Source: Consotaella salsifontis (GTDB lineage: Bacteria > Pseudomonadota > Alphaproteobacteria > Rhizobiales > Rhizobiaceae). From it: a stretch of DNA of 64,000 nt. Position numbers and translations under genes: made by a program. The DNA lies in NCBI RefSeq assembly GCF_900167365.1, contig NZ_FUXL01000009.1, forward strand, positions 124,001 through 188,000. Direction: 5' to 3'. Under the pieces are notes generated by a model that saw only the letters and a program-made list of their open reading frames with translations, was not told where the DNA came from and did no database searches. Positions 1-64,000 of the stretch are shown here, piece after piece. Numbering within the stretch: position 1 is the first letter of the stretch; every line of letters starts with the position of its first letter.

Positions 1-1116
1 ATCCGCGAGGTCATCGACAGGTACTCGCCGCCGGCCGTCTTCGTCTATTCGACTTGCGTGCCGGCGCTGGTGGGCGACGACATTGAGGCCGTCTGCAAGG
101 CAGCGGCGGAGAAGTTCGGCACGCCGGTGATCCCGGTCAACGCGCCGGGCTTCGTCGGCTCGAAAAATCTCGGCAACAAGCTTGCCGGCCAAGCGCTGCT
201 CGACCACGTCATCGGCACCATCGAGCCAGAGCGCACCACCACCACCGACATCAACATCGTCGGCGACTACAACCTGTCGGGCGAGCTGTGGCAGGTGAAG
301 CCACTTTTCGACCGGCTCGGCATCCGCATTCTCGGCTCGATCACCGGCGACGCGCGCTACCGGCAGGTGGCGATGGCGCACCGGGCGCGCGTCACCATGC
401 TGGTCTGCTCCAAGGCGCTGGTCTCGCTCGCCCGCCAGCTGGAGGAACGCTACGATATTCCTTGGTTCGAAGGTTCGTTCTACGGCATCTCCGACACGTC
501 GCAGGCGCTGCGCACGCTCTGCCGCATGCTGGTCGAGCGCGGCGCGTCAGCCGATCTTCTGCCGCGCTGCGAGGCACTGATCGCCGCGGAGGAGGCTCGC
601 GTCCGGGCCGCGCTCGAGCCGTTGCGCCCGCGCGTCGCGGGACGCCGTGTGCTGCTCTATACCGGCGGGCACAAGAGCTGGTCGGTTGTCTCCGCCCTCC
701 AGGAGCTCGGCATGGAGGTCGTCGGCACCTCAATGCGCAAGTCGACCGAGTCCGATAAGGACCGCGTCAAGACGATCATGGGCGACGACAGCCACATGTT
801 TGAAAACATGGCGCCCAAAGAGATGTACCAGGTCCTCAAGAGCGCCGGCGCCGACGTGCTGATGTCGGGCGGGCGCAGCCAGTTCGTGGCGCTGAAGGCC
901 AAGACCCCCTGGGTCGACGTCAACCAGGAGAAGCATAAGCCCTATGCCGGCTATGCCGGTATGGTGAAGCTCGTCTCCGCCATCGACCGGGCGATCAACA
1001 ATCCGATGTGGGCGGAGATCCGAGATCCCGCGCCCTGGGAATCCCGGGCCGCGCCCGGCCAGGTCCCGTCAGGGCGCGCGGCATCGGGCGACGCCACCGA
1101 TTTCGAGGATTGCTAA
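1..1116 (+). CDS. nifE: NifE, FeMo-cofactor scaffold subunit (5' truncated by window)
   Basis: NifE with NifN forms the cytoplasmic NifEN scaffold on which the NifB cluster is matured to FeMo-cofactor. The frame is open from base 1, so only the C-terminal 371 residues are seen (the family is about 450-480 aa). The conserved cysteine block STCVPALVGDDI lies at residues 17-28 of the fragment, followed by NAPGFVGSKNLGNK and, near the C-terminus, GGRSQFVALKAKTPWVDVNQ and KHKPYAGYAG, all typical of NifE rather than NifD. The stop TAA overlaps the nifN start (TAATG), indicating translational coupling in an order (E, N, X, DUF269, ferredoxin) conserved among diazotrophic proteobacteria. Any promoter lies outside the window. 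Confidence 0.95.
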   Translation: MREVIDRYSPPAVFVYSTCVPALVGDDIEAVCKAAAEKFGTPVIPVNAPGFVGSKNLGNKLAGQALLDHVIGTIEPERTTTTDINIVGDYNLSGELWQVKPLFDRLGIRILGSITGDARYRQVAMAHRARVTMLVCSKALVSLARQLEERYDIPWFEGSFYGISDTSQALRTLCRMLVERGASADLLPRCEALIAAEEARVRAALEPLRPRVAGRRVLLYTGGHKSWSVVSALQELGMEVVGTSMRKSTESDKDRVKTIMGDDSHMFENMAPKEMYQVLKSAGADVLMSGGRSQFVALKAKTPWVDVNQEKHKPYAGYAGMVKLVSAIDRAINNPMWAEIRDPAPWESRAAPGQVPSGRAASGDATDFEDC

Positions 1117-2510
1117 TGGCCCGCATCTTCCATCCGCGCTCAGCGCTCTCCACAAATCCCCTGAAGCAGAGCGCGCCGCTCGGGGCGGCGCTCGCCTATC
1201 TCGGCATCGAGGGCTCAATTCCACTGTTCCACGGCAGCCAGGGCTGCACGGCCTTCGCGCTGGTCAGCCTCGTTCGCCACTTCAAGGAGGCGATTCCACT
1301 CCAGACGACGGCGATGAACGAGGTTTCGACCATTCTCGGCGGCGCCGAGCAGATCGAGGAGGCCATCGAGAATCTGAGGAAGAAATCAGCGCCGAAGTTC
1401 ATCGGCATCGCCTCGACGGCGCTGACCGAGACGCGCGGCGAGGACGTCGCCGGCGAACTGAGGGCGATGCGCGCGCGCCGGCGCGACTTCGACGACACCG
1501 CCATCGTCTACGCCGCGACGCCGGATTTTTCAGGCGGTCTCGAAGAGGGTTGGGCGCGCGCCGTCGCGGCGATCATCGATGCGCTGGTCCCCGACCGCGG
1601 CATGGAGCACGTCGGCAGCCGATCCCACCAGGTGACGCTGCTCGCTGGCAGCCATTTGACGCCGGCCGACGTCGAGGAGATTGTAAGCCTGATCCGCGCC
1701 TTCGGGCTTGAACCGGTGGTGCTGCCCGACATCTCGACCTCGCTCGACGGCCATCTGGGAGACACCTGGTCCGGCACCTCGCTCGGCGGCACAAGGCTGG
1801 CAGACATTTCGAGGCTCGGCCGCAGCCGCCACACGCTGGTCATCGGCGAGAGCCTGCGCCCGGCGGCCGAGATGCTCGAGCGCAGGACCGCCGTTCCCTC
1901 CAGTGTTTTCCCCTCGCTCACCGGGCTGAAATGCACCGATGCCTTCATCGAGACGCTGATGGCGATCGCCGCTGTTCGCGACGTGCCGGAGCGCGTCAAG
2001 CGCGACCGCTCGCGGCTGGTCGATGCCTCGCTCGACGCCCATTTCAGCATCGGCGGCCTCAGGGTCGCCATTGGCGCCGATCCCGACCTGCTGTTCTCGC
2101 TCAGCGGGGCGCTCACCTCCTTGGGCGCCGACATCGTCGCAGCGGTAGCGACCGCGGCGACCAATCCCGTGCTCGATCGTGTCCCGGCAGAGGAGGTCGC
2201 CGTCGCCGATCTGGGTGAACTCGAGGCGCGAGCCGCCGCCGCCGAGGCCGAGATTCTGATCACCCATAGCCACGGGCGTCAGGCTGCGGCCCGGCTCGGC
2301 TTGCCGCTGGTGCGCGCCGGCTTTCCGATCTTCGACCGGCTCGGGACCCAGGACGTTTGCCGCGTCGGCTATCGCGGCACCCGCGCCTTTTTCACGGAGA
2401 TCGCGAATGCGGTCCTGGCAAGGGACCATCGCCCACATCCGTCCGACTTCGGCGCCGCGCCGATCGAGCAGGAGTTCGAACATGCACGCTCGCAGACTGC
2501 GTCTCATTGA
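1116..2510 (+). CDS. nifN: NifN, FeMo-cofactor scaffold subunit
   Basis: Partner of NifE in the NifEN complex. The ATG at 1116 overlaps the nifE stop and gives a 464-aa protein beginning MARIFHPRSALSTNPLKQSA, the normal N-terminus and length; a longer upstream frame reads into nifE and is not used. The cluster cysteine is in HGSQGCTAF (about residue 45), and MNEVSTILGG and GIASTALTETRGED are typical of the family. The C-terminus contains SHGRQAAARLGLPLVRAGFP. No disruption is seen. nifX starts 13 bases downstream on the same strand, so the two are probably cotranscribed. Confidence 0.95.
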   Translation: MARIFHPRSALSTNPLKQSAPLGAALAYLGIEGSIPLFHGSQGCTAFALVSLVRHFKEAIPLQTTAMNEVSTILGGAEQIEEAIENLRKKSAPKFIGIASTALTETRGEDVAGELRAMRARRRDFDDTAIVYAATPDFSGGLEEGWARAVAAIIDALVPDRGMEHVGSRSHQVTLLAGSHLTPADVEEIVSLIRAFGLEPVVLPDISTSLDGHLGDTWSGTSLGGTRLADISRLGRSRHTLVIGESLRPAAEMLERRTAVPSSVFPSLTGLKCTDAFIETLMAIAAVRDVPERVKRDRSRLVDASLDAHFSIGGLRVAIGADPDLLFSLSGALTSLGADIVAAVATAATNPVLDRVPAEEVAVADLGELEARAAAAEAEILITHSHGRQAAARLGLPLVRAGFPIFDRLGTQDVCRVGYRGTRAFFTEIANAVLARDHRPHPSDFGAAPIEQEFEHARSQTASH

Positions 2511-2523
2511 ACCGGAGGATGCC

Positions 2524-2979
2524 ATGACCGACGCAACCGATGCCGTGGCGGCACGCCCGCTCAGGATCGCCGTCGCCACCAACGATCTGGAGCGCCTCGA
2601 CGCGCATTTCGGCTCCGCCATGAAATTCGCGCTCTACGACGTTACGGCCGAGAACTGCCGCCTCGTCGAGGTACTGGCGTTCGACGACGTGACCAGCGAG
2701 GACAGCGCCCATACGGACAGCGAGGACCGGATCACGCCGAAGGTGGAGGCGCTTGCCGGCGTGGCGCTTCTGTTTGTGCTCGCCATCGGCGGGCCCTCCG
2801 CCGCCAAGGTTGTGCGCGCCGGCATCCACCCGATCAAGGTCAAGGAGGCCGAGCCGATCGCCACCGTGATCGAGCGCGTGCAGGAGATGCTGCGCTCGGC
2901 ACCACCGCCCTGGCTGCGCAAGATCATCGGTGCATCGTCGGCCCGCCCAAACTTCATGAACGAGGAGGAACCCGCGTGA
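2524..2979 (+). CDS. nifX: NifX, FeMo-cofactor carrier protein
   Basis: A 151-aa member of the NifX/NafY dinitrogenase iron-molybdenum cofactor-binding family. NifX binds NifB-co and the VK-cluster in transit between NifB and NifEN. The start ATG 2524 follows a purine-rich AACCGGAGGATGCC (Shine-Dalgarno GGAGG). Family features are [19 protein letters not shown] near residue 15, [10 protein letters not shown], and [20 protein letters not shown], the cofactor-binding fold. It sits between nifN and the DUF269 gene, the usual place. A short hairpin-bearing spacer follows it. Confidence 0.93.
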
Positions 2980-3021
2980 CGAGCGCCCCTTGCCCAGCCG
3001 ACGCTTTACGCCAGCCATCCT

Positions 3022-3039
3022 CTCTCGCAAGCGCGAGAG
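3022..3039 (+). other. Intergenic hairpin between nifX and the DUF269 gene
   Basis: Perfect 7-bp inverted repeat CTCTCGC / GCGAGAG with a 4-base loop in the only sizeable spacer (about 166 bases) of the nifENX part of the operon. No T-run follows, so it is not a canonical terminator. It could tune mRNA stability or segment expression; that role is inference. Confidence 0.4.
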
Positions 3040-3145
3040 GAATGGCGCCCCGCCTTGCAGCCCCGGCCGACGATCCAACAGCGTCCCGGCGCTTTTCATG
3101 TCCCCGGCGGGGAGATCGTGCCGGCAGGCAGATGAGGACACGGCA

Positions 3146-3619
3146 GTGAGCATCGTCGAGGACCCGAACCCGCGCGGCGGCGTACTGCCGGATAGCGCTT
3201 TCCTGATGCAGCTCGTTCAGGTGCTGCGCGCCGAGGACAGCTACGGCGCCTGGGAGGACAAATCCAACGCGGAGCTTCTTGCCGAGTACGTCGTCACGAA
3301 GGAGAAGGGGCGAGACATTCCACTCATGGGCGATCCCGAGCCGGAGACCTTGTGGCGGCTCGAAAAGTTCTACGCGGCGGTCGGCCTCCGGATCGAGAAG
3401 GAAACCGGCTGCATGGCCGCCCCGATGATGAAGATGCACCATGAGGGGTTCGGGCGCATCGTGCTGATCGCGGGTCGGCTGGTGGTGCTGTCAAAGCACC
3501 TGCGCGACGTCCATCGTTTCGGCTTCGACAGCTTCGCCAGGCTCGCCGAAACTGGCGAAGCGCTGGTCGCCGAGGCGGTCGGAACAATTGAGATCTATCC
3601 CGACGCCGCGCGAGCCTGA
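3146..3619 (+). CDS. NifX-associated protein, DUF269 family
   Basis: 157-aa protein of the DUF269 family that regularly follows nifX in proteobacterial nif operons; the exact biochemical role is not established. The family signature is clear: [19 protein letters not shown] near the N-terminus and [20 protein letters not shown] in the middle, followed by [25 protein letters not shown]. The GTG at 3146 (reading [11 protein letters not shown]) is preferred because homologous proteins begin close to the FLMQL block; the frame extends upstream to 2990 but that extension has no family-like residues. It lies 12 bases before the ferredoxin gene, so it is cotranscribed with it. Confidence 0.88.
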
Positions 3620-3631
3620 AAGGACGAGCCC

Positions 3632-3925
3632 ATGCCCGTGACAGCCTACACCCGCGACGGAACGACCTATCTGCCGAAATATCTGATCGCCATCGACCCG
3701 GCCCAATGCATCGGCTGCGGCCGCTGCTTCAAGGTCTGCGGCCAAGGCGTGATGACGCTGAAGGGTGTCGATGAGGATGGCCAGTTCATCAACATCGAGG
3801 ACGAGGACGACGACGAGGTCGAGCGCAGGGTGATGACGCTCGCCCGCGCTGGCGCCTGCATCGGCTGCGGCGCCTGTGCCCGGGTCTGCACCAGGGGCTG
3901 CCAAAGCCATGCCGCCGCCGATTGA
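3632..3925 (+). CDS. fdxB: FdxB-type 2[4Fe-4S] ferredoxin of the nif operon
   Basis: 97-aa ferredoxin with two cluster motifs, CIGCGRCFKVCGQGV (about residues 26-40) and CIGCGACARVCTRGC (about 77-91), separated by a longer acidic loop (EDEDDDE) than in classical bacterial ferredoxins; this is the FdxB/FdxN-like III type of nif operons. It probably donates electrons during cofactor assembly or to nitrogenase reductase; the exact partner is inferred. Ribosome site AAAGGA at 3619-3624. Its 3' end overlaps the nifQ start by 17 bases, implying coupling. Confidence 0.9.
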   Translation: MPVTAYTRDGTTYLPKYLIAIDPAQCIGCGRCFKVCGQGVMTLKGVDEDGQFINIEDEDDDEVERRVMTLARAGACIGCGACARVCTRGCQSHAAAD

Positions 3926-4517
3926 ACTCGGCCAGCGCGCCGAGCGGTTCCGCGACGCCCTGCTGAAAAGTCCGCAGAACCAGGTCGAGGGGGCGGACCG
4001 CGTGGACTTCGCGGCGATGTTGGCCCGCGCTCTCGCCGAACGGGCCGAGGGCCGCGGCGCCCTGCCCGACCTGATCGGACTCGACCGGGCCAGCCTCAAT
4101 GCCCTGGCGAAAGCCTATTTCTTGGATGCGGATCTGCCTGATCTCGATTGCGAGCGCATCGAGCCGTCGGCCGACCAGCGCTCTCTCGCCCTCCTGATGC
4201 GCTGGCGCGGCGCGCCGAACTCCACCGAGAGCCTCTGGTTCGCCGATATCCTGGCGCGCCGCGCCATGGAACCGCATCATCTGTGGGAAGACCTCGGGCT
4301 GCCCGAGCGCCCGCGCCTGACGGCGCTGATGCAGCGGCGCTTTCCCCGTCTCGTCGCGCTCAACGCCGCGAACATGCGGTGGAAGAAGTTCTTCTCCCGC
4401 CAGATCTGCGCCGATGCCTCCTTCTCGCTCTGCCTGGCTCCGAGTTGCGAGGAATGCCCCGAGCGCTCGCTCTGTTTCCCGCCCGAGGGGGCGGCGCCGA
4501 CGCTCCCCGCCACCTGA
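3909..4517 (+). CDS. nifQ: NifQ, molybdenum donor for FeMo-cofactor
   Basis: About 202 aa from ATG 3909 (MPPPIELGQRAERF); an earlier ATG at 3876 would lie deep inside the ferredoxin gene and is less likely. NifQ carries a [Mo-Fe3-S4] cluster and delivers Mo to NifEN/NifH. The diagnostic C-terminal cysteine array is present: C-x4-C-x2-C-x5-C in LCLAPSCEECPERSLCF, preceded by MRWKKFFSRQIC. This is the last gene before the sigma-54 promoter at 4681, so it ends the first transcription unit. Confidence 0.9.
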   Translation: MPPPIELGQRAERFRDALLKSPQNQVEGADRVDFAAMLARALAERAEGRGALPDLIGLDRASLNALAKAYFLDADLPDLDCERIEPSADQRSLALLMRWRGAPNSTESLWFADILARRAMEPHHLWEDLGLPERPRLTALMQRRFPRLVALNAANMRWKKFFSRQICADASFSLCLAPSCEECPERSLCFPPEGAAPTLPAT

Positions 4518-4680
4518 CCTTACCGCGCCGCCGCTCCCGATCCGTTGCCAGGAGCAGGCGACGGTCGGCTCCTGTCCGTCGCGCCGCCTCTGTCGCAAAC
4601 CAGTCAATGTCGGAAAGGCGCCCTGTCGGACTTTGCCGAGATAGTCATACAAGTCTCTGAAAATAAAAGAAAACATCACT

Positions 4681-4696
4681 TGGCACGGCGATTGCT
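4681..4696 (+). promoter_or_regulatory. Sigma-54 (-24/-12) promoter for the iscA-nifUSVW-nifJ-draT unit
   Basis: TGGCAC-N5-TTGCT matches the RpoN consensus TGGCAC-N5-TTGCW exactly, 38 bases before the ATG of the IscA-like gene in a 216-base spacer after nifQ. AT-rich DNA (4648-4675) just upstream could take IHF. RpoN nif promoters are activated by NifA; a perfect TGT-N10-ACA site was not found, only an imperfect TGT-N10-TCA at 4591-4606, about 75 bases upstream of the -24 element. Confidence 0.9.
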
Positions 4697-4733
4697 TGAT
4701 GGCTTGTGAAACACGATCCAGTGGAGACGAGAG

Positions 4734-5054
4734 ATGCTGGAGTTGACCGAAGCAGCGCGTACCGCAATTCGCACCGCCATCGACGGAGCGGGCCAGCCCG
4801 TCGCCGGCCTGAGGATCATGGTGCAGAGTGGCGGTTGCGCCGGCCTGCGCTACGGGATGGCGCTCGAACTCGTGGCGGGCGAGGACGATGTCGTGATCGA
4901 GGCGGGGGACGTGATGGTGCTGCTCGACCCGCAGAGCCGCTATTTCCTCGATGGCGCCACTGTCGACTTCGTCACCCGTCTCGACGGCTCCGGCTTCGTC
5001 TTCGACAATCCGAACGCCGCCTCGACCTGCGGCTGCGGCAAGTCCTTCTGCTGA
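4734..5054 (+). CDS. HesB/IscA-like A-type Fe-S carrier of the nif cluster
   Basis: 106-aa A-type iron-sulfur carrier, the form usually called iscAnif or HesB-like when placed in front of nifU/nifS. The three ligand cysteines are present: one in SGGCAGLRYGM (about residue 35) and two in the C-terminal CGCGKSFC. It receives clusters assembled on NifU and passes them to nitrogenase maturation targets (family knowledge). It is the first gene after the sigma-54 promoter, and nifU follows after 11 bases, so it is cotranscribed and presumably NifA-dependent. Confidence 0.9.
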   Translation: MLELTEAARTAIRTAIDGAGQPVAGLRIMVQSGGCAGLRYGMALELVAGEDDVVIEAGDVMVLLDPQSRYFLDGATVDFVTRLDGSGFVFDNPNAASTCGCGKSFC

Positions 5055-5065
5055 AGGAGCGGGGA

Positions 5066-5809
5066 ATGCTGCAGCTCTCGCAACAGGCTGAGGATCACTT
5101 CCTCAATCCGCGCAACGCCGGGGCGCTGGCCGAGGCCAACGCGGTTGGCGAGGCGGGCTCGCTGGCCGCCGGCGATCTGATTCGGCTGATGCTGAACGTC
5201 GATCCCGCGCGTGGGACGATCGAGAAGGCCCGGTTCCAAGCCTTCGGCTGCGGCTCTGCCATCGCCGTCGCCTCCGCCTTGACCGAACTCGTCATCGGCC
5301 GCTCGGTCGAGACGGCGCAGCACCTCACCCCCGCCGAGATCGCTGACGTCCTCGGCGGACTGCCGCCAGAGCGTGAGTATTGCCTGGCGCTCGGCGCCAA
5401 GGCGTTGGCGGCGGCGCTGCGGACCTGGCACGGCCTGTCCATGGCTCCGCAGCCCCCCCGGCCGGCGCGGCCGCTTCACACCATCGTCGTTCGCCATCGG
5501 CCAGTCACGGCGGGCGACCGCCCGGCCGCCGAGCACCGGAGGGCCGACGCCGTCTCGCTGGCAGTCCCTCGATCATCCGAGGAGGAGCTCGCAGTCATCA
5601 CCGGCATCATCGAAGAGATGCGCCCGGTCTTTCGCGCCGACGGGGGCGATGTCGAGTTCGTCGCCTTCGACGGAAAGGCGCTGCAGGTCCGCCTGAGCGG
5701 GACCTGCGCCGGCTGCCAGATCGCCTCGCTGACACTCGGAGGCTTGCGCCGTCGCATCTGCGACCGGCTGTGCCGGCCGATCCGCGTCATCCCGGTCAGT
5801 CATGCCTGA
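5066..5809 (+). CDS. nifU: NifU-like Fe-S scaffold, lacking the central domain and the first scaffold Cys
   Basis: 247-aa scaffold for Fe-S clusters destined for nitrogenase, working with NifS. Domains: IscU-like N-terminus (about 1-125), a proline/arginine-rich linker without cysteines (about 126-175), and an Nfu-like C-terminus (about 176-247) with the cluster motif CAGCQIAS. Full-length NifU proteins also contain a central [2Fe-2S] domain with four cysteines; it is absent. In the N-terminal scaffold two of three ligand cysteines are visible (FGCGSAIA and REYCLALG), but the first, normally in GS(L/I)xCGD, is alanine here (GSLAAGD at about residue 35). The start ATG 5066 has GAAGGAGCGG ahead of it. 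The C-terminal Nfu site looks intact, so it may be a reduced scaffold; another NifU/SUF system may compensate (inference). Confidence 0.85.
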   Translation: MLQLSQQAEDHFLNPRNAGALAEANAVGEAGSLAAGDLIRLMLNVDPARGTIEKARFQAFGCGSAIAVASALTELVIGRSVETAQHLTPAEIADVLGGLPPEREYCLALGAKALAAALRTWHGLSMAPQPPRPARPLHTIVVRHRPVTAGDRPAAEHRRADAVSLAVPRSSEEELAVITGIIEEMRPVFRADGGDVEFVAFDGKALQVRLSGTCAGCQIASLTLGGLRRRICDRLCRPIRVIPVSHA

Positions 5810-5822
5810 AGGAGCGGACCCG

Positions 5823-7019
5823 ATGCGGCGCGTCTATCTCGATAACAACGCGACGACCCAGACTCGTCCCGAGGTGGTCGCGGCCATGTTGCCCTTCTTC
5901 ACGGAGGATTACGGCAATCCCTCCTCCGGCCATCGATTTGGTGCGGCGGCGGCCGACGCCGTCCAGAAGGCGCGCCGATCGCTGCAGGCGCTGATCGGGG
6001 CGGCGCGGGAGGACGAAATCCTCTTCACCTCCGGCGGCACCGAAAGCGACAACGCCGTGCTCCGTGCCGCCCTTTGCATCGATCCCGGGCGCACCGAGAT
6101 CGTCACTTCGGCGGTCGAACATCCGGCCGTTCTGCGGCCCTGCGCGGCGCTCAAACAGCAGGGCGTCAGCGTCCGCGTCGTTCCTGTCGATCGGCAGGGC
6201 CGGCTCGACATCGACGCTTATCGCGCCGCGCTCGGCCCGAAGACGGCGCTCGTCTCGCTGATGTGGGCGAATAACGAGACGGGCACGATCTTTCCCGTCG
6301 AGGGTCTCGCCGAAATCGCGCACGCCGCTGGCGCGCTGTTCCACACCGACGCGGTCCAGGCGGTCGGCAAAGTGCCGGTCGCGCTCGCCGGAACCGAAAT
6401 CGACATGCTGTCGCTGTCGGCCCACAAGTTCGGCGGGCCGAAAGGCGTCGGTGCCCTCTATGTGCGACGAGGCGTCGCCTTCGAGCCGCTGATCCGCGGG
6501 GGCCGGCAACAGCGGGGCCGGCGCGCCGGGACCGAGAACGTGCCGGCCATCGTCGGGCTCGGCAAGGCCGCCGAACTGGCGCAGGCAGGACTGGCCGAAC
6601 GGATGCGGCGCGTCGCCCGGCTGCGCGATCGGCTGGAGACGGAACTCGTTCGCAGGGTCGGGAGCTGCCTGATCCTTGGCGATCCCTACGATCGGCTCGC
6701 CAACACCTCCTGCATCGCCTTCGAGTTCGTCGATGCCGAGGCGATCCTGATGCATCTCGACCGGCAGGGCATCGCCGCCTCGGCGGGATCGGCCTGTGCG
6801 TCAGGTACGATCGAGCCGTCACATGTCCTGCGCGCGATGGCCGTTCCGTTCATGGCCGCGCACGGCGCCATCCGCTTCTCCCTCGGCGAGGACACGACCG
6901 GCGAGGAGGTCGACCGTGTGCTCGACGTCCTTCCCGGTATCGTCGCGCGGCTGCGCGGGGTCTCGCCTTTCTGGCCAACGGACGGCGCCCCTCAGTCCGC
7001 CCTGCAACCCCGCGCGTAA
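5823..7019 (+). CDS. nifS: NifS, cysteine desulfurase
   Basis: About 398-aa PLP enzyme that removes sulfur from L-cysteine as a persulfide and hands it to NifU. The N-terminus [13 protein letters not shown] at 5823 matches the family; a slightly earlier ATG (5802) would overlap nifU and is less likely, and GGAGCGG at 5811-5817 fits a ribosome site for 5823. Visible: substrate/PLP motif TSGGTESDN, histidine in [12 protein letters not shown] lysine in [12 protein letters not shown] (about residue 200) and the active-site cysteine loop [10 protein letters not shown] before EPSHVLRAM. Length and all key residues are normal. It lies between nifU and nifV, as in many proteobacteria. Confidence 0.94.
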
Positions 7020-7029
7020 GGAGAGACCA

Positions 7030-8190
7030 ATGTCCTGGCCGACCCGCTTGACCTTTTGCCAGCCGCTCGCAATGTGCGACACCACCCTGCGCGACGGCGA
7101 GCAGACGGCCGGCGTCGCCTTTGACCGCACCGAAAAGCTGGCGATCGCCCAGGCCCTCGACCGGGCCGGCGTCGCCGAGATCGAGGTCGGCGTGCCGGTT
7201 ATGGGCGAGGAGGAGATCGCCGACATCCGGGCGATCGCCTCCGTCCCGTCGAGCGCCGTGCCCTCCGTCTGGTGCCGCCTCAACGCGCGCGATCTTGATG
7301 CCGCAAGCAAGACGGGCGTGGCGCGCATCCATCTCGCAGTGCCGGCCTCCGATCGTCAGCTCGAGCATAAGCTCGGTGCTGATCGCGCCTGGGCGCTCGC
7401 CCGGACGGCCGAACTCGTGTGTGAGGCGCGGGCGCGCGGCTTTATCGTGTCGGTTGGCGCCGAGGACGCCTCGCGCGCCGATCCCACCTTCGTCGCCGAG
7501 CTTGCCCGCGTCGCCGCAAGCGCCGGAGCGATCCGCATCCGCATCGCCGACACCCTCGGCATTCTCGATCCTTTCGCTGCCTTCGCTCTGGTCGGGACGG
7601 TTCGCGCGGGCGCAGCGATCGACATTGAGTTCCACGCCCACAACGATCTCGGCATGGCGACAGCGAATACGCTGGCGGCCGCGTCGGCCGGTGCGAGCCA
7701 CTTGAGCGTCACCGTCAACGGGCTCGGCGAGCGAGCCGGAAATGCCGCCCTGGAGGAGGTCGCGGCAGCGATCGCTTTTGCCGGCGGGAAGACCGGCATT
7801 GATCTCGCCGCACTGCAGGGTCTTTCGGCCCTCGTCTCGGGGGCGAGTGGCCGCCCCGTGCCGGCTTCGAAGCCGATCGTTGGCGGAGCGGTATTCACGC
7901 ACGAAGCGGGCATTCACGTTGACGGCCTGCTCAAGGACAGAGCGACCTATGAGGCTCTCTCTCCGGCCCTGTTCGGGCGCTGCCATCGGCTCGTCGTGGG
8001 AAAGCATTCGGGGCTGGCCGGGGTTTCCCACGCATTGGCCGAAGCGCGCTTACCGGCGGACCGCGCGGTCGCCGAAAGGATGCTCTCCCTTCTGCGCAAG
8101 GAAGCGATGCGGACAAAGCGCGCCATTTCGCCGGACGAGCTGATCCGTCTCTACTGCGCTGCCTTTCCACCCGCGCACGCGGCCGAATAG
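7030..8190 (+). CDS. nifV: NifV, homocitrate synthase
   Basis: 386-aa enzyme condensing acetyl-CoA and 2-oxoglutarate to (R)-homocitrate, the organic ligand of FeMo-cofactor. It belongs to the DRE-TIM metallolyase family: the signature [15 protein letters not shown] begins at about residue 17, the metal histidines lie in [13 protein letters not shown], and [11 protein letters not shown] and [11 protein letters not shown] follow. The start ATG 7030 is preceded by AAGGAGAG. nifW starts three bases after the stop, so the genes are tightly linked in the sigma-54 driven unit. Confidence 0.94.
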
Positions 8191-8192
8191 CC

Positions 8193-8552
8193 ATGAAGGA
8201 AACGACGATGCATCGAAGCGCCGCCCGTTCGGTCCTCCGCGAAATCAAGGCGCTGTCCTCGGCGGAGGACTTCTTCCTCTACTTTCTGCTGCCCTACGAC
8301 CAGCATGTCATCAACGTTGCCCGGCTGCACGTGATGCGGCGGATGGGTCAGTATCTCGCGGCGGCCGATTTCGCCGGCCTCAGCGAGGACGAGATATTTC
8401 TGGAAGGCAGGCGCCTACTCAAGCGGGCCTATCGCGACTTCATCGATTCAAGCCCAGGCGAACAAAGACTGTTCAAGGTCTTCACGAGCGAGGGACCGCG
8501 CGGACGCGCCCTCGTCAGCCTCGACGATATCGCCTTCTCCAGCAAACGCTAG
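8193..8552 (+). CDS. nifW: NifW, nitrogenase stabilising/protective protein
   Basis: 119-aa NifW family protein, implicated in protecting or maturing the MoFe protein, possibly through homocitrate handling. Family features: LSSAEDFFLYFLLPYD near residue 20, VINVARLHVMRRMGQYL, and FKVFTSEGPRGRALVSLDDI at the C-terminus. Two in-frame ATGs (8193 and 8208) are possible; the first has the stop of nifV right in front of it. nifJ starts 20 bases downstream. Confidence 0.92.
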   Translation: MKETTMHRSAARSVLREIKALSSAEDFFLYFLLPYDQHVINVARLHVMRRMGQYLAAADFAGLSEDEIFLEGRRLLKRAYRDFIDSSPGEQRLFKVFTSEGPRGRALVSLDDIAFSSKR

Positions 8553-8572
8553 AGCCATCGGAGACGTGCAAA

Positions 8573-11500
8573 ATGGACGCACTGAACGAGCTGACGGTCG
8601 GGGGCGTGTTTCGGTACCCGGGCAAGCCGCAAATCATCAACGGCAACGGCGCCGTCGCCTATGTGATGGGACAGGTCTGCGGGGGCGTGATCGGCTATCC
8701 GATCACGCCGTCGACGGAGATCAGCGAGACGTTCGAGGCCTATCGCGCCGCCGGCGGCCTCAATGTCTGGGGGCATCATCCGTTCTTCTACGAGCCGGAG
8801 GGCGAGCATTCCGCCCAATCCGGAGCGCTCGGGGCGGCGCTGACGGGTGGCAAGTTCATATCCAACGCCTCCTCCAGCCAGGGCATCCTCTACGGCCTGG
8901 AATCGCACTACGTCACGGTCGGCAAGAAGGTCGGCGGCTTCGTCCTGCAGGTCGCCGCCCGCGTGGTCTCGCGCCATTCGCTGAACGTCATGGCCGGACA
9001 CGACGACGTCTATTCGCTGCTGCCGGCCGGCTATACGATCCTCTTCGGCTCCAACCCGGAGGAGGCAGCCGACCTTGCGGCGATCGCCTACCGGACCGCG
9101 GCTCTGTCGTTGATCCCGGTCGCCAACTGCATGGATGGCTTTGCGACCAGCCACATGATGAGCGAGGCGCGGCTACCGGAGCCGGAGCTTCTGAAGGAAT
9201 ATCTCGGCGATCCGGCCGGACGCATCAAGGCGCCGACTGTGGCCCAGGAGGTCCTGTTCGGAGCGAAGGGGCGCCTCGTCCAGCTGCGTCACTGGCTGTC
9301 GCTCAACCGCGCCGCCTTCGCCGCCGAGGACCTGACCGCGCTGGAAGCGTTCCTGGCGGACCGGGCGGAGGCGGTCGAGCGCGACAACGGCGGCGCGCTG
9401 ATCGCCGCAACGCTGGCGCATGTCCCCCCGGCGATGCAGGCCAAGTGGCGGCGGCAATGGCTGAACGCCTGGGAGAAGGGGACGCGCCAGCTCGTGCCGG
9501 CGCTGGTCGACGTCAACAACCCCGGCCTCACCGGCGCCGTCCAGAACCAGCCGGACTTCCAGGCTGGCTCGGCTGACCACATGGCGCATTTCGCTGCCGA
9601 CGTGCCTGCGCTGGTGCGCCAAGCAATGAGCGAGTATTCGGCGCTGACCGGGCGTCTCTACCAGCCGGTGCAGACTTATCGCTGCGAGGATGCAGAGACG
9701 GTGATGGTCGGGCTCGGCTCTGTCACCGAGGACGTCGAGGCGGTCGTCGACCACCTCCGCGGCCAAGGCCGCAAGGTCGGCTCGGTGGCGGTGAAGCTCC
9801 TGCAGCCCTTCCCCGAGGCCGAGCTCGTCGCCGCGCTGGCCGGCAAGAACGCGGTCACCGTGCTCGAGCGCTCCGACGTTCCCGCGCTCACCCAGCTGGT
9901 GACGCAGGCGCTCTACAGGGCCCGCGCCAACGCCGATGCGCCGCGCCATCGCGCAATCATGGCGATCGATGCGCTGCCGAGGCTGACGACCGCGATCTTC
10001 GGCCTGGGTGGCCACGACCTGCAGGCGCGCCATCTGGTCGCCGGCTTCGACGCCATGGAGCGGGCCGATTCCTCGCCGCTCGTCTATCTCGGTTCGCAGT
10101 TCTACGCCGACCATCCGAGCCCGCGCATGGCCGAGGTGCAGGCGCGACTGAAGGCGGCCTATCCGAACGCCGAGCTGATGGCACTGGAGACCGGGACGGG
10201 CAATCCGCAGCTGCTGCCTAAGGGCGCGTTCCGCATCCGCTTCCACTCGGTTGGCGGCTACGGCACCATCGCCACCGGCAAGCTTCTCACCGACATCCTG
10301 GCGCGCGTGCTGGGGCTCTATTCGAAGGCGGCGCCCAAATACGGCTCCGAGAAGAGCGGCGCGCCAACCAACTACTACATCACCCTCAGCCCGGAACCGG
10401 TGAAGATCACCAATGCCGAGATCGAGGACGTGGAGATCGTCATCTCGCCGGACCACCGGGTGTTCGCGCACACCAACCCGCTGCGCGGGCTGATCATCGG
10501 CGGCACCTTCATCCTGCAGTCGAACCTGTCGCCGCTCGAGGTCTGGCGGGAGCTGCCGGCGCGGGCGCGCCAGACGATCCGCGACAGGAGGATCAAGTTC
10601 CGCATCATCGATGCGTTTGCCGTGGCGCGGCGCCACGCGCCTTCAGCCGAGCTCGAGACGCGGATGATGGGCATCGCCTTCATCGGCGCGCTGTGCGGCT
10701 GTGACGAGCGGATCACGTCGGGCGCGGACGAAACGGCCGTGCTCGACAAGATCGGCCAGCAGATCACCAAGAAGTTCGGCGGCAAGGGCGAGGCGGTCGT
10801 CGAGGGCAACATGGCGGTCATCCGCGAGGGGTTGCAGGCGACGCGGCCGGTCCCCTACGACGAGGAGGCGTTCCGGATAGCCGGCGGGGTCGCCGGCAAG
10901 GCGGCGCACAGCAAAACGGTGTCGGCCGCGCTCTGCCAGGTCGACGCCTCCTTCGCGCCGACCAACCTCTTCGATCGCGAGTATTTCGAGGGCACCTCGA
11001 TGGTCCCGTTCAACGACGGCGCGATCGGCGAGGCGCCGGTGCTGCCGGGAGCGGGCCTGTTCATGCCCGCCGGCAGCGGAGCGATGAAGGACAAGGGATT
11101 GTTCCGGCGCACCGTGCCTATGTTCGACGCGGAAAAGTGCACGGCTTGCATGGAATGCACGCTGGTCTGCCCGGACGCGGCAATGCCGACGAGCGTGCAC
11201 GAGATCGCCGATCTCGTGGCGACTGCCGCCAGCTATCTGCCGGAGGAGCGGAGGGCAGCTGTCGCGGCCCATCTCGAGCCGATCGTGACAGCGGTGCGCG
11301 AGGCCTATCGCCACGGCGGCACGGGCCGGCCGCTGCACGTGCTGGTCGGCGAGGCGGCGGCAGCGATCACCGAGCGCAACAAGAGCCTGGCGGTCGATTT
11401 CGCCGCCATCGTCGACAAGCTCGCGAACTTCCCGGTCACGAAGGCGCACCTCTTCTTCACCCAGGTCGAGAAGAAGACCCCTGGCCAGGGCGGCCTGTTC

Positions 11501-13192
11501 TCGGTCGGGCTCGATCCGTCCAAGTGCAGCGGCTGCCTGGAATGCGTCTCGGTGTGCGGCGCCGGCGCGCTGATCGCCGAGGAACAGTCCGAGGCGCTGC
11601 TGGAGCAGCTGCAGGAACGCTTCGAATTCCTGTCGCGGACGGCGAACACGCCCTCGCGTTTCACCGGCGAGGTGAAGGGGCCGAACGCCAAGCGGCTGAT
11701 GCTCGACCGTGACAACTACTACGCAACGACCGGCGGCCACGGCGCCTGTCGCGGCTGCGGCGAGGCGACGGCGGTGCGTCTCATCTCCTCGGCCAACCAC
11801 GCGCTGCAGAAGAAGCGGCGCGCCGGCCAGATCGAGGCGGTGGAGGATCTCCTCACCCGGCTCGCGGACAAGCGGGCGAGCATCGAGGACGCGGTGCGGC
11901 GCGAGCGCATCGACCGGGCGGCGGCGGCGCTGGAGGCGTGTCTCTATCGGCTGGAGAGCGGTCCGACGGGCAGAGGCCCGGCGAGCGCGGTCATCGCCAA
12001 TGCCACCGGCTGCTCCAGCGTCTATTCCTCGACCTTCCCCTACACTCAGTACAAGGATCCCTGGGTCAACAGCCTCTTCCAGGATACTCCGGCCTTGGCC
12101 AAGGGCATCTTCGAGGGCTTGGCGGCAGACCTGCTGGCGGACTTCAGGGCGATGCGCATCGCCGAACTGGAGCTCGCAGACGACTACAACCCGGCCGAAC
12201 ACGACCGCTTCTTCCGCACGTTCGGCTGGGAGCAGTTCTCAGAAAGGGAGCTGGGCTGGATGCCGACCGTGTTCAGTCTCGGCGGCGATGGTGCGACCTA
12301 CGACATCGGCTTCGGCGCGGTGTCACGGCTGCTCGCCACCAAGACGCCGATCAAGGTGGTGGTGCTGAACACCGGCGTCTATTCCAACACCGGCGGGCAG
12401 ACCTCGACGGCGAGCTTCACCGGCCAGGATTCCGACCTCGCCCGCTACGGCGCGGCCCATCCCGGCAAGGCGGATTCGCGCAAGGAGCTCGGCCTCATCG
12501 CGGCCTTCCATCCCAAGGTGATGGTGGTGCAGACGACGGCGGCGATGCAGGGCCACTTCCTGTCGAACGTGCTGGCGGCGCTGAACCACACTTCCACGCC
12601 GGCGGTGATCGACATTTACACCTCCTGCCAAGCCGAGAACGGCATCGGCGATTCTGTGTCGAGCGAGCATGCCGAGCGGGCGGTCCGGAGCCGCATGGTG
12701 CCGCTCTTCGTGCATGATCCCGACGCCGGGGAGACGCTGGCCGAGCGCTTCTCACTCAAGGGCAATCCTGATGTCGACCAGGACTGGACCACGGACGCCC
12801 TCGAATACGAGGACGAGGCGGGCCATAAGCAGATCATCGACGTCAAGCTGACGCCCGCCGACTTCGCCTATCACGAGGGCCGCTTCAAGAAGCAGTTCAA
12901 GAGCAAGCCGTTGGCCGAGTCCGTCGAGGCCTTGCCGGTGCACGAGTTCATCGACCTGTCGGTCGAGGAGAGGAAGGGCAAGACACCCTTCATCTATCAG
13001 GTGCGCAACAAGAAGCTGGTGAAGGTGCCCGTCAGCGCCCCGCTGGTCTCACTCGTCGAGGAGCGGCGCCACGTCTGGCGCATCCTGCGCTCGCTCGCCG
13101 GCCAGGACGTTGACCGCCTCAAGGACGAACACCGCAAGGAGGTCGAAACCCTCCGCCAGCAGTACGAAGCCCGCCCCCAGGCCGCCGAGTAG
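8573..13192 (+). CDS. nifJ: NifJ-type one-chain pyruvate:ferredoxin/flavodoxin oxidoreductase, extra-long form
   Basis: 1539-aa homodimeric 2-oxoacid:ferredoxin oxidoreductase that oxidises pyruvate to acetyl-CoA and CO2 and reduces ferredoxin or flavodoxin for nitrogenase. Order: alpha domain with YPITPSTEISETFE (about residue 44), domain II with FGLGGHD near 475, gamma domain with VGGYGTIATGK near 560, two [4Fe-4S] motifs CTACMECTLVCP (about 856) and CSGCLECVSVCG (about 985), and a TPP-binding beta domain with GACRGCGEATAV, NATGCSSVY and SLGGDGATYDIGFG. Enteric NifJ is about 1170-1180 aa; the extra length lies in a helical insert after about residue 205, between the two ferredoxin motifs, and in a charged helical insert of the beta domain. 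It follows nifW in the same unit, and the draT start is 7 bases after its stop. Confidence 0.9.
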   Translation: MDALNELTVGGVFRYPGKPQIINGNGAVAYVMGQVCGGVIGYPITPSTEISETFEAYRAAGGLNVWGHHPFFYEPEGEHSAQSGALGAALTGGKFISNASSSQGILYGLESHYVTVGKKVGGFVLQVAARVVSRHSLNVMAGHDDVYSLLPAGYTILFGSNPEEAADLAAIAYRTAALSLIPVANCMDGFATSHMMSEARLPEPELLKEYLGDPAGRIKAPTVAQEVLFGAKGRLVQLRHWLSLNRAAFAAEDLTALEAFLADRAEAVERDNGGALIAATLAHVPPAMQAKWRRQWLNAWEKGTRQLVPALVDVNNPGLTGAVQNQPDFQAGSADHMAHFAADVPALVRQAMSEYSALTGRLYQPVQTYRCEDAETVMVGLGSVTEDVEAVVDHLRGQGRKVGSVAVKLLQPFPEAELVAALAGKNAVTVLERSDVPALTQLVTQALYRARANADAPRHRAIMAIDALPRLTTAIFGLGGHDLQARHLVAGFDAMERADSSPLVYLGSQFYADHPSPRMAEVQARLKAAYPNAELMALETGTGNPQLLPKGAFRIRFHSVGGYGTIATGKLLTDILARVLGLYSKAAPKYGSEKSGAPTNYYITLSPEPVKITNAEIEDVEIVISPDHRVFAHTNPLRGLIIGGTFILQSNLSPLEVWRELPARARQTIRDRRIKFRIIDAFAVARRHAPSAELETRMMGIAFIGALCGCDERITSGADETAVLDKIGQQITKKFGGKGEAVVEGNMAVIREGLQATRPVPYDEEAFRIAGGVAGKAAHSKTVSAALCQVDASFAPTNLFDREYFEGTSMVPFNDGAIGEAPVLPGAGLFMPAGSGAMKDKGLFRRTVPMFDAEKCTACMECTLVCPDAAMPTSVHEIADLVATAASYLPEERRAAVAAHLEPIVTAVREAYRHGGTGRPLHVLVGEAAAAITERNKSLAVDFAAIVDKLANFPVTKAHLFFTQVEKKTPGQGGLFSVGLDPSKCSGCLECVSVCGAGALIAEEQSEALLEQLQERFEFLSRTANTPSRFTGEVKGPNAKRLMLDRDNYYATTGGHGACRGCGEATAVRLISSANHALQKKRRAGQIEAVEDLLTRLADKRASIEDAVRRERIDRAAAALEACLYRLESGPTGRGPASAVIANATGCSSVYSSTFPYTQYKDPWVNSLFQDTPALAKGIFEGLAADLLADFRAMRIAELELADDYNPAEHDRFFRTFGWEQFSERELGWMPTVFSLGGDGATYDIGFGAVSRLLATKTPIKVVVLNTGVYSNTGGQTSTASFTGQDSDLARYGAAHPGKADSRKELGLIAAFHPKVMVVQTTAAMQGHFLSNVLAALNHTSTPAVIDIYTSCQAENGIGDSVSSEHAERAVRSRMVPLFVHDPDAGETLAERFSLKGNPDVDQDWTTDALEYEDEAGHKQIIDVKLTPADFAYHEGRFKKQFKSKPLAESVEALPVHEFIDLSVEERKGKTPFIYQVRNKKLVKVPVSAPLVSLVEERRHVWRILRSLAGQDVDRLKDEHRKEVETLRQQYEARPQAAE

Positions 13193-13198
13193 AGAAGG

Positions 13199-14056
13199 GT
13201 GTCGGGCGAAACGGCGAAGCCGCTCGGCGCCAGCGGCGGTGGAGCAACGCCCTCGCCGCCGAATGTCCACGGCACCAATCTCGTCGGCGTCTCGCCGGCG
13301 CTGATCGCCTCCGCCGCCTTCAACGATCGTCCGCTGCGACTGCGGATCGCCGGCGTGCTCGACTTCAACCCGAGCCTCTTCGAGATGCTGGCAGAAGCCG
13401 CATCGGCGCAAGAGGCCGCCGAAGCCTTCGACTGCTACATGGCGGCGATGTTCGGCCTCGATCCGGAGCAGTGGGATCACCGCCGCGCCGAGGAGCCGCG
13501 GCGCTTTCGATCAAGCTACCTGCGACTCCTCAAGGGCTGGGGCTACGACAGCAACGGACCGGAAGGGGCGGTGCTGAAAGGCTGGGTGGAAAGCCGCTTC
13601 GGCCTCTATCCGACCTTTCACAAGCGGCCGCTGGGCCGCTTCAACAGCCCGGCCTGGACCGACTACGTGATCGAGAAGATGTCGAGCCGTTTCCACAACA
13701 ACTCGATCCAGACGCAGCTCGACCTGCTCTACGAATACTGCCAGTGGTGCCTGCCCGCCTGGCACTGCGGCGCAGCCCGTCACCTGACACTGTTCCGCGG
13801 GATCAACGACTATGCCGAGCACCACCTGGTCGAGCGGATCGACCGCCGCACCGCCGTGCTGCGGCTCAACAATCTGGCCAGCTTCACCGGCGAGCGGGAT
13901 GTCGCCGGGTGCTTCGGCGACATCATTCTGGAGGTCCACGTTCCCGTCGCCAAGATCCTGTTCTTCAACGAGCTACTAACCCGGCATCCCCTCAAGGGAG
14001 AAGGCGAATATCTCGTCGTCGGCAGCGACTACCGTGCAACAACGAGCTATTTCTGA
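13199..14056 (+). CDS. draT: DraT, NAD+--dinitrogenase-reductase ADP-ribosyltransferase
   Basis: 285-aa enzyme that ADP-ribosylates an arginine of NifH in response to ammonium or energy loss, switching nitrogenase off. Family features: GTNLVGVSPALIASAAFN near residue 25, LRLRIAGVLDFNPSLFEML, FRSSYLRLLKGWGYDSNGPE, HLTLFRGIND (NAD-binding arginine region), LNNLASFT and the glutamate-bearing GEGEYLVVGSDY close to the C-terminus. The start GTG 13199 directly abuts an AGAAGGG ribosome site, an unusually tight spacing; an alternative start slightly downstream is possible. It is the last nif-unit gene. The reversing glycohydrolase gene draG, often next to draT, is not in the window. Confidence 0.9.
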   Translation: MSGETAKPLGASGGGATPSPPNVHGTNLVGVSPALIASAAFNDRPLRLRIAGVLDFNPSLFEMLAEAASAQEAAEAFDCYMAAMFGLDPEQWDHRRAEEPRRFRSSYLRLLKGWGYDSNGPEGAVLKGWVESRFGLYPTFHKRPLGRFNSPAWTDYVIEKMSSRFHNNSIQTQLDLLYEYCQWCLPAWHCGAARHLTLFRGINDYAEHHLVERIDRRTAVLRLNNLASFTGERDVAGCFGDIILEVHVPVAKILFFNELLTRHPLKGEGEYLVVGSDYRATTSYF

Positions 14057-14091
14057 AGGACGCGCGTCAGTTTCGATATCTCATCGAGAAA

Positions 14092-14667
14092 TGGCGCACC
14101 ATGGTGAGCAGGATCAGGCGCAGGAGAGGCGGATGGTCGGCAGGGTCGGCACCTGCTTGACCTCAAGCAGCATGATCTTGATTTCGGTCGGCGACAACGC
14201 CCGATCCTTCGGTTAGAACGTCGCGATCGAGGCCGGCCCAACCTCGTCAGCCGGGTTCGGCACCTTCTCGCCGTGCAGAATCGCGAAGGCGAAGATCTGT
14301 TTCACGATATCCCGGATGTGGACGGCGGTCGCCGGCGCGCCGCGCTCTTTCACCCTTGGTGCAGAGCTGCCGCAGATCGTCCGGCGTCACCTCGGTCAGA
14401 AGGCGGTTCTTCCATGCCGGAAGAATGTCCCGGTCGAGGATCGCCTTGCGCACCGAGCGGGTGCTTTCCGCCGTGGGCGCTTCCTTCATCCATAAGGGGC
14501 CGACCGCGCCGAAGCTGCGCCATGGCTTTGCGCCGCTTGTCGCGCTGCTTCTCGTGAGCAGTTGAAAGTCCCTCCGCCACCAACTTGCGGGCGGCAATGC
14601 ACACGGTTCTTGGCCTGACGGCGAGGAGGAATTCCGCCGACCCGAGAAGAATTGCATGCCGTCGCAC
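14092..14667 (-). pseudogene. Decayed tyrosine-recombinase (phage/ICE-type integrase) remnant
   Basis: Joined across frames, the - strand gives stretches typical of P4-like integrases: ARKLVAEGLSTAHEKQRDKR, then SFGAVGPLWMKEAPTAESTR, ILPAWKNRLLTEVTPDDLRQ, then after a one-base shift HIRDIVKQIFAFAILHGEKV and NPADEVGPASIATF followed by a stop, then PKDRALSPTEIKIMLLEVKQ and, after another one-base shift, LRLILLTMVR. It ends there, before the catalytic R-H-R-Y residues, at 14092 close to the draT 3' end. So it has at least two frameshifts, one internal stop and a missing catalytic half. It is probably the scar of an element that inserted beside the nif cluster. Confidence 0.75.
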
Positions 14668-15136
14668 GCACCGTCAGAGCCCATCGCGTCAGGGCGATAG
14701 GCTCCGCAAGAGCGCAATTCACTCTTCTTTTGATTTCAGCTCGCTATGGCAATGAAGTGATAGTTCGCGAAACGGCGCGAACTGTCGTCTTTCATTCCCA
14801 CTCTATTACTGAGAAGGGCCTAAGTGCATTGAAATATAAGGACGAAAAATTTTCTCGACAAAAATGCACCGACCCACGTTCCGACAAAAATTCGGGCTCT
14901 TGAAATCATTGCACTTTTCGGGACTGCGCGGAAAACCCTGGTTTCGGGGACTATCGTCCAGCGACCCGACCTCGAATACCTTGCAGCGCGACGCATGCAT
15001 CCGCCGTTTCTGCGCTGTGCTCCTACTATCGTGGTGGCGAGGTCACGTCTACTATCAGTCCGACGCTTAGGGTATCTGGGATACGACGGTCGAGCGTACG
15101 GTCAGAAGTCACGGCGTTCCTAAGCCATCGGCCGCA
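14668..15136. other. No gene recognised (about 470 bases)
   Basis: Lower-GC spacer between the integrase remnant and the 3' end of the NERD/UvrD helicase. Only short frames without family features are present. It has AT-rich stretches (for example 14845-14870) and a short near-repeat CGACAAAAAT at 14858-14867 and 14882-14891, but nothing identifiable as an origin, RNA or attachment site. Confidence 0.4.
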
Positions 15137-16109
15137 TCAGAGGGAAATCCACTCAACGAAATCTCCGCGCCTACCGCAAACCTGCTCAAGCGCATCCCGC
15201 ACAGGACCGGGATCTTTGGAAAGGTTGATAACCAGTGTGTCCATCGCACGCGTCAGCGGGATCATCGCCCATCGGGAGGCAAAAGCCGCAGCCCGCTCTT
15301 CGGGTGTGTCGAACAGACGGCCGGGGGCCTTCGGAGAGGCGAGCCACTGCTCGTACTTATACCTCCAGAACTCGTCGAACCCGTAGTTGATAACAGTCCA
15401 CCCTCCAGTCCGCGGCAGGAGTCATATTGCACGATGCGCAGCGCATCCCGATCAGTTGGAAAGTGAGACCGGACATCGATCGCTGAAGCGTCCCATACCG
15501 CCTTGCCGTTCTCGAGGAGCGTGCGTCCCGGGACGGAGAAGACGTCATCCCCGATATGTCTGACCAACTGCGGCGGTACACAGGCGAGCAGGTCCACGGG
15601 GTAATTGCCGAGGGCTGCGGCTTCATCGCAAAGACGCTCATAGATATCCGGCCGCGCAGCCAAGTCTCCTTCAACAATCAGAACGCGGCCACCATTGGCA
15701 TCCGGATTGGGTTCAAGGTCCCAGTCGTGGAGGGCGATCGCTGCGGCAAAATCAGAAACGAAGAGCGCTAGGTTCGCTTTCATGCGCAGACAGCGCGTCA
15801 GGCGGCGTGGCCGGATTTGCTCGCGGAGAAGACCGCGTGACCAATCCGCGACAGAATCGCGCACAAACTGATCGACTCCGTCGGCAACCGCAATCCGCTC
15901 GGGGCCGTAGACAGCGCGCAAGATCTCTATCTCATTGGAGGGCCAGTCCTGCCCCTCATCGACAAAAACGATATCCCAAAGAAATTCATCCGGCTGGCGA
16001 CCGACAAGCTCATCGATGTCAGCTTTGGAAACAGCGCCGTCACGAATGTACTCCAACAGCAGTTCCTTGTGTTCATCGTAAGCATCTAGGAAGCCGTCAT
16101 AGCCTTGCA

Positions 16110-16129
16110 CTAGCAGGGTGTTGAAGAAG
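16110..16129 (+). repeat. CTAG target duplication plus left terminal inverted repeat of the IS5-like element
   Basis: CTAG at 16110-16113 followed by the 16-bp end 16114-16129. The complementary end is 23094-23109 followed by CTAG 23110-23113. Together they make an exact 20-bp inverted match bounding the nested insertion. Confidence 0.9.
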
Positions 16130-17023
16130 TGGCTCGCGTGAACGGTCCTGGCGTGATTCAATCCGTCCTGGAAGCGAGGGGCGGATGCGCGGGACGGACA
16201 AGCGGACGGGAGAGCTGTTCTCCTATGTGGATCTGGAGAAGCGGGTTCGCCCGGATCATCCGCTGCGGCTGATCCGGGAGTTCGCCAACGCGGCGCTGGA
16301 GGCGCTGTCGGGCGACTTTGCCGAGCTTTATTCCGGGATGGGACGTCCCTCGATCGCGCCGGAGATGCTGCTGCGGGCGATGTTGCTGCAGGCGTTCTAT
16401 TCCATCCGCTCGGAGCGGCAATTGATGGAGCGGCTGGAGTTCGACCTGTTGTTCCGGTGGTTTGTCGGGCTCGGCGTCGATGATCCGGTATGGGACCATT
16501 CGACCTTCTCGAAGAACCGCGACCGGCTGCTGGACGGCGCGATCGCGGCGAAGTTCCTGAGTGCGGTGCTGGCGCAGCCGCGGATGAAGCGGCTGTTGTC
16601 GAGCGATCATTTCTCGGTCGACGGCACGCTGATCGACGCCTGGGCCTCGATGAAGAGCTTCAAGCCGAAGGACGGCCCGGGTGATCCGCCGTCCGGCGGC
16701 GGGCGCAACCCAGACGCCGACTTCCACGGTGAGAAGCGGTCGAACGCCACGCACGCCTCGACCACCGATCCTCAGGCGCGGCTCTTTCGTAAGGGCGCCG
16801 GCAAGGAAGCCAAGCTCTGCTTCATGGGCCATGCCCTGATGGAAAACCGCTCCGGCCTTCTGGTTTCCTCCGGCCTGACGGCCGCCGACGGCCACGCCGA
16901 GCGGATTGCCGCGCTGGCGATGATCGGTATCCCCACGGCGTGAACCGCCTTGTTTTGCCGATGTGAACTCGCTGATTTGCGTTTGGCTTCGGAAGCCACA
17001 TTGCAAGCAGTAGGGATAACCGT

Positions 17024-17428
17024 ATGGCTTTCCGCCGGATGGAGTTGTCGCGCGACGAGACGCATCGCAGGTCCTGGCCGACATCGTTCAAGGAAGAGGT
17101 TGTTCTGGCGTCCCTGGCGCCGGATGCGAACGTGAGCTCCATCGCTCGTGAGCACGATCTCGACGTCTCGCTGGTCTACAAATGGCGACGGCGGTTCGGC
17201 GTGAAGAAGGTTGACGAGAAGCAATCGGTCGCGCCGTTCATTCCTGTCGCGATCGGTGCCGTCGCCGATACGAAGGAGGTTCTGGCGGGCGAGCGTCCAT
17301 CTTCACCACGACCTCGCCGATCTCGCGTCAGTATCGACGTTTCCGGCGGTCGTACGATCCGCGTCGCCTCCGATATCGATCCCGAAGTCCTTGCCCGCCT
17401 TCTCGACGTCGTGGATCGCCAGCGATGA
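17024..17428 (+). CDS. tnpA: IS66 accessory protein TnpA
   Basis: 134-aa protein with an N-terminal helix-turn-helix of the transposase-8 type: WPTSFKEEVVLASLAPDANV followed by SSIAREHDLDVSLVYKWRRR. The C-terminal half contains SIDVSGGRTIRVASDID and DPEVLARLLDVVDRQR, typical of IS66 orf1. It overlaps tnpB by four bases (ATGA), the usual coupling in IS66. An accessory protein needed for transposition in this family. Confidence 0.9.
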   Translation: MAFRRMELSRDETHRRSWPTSFKEEVVLASLAPDANVSSIAREHDLDVSLVYKWRRRFGVKKVDEKQSVAPFIPVAIGAVADTKEVLAGERPSSPRPRRSRVSIDVSGGRTIRVASDIDPEVLARLLDVVDRQR

Positions 17429-17772
17429 TCCCGGTTCCGAGCGGGGTCCGCGTTTGGCTGGCGACAGGACATGTCGATATGCGCAAGGGCTTTCCCGGCC
17501 TGTCGCTCATGGTCCAAGAGACGCTGAAGCGTGATCCGAACAGCGGCCACCTGTTCTGCTTTCGCGGCCGCAGAGGCGATCTTTTGAAGATCATCTGGCA
17601 CGACGGACAGGGCGCCTGCCTTTATACGAAGCGGCTCGAACGAGGGCGTTTCCTCTGGCCCTCCGTTGCCGACGGCGCGGTGACGATATCGCCGGCGCAA
17701 CTTGGTTATCTTCTATCCGGGATCGACTGGAGAAACCCACAGAAAACCTGGAAGCCGACGTCGGTTGGATAG
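17425..17772 (+). CDS. tnpB: IS66 accessory protein TnpB
   Basis: 115-aa IS66 orf2 protein. The family-defining N-terminus MIPVPSGVRVWLATGHVDMR and the stretch GHLFCFRGRRGDLLKIIWHD, then GACLYTKRLERGRFLWP, are all present at normal length. It lies between tnpA (overlap) and tnpC (15-base gap). Its biochemical role in transposition is not defined. Confidence 0.93.
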   Translation: MIPVPSGVRVWLATGHVDMRKGFPGLSLMVQETLKRDPNSGHLFCFRGRRGDLLKIIWHDGQGACLYTKRLERGRFLWPSVADGAVTISPAQLGYLLSGIDWRNPQKTWKPTSVG

Positions 17773-17787
17773 CCGGAAAGCGTTGCA

Positions 17788-19515
17788 TTGCAGGGCTTTT
17801 GTGGCAGAATCGGTGTCGTCACGATCTGCTTCGAGCCCTCCATCATGGCTGCCGCGCCGGATGATGTCGCCCTTCTGAAGGCCGCGCTTGCGGCAGCGGA
17901 ACGGCGCGCCGATCTGGCCGAGCGCGATCGCGACGAGGCCGTTGCGAGCCGGAACGAGGCGGTCGCCCATGCGGCCTATGTCAATGCGGCGGCGTCCAGT
18001 GCAAAGGCGCTGATCGCCCGCCTGACGCTCGAGATCGAAAAGCTCAGACGCGAACTTTACGGCACGCGCTCGGAACGCAAGGCACGCCTTCTGGACCAGT
18101 TGGAAATGCAGCTCGAAGATGCCGAGGCGGCCTTGAGCGAGGACGAGCTGGCGGCGGAAAACGCCGCGGCGAAGACCACGACGGTCAAATCCTTCGAGCG
18201 GCGGCGCGGCGGTCGCAAGCCATTCCCCGAGCATCTGCCGCGCGAGCGTGTTGTGGTGCCGGGACCGACGGCCTGTGCCTGCTGCGGCTCGGATCGACTG
18301 CGCAAGCTCGGCGAAGACGTGACCGAGACCCTGGAGATGATCCCGCGACAATGGAAGGTGATCCAGACGGTTCGGGAGAAGTTCACCTGCCGCGAATGCG
18401 AGAAGATGACCCAGCCGCCGGCGCCGTTTTATCCGACGCCGCGGGGCTTTCTGGGGCCCAGCCTCCTGGCGATGATCCTGTTCGACAAGTTCGGACAGCA
18501 CCAACCTTTGAACCGACAGTCGGAGCGCTATGCCCGTGAAGGGATCGACTTGTCGCTTTCGACGCTGGCCGATCAGGTCGGGGCCTGTGCCTTCGCGCTC
18601 CGCCCGATCCACGATCTGATCGCAGTCCATGTCATGGCGGCCGACCGCCTCCACGGCGATGACACGACGGTGCCGATCCTGGCCAAAGGCAAGACGGTGA
18701 CAGGGCGGGTCTGGACTTACGTTCGCGACGATCGTCCCTTTGGCGGTCAGGCACCACCGGCAGCCTTGTACTTTGCGTCCCGCGATCGAACGGCCGAGCA
18801 TGCCGAGCGGCATCTGACGGGCTGGACCGGCATTCTCCAGGCCGACGCCTACTCGGGCTACGGCCGCCTCTATGCCGCCGAGCGAAGTCCGGGACCTCTG
18901 GCCCAGGCGCTGTGCTGGTCTCACGCGCGTCGCAAGTTCTTCGAGCTTGCCGACATCGCCAAGAGCGCCCGGCGAGGAAAGAACGCCGCACCGATCTCGC
19001 CCATGGCCCTCGAAGCCGTCAAACGCATCGACGTCTTGTTCGACATCGAGCGCGCCATCAACGGCCTGTCCGCTGATGAACGCCTGGCCGTCCGCCAGGA
19101 GAAAAGCCTGCCAATCCTCACCGAATTTGAAACATGGATGCGCACCGAACGGGCGCGCTTGTCGCGCCATGCCCCGGTCGCCAAGGCCATGGACTACATG
19201 CTGACCAAGTGGGACAGCTTCGCCTGCTTCACGACGGATGGCAGGGTTTGCCTCACAAACAATGCGGCGGAGCGAGCGCTCAGGGGCCTGGCCCTGGGCC
19301 GCCGTTCCTGGACCTTTGCCGGCTCCGAGCGCGGCGCGGACCGCTGCGCCTTCATGCTGACGCTGATCATGACGGCCAAGTTGAACGACATCGACCCGCA
19401 GGCCTGGCTCGCCGACGTCCTCGCCCGCATCGCCGAAACCCCGCAGACCCAGCTTGGAGAACTGCTGCCCTGGAACTGGTCCGCCGAAAGCATGCCACGA
19501 CAGGCGGCGGCCTGA
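17788..19515 (+). CDS. tnpC: IS66 transposase TnpC
   Basis: DDE transposase of IS66, 575 aa from 17788, or about 556 aa from the ATG at 17845 (MAAAPDDVALLKAALAAAER), the more likely start. Order: N-terminal coiled-coil leucine-rich region, zinc-ribbon region with CACCGSDRLRKLGEDVTETL and CRECEKMTQPPAP, then the catalytic domain with ADRLHGDDTTVPIL, GILQADAYSGYGRLYA and CLTNNAAERALRGLALGRRS (catalytic glutamate), and a C-terminal tail with TAKLNDIDPQAWLADVLARI. It appears intact. Confidence 0.92.
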   Translation: MQGFCGRIGVVTICFEPSIMAAAPDDVALLKAALAAAERRADLAERDRDEAVASRNEAVAHAAYVNAAASSAKALIARLTLEIEKLRRELYGTRSERKARLLDQLEMQLEDAEAALSEDELAAENAAAKTTTVKSFERRRGGRKPFPEHLPRERVVVPGPTACACCGSDRLRKLGEDVTETLEMIPRQWKVIQTVREKFTCRECEKMTQPPAPFYPTPRGFLGPSLLAMILFDKFGQHQPLNRQSERYAREGIDLSLSTLADQVGACAFALRPIHDLIAVHVMAADRLHGDDTTVPILAKGKTVTGRVWTYVRDDRPFGGQAPPAALYFASRDRTAEHAERHLTGWTGILQADAYSGYGRLYAAERSPGPLAQALCWSHARRKFFELADIAKSARRGKNAAPISPMALEAVKRIDVLFDIERAINGLSADERLAVRQEKSLPILTEFETWMRTERARLSRHAPVAKAMDYMLTKWDSFACFTTDGRVCLTNNAAERALRGLALGRRSWTFAGSERGADRCAFMLTLIMTAKLNDIDPQAWLADVLARIAETPQTQLGELLPWNWSAESMPRQAAA

Positions 19516-19518
19516 GCC

Positions 19519-19743
19519 ATGGCCGCAATCTCCCATGTCCATACGATCCAGCGGGCCGCTGAAATCCTCGGCCGAAACGATGAACTCCTATGGGACCTGT
19601 CCGACCAGCTCGAACCCGAAGACGGTGTCATCTGGATCATCGACGTCGACGACCGCCAAACGCTCGCCTTCACCGACGCCGGTATCGACGCGCTTCGTGA
19701 CATCATCGCCGATCAGATCGACGTCGCGACAAAGACTGAGTGA
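19519..19743 (+). CDS. Small IS66-associated protein
   Basis: 74-aa acidic protein starting MAAISHVHTIQRAAEILGRN, with EDGVIWIIDVDDRQTLAFTD and GIDALRDIIADQID. It begins three bases after the tnpC stop and ends 32 bases before the element's end, so it moves with this IS66. Similar small frames accompany rhizobial IS66 copies, but no function is known to me; a regulator or inhibitor of transposition is one guess. It would be missed if only the three canonical genes were annotated. Confidence 0.6.
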   Translation: MAAISHVHTIQRAAEILGRNDELLWDLSDQLEPEDGVIWIIDVDDRQTLAFTDAGIDALRDIIADQIDVATKTE

Positions 19744-20561
19744 AATCGACCCTGCGGCCTACAGCGAATGCGTACGATGATCGAACCCTATGGCGAGCGC
19801 TCGAAGACGATCACGCTGGGCGCCGACAGAGGCTTCGACACAAAGGACTTCGTCAATGAGCTGCGTTCCATGAACGTCACGCCGCACGTGGCGCAGAACA
19901 CGGCGGGCCGACGATCGGCGATCGACGGGCGCACCACCCGGCATCCGGGCTATGCAACGAGCCTGCGCATCCGCAAACGGATCGAGGAAGCCTTCGGCTG
20001 GATCAAGACTGTGGCGGGCCTTGCCAAGAGCCGCTTCCGCGGTATCGAGCGGACGGGCTGGGCCTTCTCCTTTGCCGCAGCGGCTTACAACCTCGTCCGG
20101 CTGCCCCGGCTGCTGGCGGTGTCGTCATGAGCGCCCCGGCCGGCTGCAGGCTCGTCGGGCGCTGGCGGATCGTCGGGGCCGACCTTTGGAATCGCGCCAC
20201 TCTCGACCTCTGCGGCCCCGCCACGATGACCATCGGGCCGCAGAACCACGGCGAGATCGCCTTCGGCGCCCTGCAAGCCAGCCCCGACCTCGGCTACAGC
20301 CCCTCGACGGTCTCCTTCACTTGGATGGGCGACGACGACATGCACGAGGTCTCCGGCGACGGCTTCGCCGAACTCCTCGACGACGGCTCCATCGAGTGCG
20401 GATTCCGATCCAAGCCGGCCGGGTATTCCGATTTGATGTCGGCCACCATTCCGGGATGAAGCCGGCCAGCATTCCGATCAATCACCGGCCACCTTCCGGC
20501 GTCTGAAGACCCTGGGTCAGCAACTCGGGCATCAAGCTCCCTGTCCAATGAGGAGAGCGCG

Positions 20562-22115
20562 ATGCCGGCAAAGAGAAGGCTGACCATGAGACAATTGCGA
20601 CAGATGCTTCGGCTCACCCGGGACGGCGTCAGTGCCCGGGAGATCGCTGTGATGCTGGGCGTTGCGAGGAGCACCATCCAGGACAACCTGAAGCGCGCCG
20701 CGGCGGCGGGGCTGAGCTGGCCGCTGCCCGGCGAGATGACCGACGATGCGCTTGAGAACAGGCTGTTCGACCGTGCCGGCGTCAAGCAGGGCATGCGACG
20801 GCGGCCGGAACCCAACTGGGCCGATATCGCGGTCGAGCTGAAGAAGCCCGGCGTCACCCTGCAGATCCTCTGGGACGAGTATCGCGCCGTTCATCCCGGC
20901 GGCTACGGCTACAGCCGTTTCTGCGAACTGTTCCGCAGCTTCGAGCGCCGGCTCTCGCCGACGATGCGCCAGGAGCACCGAGCGGGCGACAAGGTCTTCG
21001 TCGACTATTCCGGCAAGAAGATCGCCATTGTCGATCCCCGGACCGGCGAGATCCGGGAGGCCGAACTGTTCATCGCCGTCGTCGGCGCCTCCAGCTTCAC
21101 CTATGCCGAGGCGACGTGGACGCAGGCGCTGCCCGACTGGATCGGCGCCCATGTGCGCATGTTCCGCTTCCTCGGCGGCGTGCCGCGCCTGATCGTGCCC
21201 GACAATCTGAAGTCCGGCGTCAACCGCGCCTCGTTCTACGATCCGGAGATCAACCGGAGCTACGCCATGATGGCCGCCCATTATGGTGTCGGCATCCTGC
21301 CGGCGCGGCCCCGCAAGCCGCGCGACAAGGCGAAGGCCGAGAACGGCGTTCGGTTCGCCCAGAGCTGCATCCTGGGCCGGCTGCGCAAGCAGACCTTCTT
21401 CTCGCTCGCCGAGGCGAACGCAGCGATCGCCGGTGCGCTCGATCGCATCAACGACCACGTCATGCGGCGGCTCGGGGTCAGCCGCCGGCATCTCTTCGAG
21501 ACGGTCGAGCGGCCAGCGCTCACGGACCTGCCGGGGAGCGACTACGAGTTCGCCGAGTGGCGCTTCGCCCGTGTCGGCACCGACTACCATGTGGAATTCG
21601 ACAGCTTCTTCTATTCGGTGCCGCATGGCCTGATCCGCCAGCAGGTCGATATCCGGGCGACGGCGAAGACGATCGAGATCTTCCACCGCGGCAAGCGCGT
21701 CGCTGCCCATCAGCGTCGATATGGCGGCCGCCGCCATGGCACCGATCCCGATCATATGCCCAGTTCGCACCGGCGATATGCGGACTGGACGCCGGATCGC
21801 TTCCGCCGCTGGGCCGCATCGGTGGGACCGCAGACCGAGGGGCTGATCCTCGCCATCCTGGCCGCCCGCCCGCACCCCGAACAGGGCTTCCGAACCTGTC
21901 TGGGCGTGCTGCGCCTCTACCGCGACGTCGACAAGTCCCGGGCCGAGGCGGTCTCGGCGCGGGCCGTCGCGATCGGCGGCCTCAACTACAAAAGCATCGC
22001 CTCGCTGCTCAGCCTGTCGAAGACCGCCAATCCGGGCGCCAGCGCGACCGCCGACACCAAACCCGCTGCCATCGTCGACCACGTCAACCTGCGTGGCCCC
22101 GGCTACTTCCATTGA
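20562..22115 (+). CDS. istA: IS21 transposase IstA
   Basis: 517-aa transposase. The N-terminal helix-turn-helix LRQMLRLTRDGVSAREIAVM then GVARSTIQDNLKRA precedes a catalytic DDE core: KVFVDYSGKKIAIVDP (first Asp), IVPDNLKSGVNRASFYDPEI (second Asp) and PRDKAKAENGVRFAQ (Glu). The C-terminal part includes the IS21 domain region VGTDYHVEFDSFFYSVPHGL. Full length, no interruptions. istB starts 14 bases downstream. Confidence 0.93.
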   Translation: MPAKRRLTMRQLRQMLRLTRDGVSAREIAVMLGVARSTIQDNLKRAAAAGLSWPLPGEMTDDALENRLFDRAGVKQGMRRRPEPNWADIAVELKKPGVTLQILWDEYRAVHPGGYGYSRFCELFRSFERRLSPTMRQEHRAGDKVFVDYSGKKIAIVDPRTGEIREAELFIAVVGASSFTYAEATWTQALPDWIGAHVRMFRFLGGVPRLIVPDNLKSGVNRASFYDPEINRSYAMMAAHYGVGILPARPRKPRDKAKAENGVRFAQSCILGRLRKQTFFSLAEANAAIAGALDRINDHVMRRLGVSRRHLFETVERPALTDLPGSDYEFAEWRFARVGTDYHVEFDSFFYSVPHGLIRQQVDIRATAKTIEIFHRGKRVAAHQRRYGGRRHGTDPDHMPSSHRRYADWTPDRFRRWAASVGPQTEGLILAILAARPHPEQGFRTCLGVLRLYRDVDKSRAEAVSARAVAIGGLNYKSIASLLSLSKTANPGASATADTKPAAIVDHVNLRGPGYFH

Positions 22116-22129
22116 GGAGAGACACGATC

Positions 22130-22882
22130 ATGCTGACCCATCCGACCCTCGACCTCCTGAACGAACTCGGCCTGACCGGAATGGCCAGCGGCTTTGCGGA
22201 TCTCGAGGCCCAGCCCGAGGCCCGGGCCCTGGAGCATGGGGAGTGGCTGGCGCTCCTCCTCGAACGTGAGGCGACGCAACGCCGGCAGAAGCGCTTCGAA
22301 GCCCGGGCTCGGGCGGCCAGACTGCGTCACGACGCGCAGGTCGAAGACACAAACTTCCGCGCCGCGCGCGGTCTCGACCGCGGCCTCTTTCTCCAATTGG
22401 CCGGATGCGACTTCATCCGCCAGCGGCAGGGCCTGTTGCTGACCGGGCCTGCCGGCGTCGGCAAGAGTTGGCTCGCCTGCGCCCTCGGCCAAAAGGCCTG
22501 CCGCGAAGACTTCTCCGTCGCCTACCACCGGGCGCCGCGGCTCTTCGCGACCCTCAGCCTCGCCCGCGGTGACGGCCGATACGCCCGATTGCTGAAGTCG
22601 CTCGCCAGGGTCGACCTCCTCATCCTCGATGACTGGGGGCCCGAAACGCTCACCGACGATCAGCGTCGCGATCTCCTCGAGATCGTCGAGGACCGCTACG
22701 AGCGCCGCTCGACCATCGTCACCAGCCAGGTGCCGGTCGATCGCTGGTACGAGATCATCGGCAATCCGACCATCGCCGACGCCATTCTCGACCGGCTCGT
22801 CCATAACGCTTATCGCATCGAACTGTCCGGCGAGAGCCTGCGGAAACGAACCCGGCAGCCAGCGGCCTCACCGACATCTTGA
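22130..22882 (+). CDS. istB: IS21 helper ATPase IstB
   Basis: 250-aa DnaC/DnaA-like AAA+ ATPase that works with IstA in target selection. Walker A is GPAGVGKSWLACALG (about residue 105) and Walker B is VDLLILDDWG (about 163); STIVTSQVPVDRWYEIIGNP and DRLVHNAYRIELSGESLRK are typical C-terminal sequences. The GGAGAG at 22115-22120 is the ribosome site for ATG 22130. Complete. Confidence 0.93.
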   Translation: MLTHPTLDLLNELGLTGMASGFADLEAQPEARALEHGEWLALLLEREATQRRQKRFEARARAARLRHDAQVEDTNFRAARGLDRGLFLQLAGCDFIRQRQGLLLTGPAGVGKSWLACALGQKACREDFSVAYHRAPRLFATLSLARGDGRYARLLKSLARVDLLILDDWGPETLTDDQRRDLLEIVEDRYERRSTIVTSQVPVDRWYEIIGNPTIADAILDRLVHNAYRIELSGESLRKRTRQPAASPTS

Positions 22883-23093
22883 CCTGAACTCCGACCCTAA
22901 CCCATCATCGAAATCGACCCAGGATCAGACCACGAGATGGCCGGCTTCAAATCGGAATGGCGGCCGGAATGAAATCGGAACAGGTGGCCGGCTTCATTTT
23001 GGAATGCATGGCCGGCTTCATCGGAATCCGCAATCGAGATCACCTTCGCCTACCTCAACGGCGACGAAGCCATCCTCAAGGCCGTTCGGGACG

Positions 23094-23113
23094 CTTCTTC
23101 AACACCCTGCTAG
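23094..23113 (-). repeat. Right terminal inverted repeat of the IS5-like element plus CTAG target duplication
   Basis: Exact reverse complement of 16110-16129. The target CTAG (23110-23113) also supplies the TAG stop codon of the IS passenger gene. Confidence 0.9.
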
Positions 23114-24192
23114 ACCGAGCCCGACCATCAGTCGGCCGATGAAGGCGTGAACGGTCTCGATTGATATGCCACCTTTCTCGATGCTCCGCGGCACGCCGAG
23201 CAGCGCCATGGTCCGCCTCATATCGGCAACCAGCGCCTTGTTGTAGGTGAGCATCATCGAGCGCATCTGCTCGCGGTCAAATGCTCGGTATGCCATTTGC
23301 AAGAGTATGACCGTCTTGCCGACGCCGCCTCTTCCGCGGAAGATGACCTGCTTCTTTCCAAGATCGTCAAGCCACGTGTCAGCCAGTGCGGCTTTCACGA
23401 TCCGGTCCATTCTGGTCCGGTCAAGCGGGGTGGGTTCGAGCGTCTGCAACAATGCAAAATCCGGGGATAGCAACTCCTCGAATACCTCATCGGACCCGAA
23501 CGATATGAACGCATCACGTCCCTGGTGATTAGGACCACTGATCTGGCCGAGAATGTTGAGGATGCGCTCAAAACTCGCGTTAATGCCAAAGCAGTCATGG
23601 GGCCGCTTTGGCAAGTCGGCCTCGCGCAAACCTGAGAAGAAAATCAAGTCCTGAACATAAACTCGATTCACTCCGCGCTCTGCAAGATACGCTTTGAACT
23701 CGAACATCTGCTGACGGTTCTTCTCGGTCACCGGCTCCCATGCGTTGTGGCCGCTACGCCGGTATCGCACCAAGGCGATTTTGTCGTCGAACTTCACACC
23801 CGTCGCGTCATGCGACTTAGTTTCAATGACAAGAAGAAAGTTCTTCACGCTCGCCCGCCGCGGGATGAACGGATCGCCCTCCCGCGGGTAAAATTTGAAC
23901 TCAGTATCGAAGCTGCGCGGGACAGCTAGATGGCCAATGACGACGAGGTCGATATCTTCGATCTTGCGACCATAGAGCTTCAGGCCGACGAAGATCTTGA
24001 TGTGATCGTCCCCGCTTTGGCCTAGGTCCGGCCAGACGGCGAGGATTTGCTTACGAAGATGGACCGCGGCCTCGTACTCTTTCCCTTCCGTAACACCCAC
24101 TATATCGATCATGATGGGGGTATCGCCTTTCCCGGAAGGACGAGGCAACCTTGCGAGCTACGCAGCCTGTTGTGAGTTTGCGCTTCCATCAT

Positions 24193-27100
24193 CTATTCGC
24201 CGATCTTTTGCCGCACATTGCGCGTGACAAAGGGTAGGTTTCCGCGGACTACCAGTTCGTTTTCGATCAGGATCGGGATATCCGCTCCGCCGTCACGGAA
24301 AGCACCAATCTCGGGATCCGCAGGATGGCCGTCGGTTAGCGGGCCGGACAGAGCTATGATGGAGCGCCGCCCGCCCGGACCGGTTACAAGGATGGGCGCG
24401 GTCACCGTTCCTACGCGGGTTTCGACCGGGACATCGGTCTGAAATGTGAAGGCTCCATCGGTCTGTCTTTGAAGGTCATGGGCAAGCAACGTCGTCGAAT
24501 TGCGCAGCCGCGCGGCGTTAAATCCGGGTGCCTCCCCATTCAGCAGATATTCAAGCAGTTCAACGCCGACATGCCGGTCAAGAAGGCTGTGTTCGAATTT
24601 GTTCTTGAAACTCCGCAAGCAGCGATAGCAGGACGCATCGCAGTCCTCCGGGCAAGTTTTCATGAGCGCGAGCGCTCTCTGGAAAAGCTCAAGCCCACGC
24701 TCGGGTAACTGGCTGGCAAAACCCGCACCGCCGGGAAGCGTGTCATAGAGGAAAATCTCGGCTTCCAGTCCGCTCGTGCCTGCCGGTGTCAGGGCCGGCC
24801 GAAACTCAGCCAGCAATTCACCGGACTCGATTTCAAGCATCTGGCATGCAGCCTTTGCCAAGGCTTCGCTGACCGTCCGCAACGCGACGGCGGTCGATGA
24901 ATGGCCGGGTTTGAGCTTGAGAGGTGCAGCGACCCGCATCGAGAACAAGGCGATATCGGTGATGAAGTCGGTGCCGAGCACCAGATGGCGCGTCGCACCG
25001 GTGCCGTCGCACACCTTCTTGTCATCGTCGTCCGGGTACGGCTTGTTGTGCGGCATTGCCAGCTTTGGGCTGGGGTCGGTACTCGACTCTATGCGGCCGC
25101 ATTTGGTGCAGTAGGTGTAGCCCTCGTCGCTCGGCCCGGTATTCGAAACAAGCAGGTGCTGGCGGGCTCTTAGAACACGCACGCGGTCGTTGATCGAAAT
25201 CCACCCCGCTTCATCATCGGGCGTTCCCATCGTGAGCTTCGCGCGGGTCGCGTAGCTGGTCTCAGGCATGTCGTCGGGGGAAGTGACCTCTTCCGCATCG
25301 ATCGGGTGTGCAAAGCCGGGCGGTCTGATCCAGTAGCGCGCAGGGCCGAAGGTTTCCTCCCCGCCGCAAGCCGGACAATCCATGGTATCGCCACGGGCGA
25401 CCGTTCCGACAGGATCGGTTTTGGCATAGCCGCACTCGCTACATTCCATGTAGAGGCGTCTTGATTGCCATGCCTCATAGCGATCGTCAGCCATGACGGA
25501 GTAGATCGCGCCCGACGTGTAGCACTTTCCCGATATCCACACCTGCTTGCCCGGAGCGTATTGGGAAAGAGCGACCGGCAATCCCTGTGATGGCGCGAAG
25601 CGCATAATCGGTCGGAACGAGGTCGAGCGATCGCGATCGAACACATGGAAGGTGGCAACATCGGTCGGGAAGGCGTAGCGCGGCAGCTTGCCGCAATAAA
25701 GAAGCCGGTCGAGAAGCTTTCCGGGGCTCGATGCCTGGGCGGGCCGTTCTTCGCCTTCCTCGGCCTGTTCTTCAATGTCGTTGTCCTGATCTGGATGCTG
25801 CTCGGCATCCGCTTCATCCGGCCCTGGCCGAATGGCGTCATCAACTGCTTTCAGGCAATCTTCGGCCATGCCGGAAAGCAGGGCTTCGCGGTCTTCCGCC
25901 GAAAGCTCTACCGGTATCCATGAGGCAACGCGCTGCTGAAGCGCGGATTCATTTTCGGCAAGCCAGCCTGCGAAATCATCCCGGTTCAGGATCGATGTCC
26001 CGTTGCGAAATTCCGATACCGTACCAAGAACGGAAAAAAGATCGTGGCGCTGTGAAGGATCGACTGTGGGCAAACGGTCCTGGTGGTAGTTCTGAAGCAG
26101 GTAGGCGCGAATATGGCGGCGCACGATTTCACGGTTGTCGAGCGTGAGCTTCGGATCAATCACATCACCGCGGATCATCCCGTCGGGCTCGGAGAAATAG
26201 TGCTCGTCGTGGCTGTCGGCACTGCCGAATGCGATGACTGTCGCAACGGCATTTCCGCGTCGGCCAGCGCGCCCTGCGCGCTGCTGATAATTGGCACGGC
26301 CCGGCGGCATATTGCGAAGAGCTACGCCTGAAAGCGCGCCGAGATCGATGCCAACCTCCATGGTGGTGGTGCTGGACAGAACGTCGATTGCCGTCGCGCG
26401 GCTGCCGGCGGAACTGCCCGTCAGTGCGATATCTTGGAAGAGCAGTTCGTTTTCTTCCGCCTTGGAGAATACGTCGTCATTCTGCGGCGCGTTCAACTGG
26501 GCTGTATGCTCTGCCGCAATCAGCGCCATGGGCTTGCGCGGCGGAACCCTGAGCGCTTCGATGACCGGTTTGCGATAGAATCCCTTGCGTGCGCCAAACA
26601 CTTCATCGGTGTCCGGATCGAGCGCCCTGATGTCCGAACTGCCGCAATCGATACACGAAGAAAGGCCGGGGATCGGGCGATGAACGGATTTGCAGGTGCG
26701 GCAGTGAACCCACTGTCCCCCGAATTGCAGCGAGAGTTCGCTGCCCCGGAGACGCTTGTAGTTACCGGTCGTATCCTGGGTGAACAGCGCAAGGAGCGCC
26801 GGCGCCCACTGGTCCGCAAAAATCTTGCGGGCGGCCTTGTCCGGGAGGATCGCATCCATCGCTTTGAACTTGGCCTTGGGGTTGCGCGTCTTGACGCTGA
26901 CCCCATCGGTTCGCGAGCGGTTTTCCCAACCTCCGGGCATGGCACTGAGCCAGAATCCATAGCTTTGCCAGCAGCGGAGCCAGGCACGCGCCAGTGAGAC
27001 TTTGGCTTCAGGCGTTTCAGCGATGCCCGGAATGGCGGGTAGCTTCTCCAACGCGGGTGTATGCTTGCTGCGTTCGACGATCGAGGCCAAGGCCAGAGCC

Positions 27101-29751
27101 TCAAAGCCCCAGAACCGGTCCTGAATGGTTGTGATGATGTTTTCGAGCAACGCCTCGGGCGGCCGCTCGTTGCGCATTTCCATGCAGAGATTCAGCAGGC
27201 CCGCATCATCCTCGGTTTCACCGCTAGCAATCGCATTCTCGACAACGATCTCTGCGCCGAACGTCTCCCAGGATTTCAGTTCCGGGCGCAGGCGAACATC
27301 AAGAATTTTGGAGGCCAGAAGAACTGCCAGATAGAGGTCTTCCAGGTTGAGGTTGGTGCGGAGAACGCCGACTTCCTGTAACCGGCTGAAGCCCCACGCG
27401 ATCAGGGGGCGCAGTGAATCGCGCACCGAATACATTTGGAGATTCGGGGCAAGACGCGCCGCTACCTGCCGCGAGTCCGAAAACGCAAGGACTTTCCGTC
27501 CCTGCAAGGGAGCGAAGCGGGTAGCCGGCACAGGTCCGGGCGGCTGAATTTGAATCTGCCGGGCAACGAGCGCCTGAAACGGTTGGTCGCCCTTGGTCTG
27601 ATGGTCCTGCACATAGGTCCGGCCAAAACGGGCAGTCTTGCCACAAACAGCGCAAGGCTTGAACTCACCGCGCGTTTCGAAGCTCGTGTCGGCTTCGTCG
27701 TCCTCATCCGCCGAGTCCATGACGCGCTCGCTGCGAATGTGAACGGTCCGTGTGCGCGGTCCGGCAACCTTCGGATTGAGACGCCCGGTTTCGAGATCGT
27801 AGTCTGCCGGTTCGGCTGCCTCCCCGGCCGCAGGCTCTTCAAGAAGCAAGTCGAGCGGCAGAAGCGGTCCGGTTTCCCCGCCGGCCATGCGCAGGCGCTT
27901 GCCCGGCTCGGACCAGAGGGCGGACGGAGAATCTACATCGTCCGTATAGGCACGGGCATAGGTAGTGCCGCAGTTCCGGCAGGTGAAAAGCTCGAGAACG
28001 CGCGCGCCGCATCCACAGCGCTCGCGGGGCTGACTGTACATCTTCCCGCAGATGCCGTCTTTAGCGTCGTCTGCGAGATCGCTGCACTCGGGGTCCATGC
28101 AGACCCACAGCCCCGGCAAGCCGCGGTAGAAATTATGAATGCGGCAAGGAAGGAGGCCGGGAGCTTTCGGGTCAACGCGCGCCACGCTCCCTAACGCCAT
28201 CAACACAGTGACCGCGGCATCCGCTTTCTCCGAAGCGGCAGTCGGAAACAGCATGGAGCCGAGTTCGGCAACCGGCAGTGCCTCCTTCATTGTCGCATTG
28301 ACGAGAAGACCCATCGGTCCAAAGGATTCCAGAGCATGATAGAGCGCTGCCTCTGACCTGTGCTCGCCTTCGACCTGCCGGTAGTTCAGTAGCGGCTTCA
28401 GGATCGCAAGACGCGCCGCATCCGAATCCGCTTTGTAATAGGCATCTAGATTGACGGATGCGAGAATCTCCGCGTCATGGTCGGAGCCCCCAGTGCTGTG
28501 CGGCCGCAGGTCCAGCGATCCGGTGACGGGTTCAAAAGTCTCCGGCGGAATGCCCGAAAGCTGCGCGCCGAACTGCGGCGCGTATTCCTTGTCCTTGAAG
28601 CTCGCCGTTGCGCAAATGACCTGAAAGCGCTCAGGCGAAATGCCGAGCCGGTCGCGCAGCCGCCGGAGAAGCAATCCGACCTCGGCGCCGGCTGCGCCGC
28701 GATAAAGGTGCGCCTCGTCAAGCACCACGAGGAATTTCTCTTTGGGATTATCGGCAAGCCACTGCCGCGTCCGGTCAAAGATCGGCCGTTCGATCGGGCG
28801 CATCAGCATGTACTCAAGCATCGAGTAGTTCGTCACGAGTAGGTCGGGCGGAGCCGCCTGGACCTCGTGACGGGTCAGCAGTTCGGAATCGTCGGGCAAA
28901 GTAACCGCCCTGATAAACTCTTTTGTCTTGCGGTCCTGCCAGCCGGTACCCTTCTCGCCAAACCAGGCCGCAAGGTCAGGTTTTGCCGGCCATTTTCCGC
29001 GCTCATTCAGTGCGGCACGCAGCCGGGCCGCTTCCGCACGGATTTCAGGATCATCGTTTTTGGCGCGCCGCTCGATGTCTACATAAAACTCGTCGAAAGA
29101 CTTGAGCTTTGCCGAATCCTTTTCGGTCGTGCGGACGCCAGCATACGGAGTCCGGCTTGTATAGCGCGCGAACCTGGGCGGCCGCCCGGACCATTGCTTG
29201 AATTGTTGCACGAGCCGGGGATCACCGAATAGAGAGCGCAATCGGCCCAACTGGTCGTTTACGAGCGCATTCATCGGATAGAGAATGAGAGCGCGCATCG
29301 CGGGCTGGCTACCAAAGCCAGCCGGGTTCGCCTCGGCTTCGCGCGCGAATTTCCCTAAGATCGGCAACAGGAACGATTCGGTCTTGCCCGAGCCGGTGCC
29401 GGTCATAATGACGAGGTTCTTCCCACCGATGAGGCTGTGCCGGATCGAATCCGCCTGATGCTTATAGGGGGGATCGTAGATCAGGCGCGGAAGGTCTCCC
29501 TTGGGCTCAGACAATTGGGAATAGATCGTAAGGGCCGCGGCGGGGAGCCCCTTCATTTGGGCAAAATTTTCGCCGGTCTCGTAGCGCGGCGTCGATTCCA
29601 GATAGGGCACCTGGTGAATCACGCCGGGGCGCGCCAGCAATTCCTTCCTCTGCTTGATTAGAGAAGGAGCGCTGATGTGGTAGGTCGCTTCAATATAGTC
29701 CCTGAGGGAAGCGTGAAGCTGGTGTATCGTTTCTTGTATCGTGTCGGTCAT
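24193..29751 (-). CDS. druE: DruE-like giant DEAD/DEAH helicase with DUF1998 (Druantia defence)
   Basis: 1852-aa SF2 helicase from ATG 29751 (MTDTIQETIHQLHASLRDYI); the frame extends to 29910 but would overlap the upstream gene by 150 bases. Motifs: Walker A MTGTGSGKTES (about residue 117), LLVTNYSMLEYMLMRP, DEAH box VVLDEAHLYRG (about 344), helicase C with STTTMEVGIDLGALSGVALR and QQRAGRAGRRGNA (about 1160), several zinc-ribbon CxxC pairs (CRNCGTTYAR, CAVCGKTARFG, CRTCK/CIDCG, CSECG/CPACG), and C-terminal DUF1998 with DTLPGGAGFA and CYRCLRSFKNKFEHSLLDRH (about 1620-1720). DruE is the effector helicase shared by Druantia types. The DUF4338 gene druA at the operon start favours a type I-like assignment over DISARM or Dpd helicases. 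The upstream gene ends 8 bases before the start. Confidence 0.82.
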   Translation of the reverse strand: MTDTIQETIHQLHASLRDYIEATYHISAPSLIKQRKELLARPGVIHQVPYLESTPRYETGENFAQMKGLPAAALTIYSQLSEPKGDLPRLIYDPPYKHQADSIRHSLIGGKNLVIMTGTGSGKTESFLLPILGKFAREAEANPAGFGSQPAMRALILYPMNALVNDQLGRLRSLFGDPRLVQQFKQWSGRPPRFARYTSRTPYAGVRTTEKDSAKLKSFDEFYVDIERRAKNDDPEIRAEAARLRAALNERGKWPAKPDLAAWFGEKGTGWQDRKTKEFIRAVTLPDDSELLTRHEVQAAPPDLLVTNYSMLEYMLMRPIERPIFDRTRQWLADNPKEKFLVVLDEAHLYRGAAGAEVGLLLRRLRDRLGISPERFQVICATASFKDKEYAPQFGAQLSGIPPETFEPVTGSLDLRPHSTGGSDHDAEILASVNLDAYYKADSDAARLAILKPLLNYRQVEGEHRSEAALYHALESFGPMGLLVNATMKEALPVAELGSMLFPTAASEKADAAVTVLMALGSVARVDPKAPGLLPCRIHNFYRGLPGLWVCMDPECSDLADDAKDGICGKMYSQPRERCGCGARVLELFTCRNCGTTYARAYTDDVDSPSALWSEPGKRLRMAGGETGPLLPLDLLLEEPAAGEAAEPADYDLETGRLNPKVAGPRTRTVHIRSERVMDSADEDDEADTSFETRGEFKPCAVCGKTARFGRTYVQDHQTKGDQPFQALVARQIQIQPPGPVPATRFAPLQGRKVLAFSDSRQVAARLAPNLQMYSVRDSLRPLIAWGFSRLQEVGVLRTNLNLEDLYLAVLLASKILDVRLRPELKSWETFGAEIVVENAIASGETEDDAGLLNLCMEMRNERPPEALLENIITTIQDRFWGFEALALASIVERSKHTPALEKLPAIPGIAETPEAKVSLARAWLRCWQSYGFWLSAMPGGWENRSRTDGVSVKTRNPKAKFKAMDAILPDKAARKIFADQWAPALLALFTQDTTGNYKRLRGSELSLQFGGQWVHCRTCKSVHRPIPGLSSCIDCGSSDIRALDPDTDEVFGARKGFYRKPVIEALRVPPRKPMALIAAEHTAQLNAPQNDDVFSKAEENELLFQDIALTGSSAGSRATAIDVLSSTTTMEVGIDLGALSGVALRNMPPGRANYQQRAGRAGRRGNAVATVIAFGSADSHDEHYFSEPDGMIRGDVIDPKLTLDNREIVRRHIRAYLLQNYHQDRLPTVDPSQRHDLFSVLGTVSEFRNGTSILNRDDFAGWLAENESALQQRVASWIPVELSAEDREALLSGMAEDCLKAVDDAIRPGPDEADAEQHPDQDNDIEEQAEEGEERPAQASSPGKLLDRLLYCGKLPRYAFPTDVATFHVFDRDRSTSFRPIMRFAPSQGLPVALSQYAPGKQVWISGKCYTSGAIYSVMADDRYEAWQSRRLYMECSECGYAKTDPVGTVARGDTMDCPACGGEETFGPARYWIRPPGFAHPIDAEEVTSPDDMPETSYATRAKLTMGTPDDEAGWISINDRVRVLRARQHLLVSNTGPSDEGYTYCTKCGRIESSTDPSPKLAMPHNKPYPDDDDKKVCDGTGATRHLVLGTDFITDIALFSMRVAAPLKLKPGHSSTAVALRTVSEALAKAACQMLEIESGELLAEFRPALTPAGTSGLEAEIFLYDTLPGGAGFASQLPERGLELFQRALALMKTCPEDCDASCYRCLRSFKNKFEHSLLDRHVGVELLEYLLNGEAPGFNAARLRNSTTLLAHDLQRQTDGAFTFQTDVPVETRVGTVTAPILVTGPGGRRSIIALSGPLTDGHPADPEIGAFRDGGADIPILIENELVVRGNLPFVTRNVRQKIGE

Positions 29752-29759
29752 GATCGCCC

Positions 29760-30848
29760 TCAGTCGGAATCTTCCGTGCGCGCCAACCAAAGCCTTTCCT
29801 GAAGAAAGCGCTCTTCCTGGTCGGCCGTGCCGGCAGGTAAGGAGTATGAAATAAGGCTGCCGCCTCGCGGCTCGGGGCGACCGAGTATCATCAGTCGCCG
29901 TTCCGACCATTGCGGCAGCGGCGAAAAGAAATCGAAGTGCACGCGATCGCCGTCGGCGATCCGTCGGTAAAGCTGGGGGTTTGCATTGCAGGAGTCGATG
30001 GCCATCTGCAGGTGCCAGGCTACGTCGCAGGCGCGCCAGCGCGTCTTCTTAAGCGGCAAATCCAGCAACCTGACTGGAACGCCGTTTTGCAGGGCGACAA
30101 AACACCAGATCGGCGCACCGTAGTCCTGCGGCCGGCGCCCCACGAAATCCCCGTCATGGTGGCGCGCCGGCGCACACCAGCGTCCCTTGTAGTAGGTCAC
30201 GCGGCGGGTCGGATCGAGAACTTGGAGGCTTTCAAATTCCCCGCTGGGCGGCATTGCGTTCAAGTGCCGCTCCATGCCGAGAAGCGCATCCTGCGCCGGT
30301 TCCGGTTTAGGCGCTTTGAGCCAAACGTCTTCCGAGAGTTCCTGAAGACCTTCTTCCCGAAGGTCATTTGCGAGGTCTTCGCCCGATTGCGGTTCGAGAA
30401 TGCGGGTGAACCGTCCATAGGTTATGCGTGATGCCAGGGACGGCGGTAGAAACGTGTCCTGGTCTGGAACAACGCCGGTCAGAAAAACACTGCCTCCGGC
30501 GCGGACGATGAAGCTCGGCGGCGCAGCAAAGACCCACGTACCTTTCACGTCGGGATCAACGGTAGCGACATCATTCAATTCCAGAAGATCCCCGCCAATA
30601 ATCAGGCCTTCGATAACGGCGTCGATGACGTCCGGAAGTTCTTGCTCATTGGGCGTCAGTCCATGAAGGCTTTCAAGAAGCGCAGCCCGCAAACTGGCGC
30701 GGGAACAGGGGCAGAGGATACCGGCTGTCCGCCTGAGCAATCCGGCGAGCAAGGTTTCATCGATCGAATCGTCAGACGCAGCCGGTAGGTCGAGAGCCTT
30801 GCGGCAAGAGCCCAGCACGTCCTCGGGCATGATTTCGGTAATCACCAT
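29760..30848 (-). CDS. Unrecognised protein in the DruB-D position of the Druantia-like operon
   Basis: 362-aa soluble protein with no domain I can name. It begins MVITEIMPEDVLGSCRKALD and contains ILCPCSRASLRAALLESLHG, FAAPPSFIVRAGGSVFLTGV, DPTRRVTYYKGRWCAPARHH and IWCFVALQNGVPVRLLDLPL. The start ATG overlaps the stop of the upstream 960-aa gene, and druE starts 8 bases after its stop: tight coupling to both. Position and size are similar to DruD of type I Druantia (sizes recalled, not checked), but sequence identity to DruD cannot be tested here. No signal peptide or membrane segment. Confidence 0.8.
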   Translation of the reverse strand: MVITEIMPEDVLGSCRKALDLPAASDDSIDETLLAGLLRRTAGILCPCSRASLRAALLESLHGLTPNEQELPDVIDAVIEGLIIGGDLLELNDVATVDPDVKGTWVFAAPPSFIVRAGGSVFLTGVVPDQDTFLPPSLASRITYGRFTRILEPQSGEDLANDLREEGLQELSEDVWLKAPKPEPAQDALLGMERHLNAMPPSGEFESLQVLDPTRRVTYYKGRWCAPARHHDGDFVGRRPQDYGAPIWCFVALQNGVPVRLLDLPLKKTRWRACDVAWHLQMAIDSCNANPQLYRRIADGDRVHFDFFSPLPQWSERRLMILGRPEPRGGSLISYSLPAGTADQEERFLQERLWLARTEDSD

Positions 30849-33724
30849 GACAACCTCGGCAACCTGAGCGCCGGACCGTCATGGTCCCGGTTGGCGGATA
30901 GAAGCGCAAGCATGCGTGCGCCGCGTAAAATCGCGGGACAATTCCGGAGTGAACGAAACAACTCGTCGAGATCGCGGTCGTAGACTTCGATGAGTCGCTG
31001 CGGTTGACATGCCAGCCGCAGGGCAAATTCGCACAGGCGGCGTTCCTTGCAGATGCCGTATCGCTCGGCCAGTTCGACATACCACTGGGTAGCCTGCGCG
31101 AGACCGTCATCGATGCGCGCGAAGTCCCGTCTCAGGACGGCACCGAAGCCGTTCTTCCTTTCGATGTTGTGCTGCAAACCATCCCGCGCACGCTCAGACT
31201 TCGGGGCGGCGCACAACGCATCCTCCGCCTTCATCCAGTTGAAACCGCATACCATTTCGTAAATCGCAGACAGGATTCCGGCCGCAACGCTATCGCGCCG
31301 AACTCCGGCGAGCGGTCCGGCAAGGCGGGCGCTGCGCCAGAGCGCGAATATCCGGATGGCCTGTTCGAGGGTAACAGCGCCGCCGCGTATGGCGCCGAAA
31401 TCCCAACTCACGCCGAGCCCGGACAGTCCAGGCCCGCTCAAGCCGGCACTGACCGCGACGGCGTCGTGGTAATGTCCGTGCTGCGTGGTGAAAAGACCGC
31501 CTGGGGCGCTTACCTTGGAGCCGGACAACGCATCGGCAGGTGGCAGCGCCTCGGCAGCAACGGGACGTTCGAAGGGAAAGAATAATGCGGCCGGCTGGGA
31601 CTGCTCGCTGCCCGTATCGTCTATTAGCCGCGCCGAGAGCGTGCCGTGATGGTTGCGGATAACCCATCGAACCGGAAGGGCATCGTGTTCGAAACGTACG
31701 ACATATTCCCCGAGTTCATCGCCCTTTATCCTGAGCGCACCCTCGGACGCTTCGAGGTAGCGCCAGGCATAATCCTCGCCGCGCTGGAGAAACTGGTCGA
31801 ATTTCCTGTGCCAGTTTTCTGGAGTCACCGGCAGGCTCATCGGATCGCCGACCTGCTCGGAAAATATCTGCTCGCCATTGCTTTTGGCGAGCGTGACCTC
31901 GCAAGTGACACGGTGGCTTTCCGGCCCGAGAACCGAGAGCCTTATGCCGTTTTCCCAAAACGCATCGAGATTGGCATCATGGGGGTCAACTGTGACGATC
32001 AGTCCGGCATGAGATGGCCGTCCGGGCGTCCACGATTCCGGCTCCCGCACGTTCAGGACCAGGTGGCCTTCCGCCGGCGGCGAGGACGGCGGCGCGGGTC
32101 CGGCTGTATCGGGCTTTGCCACGACGCTCAGCGTATGAATGCCCTCGGGCAGCGGCGGAAGCCTGAAAAAACTCGGGAAGCCCACGCGCCCTGCTTCAAC
32201 GATTGTTGCAGCGCCGCCGTCAAGACGAAGACAGTAGCCCTCTAAAGGATGGTCATGGGTGATCCCGAAGCATGGTGTTTCGGTGGTCAGCCATTCACTG
32301 TTGCCTTCGCCGTCCCACTGGTGAGCCGGCAATCCCGCGGGCCACACCCTGATGGTCCGCGCCACTTGAAGATCGAGTTTTTTCAGCCATGCGGCATCTT
32401 CAGCAGATACCGCGTCAGGCATCTTGAGCCGGAAAGCTTTCGCTCCCGCGCACTCGATGCTGCATGCGCTGACATACGGATGACCGGCGGGCGGTTCAGC
32501 GGTCGTTGCGATTATATATTCGTAGCTAGGCCGGACGATTCTCCCGGTGATTTCACGGGCGATGCCGTCCTGACCGACGCGGAAGAGCCAGTTCGGCCCC
32601 GCACCAAGACGGCATTCGCTCTCAACGAGGTGATCGAGCACGCCGTGAGATTGTTCGAACAAAAGCAGCGGCTTTTCCGGGTCCGGCCATGATTTGAGGA
32701 CGGCCTTCCTTCTGCCTGACAGCAGCCAGCCAGCGGGCTTGGTATCGTCCGCCCCATTCAGGCGACACCGGGTCTTCTTCAGGAAGGCGCGAACATCCGC
32801 GCTCACCGCAAGCCCCCTGAAGTCGGGGACATCCATGACAAGCGACCAGGTCCCGGCTCCCGAATAGCGGAGCATAAGGTTTGGCCGGATACTCAGGTTC
32901 GGCTGCTCGCCTCTCAACGCTCCGCGCCCGTGCGGGCCGCCGACGGCGCCCGGCAGGGACGGAGTGGAGCCGTGCCCGATGCCTTTGAAGCGATCGGCGA
33001 CCTCTTGCCGTGTCGCCTTGAGCCATTCGCGGGCGCTACGAACTTGTTCGAGGTCTGTAACGATCCGTTCAAGGGTTGGCGGATAGATGGGCTGCTGTGC
33101 GCCAGCCTGTTCCTGACCCAGCAGGGCAAGCACGATCCGGCCGGTTAGTTCCTCCTGCTGTAAGAACGCCTCAAAGCGAGTGGTGGCGTGAGCGTGTGCC
33201 GCGAGAACGCGCCCTACGCTAGCCGCCTCGAACCGAGCCACCCCGGCCAGTCTGTAACGAAGATCGTAAAGAGCGCGCGCGAATTGGAGCTGTAGATACC
33301 GTGGGAGAATGGCGTGGGTAATGGGCCACGCGATGATCCTAAAATGCGAGGCCCAGGGACCCGTTGGAACGACACCGTCATAGGCCTTCTGGAATTTGGT
33401 GAACCAGGGAACGACTTTATAACGATCGCCGAATTCCCAACTCGGCGTGTGCTCTTCGAACGAACGCCAATATTCTTCGCCGTCATAGTTATAGCCGCGC
33501 TCGGTGGCGTAGATCACCCACAGAAGCCAGTGAGATCGCAGGGGGAGACCGGCCTTCAGGCGGGACAGGAGAAGGCCGCTGATTTCCGCTAGCTCGTTTT
33601 CGTCCAGGCCGTGTTCTAGCGCGAATATCGGGAAACCGCTCCCGGCCCGCCTCTGCGCAAGGCCCGCAAAGTGCCTCTCAAGGCGCGCTTGCCATTGATC
33701 GAGAGGCGCGTGCATGGTCGTCAT
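30842..33724 (-). CDS. Unrecognised 960-aa protein of the Druantia-like operon
   Basis: Large soluble protein starting MTTMHAPLDQWQARLERHFA, no recognised catalytic motif. The N-terminal part is helical and tryptophan-rich (HWLLWVIYATERGYNYDGEE, WFTKFQKAYDGVVPTGPW, HFRIIAWPITHAILPRYLQL). The middle (about 270-700) looks beta-rich (LMLRYSGAGTWSLVMDVPDF, WLFRVGQDGIAREITGRIVR, GIHTLSVVAKPDTAGPAP), as in Ig-like or lectin-like folds. The C-terminus is helical again (ERYGICKERRLCEFALRLAC). It lies 22 bases after druA and overlaps the next gene, so it is a core part of the operon. It could correspond to DruB and DruC combined or be a different component; profile comparison is needed to decide. Confidence 0.8.
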   Translation of the reverse strand: MTTMHAPLDQWQARLERHFAGLAQRRAGSGFPIFALEHGLDENELAEISGLLLSRLKAGLPLRSHWLLWVIYATERGYNYDGEEYWRSFEEHTPSWEFGDRYKVVPWFTKFQKAYDGVVPTGPWASHFRIIAWPITHAILPRYLQLQFARALYDLRYRLAGVARFEAASVGRVLAAHAHATTRFEAFLQQEELTGRIVLALLGQEQAGAQQPIYPPTLERIVTDLEQVRSAREWLKATRQEVADRFKGIGHGSTPSLPGAVGGPHGRGALRGEQPNLSIRPNLMLRYSGAGTWSLVMDVPDFRGLAVSADVRAFLKKTRCRLNGADDTKPAGWLLSGRRKAVLKSWPDPEKPLLLFEQSHGVLDHLVESECRLGAGPNWLFRVGQDGIAREITGRIVRPSYEYIIATTAEPPAGHPYVSACSIECAGAKAFRLKMPDAVSAEDAAWLKKLDLQVARTIRVWPAGLPAHQWDGEGNSEWLTTETPCFGITHDHPLEGYCLRLDGGAATIVEAGRVGFPSFFRLPPLPEGIHTLSVVAKPDTAGPAPPSSPPAEGHLVLNVREPESWTPGRPSHAGLIVTVDPHDANLDAFWENGIRLSVLGPESHRVTCEVTLAKSNGEQIFSEQVGDPMSLPVTPENWHRKFDQFLQRGEDYAWRYLEASEGALRIKGDELGEYVVRFEHDALPVRWVIRNHHGTLSARLIDDTGSEQSQPAALFFPFERPVAAEALPPADALSGSKVSAPGGLFTTQHGHYHDAVAVSAGLSGPGLSGLGVSWDFGAIRGGAVTLEQAIRIFALWRSARLAGPLAGVRRDSVAAGILSAIYEMVCGFNWMKAEDALCAAPKSERARDGLQHNIERKNGFGAVLRRDFARIDDGLAQATQWYVELAERYGICKERRLCEFALRLACQPQRLIEVYDRDLDELFRSLRNCPAILRGARMLALLSANRDHDGPALRLPRLSW

Positions 33725-33746
33725 TCCTCCCCGTCCCGCCGCATAC

Positions 33747-34952
33747 CTAGCCCGACTTCAAAACGCGGGACCGCATCATCCGGCTTTGGCTGCCGAAAAG
33801 GTCGAAAAGGTTGTCGGGGGTCCACTGGAGATATTCCGTCCGGCGACGGGAGCGCGGGATCATCCAGCGCGAGACAGCACGCTCTGCAACATCAGCCGCG
33901 GTAAGCAGCGTTTTGACATCGGGCCTGCCCTTGCCGGTCTTCAGGATGTGCTTCGCATTTTCCGCCAGCAGGCAGAGAAAGACCTGCCGCTGAATACCGT
34001 GGCGGAGCATGTCGTCCTTGAAGCCAAGCGCGTCCAGCGCGGCGCGCGTGGTGCGCAGGCGCCAGTTCGGTCCTTGTCCGAATCGGTGCAGGTCGGCGTA
34101 GTGGTGCCCGGCGTCTCTCAGATAATCGCGAAGTTCGGCAAACAGCCTGTCGGGGATGTGGAAATGGCCCCATCCGCCGGTGTAGCCGATGGGCCGAAGA
34201 TACTCGGTTCCGTCGAGCTTGAGCCGATTGTAGACGGACGATCTGCCCATGGAGGACGAGGTCGTGATCGCAAGCAGCCTTGCCTTCTTCTCCTGCTGCG
34301 AGATGATGCCGGCCGTGGCGCCGTATAACTGCGCGAAATCATCATAGATATCCCGGCTTCTCAGAAGGCAGGCAACAAGCTTTCCGCCGAGAAGACTGTT
34401 GTAGGGGGGGACGGCGCCGAGCACGTAGGCATCCATGATGTTGACCAGCCGGGCCGACCGGTCGTGAACATCCCATCCGATGAGATTGTCCCGGACGGCG
34501 AGATTGAAGACGGGATCGCCAATCGCGATCAGACCGATGAGTTTTCCGTTGTGTTTGTCCCAAACAAGATAGCGTATGCGCCGGCCAAACCCGTTGGAAA
34601 CAGGCACCGACCAACTGAGCGAAGCCAGCCGGAAAAGGTCGCCTTGCCATGTACCGGAAGCAATCTTCTCCAGCACCGGCGATATGCGTTCAGGATCGAT
34701 ATCGGTGCCGCCGGCGAAATGCTTGAGCAGCGACGGCGCTTTGTCGCTGATGAATTGGCGGTTCGCGCACAGCCGCTCTTCGCGCTGGGCGGCATGAAGG
34801 GTGCGGATAACATCTTTGCTGTTCCCTTCAATCTGGAACAGGCCGCTTTCTGACTTCTTAAATCCGAGCGTTCGCAGATGCCGACGCAGTTTTCTCTTTA
34901 AATTCGCCTCACGAGACGCGAGCTTAACTACTTTGTTTTGTCTTGAATTCAT
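33747..34952 (-). CDS. druA: DruA, DUF4338 protein of Druantia type I-like defence
   Basis: 401-aa protein from ATG 34952 (MNSRQNKVVKLASREANLKR) with GGAGGGGG 10-17 bases upstream. The DUF4338/DruA core is evident: RIRYLVWDKHNGKLIGLIAI, GDPVFNLAVRDNLIGWD, VNIMDAYVLGAVPPYNSLLG, GGKLVACLLRS, then ITTSSSMGRSSVYNRLKLDG. DruA is the marker gene of Druantia type I anti-phage systems (established); its molecular role is not known. The reading frame overlaps the end of the upstream RHH gene by 29 bases, and the 960-aa gene follows after 22 bases, so RHH-druA-960-362-druE form one operon. Confidence 0.85.
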   Translation of the reverse strand: MNSRQNKVVKLASREANLKRKLRRHLRTLGFKKSESGLFQIEGNSKDVIRTLHAAQREERLCANRQFISDKAPSLLKHFAGGTDIDPERISPVLEKIASGTWQGDLFRLASLSWSVPVSNGFGRRIRYLVWDKHNGKLIGLIAIGDPVFNLAVRDNLIGWDVHDRSARLVNIMDAYVLGAVPPYNSLLGGKLVACLLRSRDIYDDFAQLYGATAGIISQQEKKARLLAITTSSSMGRSSVYNRLKLDGTEYLRPIGYTGGWGHFHIPDRLFAELRDYLRDAGHHYADLHRFGQGPNWRLRTTRAALDALGFKDDMLRHGIQRQVFLCLLAENAKHILKTGKGRPDVKTLLTAADVAERAVSRWMIPRSRRRTEYLQWTPDNLFDLFGSQSRMMRSRVLKSG

Positions 34953-35151
34953 CGGCCCGGAGCCCCCTCCGCTTGATATGCTCTTCAATTCTGCTTTCTG
35001 CCGCTTCCTGCGAGGCCCGCTCAATGTAGCCACGCATGAATTCACGGATTACCTGCGCCGCCGACTTGTCTTCCGCCCGACAAGCCTTGATGAAACCCTC
35101 CCTGAGGGAGCGTTCAACGCGTATCCGAAGCCCGACATTCTTCATCGCCAT
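34924..35151 (-). CDS. Ribbon-helix-helix-like small protein, probable operon regulator
   Basis: 75-aa basic protein reading MAMKNVGLRIRVERSLREGF then IKACRAEDKSAAQVIREFMR: a beta strand followed by two helices, as in CopG/Arc/ParD-type DNA-binding proteins. Starts at 35151 or 35145 (ATG) are both possible. It is the first gene of the Druantia-like operon and its 3' end overlaps the druA start. A palindrome, TACACAAGTGTA, covers its start (35151-35162), suggesting self-repression. No toxin gene adjoins it, so an antitoxin role is less likely than an operon repressor; this is inference. Confidence 0.6.
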   Translation of the reverse strand: MAMKNVGLRIRVERSLREGFIKACRAEDKSAAQVIREFMRGYIERASQEAAESRIEEHIKRRGLRADEFKTKQSS

Positions 35152-35162
35152 ACACAAGTGTA
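35151..35162. promoter_or_regulatory. Palindromic candidate operator at the Druantia-like operon start
   Basis: TACAC-AA-GTGTA, a perfect palindrome with 5-bp arms, overlaps the first start codon of the operon; a further TACA half-site lies at 35170-35173. The position suits an autoregulatory RHH repressor. No promoter hexamers are asserted. Confidence 0.4.
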
Positions 35163-35288
35163 ACCAATGGATACACGTCTAGATAGCACAATCCAGAAAA
35201 CCGGACCACAGGCGCGCCATTGGCCCATGACTATCAGAGCCCGGACCACTCCTGTACAGCGTCCTTGCCGTGAGTTTGGTCACGACCT

Positions 35289-36602
35289 CTATGTCTTATG
35301 TCGATGATCATAACGCTGCGTGTGACCTACGGGCCTAAGGCCATGATTGTTCAAAGCGAGCGCCTTTCTCAGGTCATCGTGATCAAAGGCTGACGCCATC
35401 CGGTCGATCTCGCTAGGCGTGAGGCCAACCGCAGCAGCGGTGTCGCGCCAGTCCGCCACTGCTTGGCCCACTTCACTGGCGATCGCCCGCGCGTCCGCGG
35501 CCGTCAGTTCGAAATACTCCGCCACCTGCAGGGCGAGGTCGAGCGAGGCGGTGCCGTCGTCGAGATCGATCGCCGTCGTCAGCACGCGCGGCTTGATGTC
35601 CGTGGGCACGGGATTGACGTCGTAGGCCGGCGCCAGGCGCCAACCATCGGGGCCGGCATAGAGAAAGCCGTGATTGCGCAGGTGATCGTCGGTGTTGGAA
35701 ATCAGCACGCTGAAGACGATGCGCCGCCACAGCATGTGCATGTCCTTTTTCGGCGCGGCGCCGTGCTGGCGCAGCACGTCGACGAATTCGAGATAGCTGC
35801 GCGTCTCGTTGTCGTTGGCGCCGAGCATGCTCATGGCCGAGAGGAAGGGAATGCGGGTCTGCTCGTCGCGGTCGAAGCGGCGCACGAGCAGCGTCGCCCT
35901 GCCGGCGATCGTCTCGATGCGCCAGGGCGCGACAGGGATCCCCGCCTTCTCGGCAAGGCTCAGCGCCACGGCCTCCCACAGGACGATGTTGTAGTCATCG
36001 TCCTTATGCGGAAATTTCGCGATAGCGAGATGGCCGTCCCGATCGCGCACCGAGGCCTTGGGCCGTGCGCCGCCGAGCGAGGAGCCCGGCGCCAGCAGCA
36101 GGCGCAGATCCTCGTCGCTCTCAGACTCGCCGACGACATGGTCGGCCGCCGACAAGAGGCGCGGCAACTCGACCAGCGGCGGGATCGGCACCACATCACC
36201 GGCCGCAAGGAATGGTCCGCCGGACTCTCTTGCAAAGCGCAACGCGCCCTGCCGGGCCTCGTCATTGACCATGAGCAGATAGTCGATCTCGCGCAGCGTG
36301 CGGGGTGTCTCACCCGCCTTCTCCGCCCGCCGGCGTTCGGCGCGGCGCATGAGCACGCGCCCCCAGCGGTCAGGCGCGGAATCGCCGATGGCGCCGAACA
36401 GGGGCTTGCCCGCGGGCGTGTGAAACGGACCGGGCCCGAGCTGCAAGGCAGGCTCGAGGGAGAAGCGGACGGGATTGGCGAGCCAGTCCTTGTCGTATTC
36501 GAAGGTGGCACTGTCCCTCCCCTTGCGCATGCGCGCCCACAGGCGGCCGGCGAGATGCGGCGCCCCGTCAAGGTCGACATGGACAAGGACTTCGGTATCC
36601 AT
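35289..36602 (-). CDS. hipA: HipA-family serine/threonine kinase toxin
   Basis: 437-aa HipA-like kinase. In E. coli, HipA phosphorylates glutamyl-tRNA synthetase and induces persistence. Visible: N-terminal HipA_N couple region (DLDGAPHLAGRLWARMRKGR, PLFGAIGDSAPDRWGRVLMR), the P-loop-like LLAPGSSLGGARPKASVRD (about residues 170-188), KFPHKDDDYNIVLWEAVA, the catalytic loop ISNTDDHLRNHGFLY (Asp and Asn) and the metal site APAYDVNP. All key residues appear intact, so the toxin should be active. It directly follows the XRE gene on the - strand (stop/start adjacent), forming a hipBA pair. Confidence 0.92.
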   Translation of the reverse strand: MDTEVLVHVDLDGAPHLAGRLWARMRKGRDSATFEYDKDWLANPVRFSLEPALQLGPGPFHTPAGKPLFGAIGDSAPDRWGRVLMRRAERRRAEKAGETPRTLREIDYLLMVNDEARQGALRFARESGGPFLAAGDVVPIPPLVELPRLLSAADHVVGESESDEDLRLLLAPGSSLGGARPKASVRDRDGHLAIAKFPHKDDDYNIVLWEAVALSLAEKAGIPVAPWRIETIAGRATLLVRRFDRDEQTRIPFLSAMSMLGANDNETRSYLEFVDVLRQHGAAPKKDMHMLWRRIVFSVLISNTDDHLRNHGFLYAGPDGWRLAPAYDVNPVPTDIKPRVLTTAIDLDDGTASLDLALQVAEYFELTAADARAIASEVGQAVADWRDTAAAVGLTPSEIDRMASAFDHDDLRKALALNNHGLRPVGHTQRYDHRHKT

Positions 36603-36962
36603 CTAGCGGCTGCCTTCTTGCGCCGGGGGTGCCGCCCGCTCTTTCCGCGGACGGCGGATGCGCTGCGGCAGATGCTCCTCTTCGAGCTCGAGCCCAACGA
36701 CGTCGGTGCTGGCGTCGGCGAGACCGGCAAGCCGGTCCGCGAGGCCGAGCGCAAAGAGCACGGTCGCATATGTGCCGATCGAGACACCGGGCTCGCCCTT
36801 CTCGACCTTGTTCAGGGTCGTGCGGCTGATCGAGGCCCGCTCGGCCATGATGGCGACCGGGATCCGCCGCCGGCGCCTTGCGTCACGGATGTCCTCGCCC
36901 AGCTTGCGCAGGGCGCGCCGCACCGGGATCGGCAGGGTCGGAGCTGTTCGAGGCTTGGCCAT
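36603..36962 (-). CDS. hipB: HipB-like XRE antitoxin/repressor
   Basis: 119-aa protein with an XRE helix-turn-helix: ALRKLGEDIRDARRRRRIPV then AIMAERASISRTTLNKVEKG and EPGVSIGTYATVLFALGLAD (about residues 17-77). Cognate antitoxin and operon repressor for HipA; the last base of its stop is adjacent to the hipA start. Palindromic GTCCA/TGGAC sequences lie just upstream (36970-37016), as expected for an autoregulated hipBA operon. The C-terminal tail is basic and proline-rich. Confidence 0.9.
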   Translation of the reverse strand: MAKPRTAPTLPIPVRRALRKLGEDIRDARRRRRIPVAIMAERASISRTTLNKVEKGEPGVSIGTYATVLFALGLADRLAGLADASTDVVGLELEEEHLPQRIRRPRKERAAPPAQEGSR

Positions 36963-36968
36963 CTATAA

Positions 36969-37016
36969 CGTCCATATTGGCACGCTTTATATCATATAAA
37001 GTCCACTATATTGGAC
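36969..37016. promoter_or_regulatory. hipBA operator region with palindromes
   Basis: Three elements upstream of hipB: CGTCCATATTGG (36969-36980), the perfect 17-bp palindrome CTTTATAT-C-ATATAAAG (36985-37001), and GTCCA-CTATAT-TGGAC (37001-37016). A further GCGTCCAC lies at 37067-37074. The AT-rich palindrome probably overlaps the promoter; the GTCCA/TGGAC half-sites are the likely HipB-binding boxes. Confidence 0.6.
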
Positions 37017-37211
37017 GCAATGTCAATGAGACGTTAAAGGTGGCCGCAGAACGCGTCGGTCATATAGCGTCCACTTTAGCGAACCATATATGCTTTTTTG
37101 TTCACGATTATGAACCTACGGGTCGCCAAGAGACGCGGCACGATATGCCGCTGATTGTGAGTCGGCGGTTCGCCAATTGTGACGCCTCGGGCCGCTGGTT
37201 TGGAGGCTGGG

Positions 37212-37277
37212 AGGGGAAAGCCTTCCCCTGCGGCCGAGCCAAGGTCTCGGCCGACCCCTTCTGCGGGGAGACCCCGC
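37212..37277 (+). other. Cluster of three tandem hairpins upstream of ardC
   Basis: Consecutive perfect stems in noncoding DNA: AGGGGAA/TTCCCCT (37212-37229, loop 4), GGCCGAG/CTCGGCC (37232-37252, loop 7) and GCGGGG/CCCCGC (37263-37277, loop 3). This is dense secondary structure 94-160 bases before an anti-restriction gene. It could be a single-strand promoter or oriT-linked structure of the mobile element (inference). Confidence 0.5.
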
Positions 37278-37316
37278 AACGCCCCCTTTAGAGTGAGAGT
37301 GCGGACCGGTTTGCCA

Positions 37317-37363
37317 TGACGGGTTGAAAGCCGAGGGAGAGGCTCACGGCGCCCGTCGCGGAG
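37317..37363 (+). promoter_or_regulatory. Repeated 47-nt hairpin leader, copy A (upstream of ardC)
   Basis: Aligns without gaps to 38781-38827 (42/47 identical). An outer stem GACGGG (37318-37323) with CCCGTC (37352-37357) encloses an inner stem AGCC/GGCT. It ends with CGCGGAG, 7 bases before the ardC ATG, so the 3' part also supplies the ribosome site. One substitution between copies keeps the inner pairing (C-G to U-G). Confidence 0.65.
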
Positions 37364-37370
37364 AACCGCG

Positions 37371-38330
37371 ATGTCCAGACAAAACCGCAAACCCGGCGCC
37401 AAGGGCGACCGGACCAATCTCTATTCCGAAATCACCGACAAGATCATCGCCGAGCTAGAGGCCGGCCGTGTGCCCTGGGTCCAGCCCTGGGGAACCTCGG
37501 CGGCGAAGGCGCCCCTCGGCCTTCCGAAGAACGCCTCCACCGATCGTCAGTATTCGGGCATCAACGTCCTGCTCCTCTGGGGCGCCGCGATCGAGCGCGG
37601 CTTTTCCGGCCAGAGCTGGCTGACCTTCCGCCAGGCGCTGTCGCTGGGCGGAAATGTCCGCAAGGGCGAACGCGGCACCACCGTCGTCTATGCCGACCGC
37701 TTCGTGCCGGAGGACGAGAAGCGCCGGGCGCGCGAGACCGGCGAGGACGCCCAGGCGATCCCGTTCCTCAAGCGCTTCACCGTCTTCAACACCGACCAAT
37801 GCGAGAACCTGCCCGAGGATGTTGCGACCGCCGCGCCGCCCGTGCCGATAGGTCTGATCGAACCGCGCGTCGAGGCGCTGATCGCGGCAACGGGCATAGA
37901 CTTCCGCATCGGCGGCAACCGGGCCTTCTATGTGCCAGCACATGACTATGTGCAGGTGCCACCGCCGCAGACCTATTTTGAGCCCATCAATTGGCACCGC
38001 ACGGCGCTGCACGAGATGGGCCACGCGACAGGCCATGCCTCACGTCTGGGGCGTGATTTCTCGGGCTCCTTCGGCACGAAGAAATACGCCTTCGAGGAAC
38101 TCATCGCCGAGATCAACGCCGCCTTCTGCTGCGCCTCGCTCGGCATTGCGCCGACCGTGCGGCACGCCGACTATATCGGCTCCTGGCTCGAGGTGCTGCG
38201 CGAGGACAATCGCGCCATCGTCCGCGCCGCCGGCCAGGCGGGCAAGGCCGCCGACTGGCTTCTCGCCTTCGCGCCCGACGCCGTGGAGACCAGTTCGGTG
38301 GAGACCTCCTGCGACAGGAGGGTGGCATGA
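37371..38330 (+). CDS. ardC: ArdC-type anti-restriction / zincin metallopeptidase protein
   Basis: 319-aa ArdC-family protein. Domain order: N-terminal ssDNA-binding region (DRTNLYSEITDKIIAELEAG, VQPWGTSAAKAPLGLPKNAS, YSGINVLLLW) followed by a zincin-like metallopeptidase with HEMGHATGHASRLGRDF (HExxH at about residue 221) and FEELIAEINAAFCCASLGI. ArdC proteins are carried in plasmid/ICE leading regions and protect incoming DNA from restriction (family knowledge). The start ATG 37371 follows the hairpin leader. The stop overlaps the next gene (ATGA). Confidence 0.9.
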   Translation: MSRQNRKPGAKGDRTNLYSEITDKIIAELEAGRVPWVQPWGTSAAKAPLGLPKNASTDRQYSGINVLLLWGAAIERGFSGQSWLTFRQALSLGGNVRKGERGTTVVYADRFVPEDEKRRARETGEDAQAIPFLKRFTVFNTDQCENLPEDVATAAPPVPIGLIEPRVEALIAATGIDFRIGGNRAFYVPAHDYVQVPPPQTYFEPINWHRTALHEMGHATGHASRLGRDFSGSFGTKKYAFEELIAEINAAFCCASLGIAPTVRHADYIGSWLEVLREDNRAIVRAAGQAGKAADWLLAFAPDAVETSSVETSCDRRVA

Positions 38331-38704
38331 TCCTGTTGACCGACGACCTGCGCGACCGGCTGCTCGCCAACGGGCGGCAGCGCGATATCGATCATGTGCC
38401 CGTGGTGAAATTCTTCAATCCGGTCGGCGCGGGCACCTGGCTGATCACCGAGATGGAGGCGGACGGCGACACCCTGTTCGGCCTTGCCGATCTCGGCTTC
38501 GGGTGTCCTGAGCTGGGCGCCTGCAGCCTTGCCGAACTCACTTCGGTGCGCCTGCCATTCGGTCTCGGGATCGAACGAGACATCCTGTTTCAGGCGACAG
38601 TCCCGATCTCGGTCTATGCCGAGGCAGCGCGCCGGGCCGGCCACATTGTCGAACGCAGAGATATGCTGGAGGAAGCTGCGGCGGCAATGCAGTCGCGGCG
38701 GTGA
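38327..38704 (+). CDS. DUF2958 family protein
   Basis: 125-aa protein beginning MILLTDDLRDRLLANGRQRD, with FFNPVGAGTWLITEMEADGD, LFGLADLGFGCPELGACSL and LPFGLGIERDILFQATVPIS: the full DUF2958 pattern. Function unknown. This family regularly sits next to ArdC and ParB-like genes in alphaproteobacterial plasmids and integrative elements. Translationally coupled to ardC by a 4-base overlap. Confidence 0.88.
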   Translation: MILLTDDLRDRLLANGRQRDIDHVPVVKFFNPVGAGTWLITEMEADGDTLFGLADLGFGCPELGACSLAELTSVRLPFGLGIERDILFQATVPISVYAEAARRAGHIVERRDMLEEAAAAMQSRR

Positions 38705-38780
38705 GGTGGCGCTCAGGCTGTCACCTTCGTGTGTGGCTCTGGCCGGGCGCGGGAGAGTTAGAGGGCTGCGCCCTTTTCCG

Positions 38781-38827
38781 TGACGGGTTTCAAGCTGAGA
38801 GAGAGGCTCTCGGCGCCCGTCGCGGAG
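38781..38827 (+). promoter_or_regulatory. Repeated 47-nt hairpin leader, copy B (upstream of parB-like gene)
   Basis: Second copy of the leader at 37317-37363, 42/47 identical, ending 9 bases before the parB-like ATG at 38837. The outer stem GACGGG/CCCGTC is perfectly kept and the inner stem AGCU/GGCU keeps pairing with a G-U wobble. It lies in the 132-base gap after the DUF2958 gene. Confidence 0.65.
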
Positions 38828-38836
38828 TAAACCACC

Positions 38837-40924
38837 ATGGCGACAGCAGCCAAGAAAATCACCCTCAGCGCCTCGCGCGAAATTCCCTTCAACAAGCTCG
38901 TCCTCTCCCAGTCCAACGTACGGCGCATCAAGGCCGGCGTCTCGATCGAGGACCTGGCCGAGGACATCGCCCGCCGCGGCCTCCTGCAGAACCTCAACGT
39001 CCGTCCGGTCGTGGATGGCGACGGCAAGGAGACCGGCATGTTCGAGGTTCCGGCCGGCGGCCGCCGGTTTCGGGCGCTCGAACTTCTGGCCAAGAAGAAG
39101 CGGTTGGCCCGGACCGCGCCGGTCCCCTGCCACGTGCGCGAGGCGGACAGCGACATCTCGGCCGAGGAAGATTCGCTCGCCGAAAACGTCCAGCGCGCAG
39201 CGCTGCATCCCCTCGACCAGTTCCGCGCTTTCCAGACTTTTGGCGACCAGGGCATGAGCGAGGAAGAAATCGCCGCGCGCTTCTTCGTCTCGGTCAACAC
39301 CGTCAAGCAGCGCCTCAAGCTGGCTGCCGTGTCGGAGAAGCTCCTCGACCTCTATGCCGAGGACGCCATAACGCTCGATCAGCTGATGGCCTACACGGTT
39401 TCCTCCGATCATGCCCGTCAGGAACAGGTCTGGGAGGCCATCGAGCATAGCTGGTCGAAGGAGCCCTATCAGATCCGTCGCATGCTCACCGAGAATACCG
39501 TGCGGGCCTCGGATCGGCGTGTGCGCTTCGTCACGATCGAAGCCTATGAAGAGGCCGGCGGCACTGTCCTGCGCGATCTCTTCCAGGACGATGACGGGGG
39601 GTGGATCGAGGACGTGGCCCTGCTCGAACGGCTGGTCGGAGAGAAGCTCACCGCCGAGGCGGAGACCATCGCCAAGGAGGGCTGGAAATGGATCTCGGTC
39701 GCAGCCGATTTCCCCTATGGTCATACCAACGGCTTGCGGGCGCTCACCGGCACACCCGTCGATCTGACCGACGAAGAGCGGGCCGCACGCGAAGCCCTGC
39801 GTGAGGAATTCGATCGGCTCGAAGCCGAATATGTTGAGACCGAAGGATTGCCCGACGAGGTGGACGAACGGCTCGGCGAGATCGAGGCGGCGCTCGACGC
39901 CTTCGAGGATCGGCCTACGCGCTACGATCCTGCCGAGATCGGCCGCACCGGCGCCTTCGTCAGCATCCGCCACGATGGGCAGCTTTCGGTCGATCGCGGC
40001 TATGTCCGGCCCGAGGACGAGGCGCCCGAGGGCGACGGCGATGCGGCGACCAATCCCGGCGCCGTGCAGCGAACGGTGATCACCGTCGGCGGCGAGGCCG
40101 AGAACACGGACGAGGACGACGACACAATCAAGCCGCTACCCGAGCGACTGGTCACCGAGCTGACGGCCCATCGCACGCTCGCGCTGCGGGACGCGCTGGC
40201 GAACAATCCGCATGTCGCGATGACCGCGCTCCTGCACAAGCTGGTACGCGACACCTTCCGTCATGTCTCCACGACTGGGTGCCTCGATGCCTCCGTCCGC
40301 CACGTCTTCTTCCCAGTCCAAGCCGACGATCTGAAGGACAGCCCGTCCGCCAAGTCCGTCGAGGAGCGGCAGCAGGCGTGGCAGGGCGACCTGCCGGCCG
40401 ACGACGATGCGCTCTGGGCCAGGATCGACGGGCTCGACGAGGCAAGCCGCGTGGCGCTGCTCGCCCATTGCGTCTCCTTCGGCGTGAACGCGCTCTACGA
40501 GAAGGTCAATCCCTATGGGGCGGGGCCGACCTCGCATGGCGTGCAGCAGCGCATCCGCGAGGCAGATCGTCTCGCCCGCGCCGTCGGTCTCGACATGGTG
40601 GAGGTCGGATGGCGGCCGACGGTCGGCAATTATTTCGGCCGGGTGACCAAGCCGCGCATCCTCGAAGCGGTGCGCGAGGTCAAGGGCGAGGAAACCGCGC
40701 AACTCATCGACCACCTGAAGAAGCCGGACATGGCCAAGGAGGCGGAACGCCTGCTTGCCGACAGCGGCTGGCTACCCGAACCGCTGCGCCTGCCCGCCAT
40801 CGTCGATGGCACCCCCTCGGATCCCGAGGGGGACGACACCGAAGCTCTGCCTGCCTTCCTCTCCGACGAAGACGAAGGTGACGAAGAGCCCGCGGACGAG
40901 CCGCAAACCATGGCTGCCGAATAG
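38837..40924 (+). CDS. ParB/RepB/Spo0J-type protein, large form of mobile elements
   Basis: 695-aa protein with a ParB N-terminal nuclease-like domain: SREIPFNKLVLSQSNVRRI (about residue 15), IEDLAEDIARRGLLQNLNV, VPAGGRRFRALELLAKKK and EEDSLAENVQRAALHPLDQF (NENR/QR box), followed by an HTH (GMSEEEIAARFFVSVNTVKQ). A long C-terminal half (about 250-695) is acidic and has no domain I recognise. It is much longer than plasmid-partition ParB and is typical of the ardC-DUF2958-ParB module of integrative/plasmid elements; the role in replication, partition or regulation is not established. A terminator-like hairpin follows at 40982-41011. Confidence 0.88.
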   Translation: MATAAKKITLSASREIPFNKLVLSQSNVRRIKAGVSIEDLAEDIARRGLLQNLNVRPVVDGDGKETGMFEVPAGGRRFRALELLAKKKRLARTAPVPCHVREADSDISAEEDSLAENVQRAALHPLDQFRAFQTFGDQGMSEEEIAARFFVSVNTVKQRLKLAAVSEKLLDLYAEDAITLDQLMAYTVSSDHARQEQVWEAIEHSWSKEPYQIRRMLTENTVRASDRRVRFVTIEAYEEAGGTVLRDLFQDDDGGWIEDVALLERLVGEKLTAEAETIAKEGWKWISVAADFPYGHTNGLRALTGTPVDLTDEERAAREALREEFDRLEAEYVETEGLPDEVDERLGEIEAALDAFEDRPTRYDPAEIGRTGAFVSIRHDGQLSVDRGYVRPEDEAPEGDGDAATNPGAVQRTVITVGGEAENTDEDDDTIKPLPERLVTELTAHRTLALRDALANNPHVAMTALLHKLVRDTFRHVSTTGCLDASVRHVFFPVQADDLKDSPSAKSVEERQQAWQGDLPADDDALWARIDGLDEASRVALLAHCVSFGVNALYEKVNPYGAGPTSHGVQQRIREADRLARAVGLDMVEVGWRPTVGNYFGRVTKPRILEAVREVKGEETAQLIDHLKKPDMAKEAERLLADSGWLPEPLRLPAIVDGTPSDPEGDDTEALPAFLSDEDEGDEEPADEPQTMAAE

Positions 40925-40981
40925 CCGCTCGGGCGGGGCGGCCCATGCCGCCCCGCGTCTCACACCATCATTCTCATCTCG

Positions 40982-41011
40982 GCCCGGTCACCGCACCGGG
41001 CATTTTTATTT
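40982..41011 (+). terminator. Intrinsic terminator/attenuator after the parB-like gene
   Basis: GCCCGGT (40982-40988), loop of 6, ACCGGGC (40995-41001) followed by ATTTTTATTT. It is only one base before the CAGGAGG ribosome site of the next gene (ATG 41024), so it may act as an attenuator. A second GC-rich stem, GGGGCGGC/GCCGCCCC, sits at 40935-40954. Confidence 0.75.
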
Positions 41012-41023
41012 CAGGAGGTCGAC

Positions 41024-41434
41024 ATGGCCGACTACTTTACCCACTTCTCCTGCGTCCTTGACGTCAGAACACCCGAGAACGCCGCACGCACGCTCGATCT
41101 CTACAACCGTCTGTCCGACGAAAACGCCTCGGAAGACCCGCCGTCCGAAAGCTTCGATCTCTCCATCGTGCCCGAGCATGGCGGCACCTGCCTCTGGATA
41201 CGCGATGATGGCACCGGCGATCCGGAACATGTCATCCAGTTCGTCAAACGATGCGCCGCCGCGTTCGCACTGACCGGACGATGGGGCTTCCAATACGCCA
41301 ATACCTGTTCGCGGCCTCGCATCGATGCGTTTGGCGGCGGCGCCCATGTCCTCGACCTAGCCACTGGCGAGACCGTGGCGTGGACCTATACCGGCGAATG
41401 GCTGGCCGAAACGCTCCAGGGAGGTCGGCCGTGA
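41024..41434 (+). CDS. Conserved hypothetical protein of the mobile-element core
   Basis: 136-aa acidic protein beginning MADYFTHFSCVLDVRTPENA, with FDLSIVPEHGGTCLWIRDDG, HVIQFVKRCAAAFALTGRWG and FGGGAHVLDLATGETVAWTY. I do not recognise a named domain. A strong CAGGAGG ribosome site lies 6 bases upstream, directly after a terminator-like hairpin. It is overlapped at its 3' end by the next small gene (GTGA). Its place between the ParB-like gene and the strawberry notch helicase matches element cores in related bacteria (from memory). Confidence 0.75.
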   Translation: MADYFTHFSCVLDVRTPENAARTLDLYNRLSDENASEDPPSESFDLSIVPEHGGTCLWIRDDGTGDPEHVIQFVKRCAAAFALTGRWGFQYANTCSRPRIDAFGGGAHVLDLATGETVAWTYTGEWLAETLQGGRP

Positions 41435-41649
41435 GCATTCCCGACCATGCCCGCGCCAATTTCCAGACGCTGTTGCGGGCCGCCGCCGACGGCAATCTCG
41501 CCCTGCTCGAATGCGCCGACGCCGAGACCGGAGCGGTGCGGTATGTGATCTGCGCGGTCGGCCGGGACGACGAGGAGTTCCTCTTCACGCCTTTCGGTCA
41601 TCTTGCCGACGGCAATTCCTACGATGCCTATCGGCCGCCCGAGCCATGA
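41431..41649 (+). CDS. Small conserved hypothetical protein (DUF6117-like)
   Basis: 72-aa protein starting at GTG 41431 (MSIPDHARANFQTLLRAAAD), overlapping the previous stop, with LALLECADAETGAVRYVICA, EEFLFTPFGHLADG and a C-terminal YDAYRPPEP. The pattern (short N-terminal helix, then a beta hairpin around Y-V-I-C-A) recurs in this element type. Function unknown; the family name is a memory-based suggestion. Confidence 0.7.
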   Translation: MSIPDHARANFQTLLRAAADGNLALLECADAETGAVRYVICAVGRDDEEFLFTPFGHLADGNSYDAYRPPEP

Positions 41650-41660
41650 GAGGGAGAGGG

Positions 41661-41744
41661 TTGCCGGGACGGGTTTGAGCCGGTGCGGTCAAAGAGAGAG
41701 CGCTGCCCGGCTTGCCCCGTTCCCGCTCTCCCGAGGTTCTTCCC
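41661..41744 (+). promoter_or_regulatory. Divergent structured leader upstream of the strawberry notch gene
   Basis: Noncoding spacer sharing the GACGGGTTTGAGCC start (41678-41691) of the ardC/parB leaders, with a distant complement GCCCCGTTCCC at 41715-41725. It has AAAGAGAGAGCG in place of the GAGAGAGG segment. The inner sequence differs, so this is a weaker third member of the leader family. Confidence 0.35.
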
Positions 41745-44700
41745 ATGACAGAGATCGTTCCCGGGGCGGCGCTCGCCCGCGCCGCCCATCAACTCCTTCC
41801 TCTTCTCGAACAAGGTCAGCGCATCGACGCGCCCGCGCTCCGTATCGCGATGGACGCCGCCTTTGGCGGCTCCGATACCGACGGCGCCTGGGACTGGAAA
41901 ACCGCCTATGACGTCTGCGAAGGTGCCACCGTCCTGTTTCTGCGCAAATACGGAAAGGCGCTTCTGCGCAAAGCCGGGTCTCCGGCGGCCGCGTTGCCAT
42001 TGCTCAACAGGATCGCCGGCCTTCAGCCCTCGCACACCCGCCGCTCCGAAGAGAGCGAGGCCTTCCAGCAATTCTCGACGCCGATCCCCCTAGGCTTTGC
42101 AGCGGCGACCGCCGCCACGATCGCTGCGGATGACATCGTGCTGGAACCCTCCGCCGGCACCGGCCTACTCGCCATTCTCGCCGAAATCGCCGGGGGCCGT
42201 CTCCATCTCAACGAGCTTGCCGAGACACGCGGCACGTTTCTCTCTTCACTCTTTCCGGCTCTTTCGGTCACACGCTTCGATGCGGCCCAGATCGACGACT
42301 ATCTGCACGCCAATGCTGTTCCCAGCGTCGTGCTGATGAACCCGCCATTCTCGGTGACGGCAAACGTGTCGGGCCGCATGGCTGACGCCGCCTATCGCCA
42401 TGTCGCCTCGGCGCTGGCGCGCCTGGCACCGGGTGGACGTCTCGTCACCATCACCGGTGCCAGCTTCGCGCCCGAGACCCCGAAGTGGCGGGACGCCTTC
42501 AAGCGCCTGCAGGAGCATGGGCGCGTCGTCTTCACCGCTGCGATCGACGGTGCGGTCTATGCGCGCCATGGCACCACCATCGACACCCGGCTGACGGTGA
42601 TCGACAAGATCGCAGCCGACGATCCCGCCGCCTTTCCGGCTTCGCGGGGTATCGCCCCCGATGTCGCGACACTGCTCGGCTGGATCGAGGCGGACATGCC
42701 ACCCCGCGCACCGGTTTCCTTGCCGGCGATCTCCGGACAGCGGGTCACTCCACCGCGCTCTATCTCAGCCGCGCACCGCAACCTAGGTGGGGGCAGCGCC
42801 GCATCGTCCATTGCCGATCCGACGGGCGAAGAGCTCACCTATGAAACCGTCGATTGGACCCCGCCGCAGGGCGCGCGCCTCACCGATGCGATCTATGAAG
42901 AATACGCGCTTCAGTCGATCCGTATTCCCGGCTCTCAGGCGCATCCCACCAGGCTCGTCCAGTCCGCCGCCATGGCCTCGGTTGCGCCGCCAAAACCGGA
43001 CTATCGCCCGCATCTGCCAGTGGGGCTCGTGGTCGATGGCACTCTCTCCGACGCCCAGCTCGAAAGCGTGATCTATGCTGGCGAAGCCCATGCCCAGCAT
43101 CTCGCCGGCTCCTGGTCCGTCGACGAGACCTGCGATGTGGTCACCGCCGCGGCCGAAGACGCTGACGACGCGGTCCGTTTCCGGCGTGGCTGGTTCCTCG
43201 GCGACGGCACCGGCGCGGGTAAGGGCCGCCAGGTCGCCGGCATCCTGCTCGACAATTGGCTGAAGGGCCGCCGCCGCGCCGTCTGGGTGTCCAAGTCCGA
43301 CAAGCTGCTCGAGGACGCGCAGCGTGACTGGTCGGCGCTCGATCAGGAGCGACTGCTGGTCACGCCGCTCTCGCGCTTTCGCCAAGGCACGCCCATCCGT
43401 CTGCCGCAGGGCATCCTATTCACCACCTATGCCACGCTGCGCTCCGACAAACGCGGATCGAAGGTTTCCCGCGTCAAACAGATCGTCGATTGGTTGGGGA
43501 AGGATTTCGATGGAGTGATCATTTTCGACGAGAGCCACGCCATGCAGAACGCCGCCGGATCGAAGGGCGAACGCGGCGACCAGGCCGCTTCGCAGCAGGG
43601 CCGCGCCGGGCGGCGCCTCCAGCACGCGCTTCCCGATGCGCGTGTCGTCTATGTCTCCGCGACCGGCGCCACCATGGTCCACAATCTCGCCTATGCCCAG
43701 CGGCTCGGTCTCTGGGGCGGCGAGGATTTTCCCTTCGCCACCCGCGCCGAGTTCGTCGAGGCGATCGAGGATGGCGGGGTCGCCGCGATGGAAGTCCTGG
43801 CGCGTGACCTGAAGGCGCTCGGCCTCTATCAGGCCCGTTCGCTGTCCTATGAAGGGGTCGAATACGAGTTGGTCGAGCACCAGCTCACCGACGAGCAGCG
43901 GCGCATCTACGACGCCTATGCCGGCGCCTTCGCAATCATTCACAACAATCTCGACGCCGCCATGCAGGCGACCAACGTCACCGGCAGCGAAGGCACTCTG
44001 AACCGGCAGGCCAAGTCCGCCGCACGGTCCGCCTTCGAGAGCGCAAAGCAGCGCTTCTTCAACCACCTGATCACCGCGATGAAGACGCCCTCGCTGATCC
44101 GCGCCATCGATGCCGATCTCGAAGCCGGCCATGCCGCCGTCATCCAGATCGTCTCCACGGGCGAGGCGCTGATGGAACGGCGGCTCGCCGAAATCCCGAC
44201 CGAGGACTGGAACGATGTGCAGGTCGACATCACGCCTCGCGAATATGTGCTCGATTATCTCGCGCATTCCTTCCCGGTGCAGCTCTACGAACCCTTCACC
44301 GACTCGGAGGGCAATCTGTGCTCGCGCCCAGTGTTCCGCGACGGCCAACCCGTCGAAAGCCGCGAGGCCGTCGCAAGGCGCGACCGGCTGATCGAGAAGC
44401 TCGCATCGCTACCGCCGGTTCCCGGCGCACTCGACCAGATCATCCAGCGCTTCGGCACCGAGATGGTGGCCGAAGTAACCGGCCGCTCGCGCCGTATCGT
44501 CCGCAAGCCCGGTGCCGGCGCCACGGCCGATCGCCTCGCCGTCGAAGGTCGTGCCATTTCCGCAAATCTCGCCGAAACCCAGGCCTTCATGGATGACGTC
44601 AAGCGCATCCTGATCTTCTCGGACGCCGGGGGTACAGGGCGCTCCTATCATGCCGACCTCGCGGCGAAGAACCAGCGACTGAGGGTTCACTATCTGCTGG

Positions 44701-46040
44701 AGCCGGGCTGGAAAGCCGATGCGGCGATCCAGGGCCTCGGGCGCACCAACCGCACCAACCAGGCGCAGCCGCCGCTCTTCCGGCCGGTCGCCACCGACGT
44801 GAAGGCTGAGAAACGCTTCCTTTCCACCATCGCCCGCCGGCTCGATACGCTCGGCGCGATCACGCGGGGCCAGCGCCAGACCGGCGGCCAGGGCCTGTTC
44901 CGCGCCGAGGACAATCTCGAAAGCGCCTATGCGCGCGACGCTCTGCGCCGGCTCTATCTGATGATCGTCGGCGGCAAGGTCGAAGGCTGCTCGCTGCAGA
45001 CCTTCGAGACCTCGACCGGTCTGAAGCTCGCGGATGATACCGGCATCAAGGACGACCTACCGCCGATCACCACCTTCCTCAACCGGCTCCTGGCGCTCAC
45101 CATCGATCTGCAGAACATCCTGTTCGCGCATTTCGAGCAGATCCTCACTGCGCGAATCGAGGGCGCCATTGCCAGCGGCACCTATGACGTCGGGCTGGAA
45201 ACGCTGAGGGGCGAGCAGTTCACGGTCACCGACCGGCAGGTGATCCATACGCATCCCGCGACCGGTGCGGAGCCCACGCTGCTCTCCATCGCCCAGCGCG
45301 AACGGAACCATCCCGTCGCACTGGACGAGGCGCTCGACCATCTCACCGATCCGCGTGCTGCCCTGCTGGTCAACGAGCGATCGGGCCGGGCCGCGGTGCG
45401 CGTTCCGACCACCAGCGTGATCGACGACGACGGTGTCGTCGAACGCCGGGTGCGACTGATCCGGCCGATGGAATCCTCCAAGGTGCCCGTTGCGATGATG
45501 GGCGACACGCATTGGGTCGAAACCGACCGCGAGACCTTTGCGCGCATCTGGGACACCGAAGTGGCGGCGGTCCCGGAATATACCGACAGCACTGTCCACA
45601 TCGTTTCCGGGCTGTTGCTGCCGATCTGGAAGCGTCTGCCCACTGAATCGACGCGGGTGTACCGGCTCCAAACAGATGACGGTGAGCGGATCATCGGCCG
45701 CAAGGTCTCACCGGCCTGGGCCGCGAACGCGGCGACCACGGGCACCACCAGCCTTTCGGCGGACGACGCCTTCACCGCGCTGACCGAGGGCCGCACGATC
45801 CTCGACCTCTCCGAGGGGCTTCAGCTTCGCCGCGCCCGCGTCATGGGCGCGAACCGCATCGAGCTCACCGGCTTCACCGACACGATGCGCGACCGCCTCA
45901 AGGCCTATGGCCTCTTCGGCGAGATCATCTCGTGGAAGTTCCGGCTGTTCGTCCCGACCGACGCGTCCAGCGCTGCGGTCCTCGCTAGGCTGCTGGAGCG
46001 GTTTCCGGTCGAGCGTATCGCCGAGCGGGAGGCTGCCTGA
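41745..46040 (+). CDS. Methyltransferase-like/strawberry notch-family SF2 helicase fusion
   Basis: 1431-aa protein from ATG 41745 (MTEIVPGAALARAAHQLLPL). The N-terminal part (about 100-300) is an N6-type methylase fold: LEPSAGTGLLAILAEIAGGR (SAM motif I) and VVLMNPPFSV (motif IV NPPF). The central and C-terminal parts are a strawberry notch-type helicase: GWFLGDGTGAGKGRQVAGIL (Walker A, about residue 485), VIIFDESHAMQNAAG (DESH), YVSATGATMVHNLAYAQRLG, and RILIFSDAGGTGRSYHADLA then IQGLGRTNRTNQAQPP. These fusions accompany ArdC/ParB in alphaproteobacterial mobile elements; substrate and role (anti-defence, replication) are unknown. The stop overlaps the next start (TGATG). Confidence 0.88.
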   Translation: MTEIVPGAALARAAHQLLPLLEQGQRIDAPALRIAMDAAFGGSDTDGAWDWKTAYDVCEGATVLFLRKYGKALLRKAGSPAAALPLLNRIAGLQPSHTRRSEESEAFQQFSTPIPLGFAAATAATIAADDIVLEPSAGTGLLAILAEIAGGRLHLNELAETRGTFLSSLFPALSVTRFDAAQIDDYLHANAVPSVVLMNPPFSVTANVSGRMADAAYRHVASALARLAPGGRLVTITGASFAPETPKWRDAFKRLQEHGRVVFTAAIDGAVYARHGTTIDTRLTVIDKIAADDPAAFPASRGIAPDVATLLGWIEADMPPRAPVSLPAISGQRVTPPRSISAAHRNLGGGSAASSIADPTGEELTYETVDWTPPQGARLTDAIYEEYALQSIRIPGSQAHPTRLVQSAAMASVAPPKPDYRPHLPVGLVVDGTLSDAQLESVIYAGEAHAQHLAGSWSVDETCDVVTAAAEDADDAVRFRRGWFLGDGTGAGKGRQVAGILLDNWLKGRRRAVWVSKSDKLLEDAQRDWSALDQERLLVTPLSRFRQGTPIRLPQGILFTTYATLRSDKRGSKVSRVKQIVDWLGKDFDGVIIFDESHAMQNAAGSKGERGDQAASQQGRAGRRLQHALPDARVVYVSATGATMVHNLAYAQRLGLWGGEDFPFATRAEFVEAIEDGGVAAMEVLARDLKALGLYQARSLSYEGVEYELVEHQLTDEQRRIYDAYAGAFAIIHNNLDAAMQATNVTGSEGTLNRQAKSAARSAFESAKQRFFNHLITAMKTPSLIRAIDADLEAGHAAVIQIVSTGEALMERRLAEIPTEDWNDVQVDITPREYVLDYLAHSFPVQLYEPFTDSEGNLCSRPVFRDGQPVESREAVARRDRLIEKLASLPPVPGALDQIIQRFGTEMVAEVTGRSRRIVRKPGAGATADRLAVEGRAISANLAETQAFMDDVKRILIFSDAGGTGRSYHADLAAKNQRLRVHYLLEPGWKADAAIQGLGRTNRTNQAQPPLFRPVATDVKAEKRFLSTIARRLDTLGAITRGQRQTGGQGLFRAEDNLESAYARDALRRLYLMIVGGKVEGCSLQTFETSTGLKLADDTGIKDDLPPITTFLNRLLALTIDLQNILFAHFEQILTARIEGAIASGTYDVGLETLRGEQFTVTDRQVIHTHPATGAEPTLLSIAQRERNHPVALDEALDHLTDPRAALLVNERSGRAAVRVPTTSVIDDDGVVERRVRLIRPMESSKVPVAMMGDTHWVETDRETFARIWDTEVAAVPEYTDSTVHIVSGLLLPIWKRLPTESTRVYRLQTDDGERIIGRKVSPAWAANAATTGTTSLSADDAFTALTEGRTILDLSEGLQLRRARVMGANRIELTGFTDTMRDRLKAYGLFGEIISWKFRLFVPTDASSAAVLARLLERFPVERIAEREAA

Positions 46041-47104
46041 TGACCCGCGATGCTTCAGACCTCGCACATCGTCTCGGCCGCCAGGCCGAGGCCGTGTGCC
46101 GCGAATATCTTTCCAGCGGGCGGCGCGAGGGCCGCTACTGGATGGTGGGCGACGTGCGCAACACCAAGGGCCGCTCGATGTTCGTGCGGCTGACCGGACC
46201 GGAGGCCGGCAAGGGCGCGGCGGGCAAATGGACCGATGCTGCAACGGGCGAACATGGTGATCTGCTCGACGTCATCCGGGAAAGCTGCGGCTTGACCGAA
46301 TTCAGGGATGTGGCCGACGAGGCCCGGCGGTTCCTCAGCCTGCCGCATCCCGAACCGGAGCTGGCATCATCGCCTGGACGCAAATCGCCCGCGCCAACGG
46401 GCTCGCCGCTCGCGGCCAAACGCCTGTTCTCGATGGCGCGGCCGATTATGGGTACACGCGCGGAAACGTATTTCCGTAGACGCGGCATTACGGCATTGCA
46501 TGGAACCGGGTCGCTGCGGTTTCATCCGCGCTGCTACTACCGGCCCGACGAGCATAGCCCGACAGAGACCTGGCCGGCCCTGATCGCGTCGGTCACCGAT
46601 CTCGACGGACACCAGACCGGCGCGCACAGAACCTGGCTGGATCCCGATGGGTTCAGCGAGGCGACGCTCGGCAAGGCCCCGATCGAGACGCCGCGACGGG
46701 CAATGGGCGACCTGCTCGGCCATGCGGTGCGCTTTGGCGTGGCGGGCGAGGTCATGGCAGCGGGTGAAGGCATCGAGACCATGCTGTCGCTGCGATGCAT
46801 ATTGCCCGAGATGCCAATGGCCGCCGCGCTCTCCGCAGCCCATCTCGCCGCTATCCTGTTCCCCGACACGCTACGCCGACTCTATATCGTGCGCGACGAC
46901 GACCCGGCGGGAGATGGCGCTAGGGATACGCTGATCGAACGGGCCGATGCGCTCGGCATCGAAGCGCTGCCACTCTCGCCGATGCTGGGCGATCTCAACG
47001 AGGATCTCCGCTTGCGTGGTCTCGACGCCTTCCGGTCTTCGATCCGGGTCCAGCTCGCACCGCAGGATGTCGCCAGGTTCATGGAGTCCGTTCTGTCCGC
47101 CTGA
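46040..47104 (+). CDS. Toprim-domain protein (primase-like) of the mobile element
   Basis: 354-aa protein with an N-terminal zinc-free primase-like region (SDLAHRLGRQAEAVCREYLS, GRYWMVGDVRNTKGRSMFVR, GKWTDAATGEHGDLLDVIRE; DUF7146-like) and a C-terminal toprim fold: VMAAGEGIETMLSLRCILPE (Glu motif, about residue 240) and LYIVRDDDPAGDGARDTL (DxD motif, about 280). Probably helps replicate transferred single-stranded DNA (inference). Coupled to the helicase gene by a one-base overlap. Confidence 0.85.
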   Translation: MTRDASDLAHRLGRQAEAVCREYLSSGRREGRYWMVGDVRNTKGRSMFVRLTGPEAGKGAAGKWTDAATGEHGDLLDVIRESCGLTEFRDVADEARRFLSLPHPEPELASSPGRKSPAPTGSPLAAKRLFSMARPIMGTRAETYFRRRGITALHGTGSLRFHPRCYYRPDEHSPTETWPALIASVTDLDGHQTGAHRTWLDPDGFSEATLGKAPIETPRRAMGDLLGHAVRFGVAGEVMAAGEGIETMLSLRCILPEMPMAAALSAAHLAAILFPDTLRRLYIVRDDDPAGDGARDTLIERADALGIEALPLSPMLGDLNEDLRLRGLDAFRSSIRVQLAPQDVARFMESVLSA

Positions 47105-47428
47105 ACGGGGCAGCGGTGCGGGCTATGGCGGTGACGTCGCAGTTTTCGTCAACGGCTCCCCATGTATGTCGGAGAGGGCCGCGCCCCAGCCTTCTTCAGA
47201 GGGCGACCGGACAGCAGGTGGCCCGGTCCGGCAATGGCTGCGGCCAACGATTTTCCGGCGGCCCTGCGGGCCTTTCCATCGCGAAACAAAATCGCCGGCC
47301 TCCGCCATCCTCCGCTGACGCTCCGGTCCTTCCGCTGCCGCTCCAGGATGCAGGCCCGGTCCGCCCGCCGTCTTTCGGCGCCATGAAGGCCGCGGCGGGC
47401 GCGGCCAACCGACAAAGGGAGCCACCCG
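47105..47428 (+). other. No gene recognised (324 bases) before the DUF2493 gene
   Basis: GC-rich noncoding spacer. Short frames cross it but none has family features or a good ribosome site. The last 20 bases supply AAAGGGAG for the gene at 47429. It has short complementary GC runs (for example GCCGCGGC at 47390-47397) but no clear copy of the ardC/parB leader and no T-run terminator. Confidence 0.4.
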
Positions 47429-48355
47429 ATGACACTCGACGACGACACCTTCGAACCCCACCACGAATCCTCGCCAACCGAGCACGCACTGAACGAACTG
47501 GAACTCCACGGCTACCGCCATGACGGGCACGGCCGGGACCCGCGCCTCGTCCCGGAGGACAATGTCATCGCAGGTGCCGTCTCCGACATCTTCGACGCCC
47601 TGATCGCCACCATGGCGGATACCGCCCTCGATGGCGAACTCGACGATCTGCTCTGGTCGACGGTCAACATGTTCCACCGCGCGGCCGACCGGCTCGAACG
47701 CAAGCTCGACGACAACGAACAGGCCCAGAAGCGCGGGCAGCGCGAACAGGACGGCTCCGAAATCAAGGCCGTCGAGCTCGAACGCCTCATCGAGACCGGG
47801 CAAGGCCTCGTCGAGCGCCGCGACAGCCTGGAGGTCTTCCGCGACAGCGCCGCCGAGCACTATCTGCGCACCACCGGATCACCATGGTCTCCGCGCACCG
47901 GCTCGCAGGTCAACCACCGCGCGCTGACATCGGCGATGATCGACAGCCGGGACTTCATCGCCGAGCGAAAGCGCGCCAACCGCGACGTGCTATTGCCCGC
48001 CGGGCCGAAGGTTGCCGTCTCCGGCGGAGCCGAATTCAACGATCACAAGCTCATCTGGGACAAGCTCGACCAGGTGCATGCCAAGCACCCGGACATGGTG
48101 CTGATGCATGGCAAGTCGCCAAAGGGCGCCGAGAAAATCGCCGCCCGCTGGGCCGATCACCGCAACGTCACCCAGATCGGCTTTGCGCCCGACTGGACGA
48201 AGCACGGCCGCGCCGCACCGTTCAAGCGCAACGACCAGATGCTCGATGTTCTGCCAATCGGCGTCATGGTCTTTCCCGGTACCGGCATCCAGGAGAACTT
48301 CGCTGACAAGGCCAGAAAGCTCGGCATCTCCGTCTGGCGTTTCGACGGCGCATAA
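47429..48355 (+). CDS. DUF2493 domain protein of the mobile-element core
   Basis: 308-aa protein. The N-terminal half is helical and charged (ALNELELHGYRHDGHGRDPR, MADTALDGELDDLLWSTVNM, DDNEQAQKRGQREQ). The C-terminal half is DUF2493: KVAVSGGAEFNDHKLIWDKL, MVLMHGKSPKGAEKIAARWA, VTQIGFAPDWTKHGRAAPFK and DVLPIGVMVFPGTGIQENFA, a Rossmann-like SLOG-related nucleotide-binding fold. This family is a constant member of the ardC/ParB/strawberry notch module. It ends 15 bases before the convergent ftsH gene, so the mobile core probably stops here. Confidence 0.85.
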   Translation: MTLDDDTFEPHHESSPTEHALNELELHGYRHDGHGRDPRLVPEDNVIAGAVSDIFDALIATMADTALDGELDDLLWSTVNMFHRAADRLERKLDDNEQAQKRGQREQDGSEIKAVELERLIETGQGLVERRDSLEVFRDSAAEHYLRTTGSPWSPRTGSQVNHRALTSAMIDSRDFIAERKRANRDVLLPAGPKVAVSGGAEFNDHKLIWDKLDQVHAKHPDMVLMHGKSPKGAEKIAARWADHRNVTQIGFAPDWTKHGRAAPFKRNDQMLDVLPIGVMVFPGTGIQENFADKARKLGISVWRFDGA

Positions 48356-48370
48356 GCGCCGCCGCCCGTC

Positions 48371-50221
48371 CTACTGTGCCGCTGCAAGCTTAGCAGGCGG
48401 GGTAGCTGAACTGAAGAGTTCCGCCAGCTCGGTTTCGTCCAGGGTTTCTTTTTCCAGGAGACGCTTAGCCGACCGTTCCAGAACATCCCGGCGCTCGGTG
48501 AGCAGAGACACGGTGCGCTGCAGCGCCGCCTCGACAATATCGCGCACCTCCTCGTCGATGGCGTCAGCGGTCTCCTCACCGAAGTCGCGCTCGCGCGGCA
48601 CGGAGGGCAGGTTCGGCCCCTGCAGGAAAGACTGGCTGTCGCGGTCATAGGCGACGCTGCCGAGCTTCTTCGACATGCCGTAGCGGGTGACCATGGAGCG
48701 GGCGATGTCGGTGACGCGCCTGAGGTCATCCGACGCTCCGGTCGAAAGATGACCAAAGACGATGAGCTCCGCAGCCCGGCCGCCAAGCAGCACCGCCATC
48801 TTGTTCTCCAGTTCCTCGCGCGTCATCAGAAACCGGTCCTCGGTCGGGCGCTGGATCGTGTAGCCGAGTGCGCCGACGCCGCGCGGGATGATCGACACCT
48901 TGTGGACGGGATCGACGCCCGGCAGCGTCAGCGCCACCAGCGCATGCCCCATCTCGTGATATGCGACGATCTCGCGCTCCTTCGGATTGAGCAGCCGATT
49001 GCGCTTCTCGAGACCAGCTACGATGCGCTCGACGGCGTTGTTGAAGTCGTTCATCGTCACGGCCTCGGCCTTGCGGCGGGTCGCCAGAAGCGCCGCCTCG
49101 TTGACGAGGTTGGCGAGGTCCGCACCGGTGAAGCCGGGCGTGAGCGCAGCCACCTTCTCCGCATCGACGTCGGGCGCCAGCTTCACCTTCTTCATGTGAA
49201 CCTGAAGAATGGCGATACGGCCGGTCTTGTCCGGCCGGTCGACCAGCACCTGGCGGTCGAAGCGGCCGGCGCGCAGCAGCGCCGGGTCGAGGATCTCGGG
49301 ACGGTTCGTTGCCCCCAGCAGCACCAGGCCGGTCGAGGAATCGAAACCATCGAGTTCGACCAGAAGCTGGTTCAGCGTCTGCTCCTTTTCGTCGTGGCCG
49401 CCAGCATAGGGGCCGACGCCGCGGGCGCGGCCGAGGGCGTCGAGCTCGTCGATGAAGATGATCGCCGGCGCCTTCTCGCGCGCCTGTTGGAACAAGTCGC
49501 GCACGCGGGCGGCGCCCACGCCGACGAACATCTCGACAAATTCCGAGCCGGAAATGGAGAAGAACGGCACTTTCGCCTCGCCAGCGACCGCCTTGGCAAG
49601 CAGCGTCTTGCCGGTGCCTGGCGGGCCGACGAGGAGGACGCCCTTGGGCATGCGGCCACCGAGCGAGCCGTAGCTCTTCGGCTCCTTCAGGAAATCCACG
49701 ATCTCGTGCAGTTCGGCCTTCGCCTCGTCGACGCCGGCGACGTCGTCGAAGGTGACGCCCGTGTTCGCCTCGACATAGATTTTCGCCTTGCTCTTGCCGA
49801 TCGACATCAGTCCGCCGCCAAGGCCCTGGCTGCCCAGGCGCCGCGCCATGAAGGCCCAGATTCCGAAAAAGAGCGCGATCGGAACGACCCAGGACAGAAC
49901 GGTCTGAAGGAAGTTGCTTTCGATCTGGCCGGTGTAGGTAACGCCATATTGCTGCAGCTCGTCCGCGAAGTCGGGATCGACCCGGGTGGTTACGAACTGT
50001 TCCTTGCCGTCCGGCAGCGGCTCCTTGAGCCGGCCCTGGATAAAGTTGTCGGAAACGCCGATCTCGGCGACCTTGCCTTCGTGCAGGAGCTGCTGGAACT
50101 GGCTGTAGGGTATCGTGGCAACAGTCGTCGCCGTCCCGATAACGTATTCGATGGCCAGGATGGCGAAGATCGCCGCGATCCAGTACCAGGTGTGAAACTT
50201 CGTCTGCTTCGTCATCGGCAC
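48371..50221 (-). CDS. ftsH: FtsH-type membrane AAA+ zinc protease
   Basis: 616-aa ATP-dependent inner-membrane protease. Two N-terminal membrane segments ([18 protein letters not shown] about residues 12-29; [20 protein letters not shown] about 104-123) flank a periplasmic part. The AAA+ domain has [14 protein letters not shown] (Walker A, about 199), [12 protein letters not shown] (Walker B) and the [23 protein letters not shown]. The zinc site is [11 protein letters not shown] (HExxH, about 417). It differs from housekeeping FtsH by its short C-terminus and the atypical N-terminus; together with two Hsp20 genes, a KefB-like antiporter and an M48 protease this resembles the extra FtsH of stress-tolerance islands. 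An in-frame ATG two codons in is also possible. Confidence 0.93.
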
Positions 50222-50295
50222 GCCTCTCGTTTTTCAGGCCTAAGCCTTACTCGGCAAGGAAAAGGCCGGGAGGCGCGCCTTCCGGCCGCACGGAC

Positions 50296-51069
50296 TTAAC
50301 GACTTATGCGTCGCTCAGGGGCGTTTCCTATGATCAGGACGATATCGTCCGAAGAGGCGCCCTCCAGACGGGTGAGCATCTGCATGATCTCATCGTAGAG
50401 CGACGCTTTGAACTCCGGCATGCCCTCGGTGGTCGACTCATCTTGCCGTCGCTCATCCTCCGCCCATCGCTGCAGGATCTTCCTCTTTTCGGCAACGGAG
50501 AGCCAAGATTGGCGGATCACCGCCTCGGGACTCCGAAAGACCGAGGCGGGCGCCGCCAGGGCGGCGGCAAGGTCGATGGTCTCGTTCTCCCCCGGCTTTG
50601 GCGGGATGGGCGATGCCGCATCGATTTCCGCCTGCTCCATCTCGCTCCTGCACCAGGCCGACGGAGCCAATTCGACGGACGGTCCCCGATCGACCGCCTG
50701 CGTGTCGCGAAGGCGATACGAAAGCCCCTGTCGCTCGGCATAGCGAACCGCGGCGTCTTTATCGGGAAAATGGAGTTCGACTTGCTGAAGCGTATCGCCG
50801 CCGGCGGTATAGCCCATCAGCGGCTCGATCCAGGACGGCGAGCGTCGCTCGAATTTCAGCACCCATGGCCGCCGTCGGAACGGCGCCGACTGCATAACCG
50901 ATGGCGCCGGCCGATAGATCTCGGCCGCGGCGTCGTCCGGGACCCATGTGCGCCGCTCGGCCAGCTTGGCCTGCCCGGGGTCCCGACGTGTCCAGCCCGA
51001 TGCCATAAGCGAGGAGACCTGCGGACCTTGCCGATCGTTGATGACAGGCTTTGCCCAAACCGTATCCAT
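50296..51069 (-). CDS. NDUFS4-like (ETC complex I subunit) domain protein
   Basis: 257-aa protein. Residues about 45-115 match the ETC complex I/NDUFS4 family: AEIYRPAPSVMQSAPFRRRP, WVLKFERRSPSWIEPLMGYT, GGDTLQQVELHFPDKDAAVR, YAERQGLSYRLRD. The remainder is an alanine/proline-rich linker and a C-terminal helical piece (SWLSVAEKRKILQRWAEDER, EGMPEFKASLYDEIMQMLTR) absent from the normal accessory subunit. No other complex I genes are nearby; it lies between ftsH and hsp20. It may protect or modulate respiratory complex I under stress, or be a domain reuse; function is inferred only from the domain. Confidence 0.8.
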   Translation of the reverse strand: MDTVWAKPVINDRQGPQVSSLMASGWTRRDPGQAKLAERRTWVPDDAAAEIYRPAPSVMQSAPFRRRPWVLKFERRSPSWIEPLMGYTAGGDTLQQVELHFPDKDAAVRYAERQGLSYRLRDTQAVDRGPSVELAPSAWCRSEMEQAEIDAASPIPPKPGENETIDLAAALAAPASVFRSPEAVIRQSWLSVAEKRKILQRWAEDERRQDESTTEGMPEFKASLYDEIMQMLTRLEGASSDDIVLIIGNAPERRISR

Positions 51070-51141
51070 GGCGAAAACCTCCGTAACTTCGAAGGCGTGC
51101 TTCCGCCGGGGCAGAACAAGCCGCTCCGGCGGAAGCTCCGG

Positions 51142-51633
51142 TTATGCCTTGCTGATTGGAATGCGCTTCGTCTGCGCCTGCACCTTCTCCGACTTGGGGA
51201 CCGTCACGGTGAGCACGCCATTCTTGAAAGACGCCTTCACCTCTTCCGGCTTAACTTCCCATTCGATCGGGATCCGGCGCCCGAAGGTGCCGTACTGGAT
51301 TTCGCTGTACTGCTTTTCCTCGTCCTTCTTCTCCACCTTCTTCTCGCCGCGCACAGACAGCACGCCGTTGGCGAGCGTCACATCGACATCCTTTTCTTCC
51401 ATGCCCGGAAGCTCGACGGAGATTCGGAGTTCCTTGTCGGTTTCACTCACTTCGGCCTTCGGCCAGACCTGAGCCGCGCCGAACGTCGCCGGCACACCGA
51501 AATTGGCGAAGGCGTCGTCGAACAGCCGGTTCATTTCGCGCTGCAAGGCGAAGAACGGATTCTGCACGTCAGACTGAGCGGACGGCTGCACAGCACCGCC
51601 ACGCCCCCAAGGAACCAAGTCACGCACGTTCAT
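51142..51633 (-). CDS. Hsp20/IbpA-type small heat-shock protein
   Basis: 163-aa alpha-crystallin protein from ATG 51633 (MNVRDLVPWGRGGAVQPSAQ) with AAAGGAG 8 bases upstream; the frame extends to 51699 but that start has no ribosome site. N-terminus FFALQREMNRLFDDAFANFG, alpha-crystallin domain WPKAEVSETDKELRISVELP, PGMEEKDVDVTLANGVLSVR and FGRRIPIEWEVKPEEVKASF, then the conserved GVLTVTVPK and the C-terminal IxI motif (RIPISKA). A holdase chaperone that keeps unfolded proteins soluble for FtsH/ClpB-type partners. Confidence 0.93.
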   Translation of the reverse strand: MNVRDLVPWGRGGAVQPSAQSDVQNPFFALQREMNRLFDDAFANFGVPATFGAAQVWPKAEVSETDKELRISVELPGMEEKDVDVTLANGVLSVRGEKKVEKKDEEKQYSEIQYGTFGRRIPIEWEVKPEEVKASFKNGVLTVTVPKSEKVQAQTKRIPISKA

Positions 51634-51716
51634 GGTACTCAACTCCTTTCGCTTATTTTTTGCGTCACGCCGTTGCCGCGTCTCTTGCAGCCGCAACAAC
51701 GGAAACCTTGCCTACC

Positions 51717-52190
51717 TCAATTCGAAGGCTTGCCCTTTCCCGTCGGCTGAGCCTCGATCTGATGAGTTGTCATATCTTTGTTCAGCGGGATCTTCTTCGG
51801 CTTCAATTCATCAGGTACATTTCTGACGAGCTCAATGGTCAGGATGCCGTCGGCGAGATCAGCTGATTTGACTTCGACGAAGTCAGCCAGAGTAAAGCCA
51901 AGTTCGAAGCCGGAACTCGGTATGCCGTGGTGCAGAAACTGCAGATCAGTGTCTGCCGCGGCCTTCGAACTGGTTACAACCAAGTGGTTCGGCCGAACGG
52001 TCAGATCGAGATTTTCGCGACTGTAGCCAGGAACCGCGATCCTGATCCTGCAGGCGTCTCCGGACAGGGCCACGTCATAGAGAGGCCACCGACATCGACC
52101 GGAAACCACAGGGCGCGCTAGCGGGTAAGCCATCGGCTCAAAGTCGGTTACCGACGAGAAGAAGGGAGACAGTTCATCGAACGCCCTCAT
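51717..52190 (-). CDS. Second, divergent Hsp20-family small heat-shock protein
   Basis: 157-aa alpha-crystallin protein from ATG 52190 (MRAFDELSPFFSSVTDFEPM) with AAGGAGG 9 bases upstream. The crystallin domain reads YDVALSGDACRIRIAVPGYS, RENLDLTVRPNHLVVTSSKA, FELGFTLADFVEVKSADLAD and GILTIELVRNVPDELKPKKI; the C-terminal tail has an IPL motif. It resembles the HspQ/IbpA-like sHsp pair often found together. It is followed 83 bases later by the other hsp20, on the same strand, so they are likely cotranscribed or coordinately induced. Confidence 0.88.
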   Translation of the reverse strand: MRAFDELSPFFSSVTDFEPMAYPLARPVVSGRCRWPLYDVALSGDACRIRIAVPGYSRENLDLTVRPNHLVVTSSKAAADTDLQFLHHGIPSSGFELGFTLADFVEVKSADLADGILTIELVRNVPDELKPKKIPLNKDMTTHQIEAQPTGKGKPSN

Positions 52191-52388
52191 CACCACAACC
52201 TCCTTACGAGAATCATGGGTACAAGCAACTTGCGAAGACGAAGAGCGACTTCCGACAAGCGAAAGCCCTTGAAACTTGCGAACTCGATATAATTCGCAGT
52301 CGCTTAAATTCAAGACGTTCCACTTGGTTCCCGCGACATTCTGGCGCGCTCCGACGGATGAAAATCCGCCGCCTGGGCGAGGGCTTCG

Positions 52389-54326
52389 CTATTCCGCTTC
52401 CAGCCGATCGCGAGCAATCGACAGGCGCACCATCAAACCCTCAGGCCGCCAATCGTACGAAATGGATCCGCCCAATTGCCGCTCGATGGTCCGGATCGCC
52501 AATCGGCTTCCGAAGCCGGCGGAACGATCTTTGGTTTTAATCGGAGGACCGCCGCTCTCAGTCCAAATCATTTCATAGGTATCGCTCGTCAGGGAGCATT
52601 CGACCGTCAGCGTTCCCGAAGGCATGTTCAGGGCTCCGTACTTGGCGGAGTTCGTGGCCAACTCATGCAGCAGAAGCGCGAGTGCTATCACTGCCTCTGA
52701 TGATACGGCGATATCCTCCCCCCGGAGCGCCACACGGTTGGATTCGCGACTCTCGTATGGAGCGACAATCGTTCGGATAAGTGCGTGCATCAGCGTCGCC
52801 TCCGACGCCTCGGCCACTCCGTCGGAATAGGTCGTGCGGGTCAACGCATGAGCGCGCGCCAAGGCGTCCAAGCGCCCGCGGACAAGGAGCGCTAGCTCGT
52901 CAGCCGTCTCGGCTGACGGAACGCTCAGGGAGATAAGACCACTGGCAACAGCGAAAAGGTTCTTGATCCGGTGATCGAGCTCGCGCAGCAGGATGCGCTG
53001 ACGCTCTTCTGCCCGCTCTCGAGCTTCTTCCGTATGCACTCGCGCCAATCCGTAGTCGAGCTGCTGTGCGACGGTCCTCGATAATTCTTTCTCGCGTTCG
53101 GTAAAGTTATGCGGCTGCGTATAAAGCACGCAAAAAGCCCCCTCTGCAGCTGCCTCCGCTGGAAACGGAAAAAGACCAAACGCCGAACTACTCGAACCGT
53201 CCAGAAAGGTCGACAGGTCCGGTTTTCCCAAGAGCTCCCCAGGGTCAGAAATACAAAATGGCTGGTGAACAGCCTCGTCTTTTGGCCAAGGCAGGTGTTT
53301 GGCCAGATACTCCAGCGACGTTTCCGATAGTCCTAGTGCTGCGACCACGCTCGCCGTCTTGGTACGCTCGAACAGAAAGATCCCCACCTTCGCTCCTGCG
53401 AACAACTCCGCGATGGCATCCAGGGTGGCCTTATAGATCTCCGGGCAGGTCGTTGCGTGATTGATCTCATCAATCAGACGGTAGAGGGCCGCCTGCTCGT
53501 CCAGGTGCCGCGCGAGCGAGATCTCCGCAGCCTTCCTTTCGCTGATGTCGACCAGCATGGTGATCATACCGGCCGACGCACCGGAATCGTCCTGAAGGAA
53601 GGCTGGAAAGGCCATGAATGGGACAAGCTGCCCATCGAACCTCTTTGCTAGAATCTCGATCCCGCTTGACTGTTGATCGTGTGACGCCAACAGTATCGAT
53701 ATCTCGTTAGCCGCAAGCGGGTGTCCGTCCGGTCCGCATAGCATCCAGGTCCCGGAGTCCTTTCGAGCTCCGAAATCCAAGGGATCCCCCCAGAAGTCTA
53801 TTGCTGCCTCATTGAAGAAGATCACGTTTCCCATGGCGTCGGTCGCGAAGATCATCGTCGGCATAGCGAGAAGCCAGCGACGAGCCTGATCCTCGACAGG
53901 CGCCCGGTCCTGTTCCGCGTCGGTGCCACCCACCAACGCACTGAACAGCAGGATCGTGCCGGCAACGCCCATAGAAGTTCTGACGGTATCGGCGCTCGCG
54001 AGGCATGTCACGTGCGTTCCGTCGCACCGCCTCACTATGAGGCGCTGATCGTGGATCGGCTCCCCCGCACCAAGAAGATCTTTCATCGTGCACGTCAAGT
54101 CGTGGCCAGAGCCGGACTCGAAATCGAAAAGCCCCTTGCAGATGCAAAATCCCTTGCCGTTCGCGAGGGCAGGCCTATCCCCCCAAATCTTCGCTGCAGC
54201 CCGATTATAGTACAGAATTCGGCCGTCGGAATCGCAGATACAAACGGCAAGGGGCAATGCGTCGAGCAAAGCGGAGGACACATCGCTGACATATAAGCCA
54301 GCGAGAGATTGCAGGAAGGTGGACAT
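52389..54326 (-). CDS. PAS-PAS-GAF HWE-type sensor histidine kinase
   Basis: 645-aa soluble sensor kinase from ATG 54326 (MSTFLQSLAGLYVSDVSSAL). Order: PAS (about 20-120; ALPLAVCICDSDGRILYYNR), second PAS (about 155-285; PTMIFATDAMGNVIFFNEAA, FMAFPAFLQDDSGASAGMIT), GAF-like region (about 300-440; ALYRLIDEINHATTCPEIYK, FCVLYTQPHNFTEREKELSR), then the HWE kinase core: LLRELDHRIKNLFAVASGL (phospho-His, about 465) and an ATPase domain with LLHELATNSAKYGALNMPSG and MIWTESGGPP (the W-x-E motif). No membrane segments, so it senses cytoplasmic cues (redox, ligand or light). No response regulator gene is adjacent; HWE kinases in alphaproteobacteria often feed the PhyR/EcfG general stress response, which would suit this island (inference). 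Confidence 0.9.
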   Translation of the reverse strand: MSTFLQSLAGLYVSDVSSALLDALPLAVCICDSDGRILYYNRAAAKIWGDRPALANGKGFCICKGLFDFESGSGHDLTCTMKDLLGAGEPIHDQRLIVRRCDGTHVTCLASADTVRTSMGVAGTILLFSALVGGTDAEQDRAPVEDQARRWLLAMPTMIFATDAMGNVIFFNEAAIDFWGDPLDFGARKDSGTWMLCGPDGHPLAANEISILLASHDQQSSGIEILAKRFDGQLVPFMAFPAFLQDDSGASAGMITMLVDISERKAAEISLARHLDEQAALYRLIDEINHATTCPEIYKATLDAIAELFAGAKVGIFLFERTKTASVVAALGLSETSLEYLAKHLPWPKDEAVHQPFCISDPGELLGKPDLSTFLDGSSSSAFGLFPFPAEAAAEGAFCVLYTQPHNFTEREKELSRTVAQQLDYGLARVHTEEARERAEERQRILLRELDHRIKNLFAVASGLISLSVPSAETADELALLVRGRLDALARAHALTRTTYSDGVAEASEATLMHALIRTIVAPYESRESNRVALRGEDIAVSSEAVIALALLLHELATNSAKYGALNMPSGTLTVECSLTSDTYEMIWTESGGPPIKTKDRSAGFGSRLAIRTIERQLGGSISYDWRPEGLMVRLSIARDRLEAE

Positions 54327-54573
54327 GACCGTCGGCCAGGAATTGATATTGCACGAAACCGCTCGAATATTCGAGTGGGATGATTTTTGGGAACCCAGCG
54401 CCGCGGCCGCCAAGAGAATACCGCCGAGGCCCCTCGGCCGGTGTGACCTGAATATCTAAGCTATCGGGATTTGCCTAGACCCACAGAAGATTGCCGATCC
54501 GCCAACGCCCCTGACCGCCGGTGGCCAGAACCGCAGTCGCCGACTTTCGTCATCTCCGAAGGCCGATTGCATC

Positions 54574-56344
54574 TCATGATGAAGGTTCCGCAGTCGGTGG
54601 ACTTGTGTCGGCTACTCCTGGCTTCGACAAGTCCTGCATGAGCAAAGCTCGAACGCCAGCGATCTGCTTATCCGCTTCCGCCGGACTTCTGCCGATGGCA
54701 ATCAACGTCTCGGCCGCCAGCGCCAGCCCCGCCGCCCAGTTCTCTGGAAACACGCGGGGTTGCACCAGCATCAAGGAGGGATTGCACCTCGCGTTCGTCC
54801 TTCACGCCGACAATCAACGGCACCGTGGCTGCAGCGTCAAAGGAGCGGATCTGTCTGCCAAGCCGTTCCGCATCTTCGCCCCGCGGCAGCGTTGAGACGA
54901 CAGCGCTCGCCCGTGGCAATCCAGCAGCCCTGAGAATTCCCCGCCGCGTTGCATCGCCGAACAGAACATGATGCCCCTTCCGCTTTGCGTCTTGGAGGTG
55001 CCGCGGATCCCTCTCCAGCGCGACATAAGGAACCGCGGCAAGATCCAGCACAGTCGCAACCAACTGGCCAACACGACCACAGCCGCACAGGATGATATGG
55101 CCTGAGAGGGCTCTGCTCGCTGCCCCGACAATCGCCTCGGTCGAACTTTCATCGACTTGAGGCCCCTCCCTCTGGAAGTGAGCCATTGCTATCCGCTCCG
55201 CAAGCCAGCCGTTGTGCGGAATCCAGACGGAGGCGATGGCCATGCTGATTCCCGAGCCAACCAGAAACATCTGAGCGAGTTCCGTCGGAAGGAGCCCGTT
55301 GTCGAAGGCTTGCGTCAGCAGAAGCAAGGCAAATTCACCGGCATGGGCGACGACAAGACCCGCCCGCAGCGACGGAGTAATCGCCCAACCGAGCGCCTTT
55401 GCGGATACCACGACGACAAACGTCTTCACCACAATCAGCATAAAGACCGTGAGGGTGACTGCGACCGGATGCATGATGACCACGAAAGGGTCTAGCGTCA
55501 TGCCGGTCGTGACGAAAAAAAGGCCCAGGAGCACGTCCCGGAAGGGCCGGATTTCCTCCTCGATCTGATGACGGTAGTCGCTCTCACCAAGCACCATCCC
55601 CGCCAGGAACGCGCCGATCGGAATGGATAGTCCGGCCTGCTGAGCAAGAAAGGCGGCGCCAAGCACCAGCATGATGGAGGACAACTGAAAGAACTCGGAC
55701 GACCCACCGCGCGCGATCCAAGCCATAAACGCGGGAAGGGTCCTGCGCCCCGCAAAAGCGACGACGAGAAAGGCGGCGACGGTGAACGCCGCCCGTAGCG
55801 CTGTTGCGGCAATACTCTCGTCGCCGTGTCCGGCGACAGCGTCGATGAGAATCAGGAACGGCAGCGTCGCCAAATCCTGGAACAACAGCATGCCAAGGGC
55901 GAGACGGCCATGCTGGCTTGACAGTTCGCCCTGGTCGGATAGGTGTTTGGCGGTGATGGCGGTCGAAGACATGGCGACCGCTCCACCGACCAACAGCGCC
56001 ACCAGCAGGTCGGTTTCCCAAACCGCCCAGACGGCTGCCACACAAAGAAGCACCGTAGCGACAACCTGAACTCCTCCAAGGCCGAACACGACACGGCGCG
56101 CCGCAATCATCCTGGAAAGAGAGAATTCCAGGCCGACAATAAACATCAGGAAAGCGACGCCGAGTTCTCCCAGAAAATGAATCCCGTCCGTCTCAGGCAG
56201 CACATCGAACCCATACGGACCAATGACTAGTCCGGCAGCCAGATAAGCAACAATGGAGGAGACCCTAATTGGCACAAGGAACGCTATGCCGATGAATGCA
56301 ACAGACACTATCACCAGCGCTTCGAATAAGAGGCGATCGGTCAT
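54574..56344 (-). pseudogene. KefB-like monovalent cation:proton antiporter (CPA2), frameshifted near the C-terminus
   Basis: CPA2 antiporter with about a dozen membrane segments (residues 1-390: LLFEALVIVSVAFIGIAFLV, IVAYLAAGLVIGPYGFDVLP, GVAFLMFIVGLEFSLSRM, GGAVAMSSTAITAKHLSDQG, SIPIGAFLAGMVLGESDY) and a C-terminal TrkA-N/RCK domain (HIILCGCGRVGQLVATVLDL, YVALERDPRHLQDAKRKGH, LFGDATRRGILRAAG). The frame derails after LLDAGAT at about 54757: one extra C in a C-run (GGGG at 54756-54759 on the + strand). Removing it continues as RVFPENWAAGLALAAETLIA to a stop at 54574, giving 589 codons. As written, the frame ends at 54668 (564 aa from an upstream start). The indel sits in a homopolymer, so a sequencing error is possible; otherwise a truncated but potentially functional transporter remains. 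Confidence 0.8.
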
Positions 56345-56529
56345 GATGCTTCCTGAGATCAAATAATTTCGTCAAAAGGCCAGTTAGGGCACGTCCACCG
56401 GCTCTTCGATCCCGTTTGACTACGAGATATATTGACACCCGGCTCCTGGGGGCTTGCGATCGCTCAAGAGCAACACCATCTTAGGCACCTCCTAAACATC
56501 TCCCTGTGCTTAGGATAAGGAGGTAGCGA

Positions 56530-56781
56530 ATGAAGGCTTTCGTTATCGCCGCTGCAATGGCTTTCTCACTCTCTCAGCCGGCAAATGCAGAAACTACTGT
56601 ACTATCTCAAGATTATCAGCGACAGCTATATGAGATAGAGCAGACCCTATTGAGCGGAATCGAGGCCATACGGTCATCAGACGATATCTTTGACCTCCAA
56701 CGTCATACTCCTCCCGCAAGAAACGCGTCCAGCGAAACCGAACCTCGCATCCGCACAAAAGATGCTTCACAGAACGGCTGA
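56530..56781 (+). CDS. Small secreted/periplasmic protein of unknown function
   Basis: 83-aa protein with a clear Sec signal peptide (MKAFVIAAAMAFSLSQPANA, predicted cleavage after ANA at residue 20) and a mature part TTVLSQDYQRQLYEIEQTLL SGIEAIRSS in two short helices. A strong AAGGAGG site lies 8 bases before ATG 56530, and a perfect intrinsic terminator follows at 56784-56839, so this is a monocistronic unit in a stress island. No homologue is recognised. Confidence 0.75.
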   Translation: MKAFVIAAAMAFSLSQPANAETTVLSQDYQRQLYEIEQTLLSGIEAIRSSDDIFDLQRHTPPARNASSETEPRIRTKDASQNG

Positions 56782-56783
56782 TA

Positions 56784-56839
56784 CATCCTGGCGAGCGGGC
56801 GCCGAATGACGTCGTCCGCTCGCCAGGATGTTTTATTTT
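56784..56839 (+). terminator. Intrinsic terminator after the small secreted-protein gene
   Basis: 15-bp perfect stem, CATCCTGGCGAGCGG (56784-56798) with CCGCTCGCCAGGATG (56816-56830), loop 17, followed by TTTTATTTT. Confidence 0.93.
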
Positions 56840-56864
56840 CGATCGGCTTCCTGTTTCTGGTGGC

Positions 56865-56970
56865 CTAGAGCGGGATGGGCTCAGCTATGCCCGCCCGCCC
56901 ACTCTATCTCTTTGTCAGTGCCGCATTTATGCGATGTCAGGTGATTCCACCTGACTGCAAAATGCTCTAG
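56865..56970. repeat. 106-bp palindromic intergenic repeat (REP/MITE-like)
   Basis: Bounded by CTAGAGC (56865-56871) and GCTCTAG (56964-56970). Inside are hairpins GGGC/GCCC (56877-56892), GCAT-TT-ATGC (56923-56932) and GTCAGGTG-ATTC-CACCTGAC (56936-56955). The right end overlaps the stop codon of the debranching-enzyme gene. Such CTAGAGC-bounded repeats with an AGGTG/CACCT stem recur in Rhizobiales genomes (from memory). Confidence 0.6.
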
Positions 56971-59186
56971 CTCAGCGTCATGACATGCACGTCGCCGCGC
57001 CGTTCCATGACGTTGATCGCGACTTCGCTGCCAGCGCGGCGGACGGCCACGTCGACGCTGCCACCGTTGACCGACAGGCGATGCAGGACGATCTCGTCCA
57101 TGAAGTCAGGGAGCGCCGGGCGGTTGAAGGTGATCTGACTGGCGGCCGGGTCGAAGCCGAGGCCGAGACTGGACTGGACCAGCGATAGAGGGGTCGCCGC
57201 CGCCCAGGCCTGAGGCGCGCAGGCGACCGGATAGAACACAGGGCCTCGGCTGCGCTGACGCGGAAAGCCGCAGAACAATTCCGGCAGCCGTCTCAGATCG
57301 AGGTAGGTCGATGCGGAGAACAGCCCCTCGAAGATGCGTGCCGCTTCGGCGGAATACCCGTAGCGGGAAAATCCGGCAGCGATCAGCGCGTTGTCATGCG
57401 GCCAAACCGAGCCGTTGTGATAGCTCATCGGATTGTACCGCTCCTGACCCGCGGCCAGCGTGCGCACGCCCCAGCCGGAGAAGGACGAGCGGTTCATCAA
57501 GGTACGCACAACCGTGCCGGCGCGCTCGGGCATGGCAATGCCGGTGAAAAGCGCGTGCCCGGCGTTGGAGCTACGAACGCGGCAGGCTCGCTTGTCGCCG
57601 TCCAGGGCCAGAACATAGGTGTCGAGCGCTTCGTCGAAAAAGGCTTGGTCGAATTGCCGGCGCAACAGCGTCGCTCGTTTTTCGTAATCGACGGCTTGCG
57701 CGTCTCGGCCAAGGGGCCTGGCGATCGCGGCCGCCGCCTGCCAGGCGCCATAGACATAGGCTTGCACCTCGGCGAGCGCGATCGGCCCGCGCGCCAGGGT
57801 TCCATCAGCGTGGAAGACCGAATCGTGGCTGTCCTTCCAGCCTTGATTGGCGAGCCCCTCGGCCGTGTGTCGCCCGTATTCCACGAAGCCGTCGCCATCG
57901 CGGTCCCCGTATTCCGTGATCCAAGCCAGCGCCGCCTCGATGTTCGGCCATAGACGGCGAACCGTGTCGAGATCGCCGGTGCGCTCCAGATAGGCGCCTG
58001 CCAGCATGACGAAGAGCGGCGTCGAATCGATGCTTCCGTAGTAGCGTCGGAACGGCACCTCGCCGAGTTCGGCCATTTCGCCCTTGCGCACTTCGTGCAG
58101 AATTTTGCCGGGCTCGGCGTCGGCGGCAGCATCGAAGGCCTTCGCCTGTTCGGCTGCCAAATGCCCAAGGACACCGCGGGCAATCGCCGGATCGAGCCAC
58201 AGAGTCTCCATGGCCGTGATCAGGGCGTCTCTGCCGAAAACCGTGCTGAACCACGGAATGCCGGCGTAGGGATAGGGTCCCTCGGGCGTGTCCGTCATCA
58301 GCATGTAGAGGTCCGAGACGGAGCGGCGCACGCTCTCGTTGAACATCTCGTTGGAGGTGACAATGGCGGTCGCGCGAGACGATGAGCCCCGCAGAGCGCG
58401 CCGGGCGTCGCGCAGCGCCTTGAAGAAGGCTCGCCGAACCGGCTGATCGCCCTCATCATCCCCACAGCGGATTGCCAGAAAGATTGTCCGTGTTTCGCGC
58501 GGGCGAAGCTCCAACTCGAACACGGCATGATCAGCCTCCAACACTGCTGGCGCCGGATCGAAGCGCAGCCGTGTCTCGCGCGTGCGGCCATCCAGACCGG
58601 TATAGGACAAGGTTACCCCGTCCTGAACGAGATCCGCCGGATGATCGGTCCCACGTCGCGCCCGCTTGGTGCCGCGCACCTCGAAAAGATCGGCGAAGTC
58701 GGCCGCGAAATCGATCCGCAGCTTGATCCGGCAGACCTCGGAATGAAAACTGCGCAAGGCCAGACGCTCGAAACAGGCGCTTTCCCAAAGGAAGCGCGAA
58801 CGGCGGATGTGGACCAGGTCATGTCCCAAGCGAACATGACCGGTCTCATCGTGCAGATCCGGGTTGGTCAAATCGCAGGTCAGGACCGCATTGTCGTCGC
58901 GCAGCGTCGAAGAAAGCAGGATCGGGCGACCGCCCTCGATGGTCAGATAGAGATGCGAGAGGTATCGCGTGTCGTTATGGAAGATACCTTCGGGGCTGCC
59001 CGGCCCCGAAAGGGCATCGCCATTGTGGTCAAAGACGGCGAAGGTATCGCCGTGCTTCAGCGTGCGGGGCCGTCGCTCCTCGAGGGAGGAGGACGCCGGT
59101 ATGAAGAACTGGGCGAGCGGCGCCGTGCCGACGCTACTGCCGGCCTCCTGCATTTCAGAAACACGTTCGGCATCGATCCACTGCAT
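56967..59186 (-). CDS. Amylo-alpha-1,6-glucosidase (glycogen-debranching type)
   Basis: 739-aa enzyme hydrolysing alpha-1,6 branches of glycogen-like glucans. An N-terminal GDE_N_bis domain (about 40-230; LKHGDTFAVFDHNGDALSGP, GIFHNDTRYLSHLYLTIEGG) is followed by a six-hairpin amylo-glucosidase domain (about 290-700; GIPWFSTVFGRDALITAMET, EVRKGEMAELGEVPFRRYYG, GWKDSHDSVFHADGTLARGP, NPMSYHNGSVWPHDNALIAA). ATG 59186 has AAGGGGTGAG ahead. It is 14 bases downstream of the GT4 gene and presumably cotranscribed with it. Likely role: turnover of storage glucan or trehalose precursors in osmotic or starvation stress (inference). Confidence 0.9.
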   Translation of the reverse strand: MQWIDAERVSEMQEAGSSVGTAPLAQFFIPASSSLEERRPRTLKHGDTFAVFDHNGDALSGPGSPEGIFHNDTRYLSHLYLTIEGGRPILLSSTLRDDNAVLTCDLTNPDLHDETGHVRLGHDLVHIRRSRFLWESACFERLALRSFHSEVCRIKLRIDFAADFADLFEVRGTKRARRGTDHPADLVQDGVTLSYTGLDGRTRETRLRFDPAPAVLEADHAVFELELRPRETRTIFLAIRCGDDEGDQPVRRAFFKALRDARRALRGSSSRATAIVTSNEMFNESVRRSVSDLYMLMTDTPEGPYPYAGIPWFSTVFGRDALITAMETLWLDPAIARGVLGHLAAEQAKAFDAAADAEPGKILHEVRKGEMAELGEVPFRRYYGSIDSTPLFVMLAGAYLERTGDLDTVRRLWPNIEAALAWITEYGDRDGDGFVEYGRHTAEGLANQGWKDSHDSVFHADGTLARGPIALAEVQAYVYGAWQAAAAIARPLGRDAQAVDYEKRATLLRRQFDQAFFDEALDTYVLALDGDKRACRVRSSNAGHALFTGIAMPERAGTVVRTLMNRSSFSGWGVRTLAAGQERYNPMSYHNGSVWPHDNALIAAGFSRYGYSAEAARIFEGLFSASTYLDLRRLPELFCGFPRQRSRGPVFYPVACAPQAWAAATPLSLVQSSLGLGFDPAASQITFNRPALPDFMDEIVLHRLSVNGGSVDVAVRRAGSEVAINVMERRGDVHVMTLS

Positions 59187-59200
59187 CGCTCACCCCTTGT

Positions 59201-60295
59201 TCAAGCCACGATCTGAAGGTCGGGATTCTCCCCATTCCGCCGTCGCAAATGGGCGGCATCGGTGCGAACACCCGCTAGGTTCCGATAGATCGAGAGATAG
59301 TCCCGCGCCATTCGCTCGACACTGAAGCGCTGCTCGAAGGTATGGCGCACCTTGGCGCGATCGAGAGTCGCGATGCGTTGCACGGCCTCGACCGCTTGAT
59401 GCGTGTCGTCGACGATGAAACCGGAGACGCCATCGTCGATAACCTCGAGAACGGAGCCGCGGCGGAAGGCGATTACCGGCGTGCCGCAGGCCATTGCCTC
59501 GATCATCACCAGGCCGAAGGGCTCGGGCCAATCGATCGGGAAGAGCAGCGCCGCCGCATTGCCGAGAAACTCAGCCTTCTGCCGTTCGTTGATCTCGCCA
59601 ATGAACTCGATACTGGGATGCGCCTTGATCATGGGCTCGATCACCTCGTCCCAATAGGCGCGATCGGCCGCGTCAACCTTCGCCGCGATCTTGAGCGGCA
59701 TACCGGCTCCCGCAGCGATCTCGATGGCGCGATCCGGCCGCTTCTCCGGCGAGATGCGACCGAGGAAAGCAAGATAGCCACCCTTGGCCTCAGCGCTGAA
59801 CGGCAGGAGATTGCGCGGCAGGCCGTGATAGACGGTGCCCGCCCAGTTGACTGGCGGCATGGGGCGGCGCTGGTCATCGGAGATGGAGACGAGCGGCAAA
59901 TCGTTGAAGACAGAATAGAAGGGCTTCAGATCCGGCAGATCGAGGCGACCGTGCAAGGTGGTCACGGTGCGATGGGCTATGTCGCGAAACAGCGGAAACT
60001 GCAAAAGGTCGATGTGGAAATGCAAGACGTCGAACTCGTCGGCACGGCGGCGAACCTCGTCCAGCATCATCATGTGATAGGGAATGGTATCGCGCACCGA
60101 TGGCGTAAGCCTCAGCGCGGTCTGGCATCCGGGAACCAGTTCGGCCGATGTAAGAGAATCGCCGCTGGCGAACAGCGTGACCTCGTGTCCCTGATGGACA
60201 AGTTCCTCGGTGAGGTAAGAGACGATCCGTTCCGTGCCACCATAAAGGCGTGGCGGGCAGCTTTCGGCGAGGGGAGCGATCTGCGCGATCTTCAT
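59201..60295 (-). CDS. GT4-family glycosyltransferase
   Basis: 364-aa glycosyltransferase from ATG 60295 (MKIAQIAPLAESCPPRLYGG) with AAAGGAG 9 bases upstream. GT-B fold: N-terminal RLYGGTERIVSYLTEELVHQ and HEVTLFASGD, middle VLHFHIDLLQFPLFRDIAHR, linker GYLAFLGRISPEKRPDRAIE, and the family glutamate pair in PEPFGLVMIEAMACGTPVIA (E-x7-E). Homologues annotated as GT4 proteins of glucosylglycerate/glycogen-related clusters pair with debranching enzymes (from memory). Donor and acceptor are not determinable here. Confidence 0.88.
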   Translation of the reverse strand: MKIAQIAPLAESCPPRLYGGTERIVSYLTEELVHQGHEVTLFASGDSLTSAELVPGCQTALRLTPSVRDTIPYHMMMLDEVRRRADEFDVLHFHIDLLQFPLFRDIAHRTVTTLHGRLDLPDLKPFYSVFNDLPLVSISDDQRRPMPPVNWAGTVYHGLPRNLLPFSAEAKGGYLAFLGRISPEKRPDRAIEIAAGAGMPLKIAAKVDAADRAYWDEVIEPMIKAHPSIEFIGEINERQKAEFLGNAAALLFPIDWPEPFGLVMIEAMACGTPVIAFRRGSVLEVIDDGVSGFIVDDTHQAVEAVQRIATLDRAKVRHTFEQRFSVERMARDYLSIYRNLAGVRTDAAHLRRRNGENPDLQIVA

Positions 60296-60513
60296 CAGCA
60301 AGGTCTCCTTTCAAAGCGACGGCAATGAAAGTCATCCTCCGCGGCAGGCGGAAGTGGCACTGTACTAGCGGACGATGAGGCCGAGCGAGCAGCTCGGGCG
60401 CGCGCGAAACGCCCAATGTTGAAGAATGTTCCAGCTCCCTGTTGCACTATCGCAAAAAGTTGTGGCATGCAGTTGGCGCCGAAACGCCGCAGCCTAGCTG
60501 TCCAACCGAAGGC

Positions 60514-61488
60514 CTAGAGGAGACGGCGCATGATCCGCCGGCGCCGCGGATCAGCAGATCTCAAGACTTGTTGAAGTTGCGGAGAAAGCCCGTTGTAGGT
60601 TAGTTCTGGCTCGGCGGAAGGGGCCAGATCCTGCAGTCGTTTGACGCGCTCCCACGTCGTAGGATGCGTTCGAAACAAGCTCAGCCAGCGAATTCCGCGC
60701 GAGCGCATCCGCTCCCAATCATCTCCCTGCAGCGTTTGGATGCGCGCAAGCGCCTGCGCCAAAGGCCGCGGATCTCCCATCAACTCTACTGCTCCTGCAT
60801 CCGCCAGGAATTCGCGCCGCCGCGAAAGCGACAATTCCAAGAGATCGCTCAGCACCGGCGACAGGATCAGGAGACCGATGGCCATCGGCGAAATGAGCGC
60901 GCCGGTTGTCCAAAGCATTGGCAGCGCAGCAAAAAGCATGAACAGCCCGGCGCTCGACATCGCCTGCGTGATCGAACCGACCGTCACCGCCAAACGCATG
61001 ACGAAAGTGTCCCCGTGGCGGACATGGGCAATTTCGTGGGCGAGGACACCCACCAGTTCATTCGTCGGCAGCGTCCGAACTAAGCCGCTCGTCAGCGCAA
61101 TGGCGGGATCCTTCTGATCGCCCACCGCCATCGCCTGAAGAACTGGGCTAGGAAGCAGATAGAGGCGCGGGATCACCGGCAACTCGGCGCCTCGGGCAAG
61201 CTGCTCAACCAAATAAGAGAGCTCGGGCGCATTGGTCTGATCCAGCGGAACGGCGCCATAGACGCCTCGAATCATTTTATCGCCCGACGTCGCTCCGCCC
61301 AAAAGCAGAAGTCCAGCCAGTAGCACGGCCCACGAGATAGCGTCGGGACCGATGACGGCATACCCGGTCCACGCGGCCACGGCGAACAATCCGAGTATAA
61401 TCAGCCCCGACTGCAGTCGGTTCACCACACGTTGTGCTGCTATCGCTTGAGAATCGGCACGACAAAGCGTCGACCTTTTTCGACTCAT
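60514..61488 (-). CDS. M48-family (HtpX-like) membrane zinc metalloprotease
   Basis: 324-aa M48 protease with N-terminal membrane segments (GLIILGLFAVAAWTGYAVIG and ISWAVLLAGLLLLGGAT, about residues 28-68), the zinc motif LVGVLAHEIAHVRHGDTF (HExxH, about 151), two further membrane segments (SSAGLFMLFAALPMLWTTGA, MAIGLLILSPVLSDLLELSL) and the third zinc ligand in SRRREFLADAGAVELMGDP (about 228). HtpX-like proteases remove misfolded membrane proteins together with FtsH, so it fits the island. No operon partner directly adjacent; the spacer on the upstream side is about 160 bases. Confidence 0.9.
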   Translation of the reverse strand: MSRKRSTLCRADSQAIAAQRVVNRLQSGLIILGLFAVAAWTGYAVIGPDAISWAVLLAGLLLLGGATSGDKMIRGVYGAVPLDQTNAPELSYLVEQLARGAELPVIPRLYLLPSPVLQAMAVGDQKDPAIALTSGLVRTLPTNELVGVLAHEIAHVRHGDTFVMRLAVTVGSITQAMSSAGLFMLFAALPMLWTTGALISPMAIGLLILSPVLSDLLELSLSRRREFLADAGAVELMGDPRPLAQALARIQTLQGDDWERMRSRGIRWLSLFRTHPTTWERVKRLQDLAPSAEPELTYNGLSPQLQQVLRSADPRRRRIMRRLL

Positions 61489-61645
61489 CGACCAGGCGCC
61501 CTGCTACATTTCCTATGTCTAAAGTATTTAAATTTTTCAGGCCGCTGTCTCCGCGGCTTGTCTTGGAGAATGTTGGGAACCATGCTTCCGACCGGCAGCA
61601 TGTAGCGATCTTTGCCTTTTATCTTTTATTCTACTTCATCCGGTG

Positions 61646-61879
61646 TCATTCGTCTCGTACCAGAGGGCCCTCGATCGTCTCCAGTATTCGGACCAATTGA
61701 CCGACGCGGCCGCTCGGGAAACGGCGCGCATTGTTCAACATTGCCTCATCATTGGTGACCCAGGCGTGGGCTTCGGCAAGCTCTTCCTGCTCGGCTTCGA
61801 TTTTGACAATCTCAGCCAGAAGGTCCTCATCGACAGGCCCGATGACTTGCTCGACACGTTCACGGTTCAAACTAGCCAT
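61646..61879 (-). CDS. Small conserved alphaproteobacterial hypothetical protein
   Basis: 77-aa acidic protein starting at ATG 61879 (MASLNRERVEQVIGPVDEDL), helical throughout, with IVKIEAEQEELAEAHAWVTN and DEAMLNNARRFPSGRVGQLV. Homologous proteins are common as orphan small genes in Methylobacterium/Bradyrhizobium-like genomes (from memory); function unknown. Upstream spacer about 60 bases to the divergent MFS gene. Confidence 0.7.
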   Translation of the reverse strand: MASLNRERVEQVIGPVDEDLLAEIVKIEAEQEELAEAHAWVTNDEAMLNNARRFPSGRVGQLVRILETIEGPLVRDE

Positions 61880-61939
61880 TGCTATCCCCATATGCTGCAG
61901 TCACATCCAGCCTAGAAGGGTGTCAGGAGCGAGTTTTGA

Positions 61940-63343
61940 ATGCTCGATTCCACATCTGGTTTCGATCCGAGCGACATTCAACATGGATCGTCAACCAGCC
62001 TTTCGACATCTGCATTCGACCACACCTCAAATCAAAACCACATAGCAATGCAAAAAGAACGGAAAGATCTCGAGACAAACGGCGAAAGCAATGTTGGAAA
62101 GGCACACCTATGGTCGCTTCTCGCTGGGGTAATTCTTCTCGTCCTGGGAAACGGGCTACAGACAACTCTTGTAGGCGTGCGGGCCGGCCTGGAGGGAATG
62201 AACGGCCAAACCGTGGGTCTCATCATGTCGGCCTATTTCATTGGGTACGCCGGCGGCTCTGTATTGAGTCCCCGCCTAATCCATGTCGTCGGGCATATCC
62301 GAGCTTTCGCCGCGCTCGCTGCGGTAACATCGGCTATAGCTCTTTGCTTTCCAATATTGCCACTTCCCTTCGTTTGGATCGGATTGCGCGTTATCCACGG
62401 CGCCTGCTACGCAGGCCTTGTTGTTATCGTCGAAAGCTGGCTAAACGCCTCAACCACGAGAAATCAACGTGGTCGCGTTCTCGCCACCTACATGGTGGTG
62501 CTCTACGCCGGCTGGAGCCTCAGCCAACTTCTTTTAAATGTTGCGTCGCCCCGAGGGTTTATCCTTTTCAGCCTAGTCTCTGCTTGCCTGTCACTTGCGC
62601 TGGTACCCATCACCGCGACGGGCATTCGGGCTCCCGGCATCGTTACGTCATCGCGGCTCGGACTTCGCGCACTCTATGCCATTTCGCCGCTAGCCGTGGT
62701 CGGAGCGTTCATGACTGGAGCCACCGTCAGCGCGTTCTTTGGCATGGGGCCGACATTCGCTCAATCGTCCGGACTGACCGATATCGAAATATCTGCCTTT
62801 CTGGCCATCATGCTGGTAGGAGCTCTTATCTTTCAGTGGCCGCTTGGGTGGCTTTCGGATCGAATCGATCGGCGATTCGCGATCATCGGTTGCGCGTTTG
62901 CATCTTTTCTTATTGCGATAGCGTTATGGCTCACCGACCAAAACATCGAAACTCTTTTAATTCTTTCGCTGCTTCTGGGTGGCACGATGATGCCGATCTA
63001 TTCGCTGTGCGTAGCACATGCCAACGATGGAATTGATGCCGAGCATGTCGTCGCGGCGGCGAGCGAGATGATCCTTGTCTACGGCATCGGCTCTGCATTC
63101 GGTCCGTCACTTGCCGGCTTGGCCATGAACCAGTTGGGGCCGAGTGGATTGTTCGCGTTCGTAGGTGCAGGCATGGCAGCCTACGGGTTTTATGCGGCGT
63201 TCCGTGTAAGGCAGCGTGCTCCAATTCCAGGCGAAGAGAAGCAGATATATGTTGCCGTGCCACAGACGAGCCACGCGGCGCTTCATCTCCATCGTCATGG
63301 CCCCGATACCATCAGAGATGCACGGGACCACGTTAGCTCGTAG
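61940..63343 (+). CDS. MFS transporter (YcaD-like)
   Basis: 467-aa major facilitator with 12 predicted membrane segments (for example LWSLLAGVILLVLGNGLQTT, TVGLIMSAYFIGYAGGSVLS, AFAALAAVTSAIALCFPILP, VWIGLRVIHGACYAGLVVIV, ALYAISPLAVVGAFMTGATV, FLAIMLVGALIFQWPLGWLS). The MFS loop-2/3 motif G-x3-D-R-x-x-R is WLSDRIDRRFAI at the mid-loop, a YcaD/YfcJ-like arrangement. The hydrophilic N-terminal 47 residues are unusual; an alternative ATG at 62048 (MQKERKDLETNGES) would give a 431-aa protein of ordinary size. Substrate unknown. Confidence 0.85.
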   Translation: MLDSTSGFDPSDIQHGSSTSLSTSAFDHTSNQNHIAMQKERKDLETNGESNVGKAHLWSLLAGVILLVLGNGLQTTLVGVRAGLEGMNGQTVGLIMSAYFIGYAGGSVLSPRLIHVVGHIRAFAALAAVTSAIALCFPILPLPFVWIGLRVIHGACYAGLVVIVESWLNASTTRNQRGRVLATYMVVLYAGWSLSQLLLNVASPRGFILFSLVSACLSLALVPITATGIRAPGIVTSSRLGLRALYAISPLAVVGAFMTGATVSAFFGMGPTFAQSSGLTDIEISAFLAIMLVGALIFQWPLGWLSDRIDRRFAIIGCAFASFLIAIALWLTDQNIETLLILSLLLGGTMMPIYSLCVAHANDGIDAEHVVAAASEMILVYGIGSAFGPSLAGLAMNQLGPSGLFAFVGAGMAAYGFYAAFRVRQRAPIPGEEKQIYVAVPQTSHAALHLHRHGPDTIRDARDHVSS

Positions 63344-63809
63344 TGCACAGGCGCATTGTTCGATGACGACTGTGAAAAGCATCGTCGATGCTCAAGGGAA
63401 AATGAAGCTGCCCGCTGGATTACGAGCAAGGGTCTATCACTGCCTTGATGATTCTTCGCCTCAACTGACCTCCACTTACTTCGAGCGCTCCCGCACGGCC
63501 TCTTCAATGGGCTGATCTGGCCGAAGGCCGGCTGCGCCTCGATCGTCTTGGCCGCAATGACGCCAGCCAACTTTCTTCCCCTGCCGGATCCCCACCCCAC
63601 GCGGCGCGCCGTCTGGGGAACCCGAGGATGCCGTCATTCCGCGCGGAACAAGAAAGCCGTCCGGCTGCCATCCTCCGCGATGCTACGGCCCGCAAGCGGA
63701 TGCGGCGCCGATCGCCTTCGGCCCGTCGATCGCCATCGAGATCCCATGAGGCAGAGCGAGGTCGGCGTTTGATAAGAACCACGCTCCGTATCTTTGGCAG
63801 CAGCGCATA
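63344..63809. other. No gene recognised (466 bases)
   Basis: Short frames on both strands (for example a 50-codon + frame from 63363) lack family features. The sequence looks like decayed coding DNA or an IS-flanking spacer; nothing specific can be supported. Confidence 0.35.
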
Positions 63810-64000
63810 ATGCAGATCGAGGAAGGCATTGTAGTGGCCGGTGAGCTGAACGCCATTTTCGTGTCGCTGGAGTTGAGCCGCAGCACTTGGCTGATAACGT
63901 CGCTGTCCCCTGGTGGCGGGGAGAAGATGTCGCGACACACCGTTGATGCCGGTAATATTCCGGGCCTGCTCGAGCGTCTTGGCGTGCTGCGGACCAAGGC
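63810..64000 (+). CDS. IS110-family transposase, N-terminal part (cut by window end)
   Basis: The first 63 codons from ATG 63810 read MQIEEGIVVAGELNAIFVSL then ELSRSTWLITSLSPGGGEKM and SRHTVDAGNIPGLLERLGVL, the N-terminus of rhizobial IS110-type DEDD transposases (the start of the RuvC-like domain, FVSLELSRSTW, carries the first acidic residue). The window ends mid-frame, so completeness is unknown. Confidence 0.7.
   Translation, partial: MQIEEGIVVAGELNAIFVSLELSRSTWLITSLSPGGGEKMSRHTVDAGNIPGLLERLGVLRTK

Follow-up and report, generated by a model that had tools for sequence, protein, structure and literature searches.

The DNA analysed here (the window) is a 64-kb stretch of Consotaella salsifontis, positions 124,001 to 188,000 of the forward strand of contig NZ_FUXL01000009.1 in assembly GCF_900167365.1. 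It carries an ardC gene, a DUF2958 gene, a parB-like gene and a strawberry-notch helicase gene. A leader precedes ardC, the parB-like gene (class 1 in both) and the strawberry-notch gene (class 2). In window coordinates the features are as follows.

37290-37299, plus strand: AGAG-NN-AGAG box of the ardC leader
37314-37361, plus strand: class-1 hairpin before ardC (covariance model R1, 73.7 bits; covariation), with outer stem 37314-37323/37352-37361, inner stem 37330-37337/37343-37350 and loop AGAGG 37338-37342
37360-37363, plus strand: Shine-Dalgarno GGAG of ardC, its first two bases within the outer stem
37371-38330, plus strand: ardC (ArdcN and zincin-like MPTase-PolyVal, Pfam)
38327-38704, plus strand: DUF2958 gene (Pfam), overlapping the ardC stop
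38754-38763, plus strand: AGAG-NN-AGAG box of the parB leader
38778-38825, plus strand: class-1 hairpin before the parB-like gene, loop AGAGG 38802-38806 (R1, 76.0 bits; fold z -4.82)
38824-38827, plus strand: Shine-Dalgarno GGAG of the parB-like gene
38837-40924, plus strand: parB-like gene (ParB_N, Pfam; a sigma70_r4-like match under the curated cut-off)
41649-41658, plus strand: AGAG-NN-AGAG box of the strawberry-notch leader, overlapping the stop codon of a DUF6117 gene
41649-41744, plus strand: class-2 leader before the strawberry-notch gene, GACGGG at 41668, AGAGAGAGCGC loop (alignment A4)
41745-46040, plus strand: strawberry-notch helicase gene (AAA_34 and Helicase_C_4, Pfam on 41712-46040; start codon)

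A HipA-like gene and a small HTH gene (35289-36962, minus strand) are divergent from ardC. Beside the element genes, at 24193-35045 on the minus strand, lie genes for a 1905-aa DEAD/MZB helicase, a DruA (PF14236) protein and uncharacterised neighbours, a group which we take to be a Druantia-like defence cluster.

The initial annotation had reported a duplicated 47-nt leader, and the two copies (37317-37363 and 38781-38827) do align without gaps at 42 of 47 positions. Direct 47-mer pairs with at least 38 matches occurred at this one spacing alone in the 64-kb window. The outer stem GACGGG/CCCGTC is perfect in both copies as described, but it is longer than had been claimed, CCRUGACGGG/CCCGUCGCGG, and extends into the Shine-Dalgarno. 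The inner stem also exists and is corrected to 8 bp, GCCGAGGG/CTCACGGC and GCTGAGAG/CTCTCGGC in the two copies, with an AGAGG loop. Each copy was said to end 7 to 9 bases before a start codon, and GGAG indeed ends at 37363 and 38827, with ATG at 37371 and 38837 and gaps of 7 and 9. Compared with the consensus fold the ardC copy has two mismatches, an outer-stem A.C and an inner-stem A.A, and the parB copy none. The 58-nt parB leader folded far better than its shuffles (-35.8 kcal/mol, z -4.82). The ardC hairpin taken alone (58 nt) did not stand out from its shuffles in folding (z -1.52, equalled by 22 of 200), and with 106 nt it reached z -2.41, with 1 of 200 shuffles as good. A second, more distant leader pair was found on another contig of the same genome (53.9 and 52.8 bits with R1); one copy precedes a parB-like gene, the other a gene of a third family.

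No Rfam 15 family matched the window at its gathering score. The only matches below threshold within 37200-41800, both far under their gathering scores, were Yfr1 (E 0.17, off the leaders) and a trypanosome snoRNA (E 0.14, on the opposite strand across the class-2 leader). Rfam gave one tRNA and nothing else over 15 leader-bearing loci, and a known Rfam family was thus rejected as the identity of the leader.

The repeat had been interpreted as a shared structured RNA or protein-binding leader. A shared structured leader is supported by strong covariation, both in 93 leaders found by motif and in 29 leaders whose loci were mostly reached by protein homology. The 93 thinned leaders were aligned without gaps (A1), and their fold has a 10-pair outer stem with consensus CCGUGACGGG/CCCGUCGCGG, an internal loop of 6 nt and 1 nt, an 8-pair inner stem and an AGAGG loop. 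With the columns named in the search pattern conserved by construction, 96.7% of the A1 cells were paired, against 37-51% in slid-partner controls. Changes on both sides were found at 11 of the 18 pairs, and none of 500 shuffles reached these values. RNAalifold, to which the fold was not supplied, recovered it minus one pair. The second alignment (A6) is less biased; ArdC or ParB homology led to the loci of 23 of its 29 leaders, the rest being two from the window, two from the second element of the same genome and two from the R1 search of the phylum, and all were located with R1. In A6, 96.3% of the cells were paired (slid controls 36-49%). Both sides had changed in 45 cells, against 13.8 in shuffles (0 of 500), and at 11 pairs (1 of 500 shuffles), in tests that take no account of relatedness, near-species loci of one element not being independent. 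Exchanges were seen even in the otherwise fixed outer stem, where GACGGG/CCCGUC became GACGAG/CUCGUC and, in locus L192, A-U became G-C. Most of the A6 leaders retained the AGAGG loop, which is partly fixed by the search pattern.

Class-1 leaders contained 215 G-U cells and 23 A-C cells. These are not independent events, since a single weak pair accounts for 13 of the A-C cells, and two or three pairs for about half of the G-U cells. A double-stranded palindrome, or a fold of the other strand, predicts similar counts for the two, and it is therefore most likely the mRNA-sense strand that folds. Between the RNA and the protein-binding leader of the initial annotation, this asymmetry and the fixed place at the ribosome-binding site favour RNA. 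The putative sense-strand structure is conserved with covariation, as in a structured leader.

The GGAG at the end of the leader lies outside the search pattern and is nearly invariant, each of its bases being present in 162-164 of 164 leaders, and its first two G pair with pyrimidines of the 5′ strand. Its predicted mean unpaired probability over 120 leaders was 0.15, against 0.39 after shuffling of the leader part; the real value was the lower one in 102 of the 120. At 151 other GGAG-ATG sites opening 100 codons it was 0.27. The predicted values for the loop and the box were 0.98 (99 leaders) and 0.54, respectively. Spacing was counted over 280 distinct contexts out of 350 rows, with GGAG required near the end and antisense rows, duplicates and leaders without GGAG dropped. 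From GGAG to ATG the distance was 7-9 nt in 265 of 277 leaders having GGAG, so that, like a structured leader, the hairpin takes a fixed position upstream of coding regions.

Upstream of the hairpin lies a conserved box, AGAG-NN-AGAG with NN free, which is absent from the initial annotation. With at most one mismatch it was present in 267 of 275 leaders and in 2.2% of single-base shuffles, and in 260 of these 267 the gap from its end to GACGG was 17-19 nt. A more stringent pattern, requiring an additional purine, was run over six stretches, the window and five stretches of three plasmids. It gave ten matches at ardC, parB or strawberry-notch leaders (one site counted twice, in L154 and L254) and three stray matches on the other strand, and it misses the ardC box of the window, which a T precedes, and some leaders of L155 and L255. 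No pairing partner for the class-1 box was seen by reading. Pairing with the 3′ arm of the inner stem was dropped, also by reading, as the arm varies (CTCTC, CCTCC, CTCGC, CTTCC) and the box is constant. Across the leaders compared, the box, the predicted hairpin, the ribosome site and the start codon stand at fixed mutual distances.

An ArdC, DUF2958 or ParB coding sequence lies within 1.5 kb upstream of 74 leaders, of which 36 start 16-128 nt past its stop, 3 overlap it and 35 are further off. The 36 close leaders, the 3 overlapping ones and the strawberry-notch box over its stop codon indicate that such leaders lie between cistrons. A plain consensus scan of 36960-41760 on both strands, which covers alphaproteobacterial promoters poorly, detected no sigma-70-like promoter.

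These results bear on a site acting in the DNA, where a repressor would bind box and palindrome, or where the folded strand would be a single-stranded promoter of the Frpo/ssi type used on entry. Sites of both kinds are known to stand in several copies ahead of establishment genes (consulted parts of PMC8708921 and PMC11541004). As a direct repeat whose units are 2 nt apart, the box is like the dual motif TTATCCCnnTTATCCC of p576 given in the consulted part of PMC8708921. A role of the box in DNA is conceivable, as no RNA partner for it was seen in class 1 by reading. The ratio of G-U to A-C (215:23) speaks instead for a sense-strand fold kept with G-U allowed, and no -35 or -10 was seen in the stems by reading. 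Moreover, the stem ends 7-9 nt before the ATG, so that a promoter within it would leave almost no leader, and the strawberry-notch box overlaps an upstream stop codon. We consider a site of this kind rather unlikely. A promoter reading of the 18-nt spacing of class 1 was dropped, the class-2 box being about 10 nt from GACGGG and no hexamers matching.

A hairpin that stabilises the mRNA or guides an RNase, without regulation, appeared improbable. Stable hairpins near the 5′ end can protect mRNA, and the p576 paper, in the part consulted, proposes protection by short inverted repeats (PMC8708921). Stability suffices for such protection, which needs neither the conserved AGAGG loop nor the fixed distance of the box nor pairing with the ribosome site. 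The least credible of the alternatives was a leader peptide, in which a conserved GTG at the base of the stem would start a mini-ORF whose translation opens the hairpin. GTG or ATG does occur there in 233 of 259 leaders, but no common reading frame is preserved. After 3 codons 109 reach a stop, a further 71 run into the gene start, 27 share the frame of the gene, 22 stop earlier and 4 stay open. The box is also too distant to be the ribosome site of a mini-ORF, and with its reading frame not conserved the mini-ORF is largely refuted.

The initial annotation had placed a weaker relative of the leader at 41678-41725, before the strawberry-notch gene. This relative is real, with the correction that its GACGGG begins at 41668 instead of 41678, and it forms a second class that shows covariation of its own. 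The class-1 model R1 gave it 9.2 bits (E 1.5, filters off), which is noise level, and a single covariance model for all three window sites was rejected. The class-2 layout comprises the AGAG-NN-AGAG box, GACGGGTTTGAG, the GA-rich loop AGAGAGAGCGC and GCTCTCCC adjoining the ribosome site, with the box only about 10 nt from GACGGG. The box is able to pair with CTCTCC(C) adjoining the ribosome site; both it and the CTCTCC partner are nearly invariant, and this pairing therefore receives no covariation support. Alignment A4 holds 21 of the 22 loci found by strawberry-notch similarity (L152, with its 5′ half missing, was omitted). On this alignment, from which the structure was itself derived, 94.0% of the cells were paired, 22 cells had changed on both sides (0 of 500 shuffles) and 7 pairs had done so (4 of 500). 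Among 40 distinct strawberry-notch loci 19 passed all three strict text patterns and 21 failed, and by eye a class-2 leader was recognisable in 37, the exceptions being L147, L241 and L152. The window class-2 leader folded no better than its shuffles (z -1.47; 21 of 200). For class 2 the minimum-energy fold is predicted to pair only part of the ribosome site, and the centroid leaves it open.

The resemblance of the two class-1 leaders might have come from a recent local duplication, which the leader identities across 46 loci with both leaders exclude. As a mean over these loci, the ardC leader was 0.545 identical to its own parB leader, with medians of 0.55 to the parB leaders of other loci and 0.70 to other ardC leaders. 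The parB leaders were less uniform among themselves (0.59), and the own parB leader exceeded the median of the other ardC leaders in 4 of the 46 loci. Recent duplication was rejected, since the ardC leader is closer to other ardC leaders than to its own parB leader.

Among 297 sampled genomes of the same family the leader pattern with up to three mismatches was found in 45, counting the own genome, and the backwards control pattern in none. The exact degenerate pattern occurred in at least 120 stretches of the public genome collection. By title, the 80 matches listed comprised 76 alphaproteobacterial names (rhizobia, Rhodobacterales, sphingomonads and others), two given as Proteobacteria only, one gammaproteobacterial MAG and one verrucomicrobium. 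The last is a contig titled Verrucomicrobia bacterium LP2A (L105:3008-3065), a case of interphylum transfer or of a mixed assembly. Only two viral contigs matched. A blastn search of plasmids with the parB leader (E limit 10) returned 124 records and 185 places, 4 records covering 80% of the query. With R1 at E ≤0.001, a search of 398 genomes of the phylum detected leaders in 34. Of these, 33 (own included) belong to the same class, and the one outside was weak (E 3e-4). The leader is alphaproteobacterial and rarely seen elsewhere in these samples.

Genes were tallied behind the best R1 matches, 150 of 194 (A2) and 150 of 161 (A3), with weaker matches omitted. These gave 258 distinct proteins: 97 ArdC, 110 ParB-like and 51 others. 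In the same sets of best matches the 51 clustered into one family of 32, another of 11 and 8 remaining proteins, some of which are probably wrong frames; one of the 8, from a Sphingopyxis plasmid, resembles phosphoadenosine phosphosulfate reductase. The tested member of the 32-member family matched phrog_1362 (function unknown) and no Pfam or NCBIfam entry. The 405-aa phrog_1362 protein at L142:901-2118, with 31 relatives, has a class-1 leader and is a candidate establishment gene. The same can be said of the 185-aa family at L006:1555-2112 and 10 relatives, whose tested member had no Pfam, NCBIfam or PHROG match. From this comparison ardC, the parB-like gene and these two further families appear to share one fold, and the strawberry-notch gene to have a sister fold with the same box.

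Leader presence tracked protein identity. ArdC homologues with at least 68% identity had the leader in 8 of 8 rows (own included), and those with at most 59% in none of 17. The leader was present in 12 of 13 rows of ParB homologues at or above 49% identity, the exception (L243) being a short fragment with an internal stop codon, and below 49% in 1 of 12 (L238, 34%, a diverged copy). The leader thus goes with a single lineage of elements and is not a general requirement of ardC. On plasmid pMC4 the leader-bearing genes are followed by toprim, DUF2493, DUF736, repA, parA, VirD2-type relaxase, TraG and the trb genes for type IV secretion; from the leader-bearing genes through trb almost every gene points the same way. 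A second plasmid, read up to trbK-alt, shows this series with a DUF3363 protein in the place of the relaxase and inserted cargo. On pMLb of Mesorhizobium japonicum MAFF303099 the order is ardC-parB-helicase-toprim-DUF2493.

One serious rival, even if we judge it unlikely, is a processive antitermination site (nut/put-like), given that 25 of 56 loci have a terminator-like hairpin behind a ParB-sized ORF. Here a transcribed box and a hairpin with a purine pentaloop would let RNA polymerase pass the terminators of the cluster. The boxA/boxB of lambda have such a bipartite plan, a linear box, a fixed spacer and a hairpin with a purine pentaloop, and the plan of the leader recalls it. The 25 of 56 refers to complete ParB-sized ORFs that follow a leader, and compares with 8 of 560 single-base shuffles; in several loci the terminator-like hairpin ends shortly before the class-2 box. 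In the window such a hairpin with a T-run lies behind parB at 40982-41001, directly before the ribosome site of the next gene. Yet over 36960-41760 the 6 terminator-like sites were not clearly above shuffles (mean 3.0, sd 1.9), and only one was listed between the ardC leader and parB, inside DUF2958 (38562-38581). Antitermination, furthermore, does not require a hairpin fixed in position relative to each gene's ribosome site and start codon, and the leader recurs before each gene, not once per operon. As a separate observation, the hairpin at 40982-41001 is followed by a Shine-Dalgarno and ATG with no room between for a normal promoter.

Position between cistrons, fixed coupling to the ribosome site and the absence of promoter matches together suggest translational control. 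The leader family is probably a cis-regulatory mRNA regulon that controls the translation of genes of alphaproteobacterial conjugative elements. Sequence comparison predicts a conserved two-stem sense-strand hairpin with a purine loop, the 3′ strand at its base holding the first two G of the Shine-Dalgarno. The recurrence, before several element genes, of a hairpin that overlaps part of the ribosome-binding site suggests that these genes are under a common, unrecorded RNA switch. The initial annotation had supposed that the leaders coordinate expression of the element's genes, and we infer the same. The hairpin would be a default closed state that keeps the 30S subunit off these cistrons. A trans-acting factor (candidates are a protein of the element or of the host, or a small RNA carrying CUCU units) would read the AGAG units, two in the box and one in the loop, together with the hairpin, and shift the ribosome site between closed and open. 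This would allow joint translation of the anti-restriction and DNA-processing genes, which would be of most use shortly after the element enters a new cell. ArdC of R388 is required in the recipient and not in the donor, according to the consulted part of PMC7213743. More tentatively, the leaders may form an establishment regulon, in which one factor reading the three AGAG units would act on ardC, parB-like, strawberry-notch and phrog_1362-family genes at once, opening their ribosome sites on entry. This would be zygotic induction by translation and not by a repressor or a single-stranded DNA promoter.

To our knowledge, the timely expression of anti-restriction and DNA-processing genes in conjugative elements is understood for few plasmids. 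A compact covarying leader on several such genes across Alphaproteobacteria offers a direct handle on this question. The leader may also serve as a marker for more establishment genes, since two families whose tested member lacks a Pfam or NCBIfam match carry it. A search of CC-licensed PMC papers, with most subscription papers and preprints outside its scope, found no published account of the leader, also with four leader fragments entered as text.

Several known systems share parts of this arrangement. ICEs of the Tn4371 family have the gene kinds repA, parA, traG and trb in common with the elements described here, and the consulted part of PMC2789088 compares their Rep with that of pMLb, a leader-bearing plasmid in our set. 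The series repA, parA, relaxase, TraG and trb was seen behind leader-bearing genes on pMC4 and, with the DUF3363 protein in the relaxase place and inserted cargo, on the second plasmid up to trbK-alt. That part of PMC2789088, however, mentions no such leader, and the hosts named in it are, judging by their names, not Alphaproteobacteria. Frpo/ssi sequences likewise stand before leading-region genes and act in early expression through folded single strands (PMC11541004, part consulted). They differ in having -35 and -10 within the folded strand (same part of PMC11541004), whereas here the fold lies on the ribosome site, and neither the consensus scan of 36960-41760 on both strands nor reading of the stems revealed these hexamers. 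The EGeRS2 dual motif of p576 is a short direct repeat with a 2-nt gap before establishment genes including ardC, but, in the consulted part of PMC8708921, a DNA operator beside a strong promoter and bound by Reg-p576. Here no promoter matched, and the box is tied to a putative RNA hairpin. EGeRS1 of the Bacillus pLS20 family is comparable in plan but differs in size and host, being 420-751 bp long and Gram-positive according to the same part of PMC8708921, a length which our leader of about 80 nt does not reach. Its mechanism is left open in that part of PMC8708921, where no constitutive promoter was found in the tested copy and the authors report no evidence for dependence on single-stranded DNA or RNA. 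The likeness lies in a conserved sequence in multiple copies directly before the ribosome-binding site of ardC and other element genes, as was found here, and it was a sequence upstream of ardC that revealed the establishment regulon of pLS20-family plasmids (PMC8708921, part consulted).
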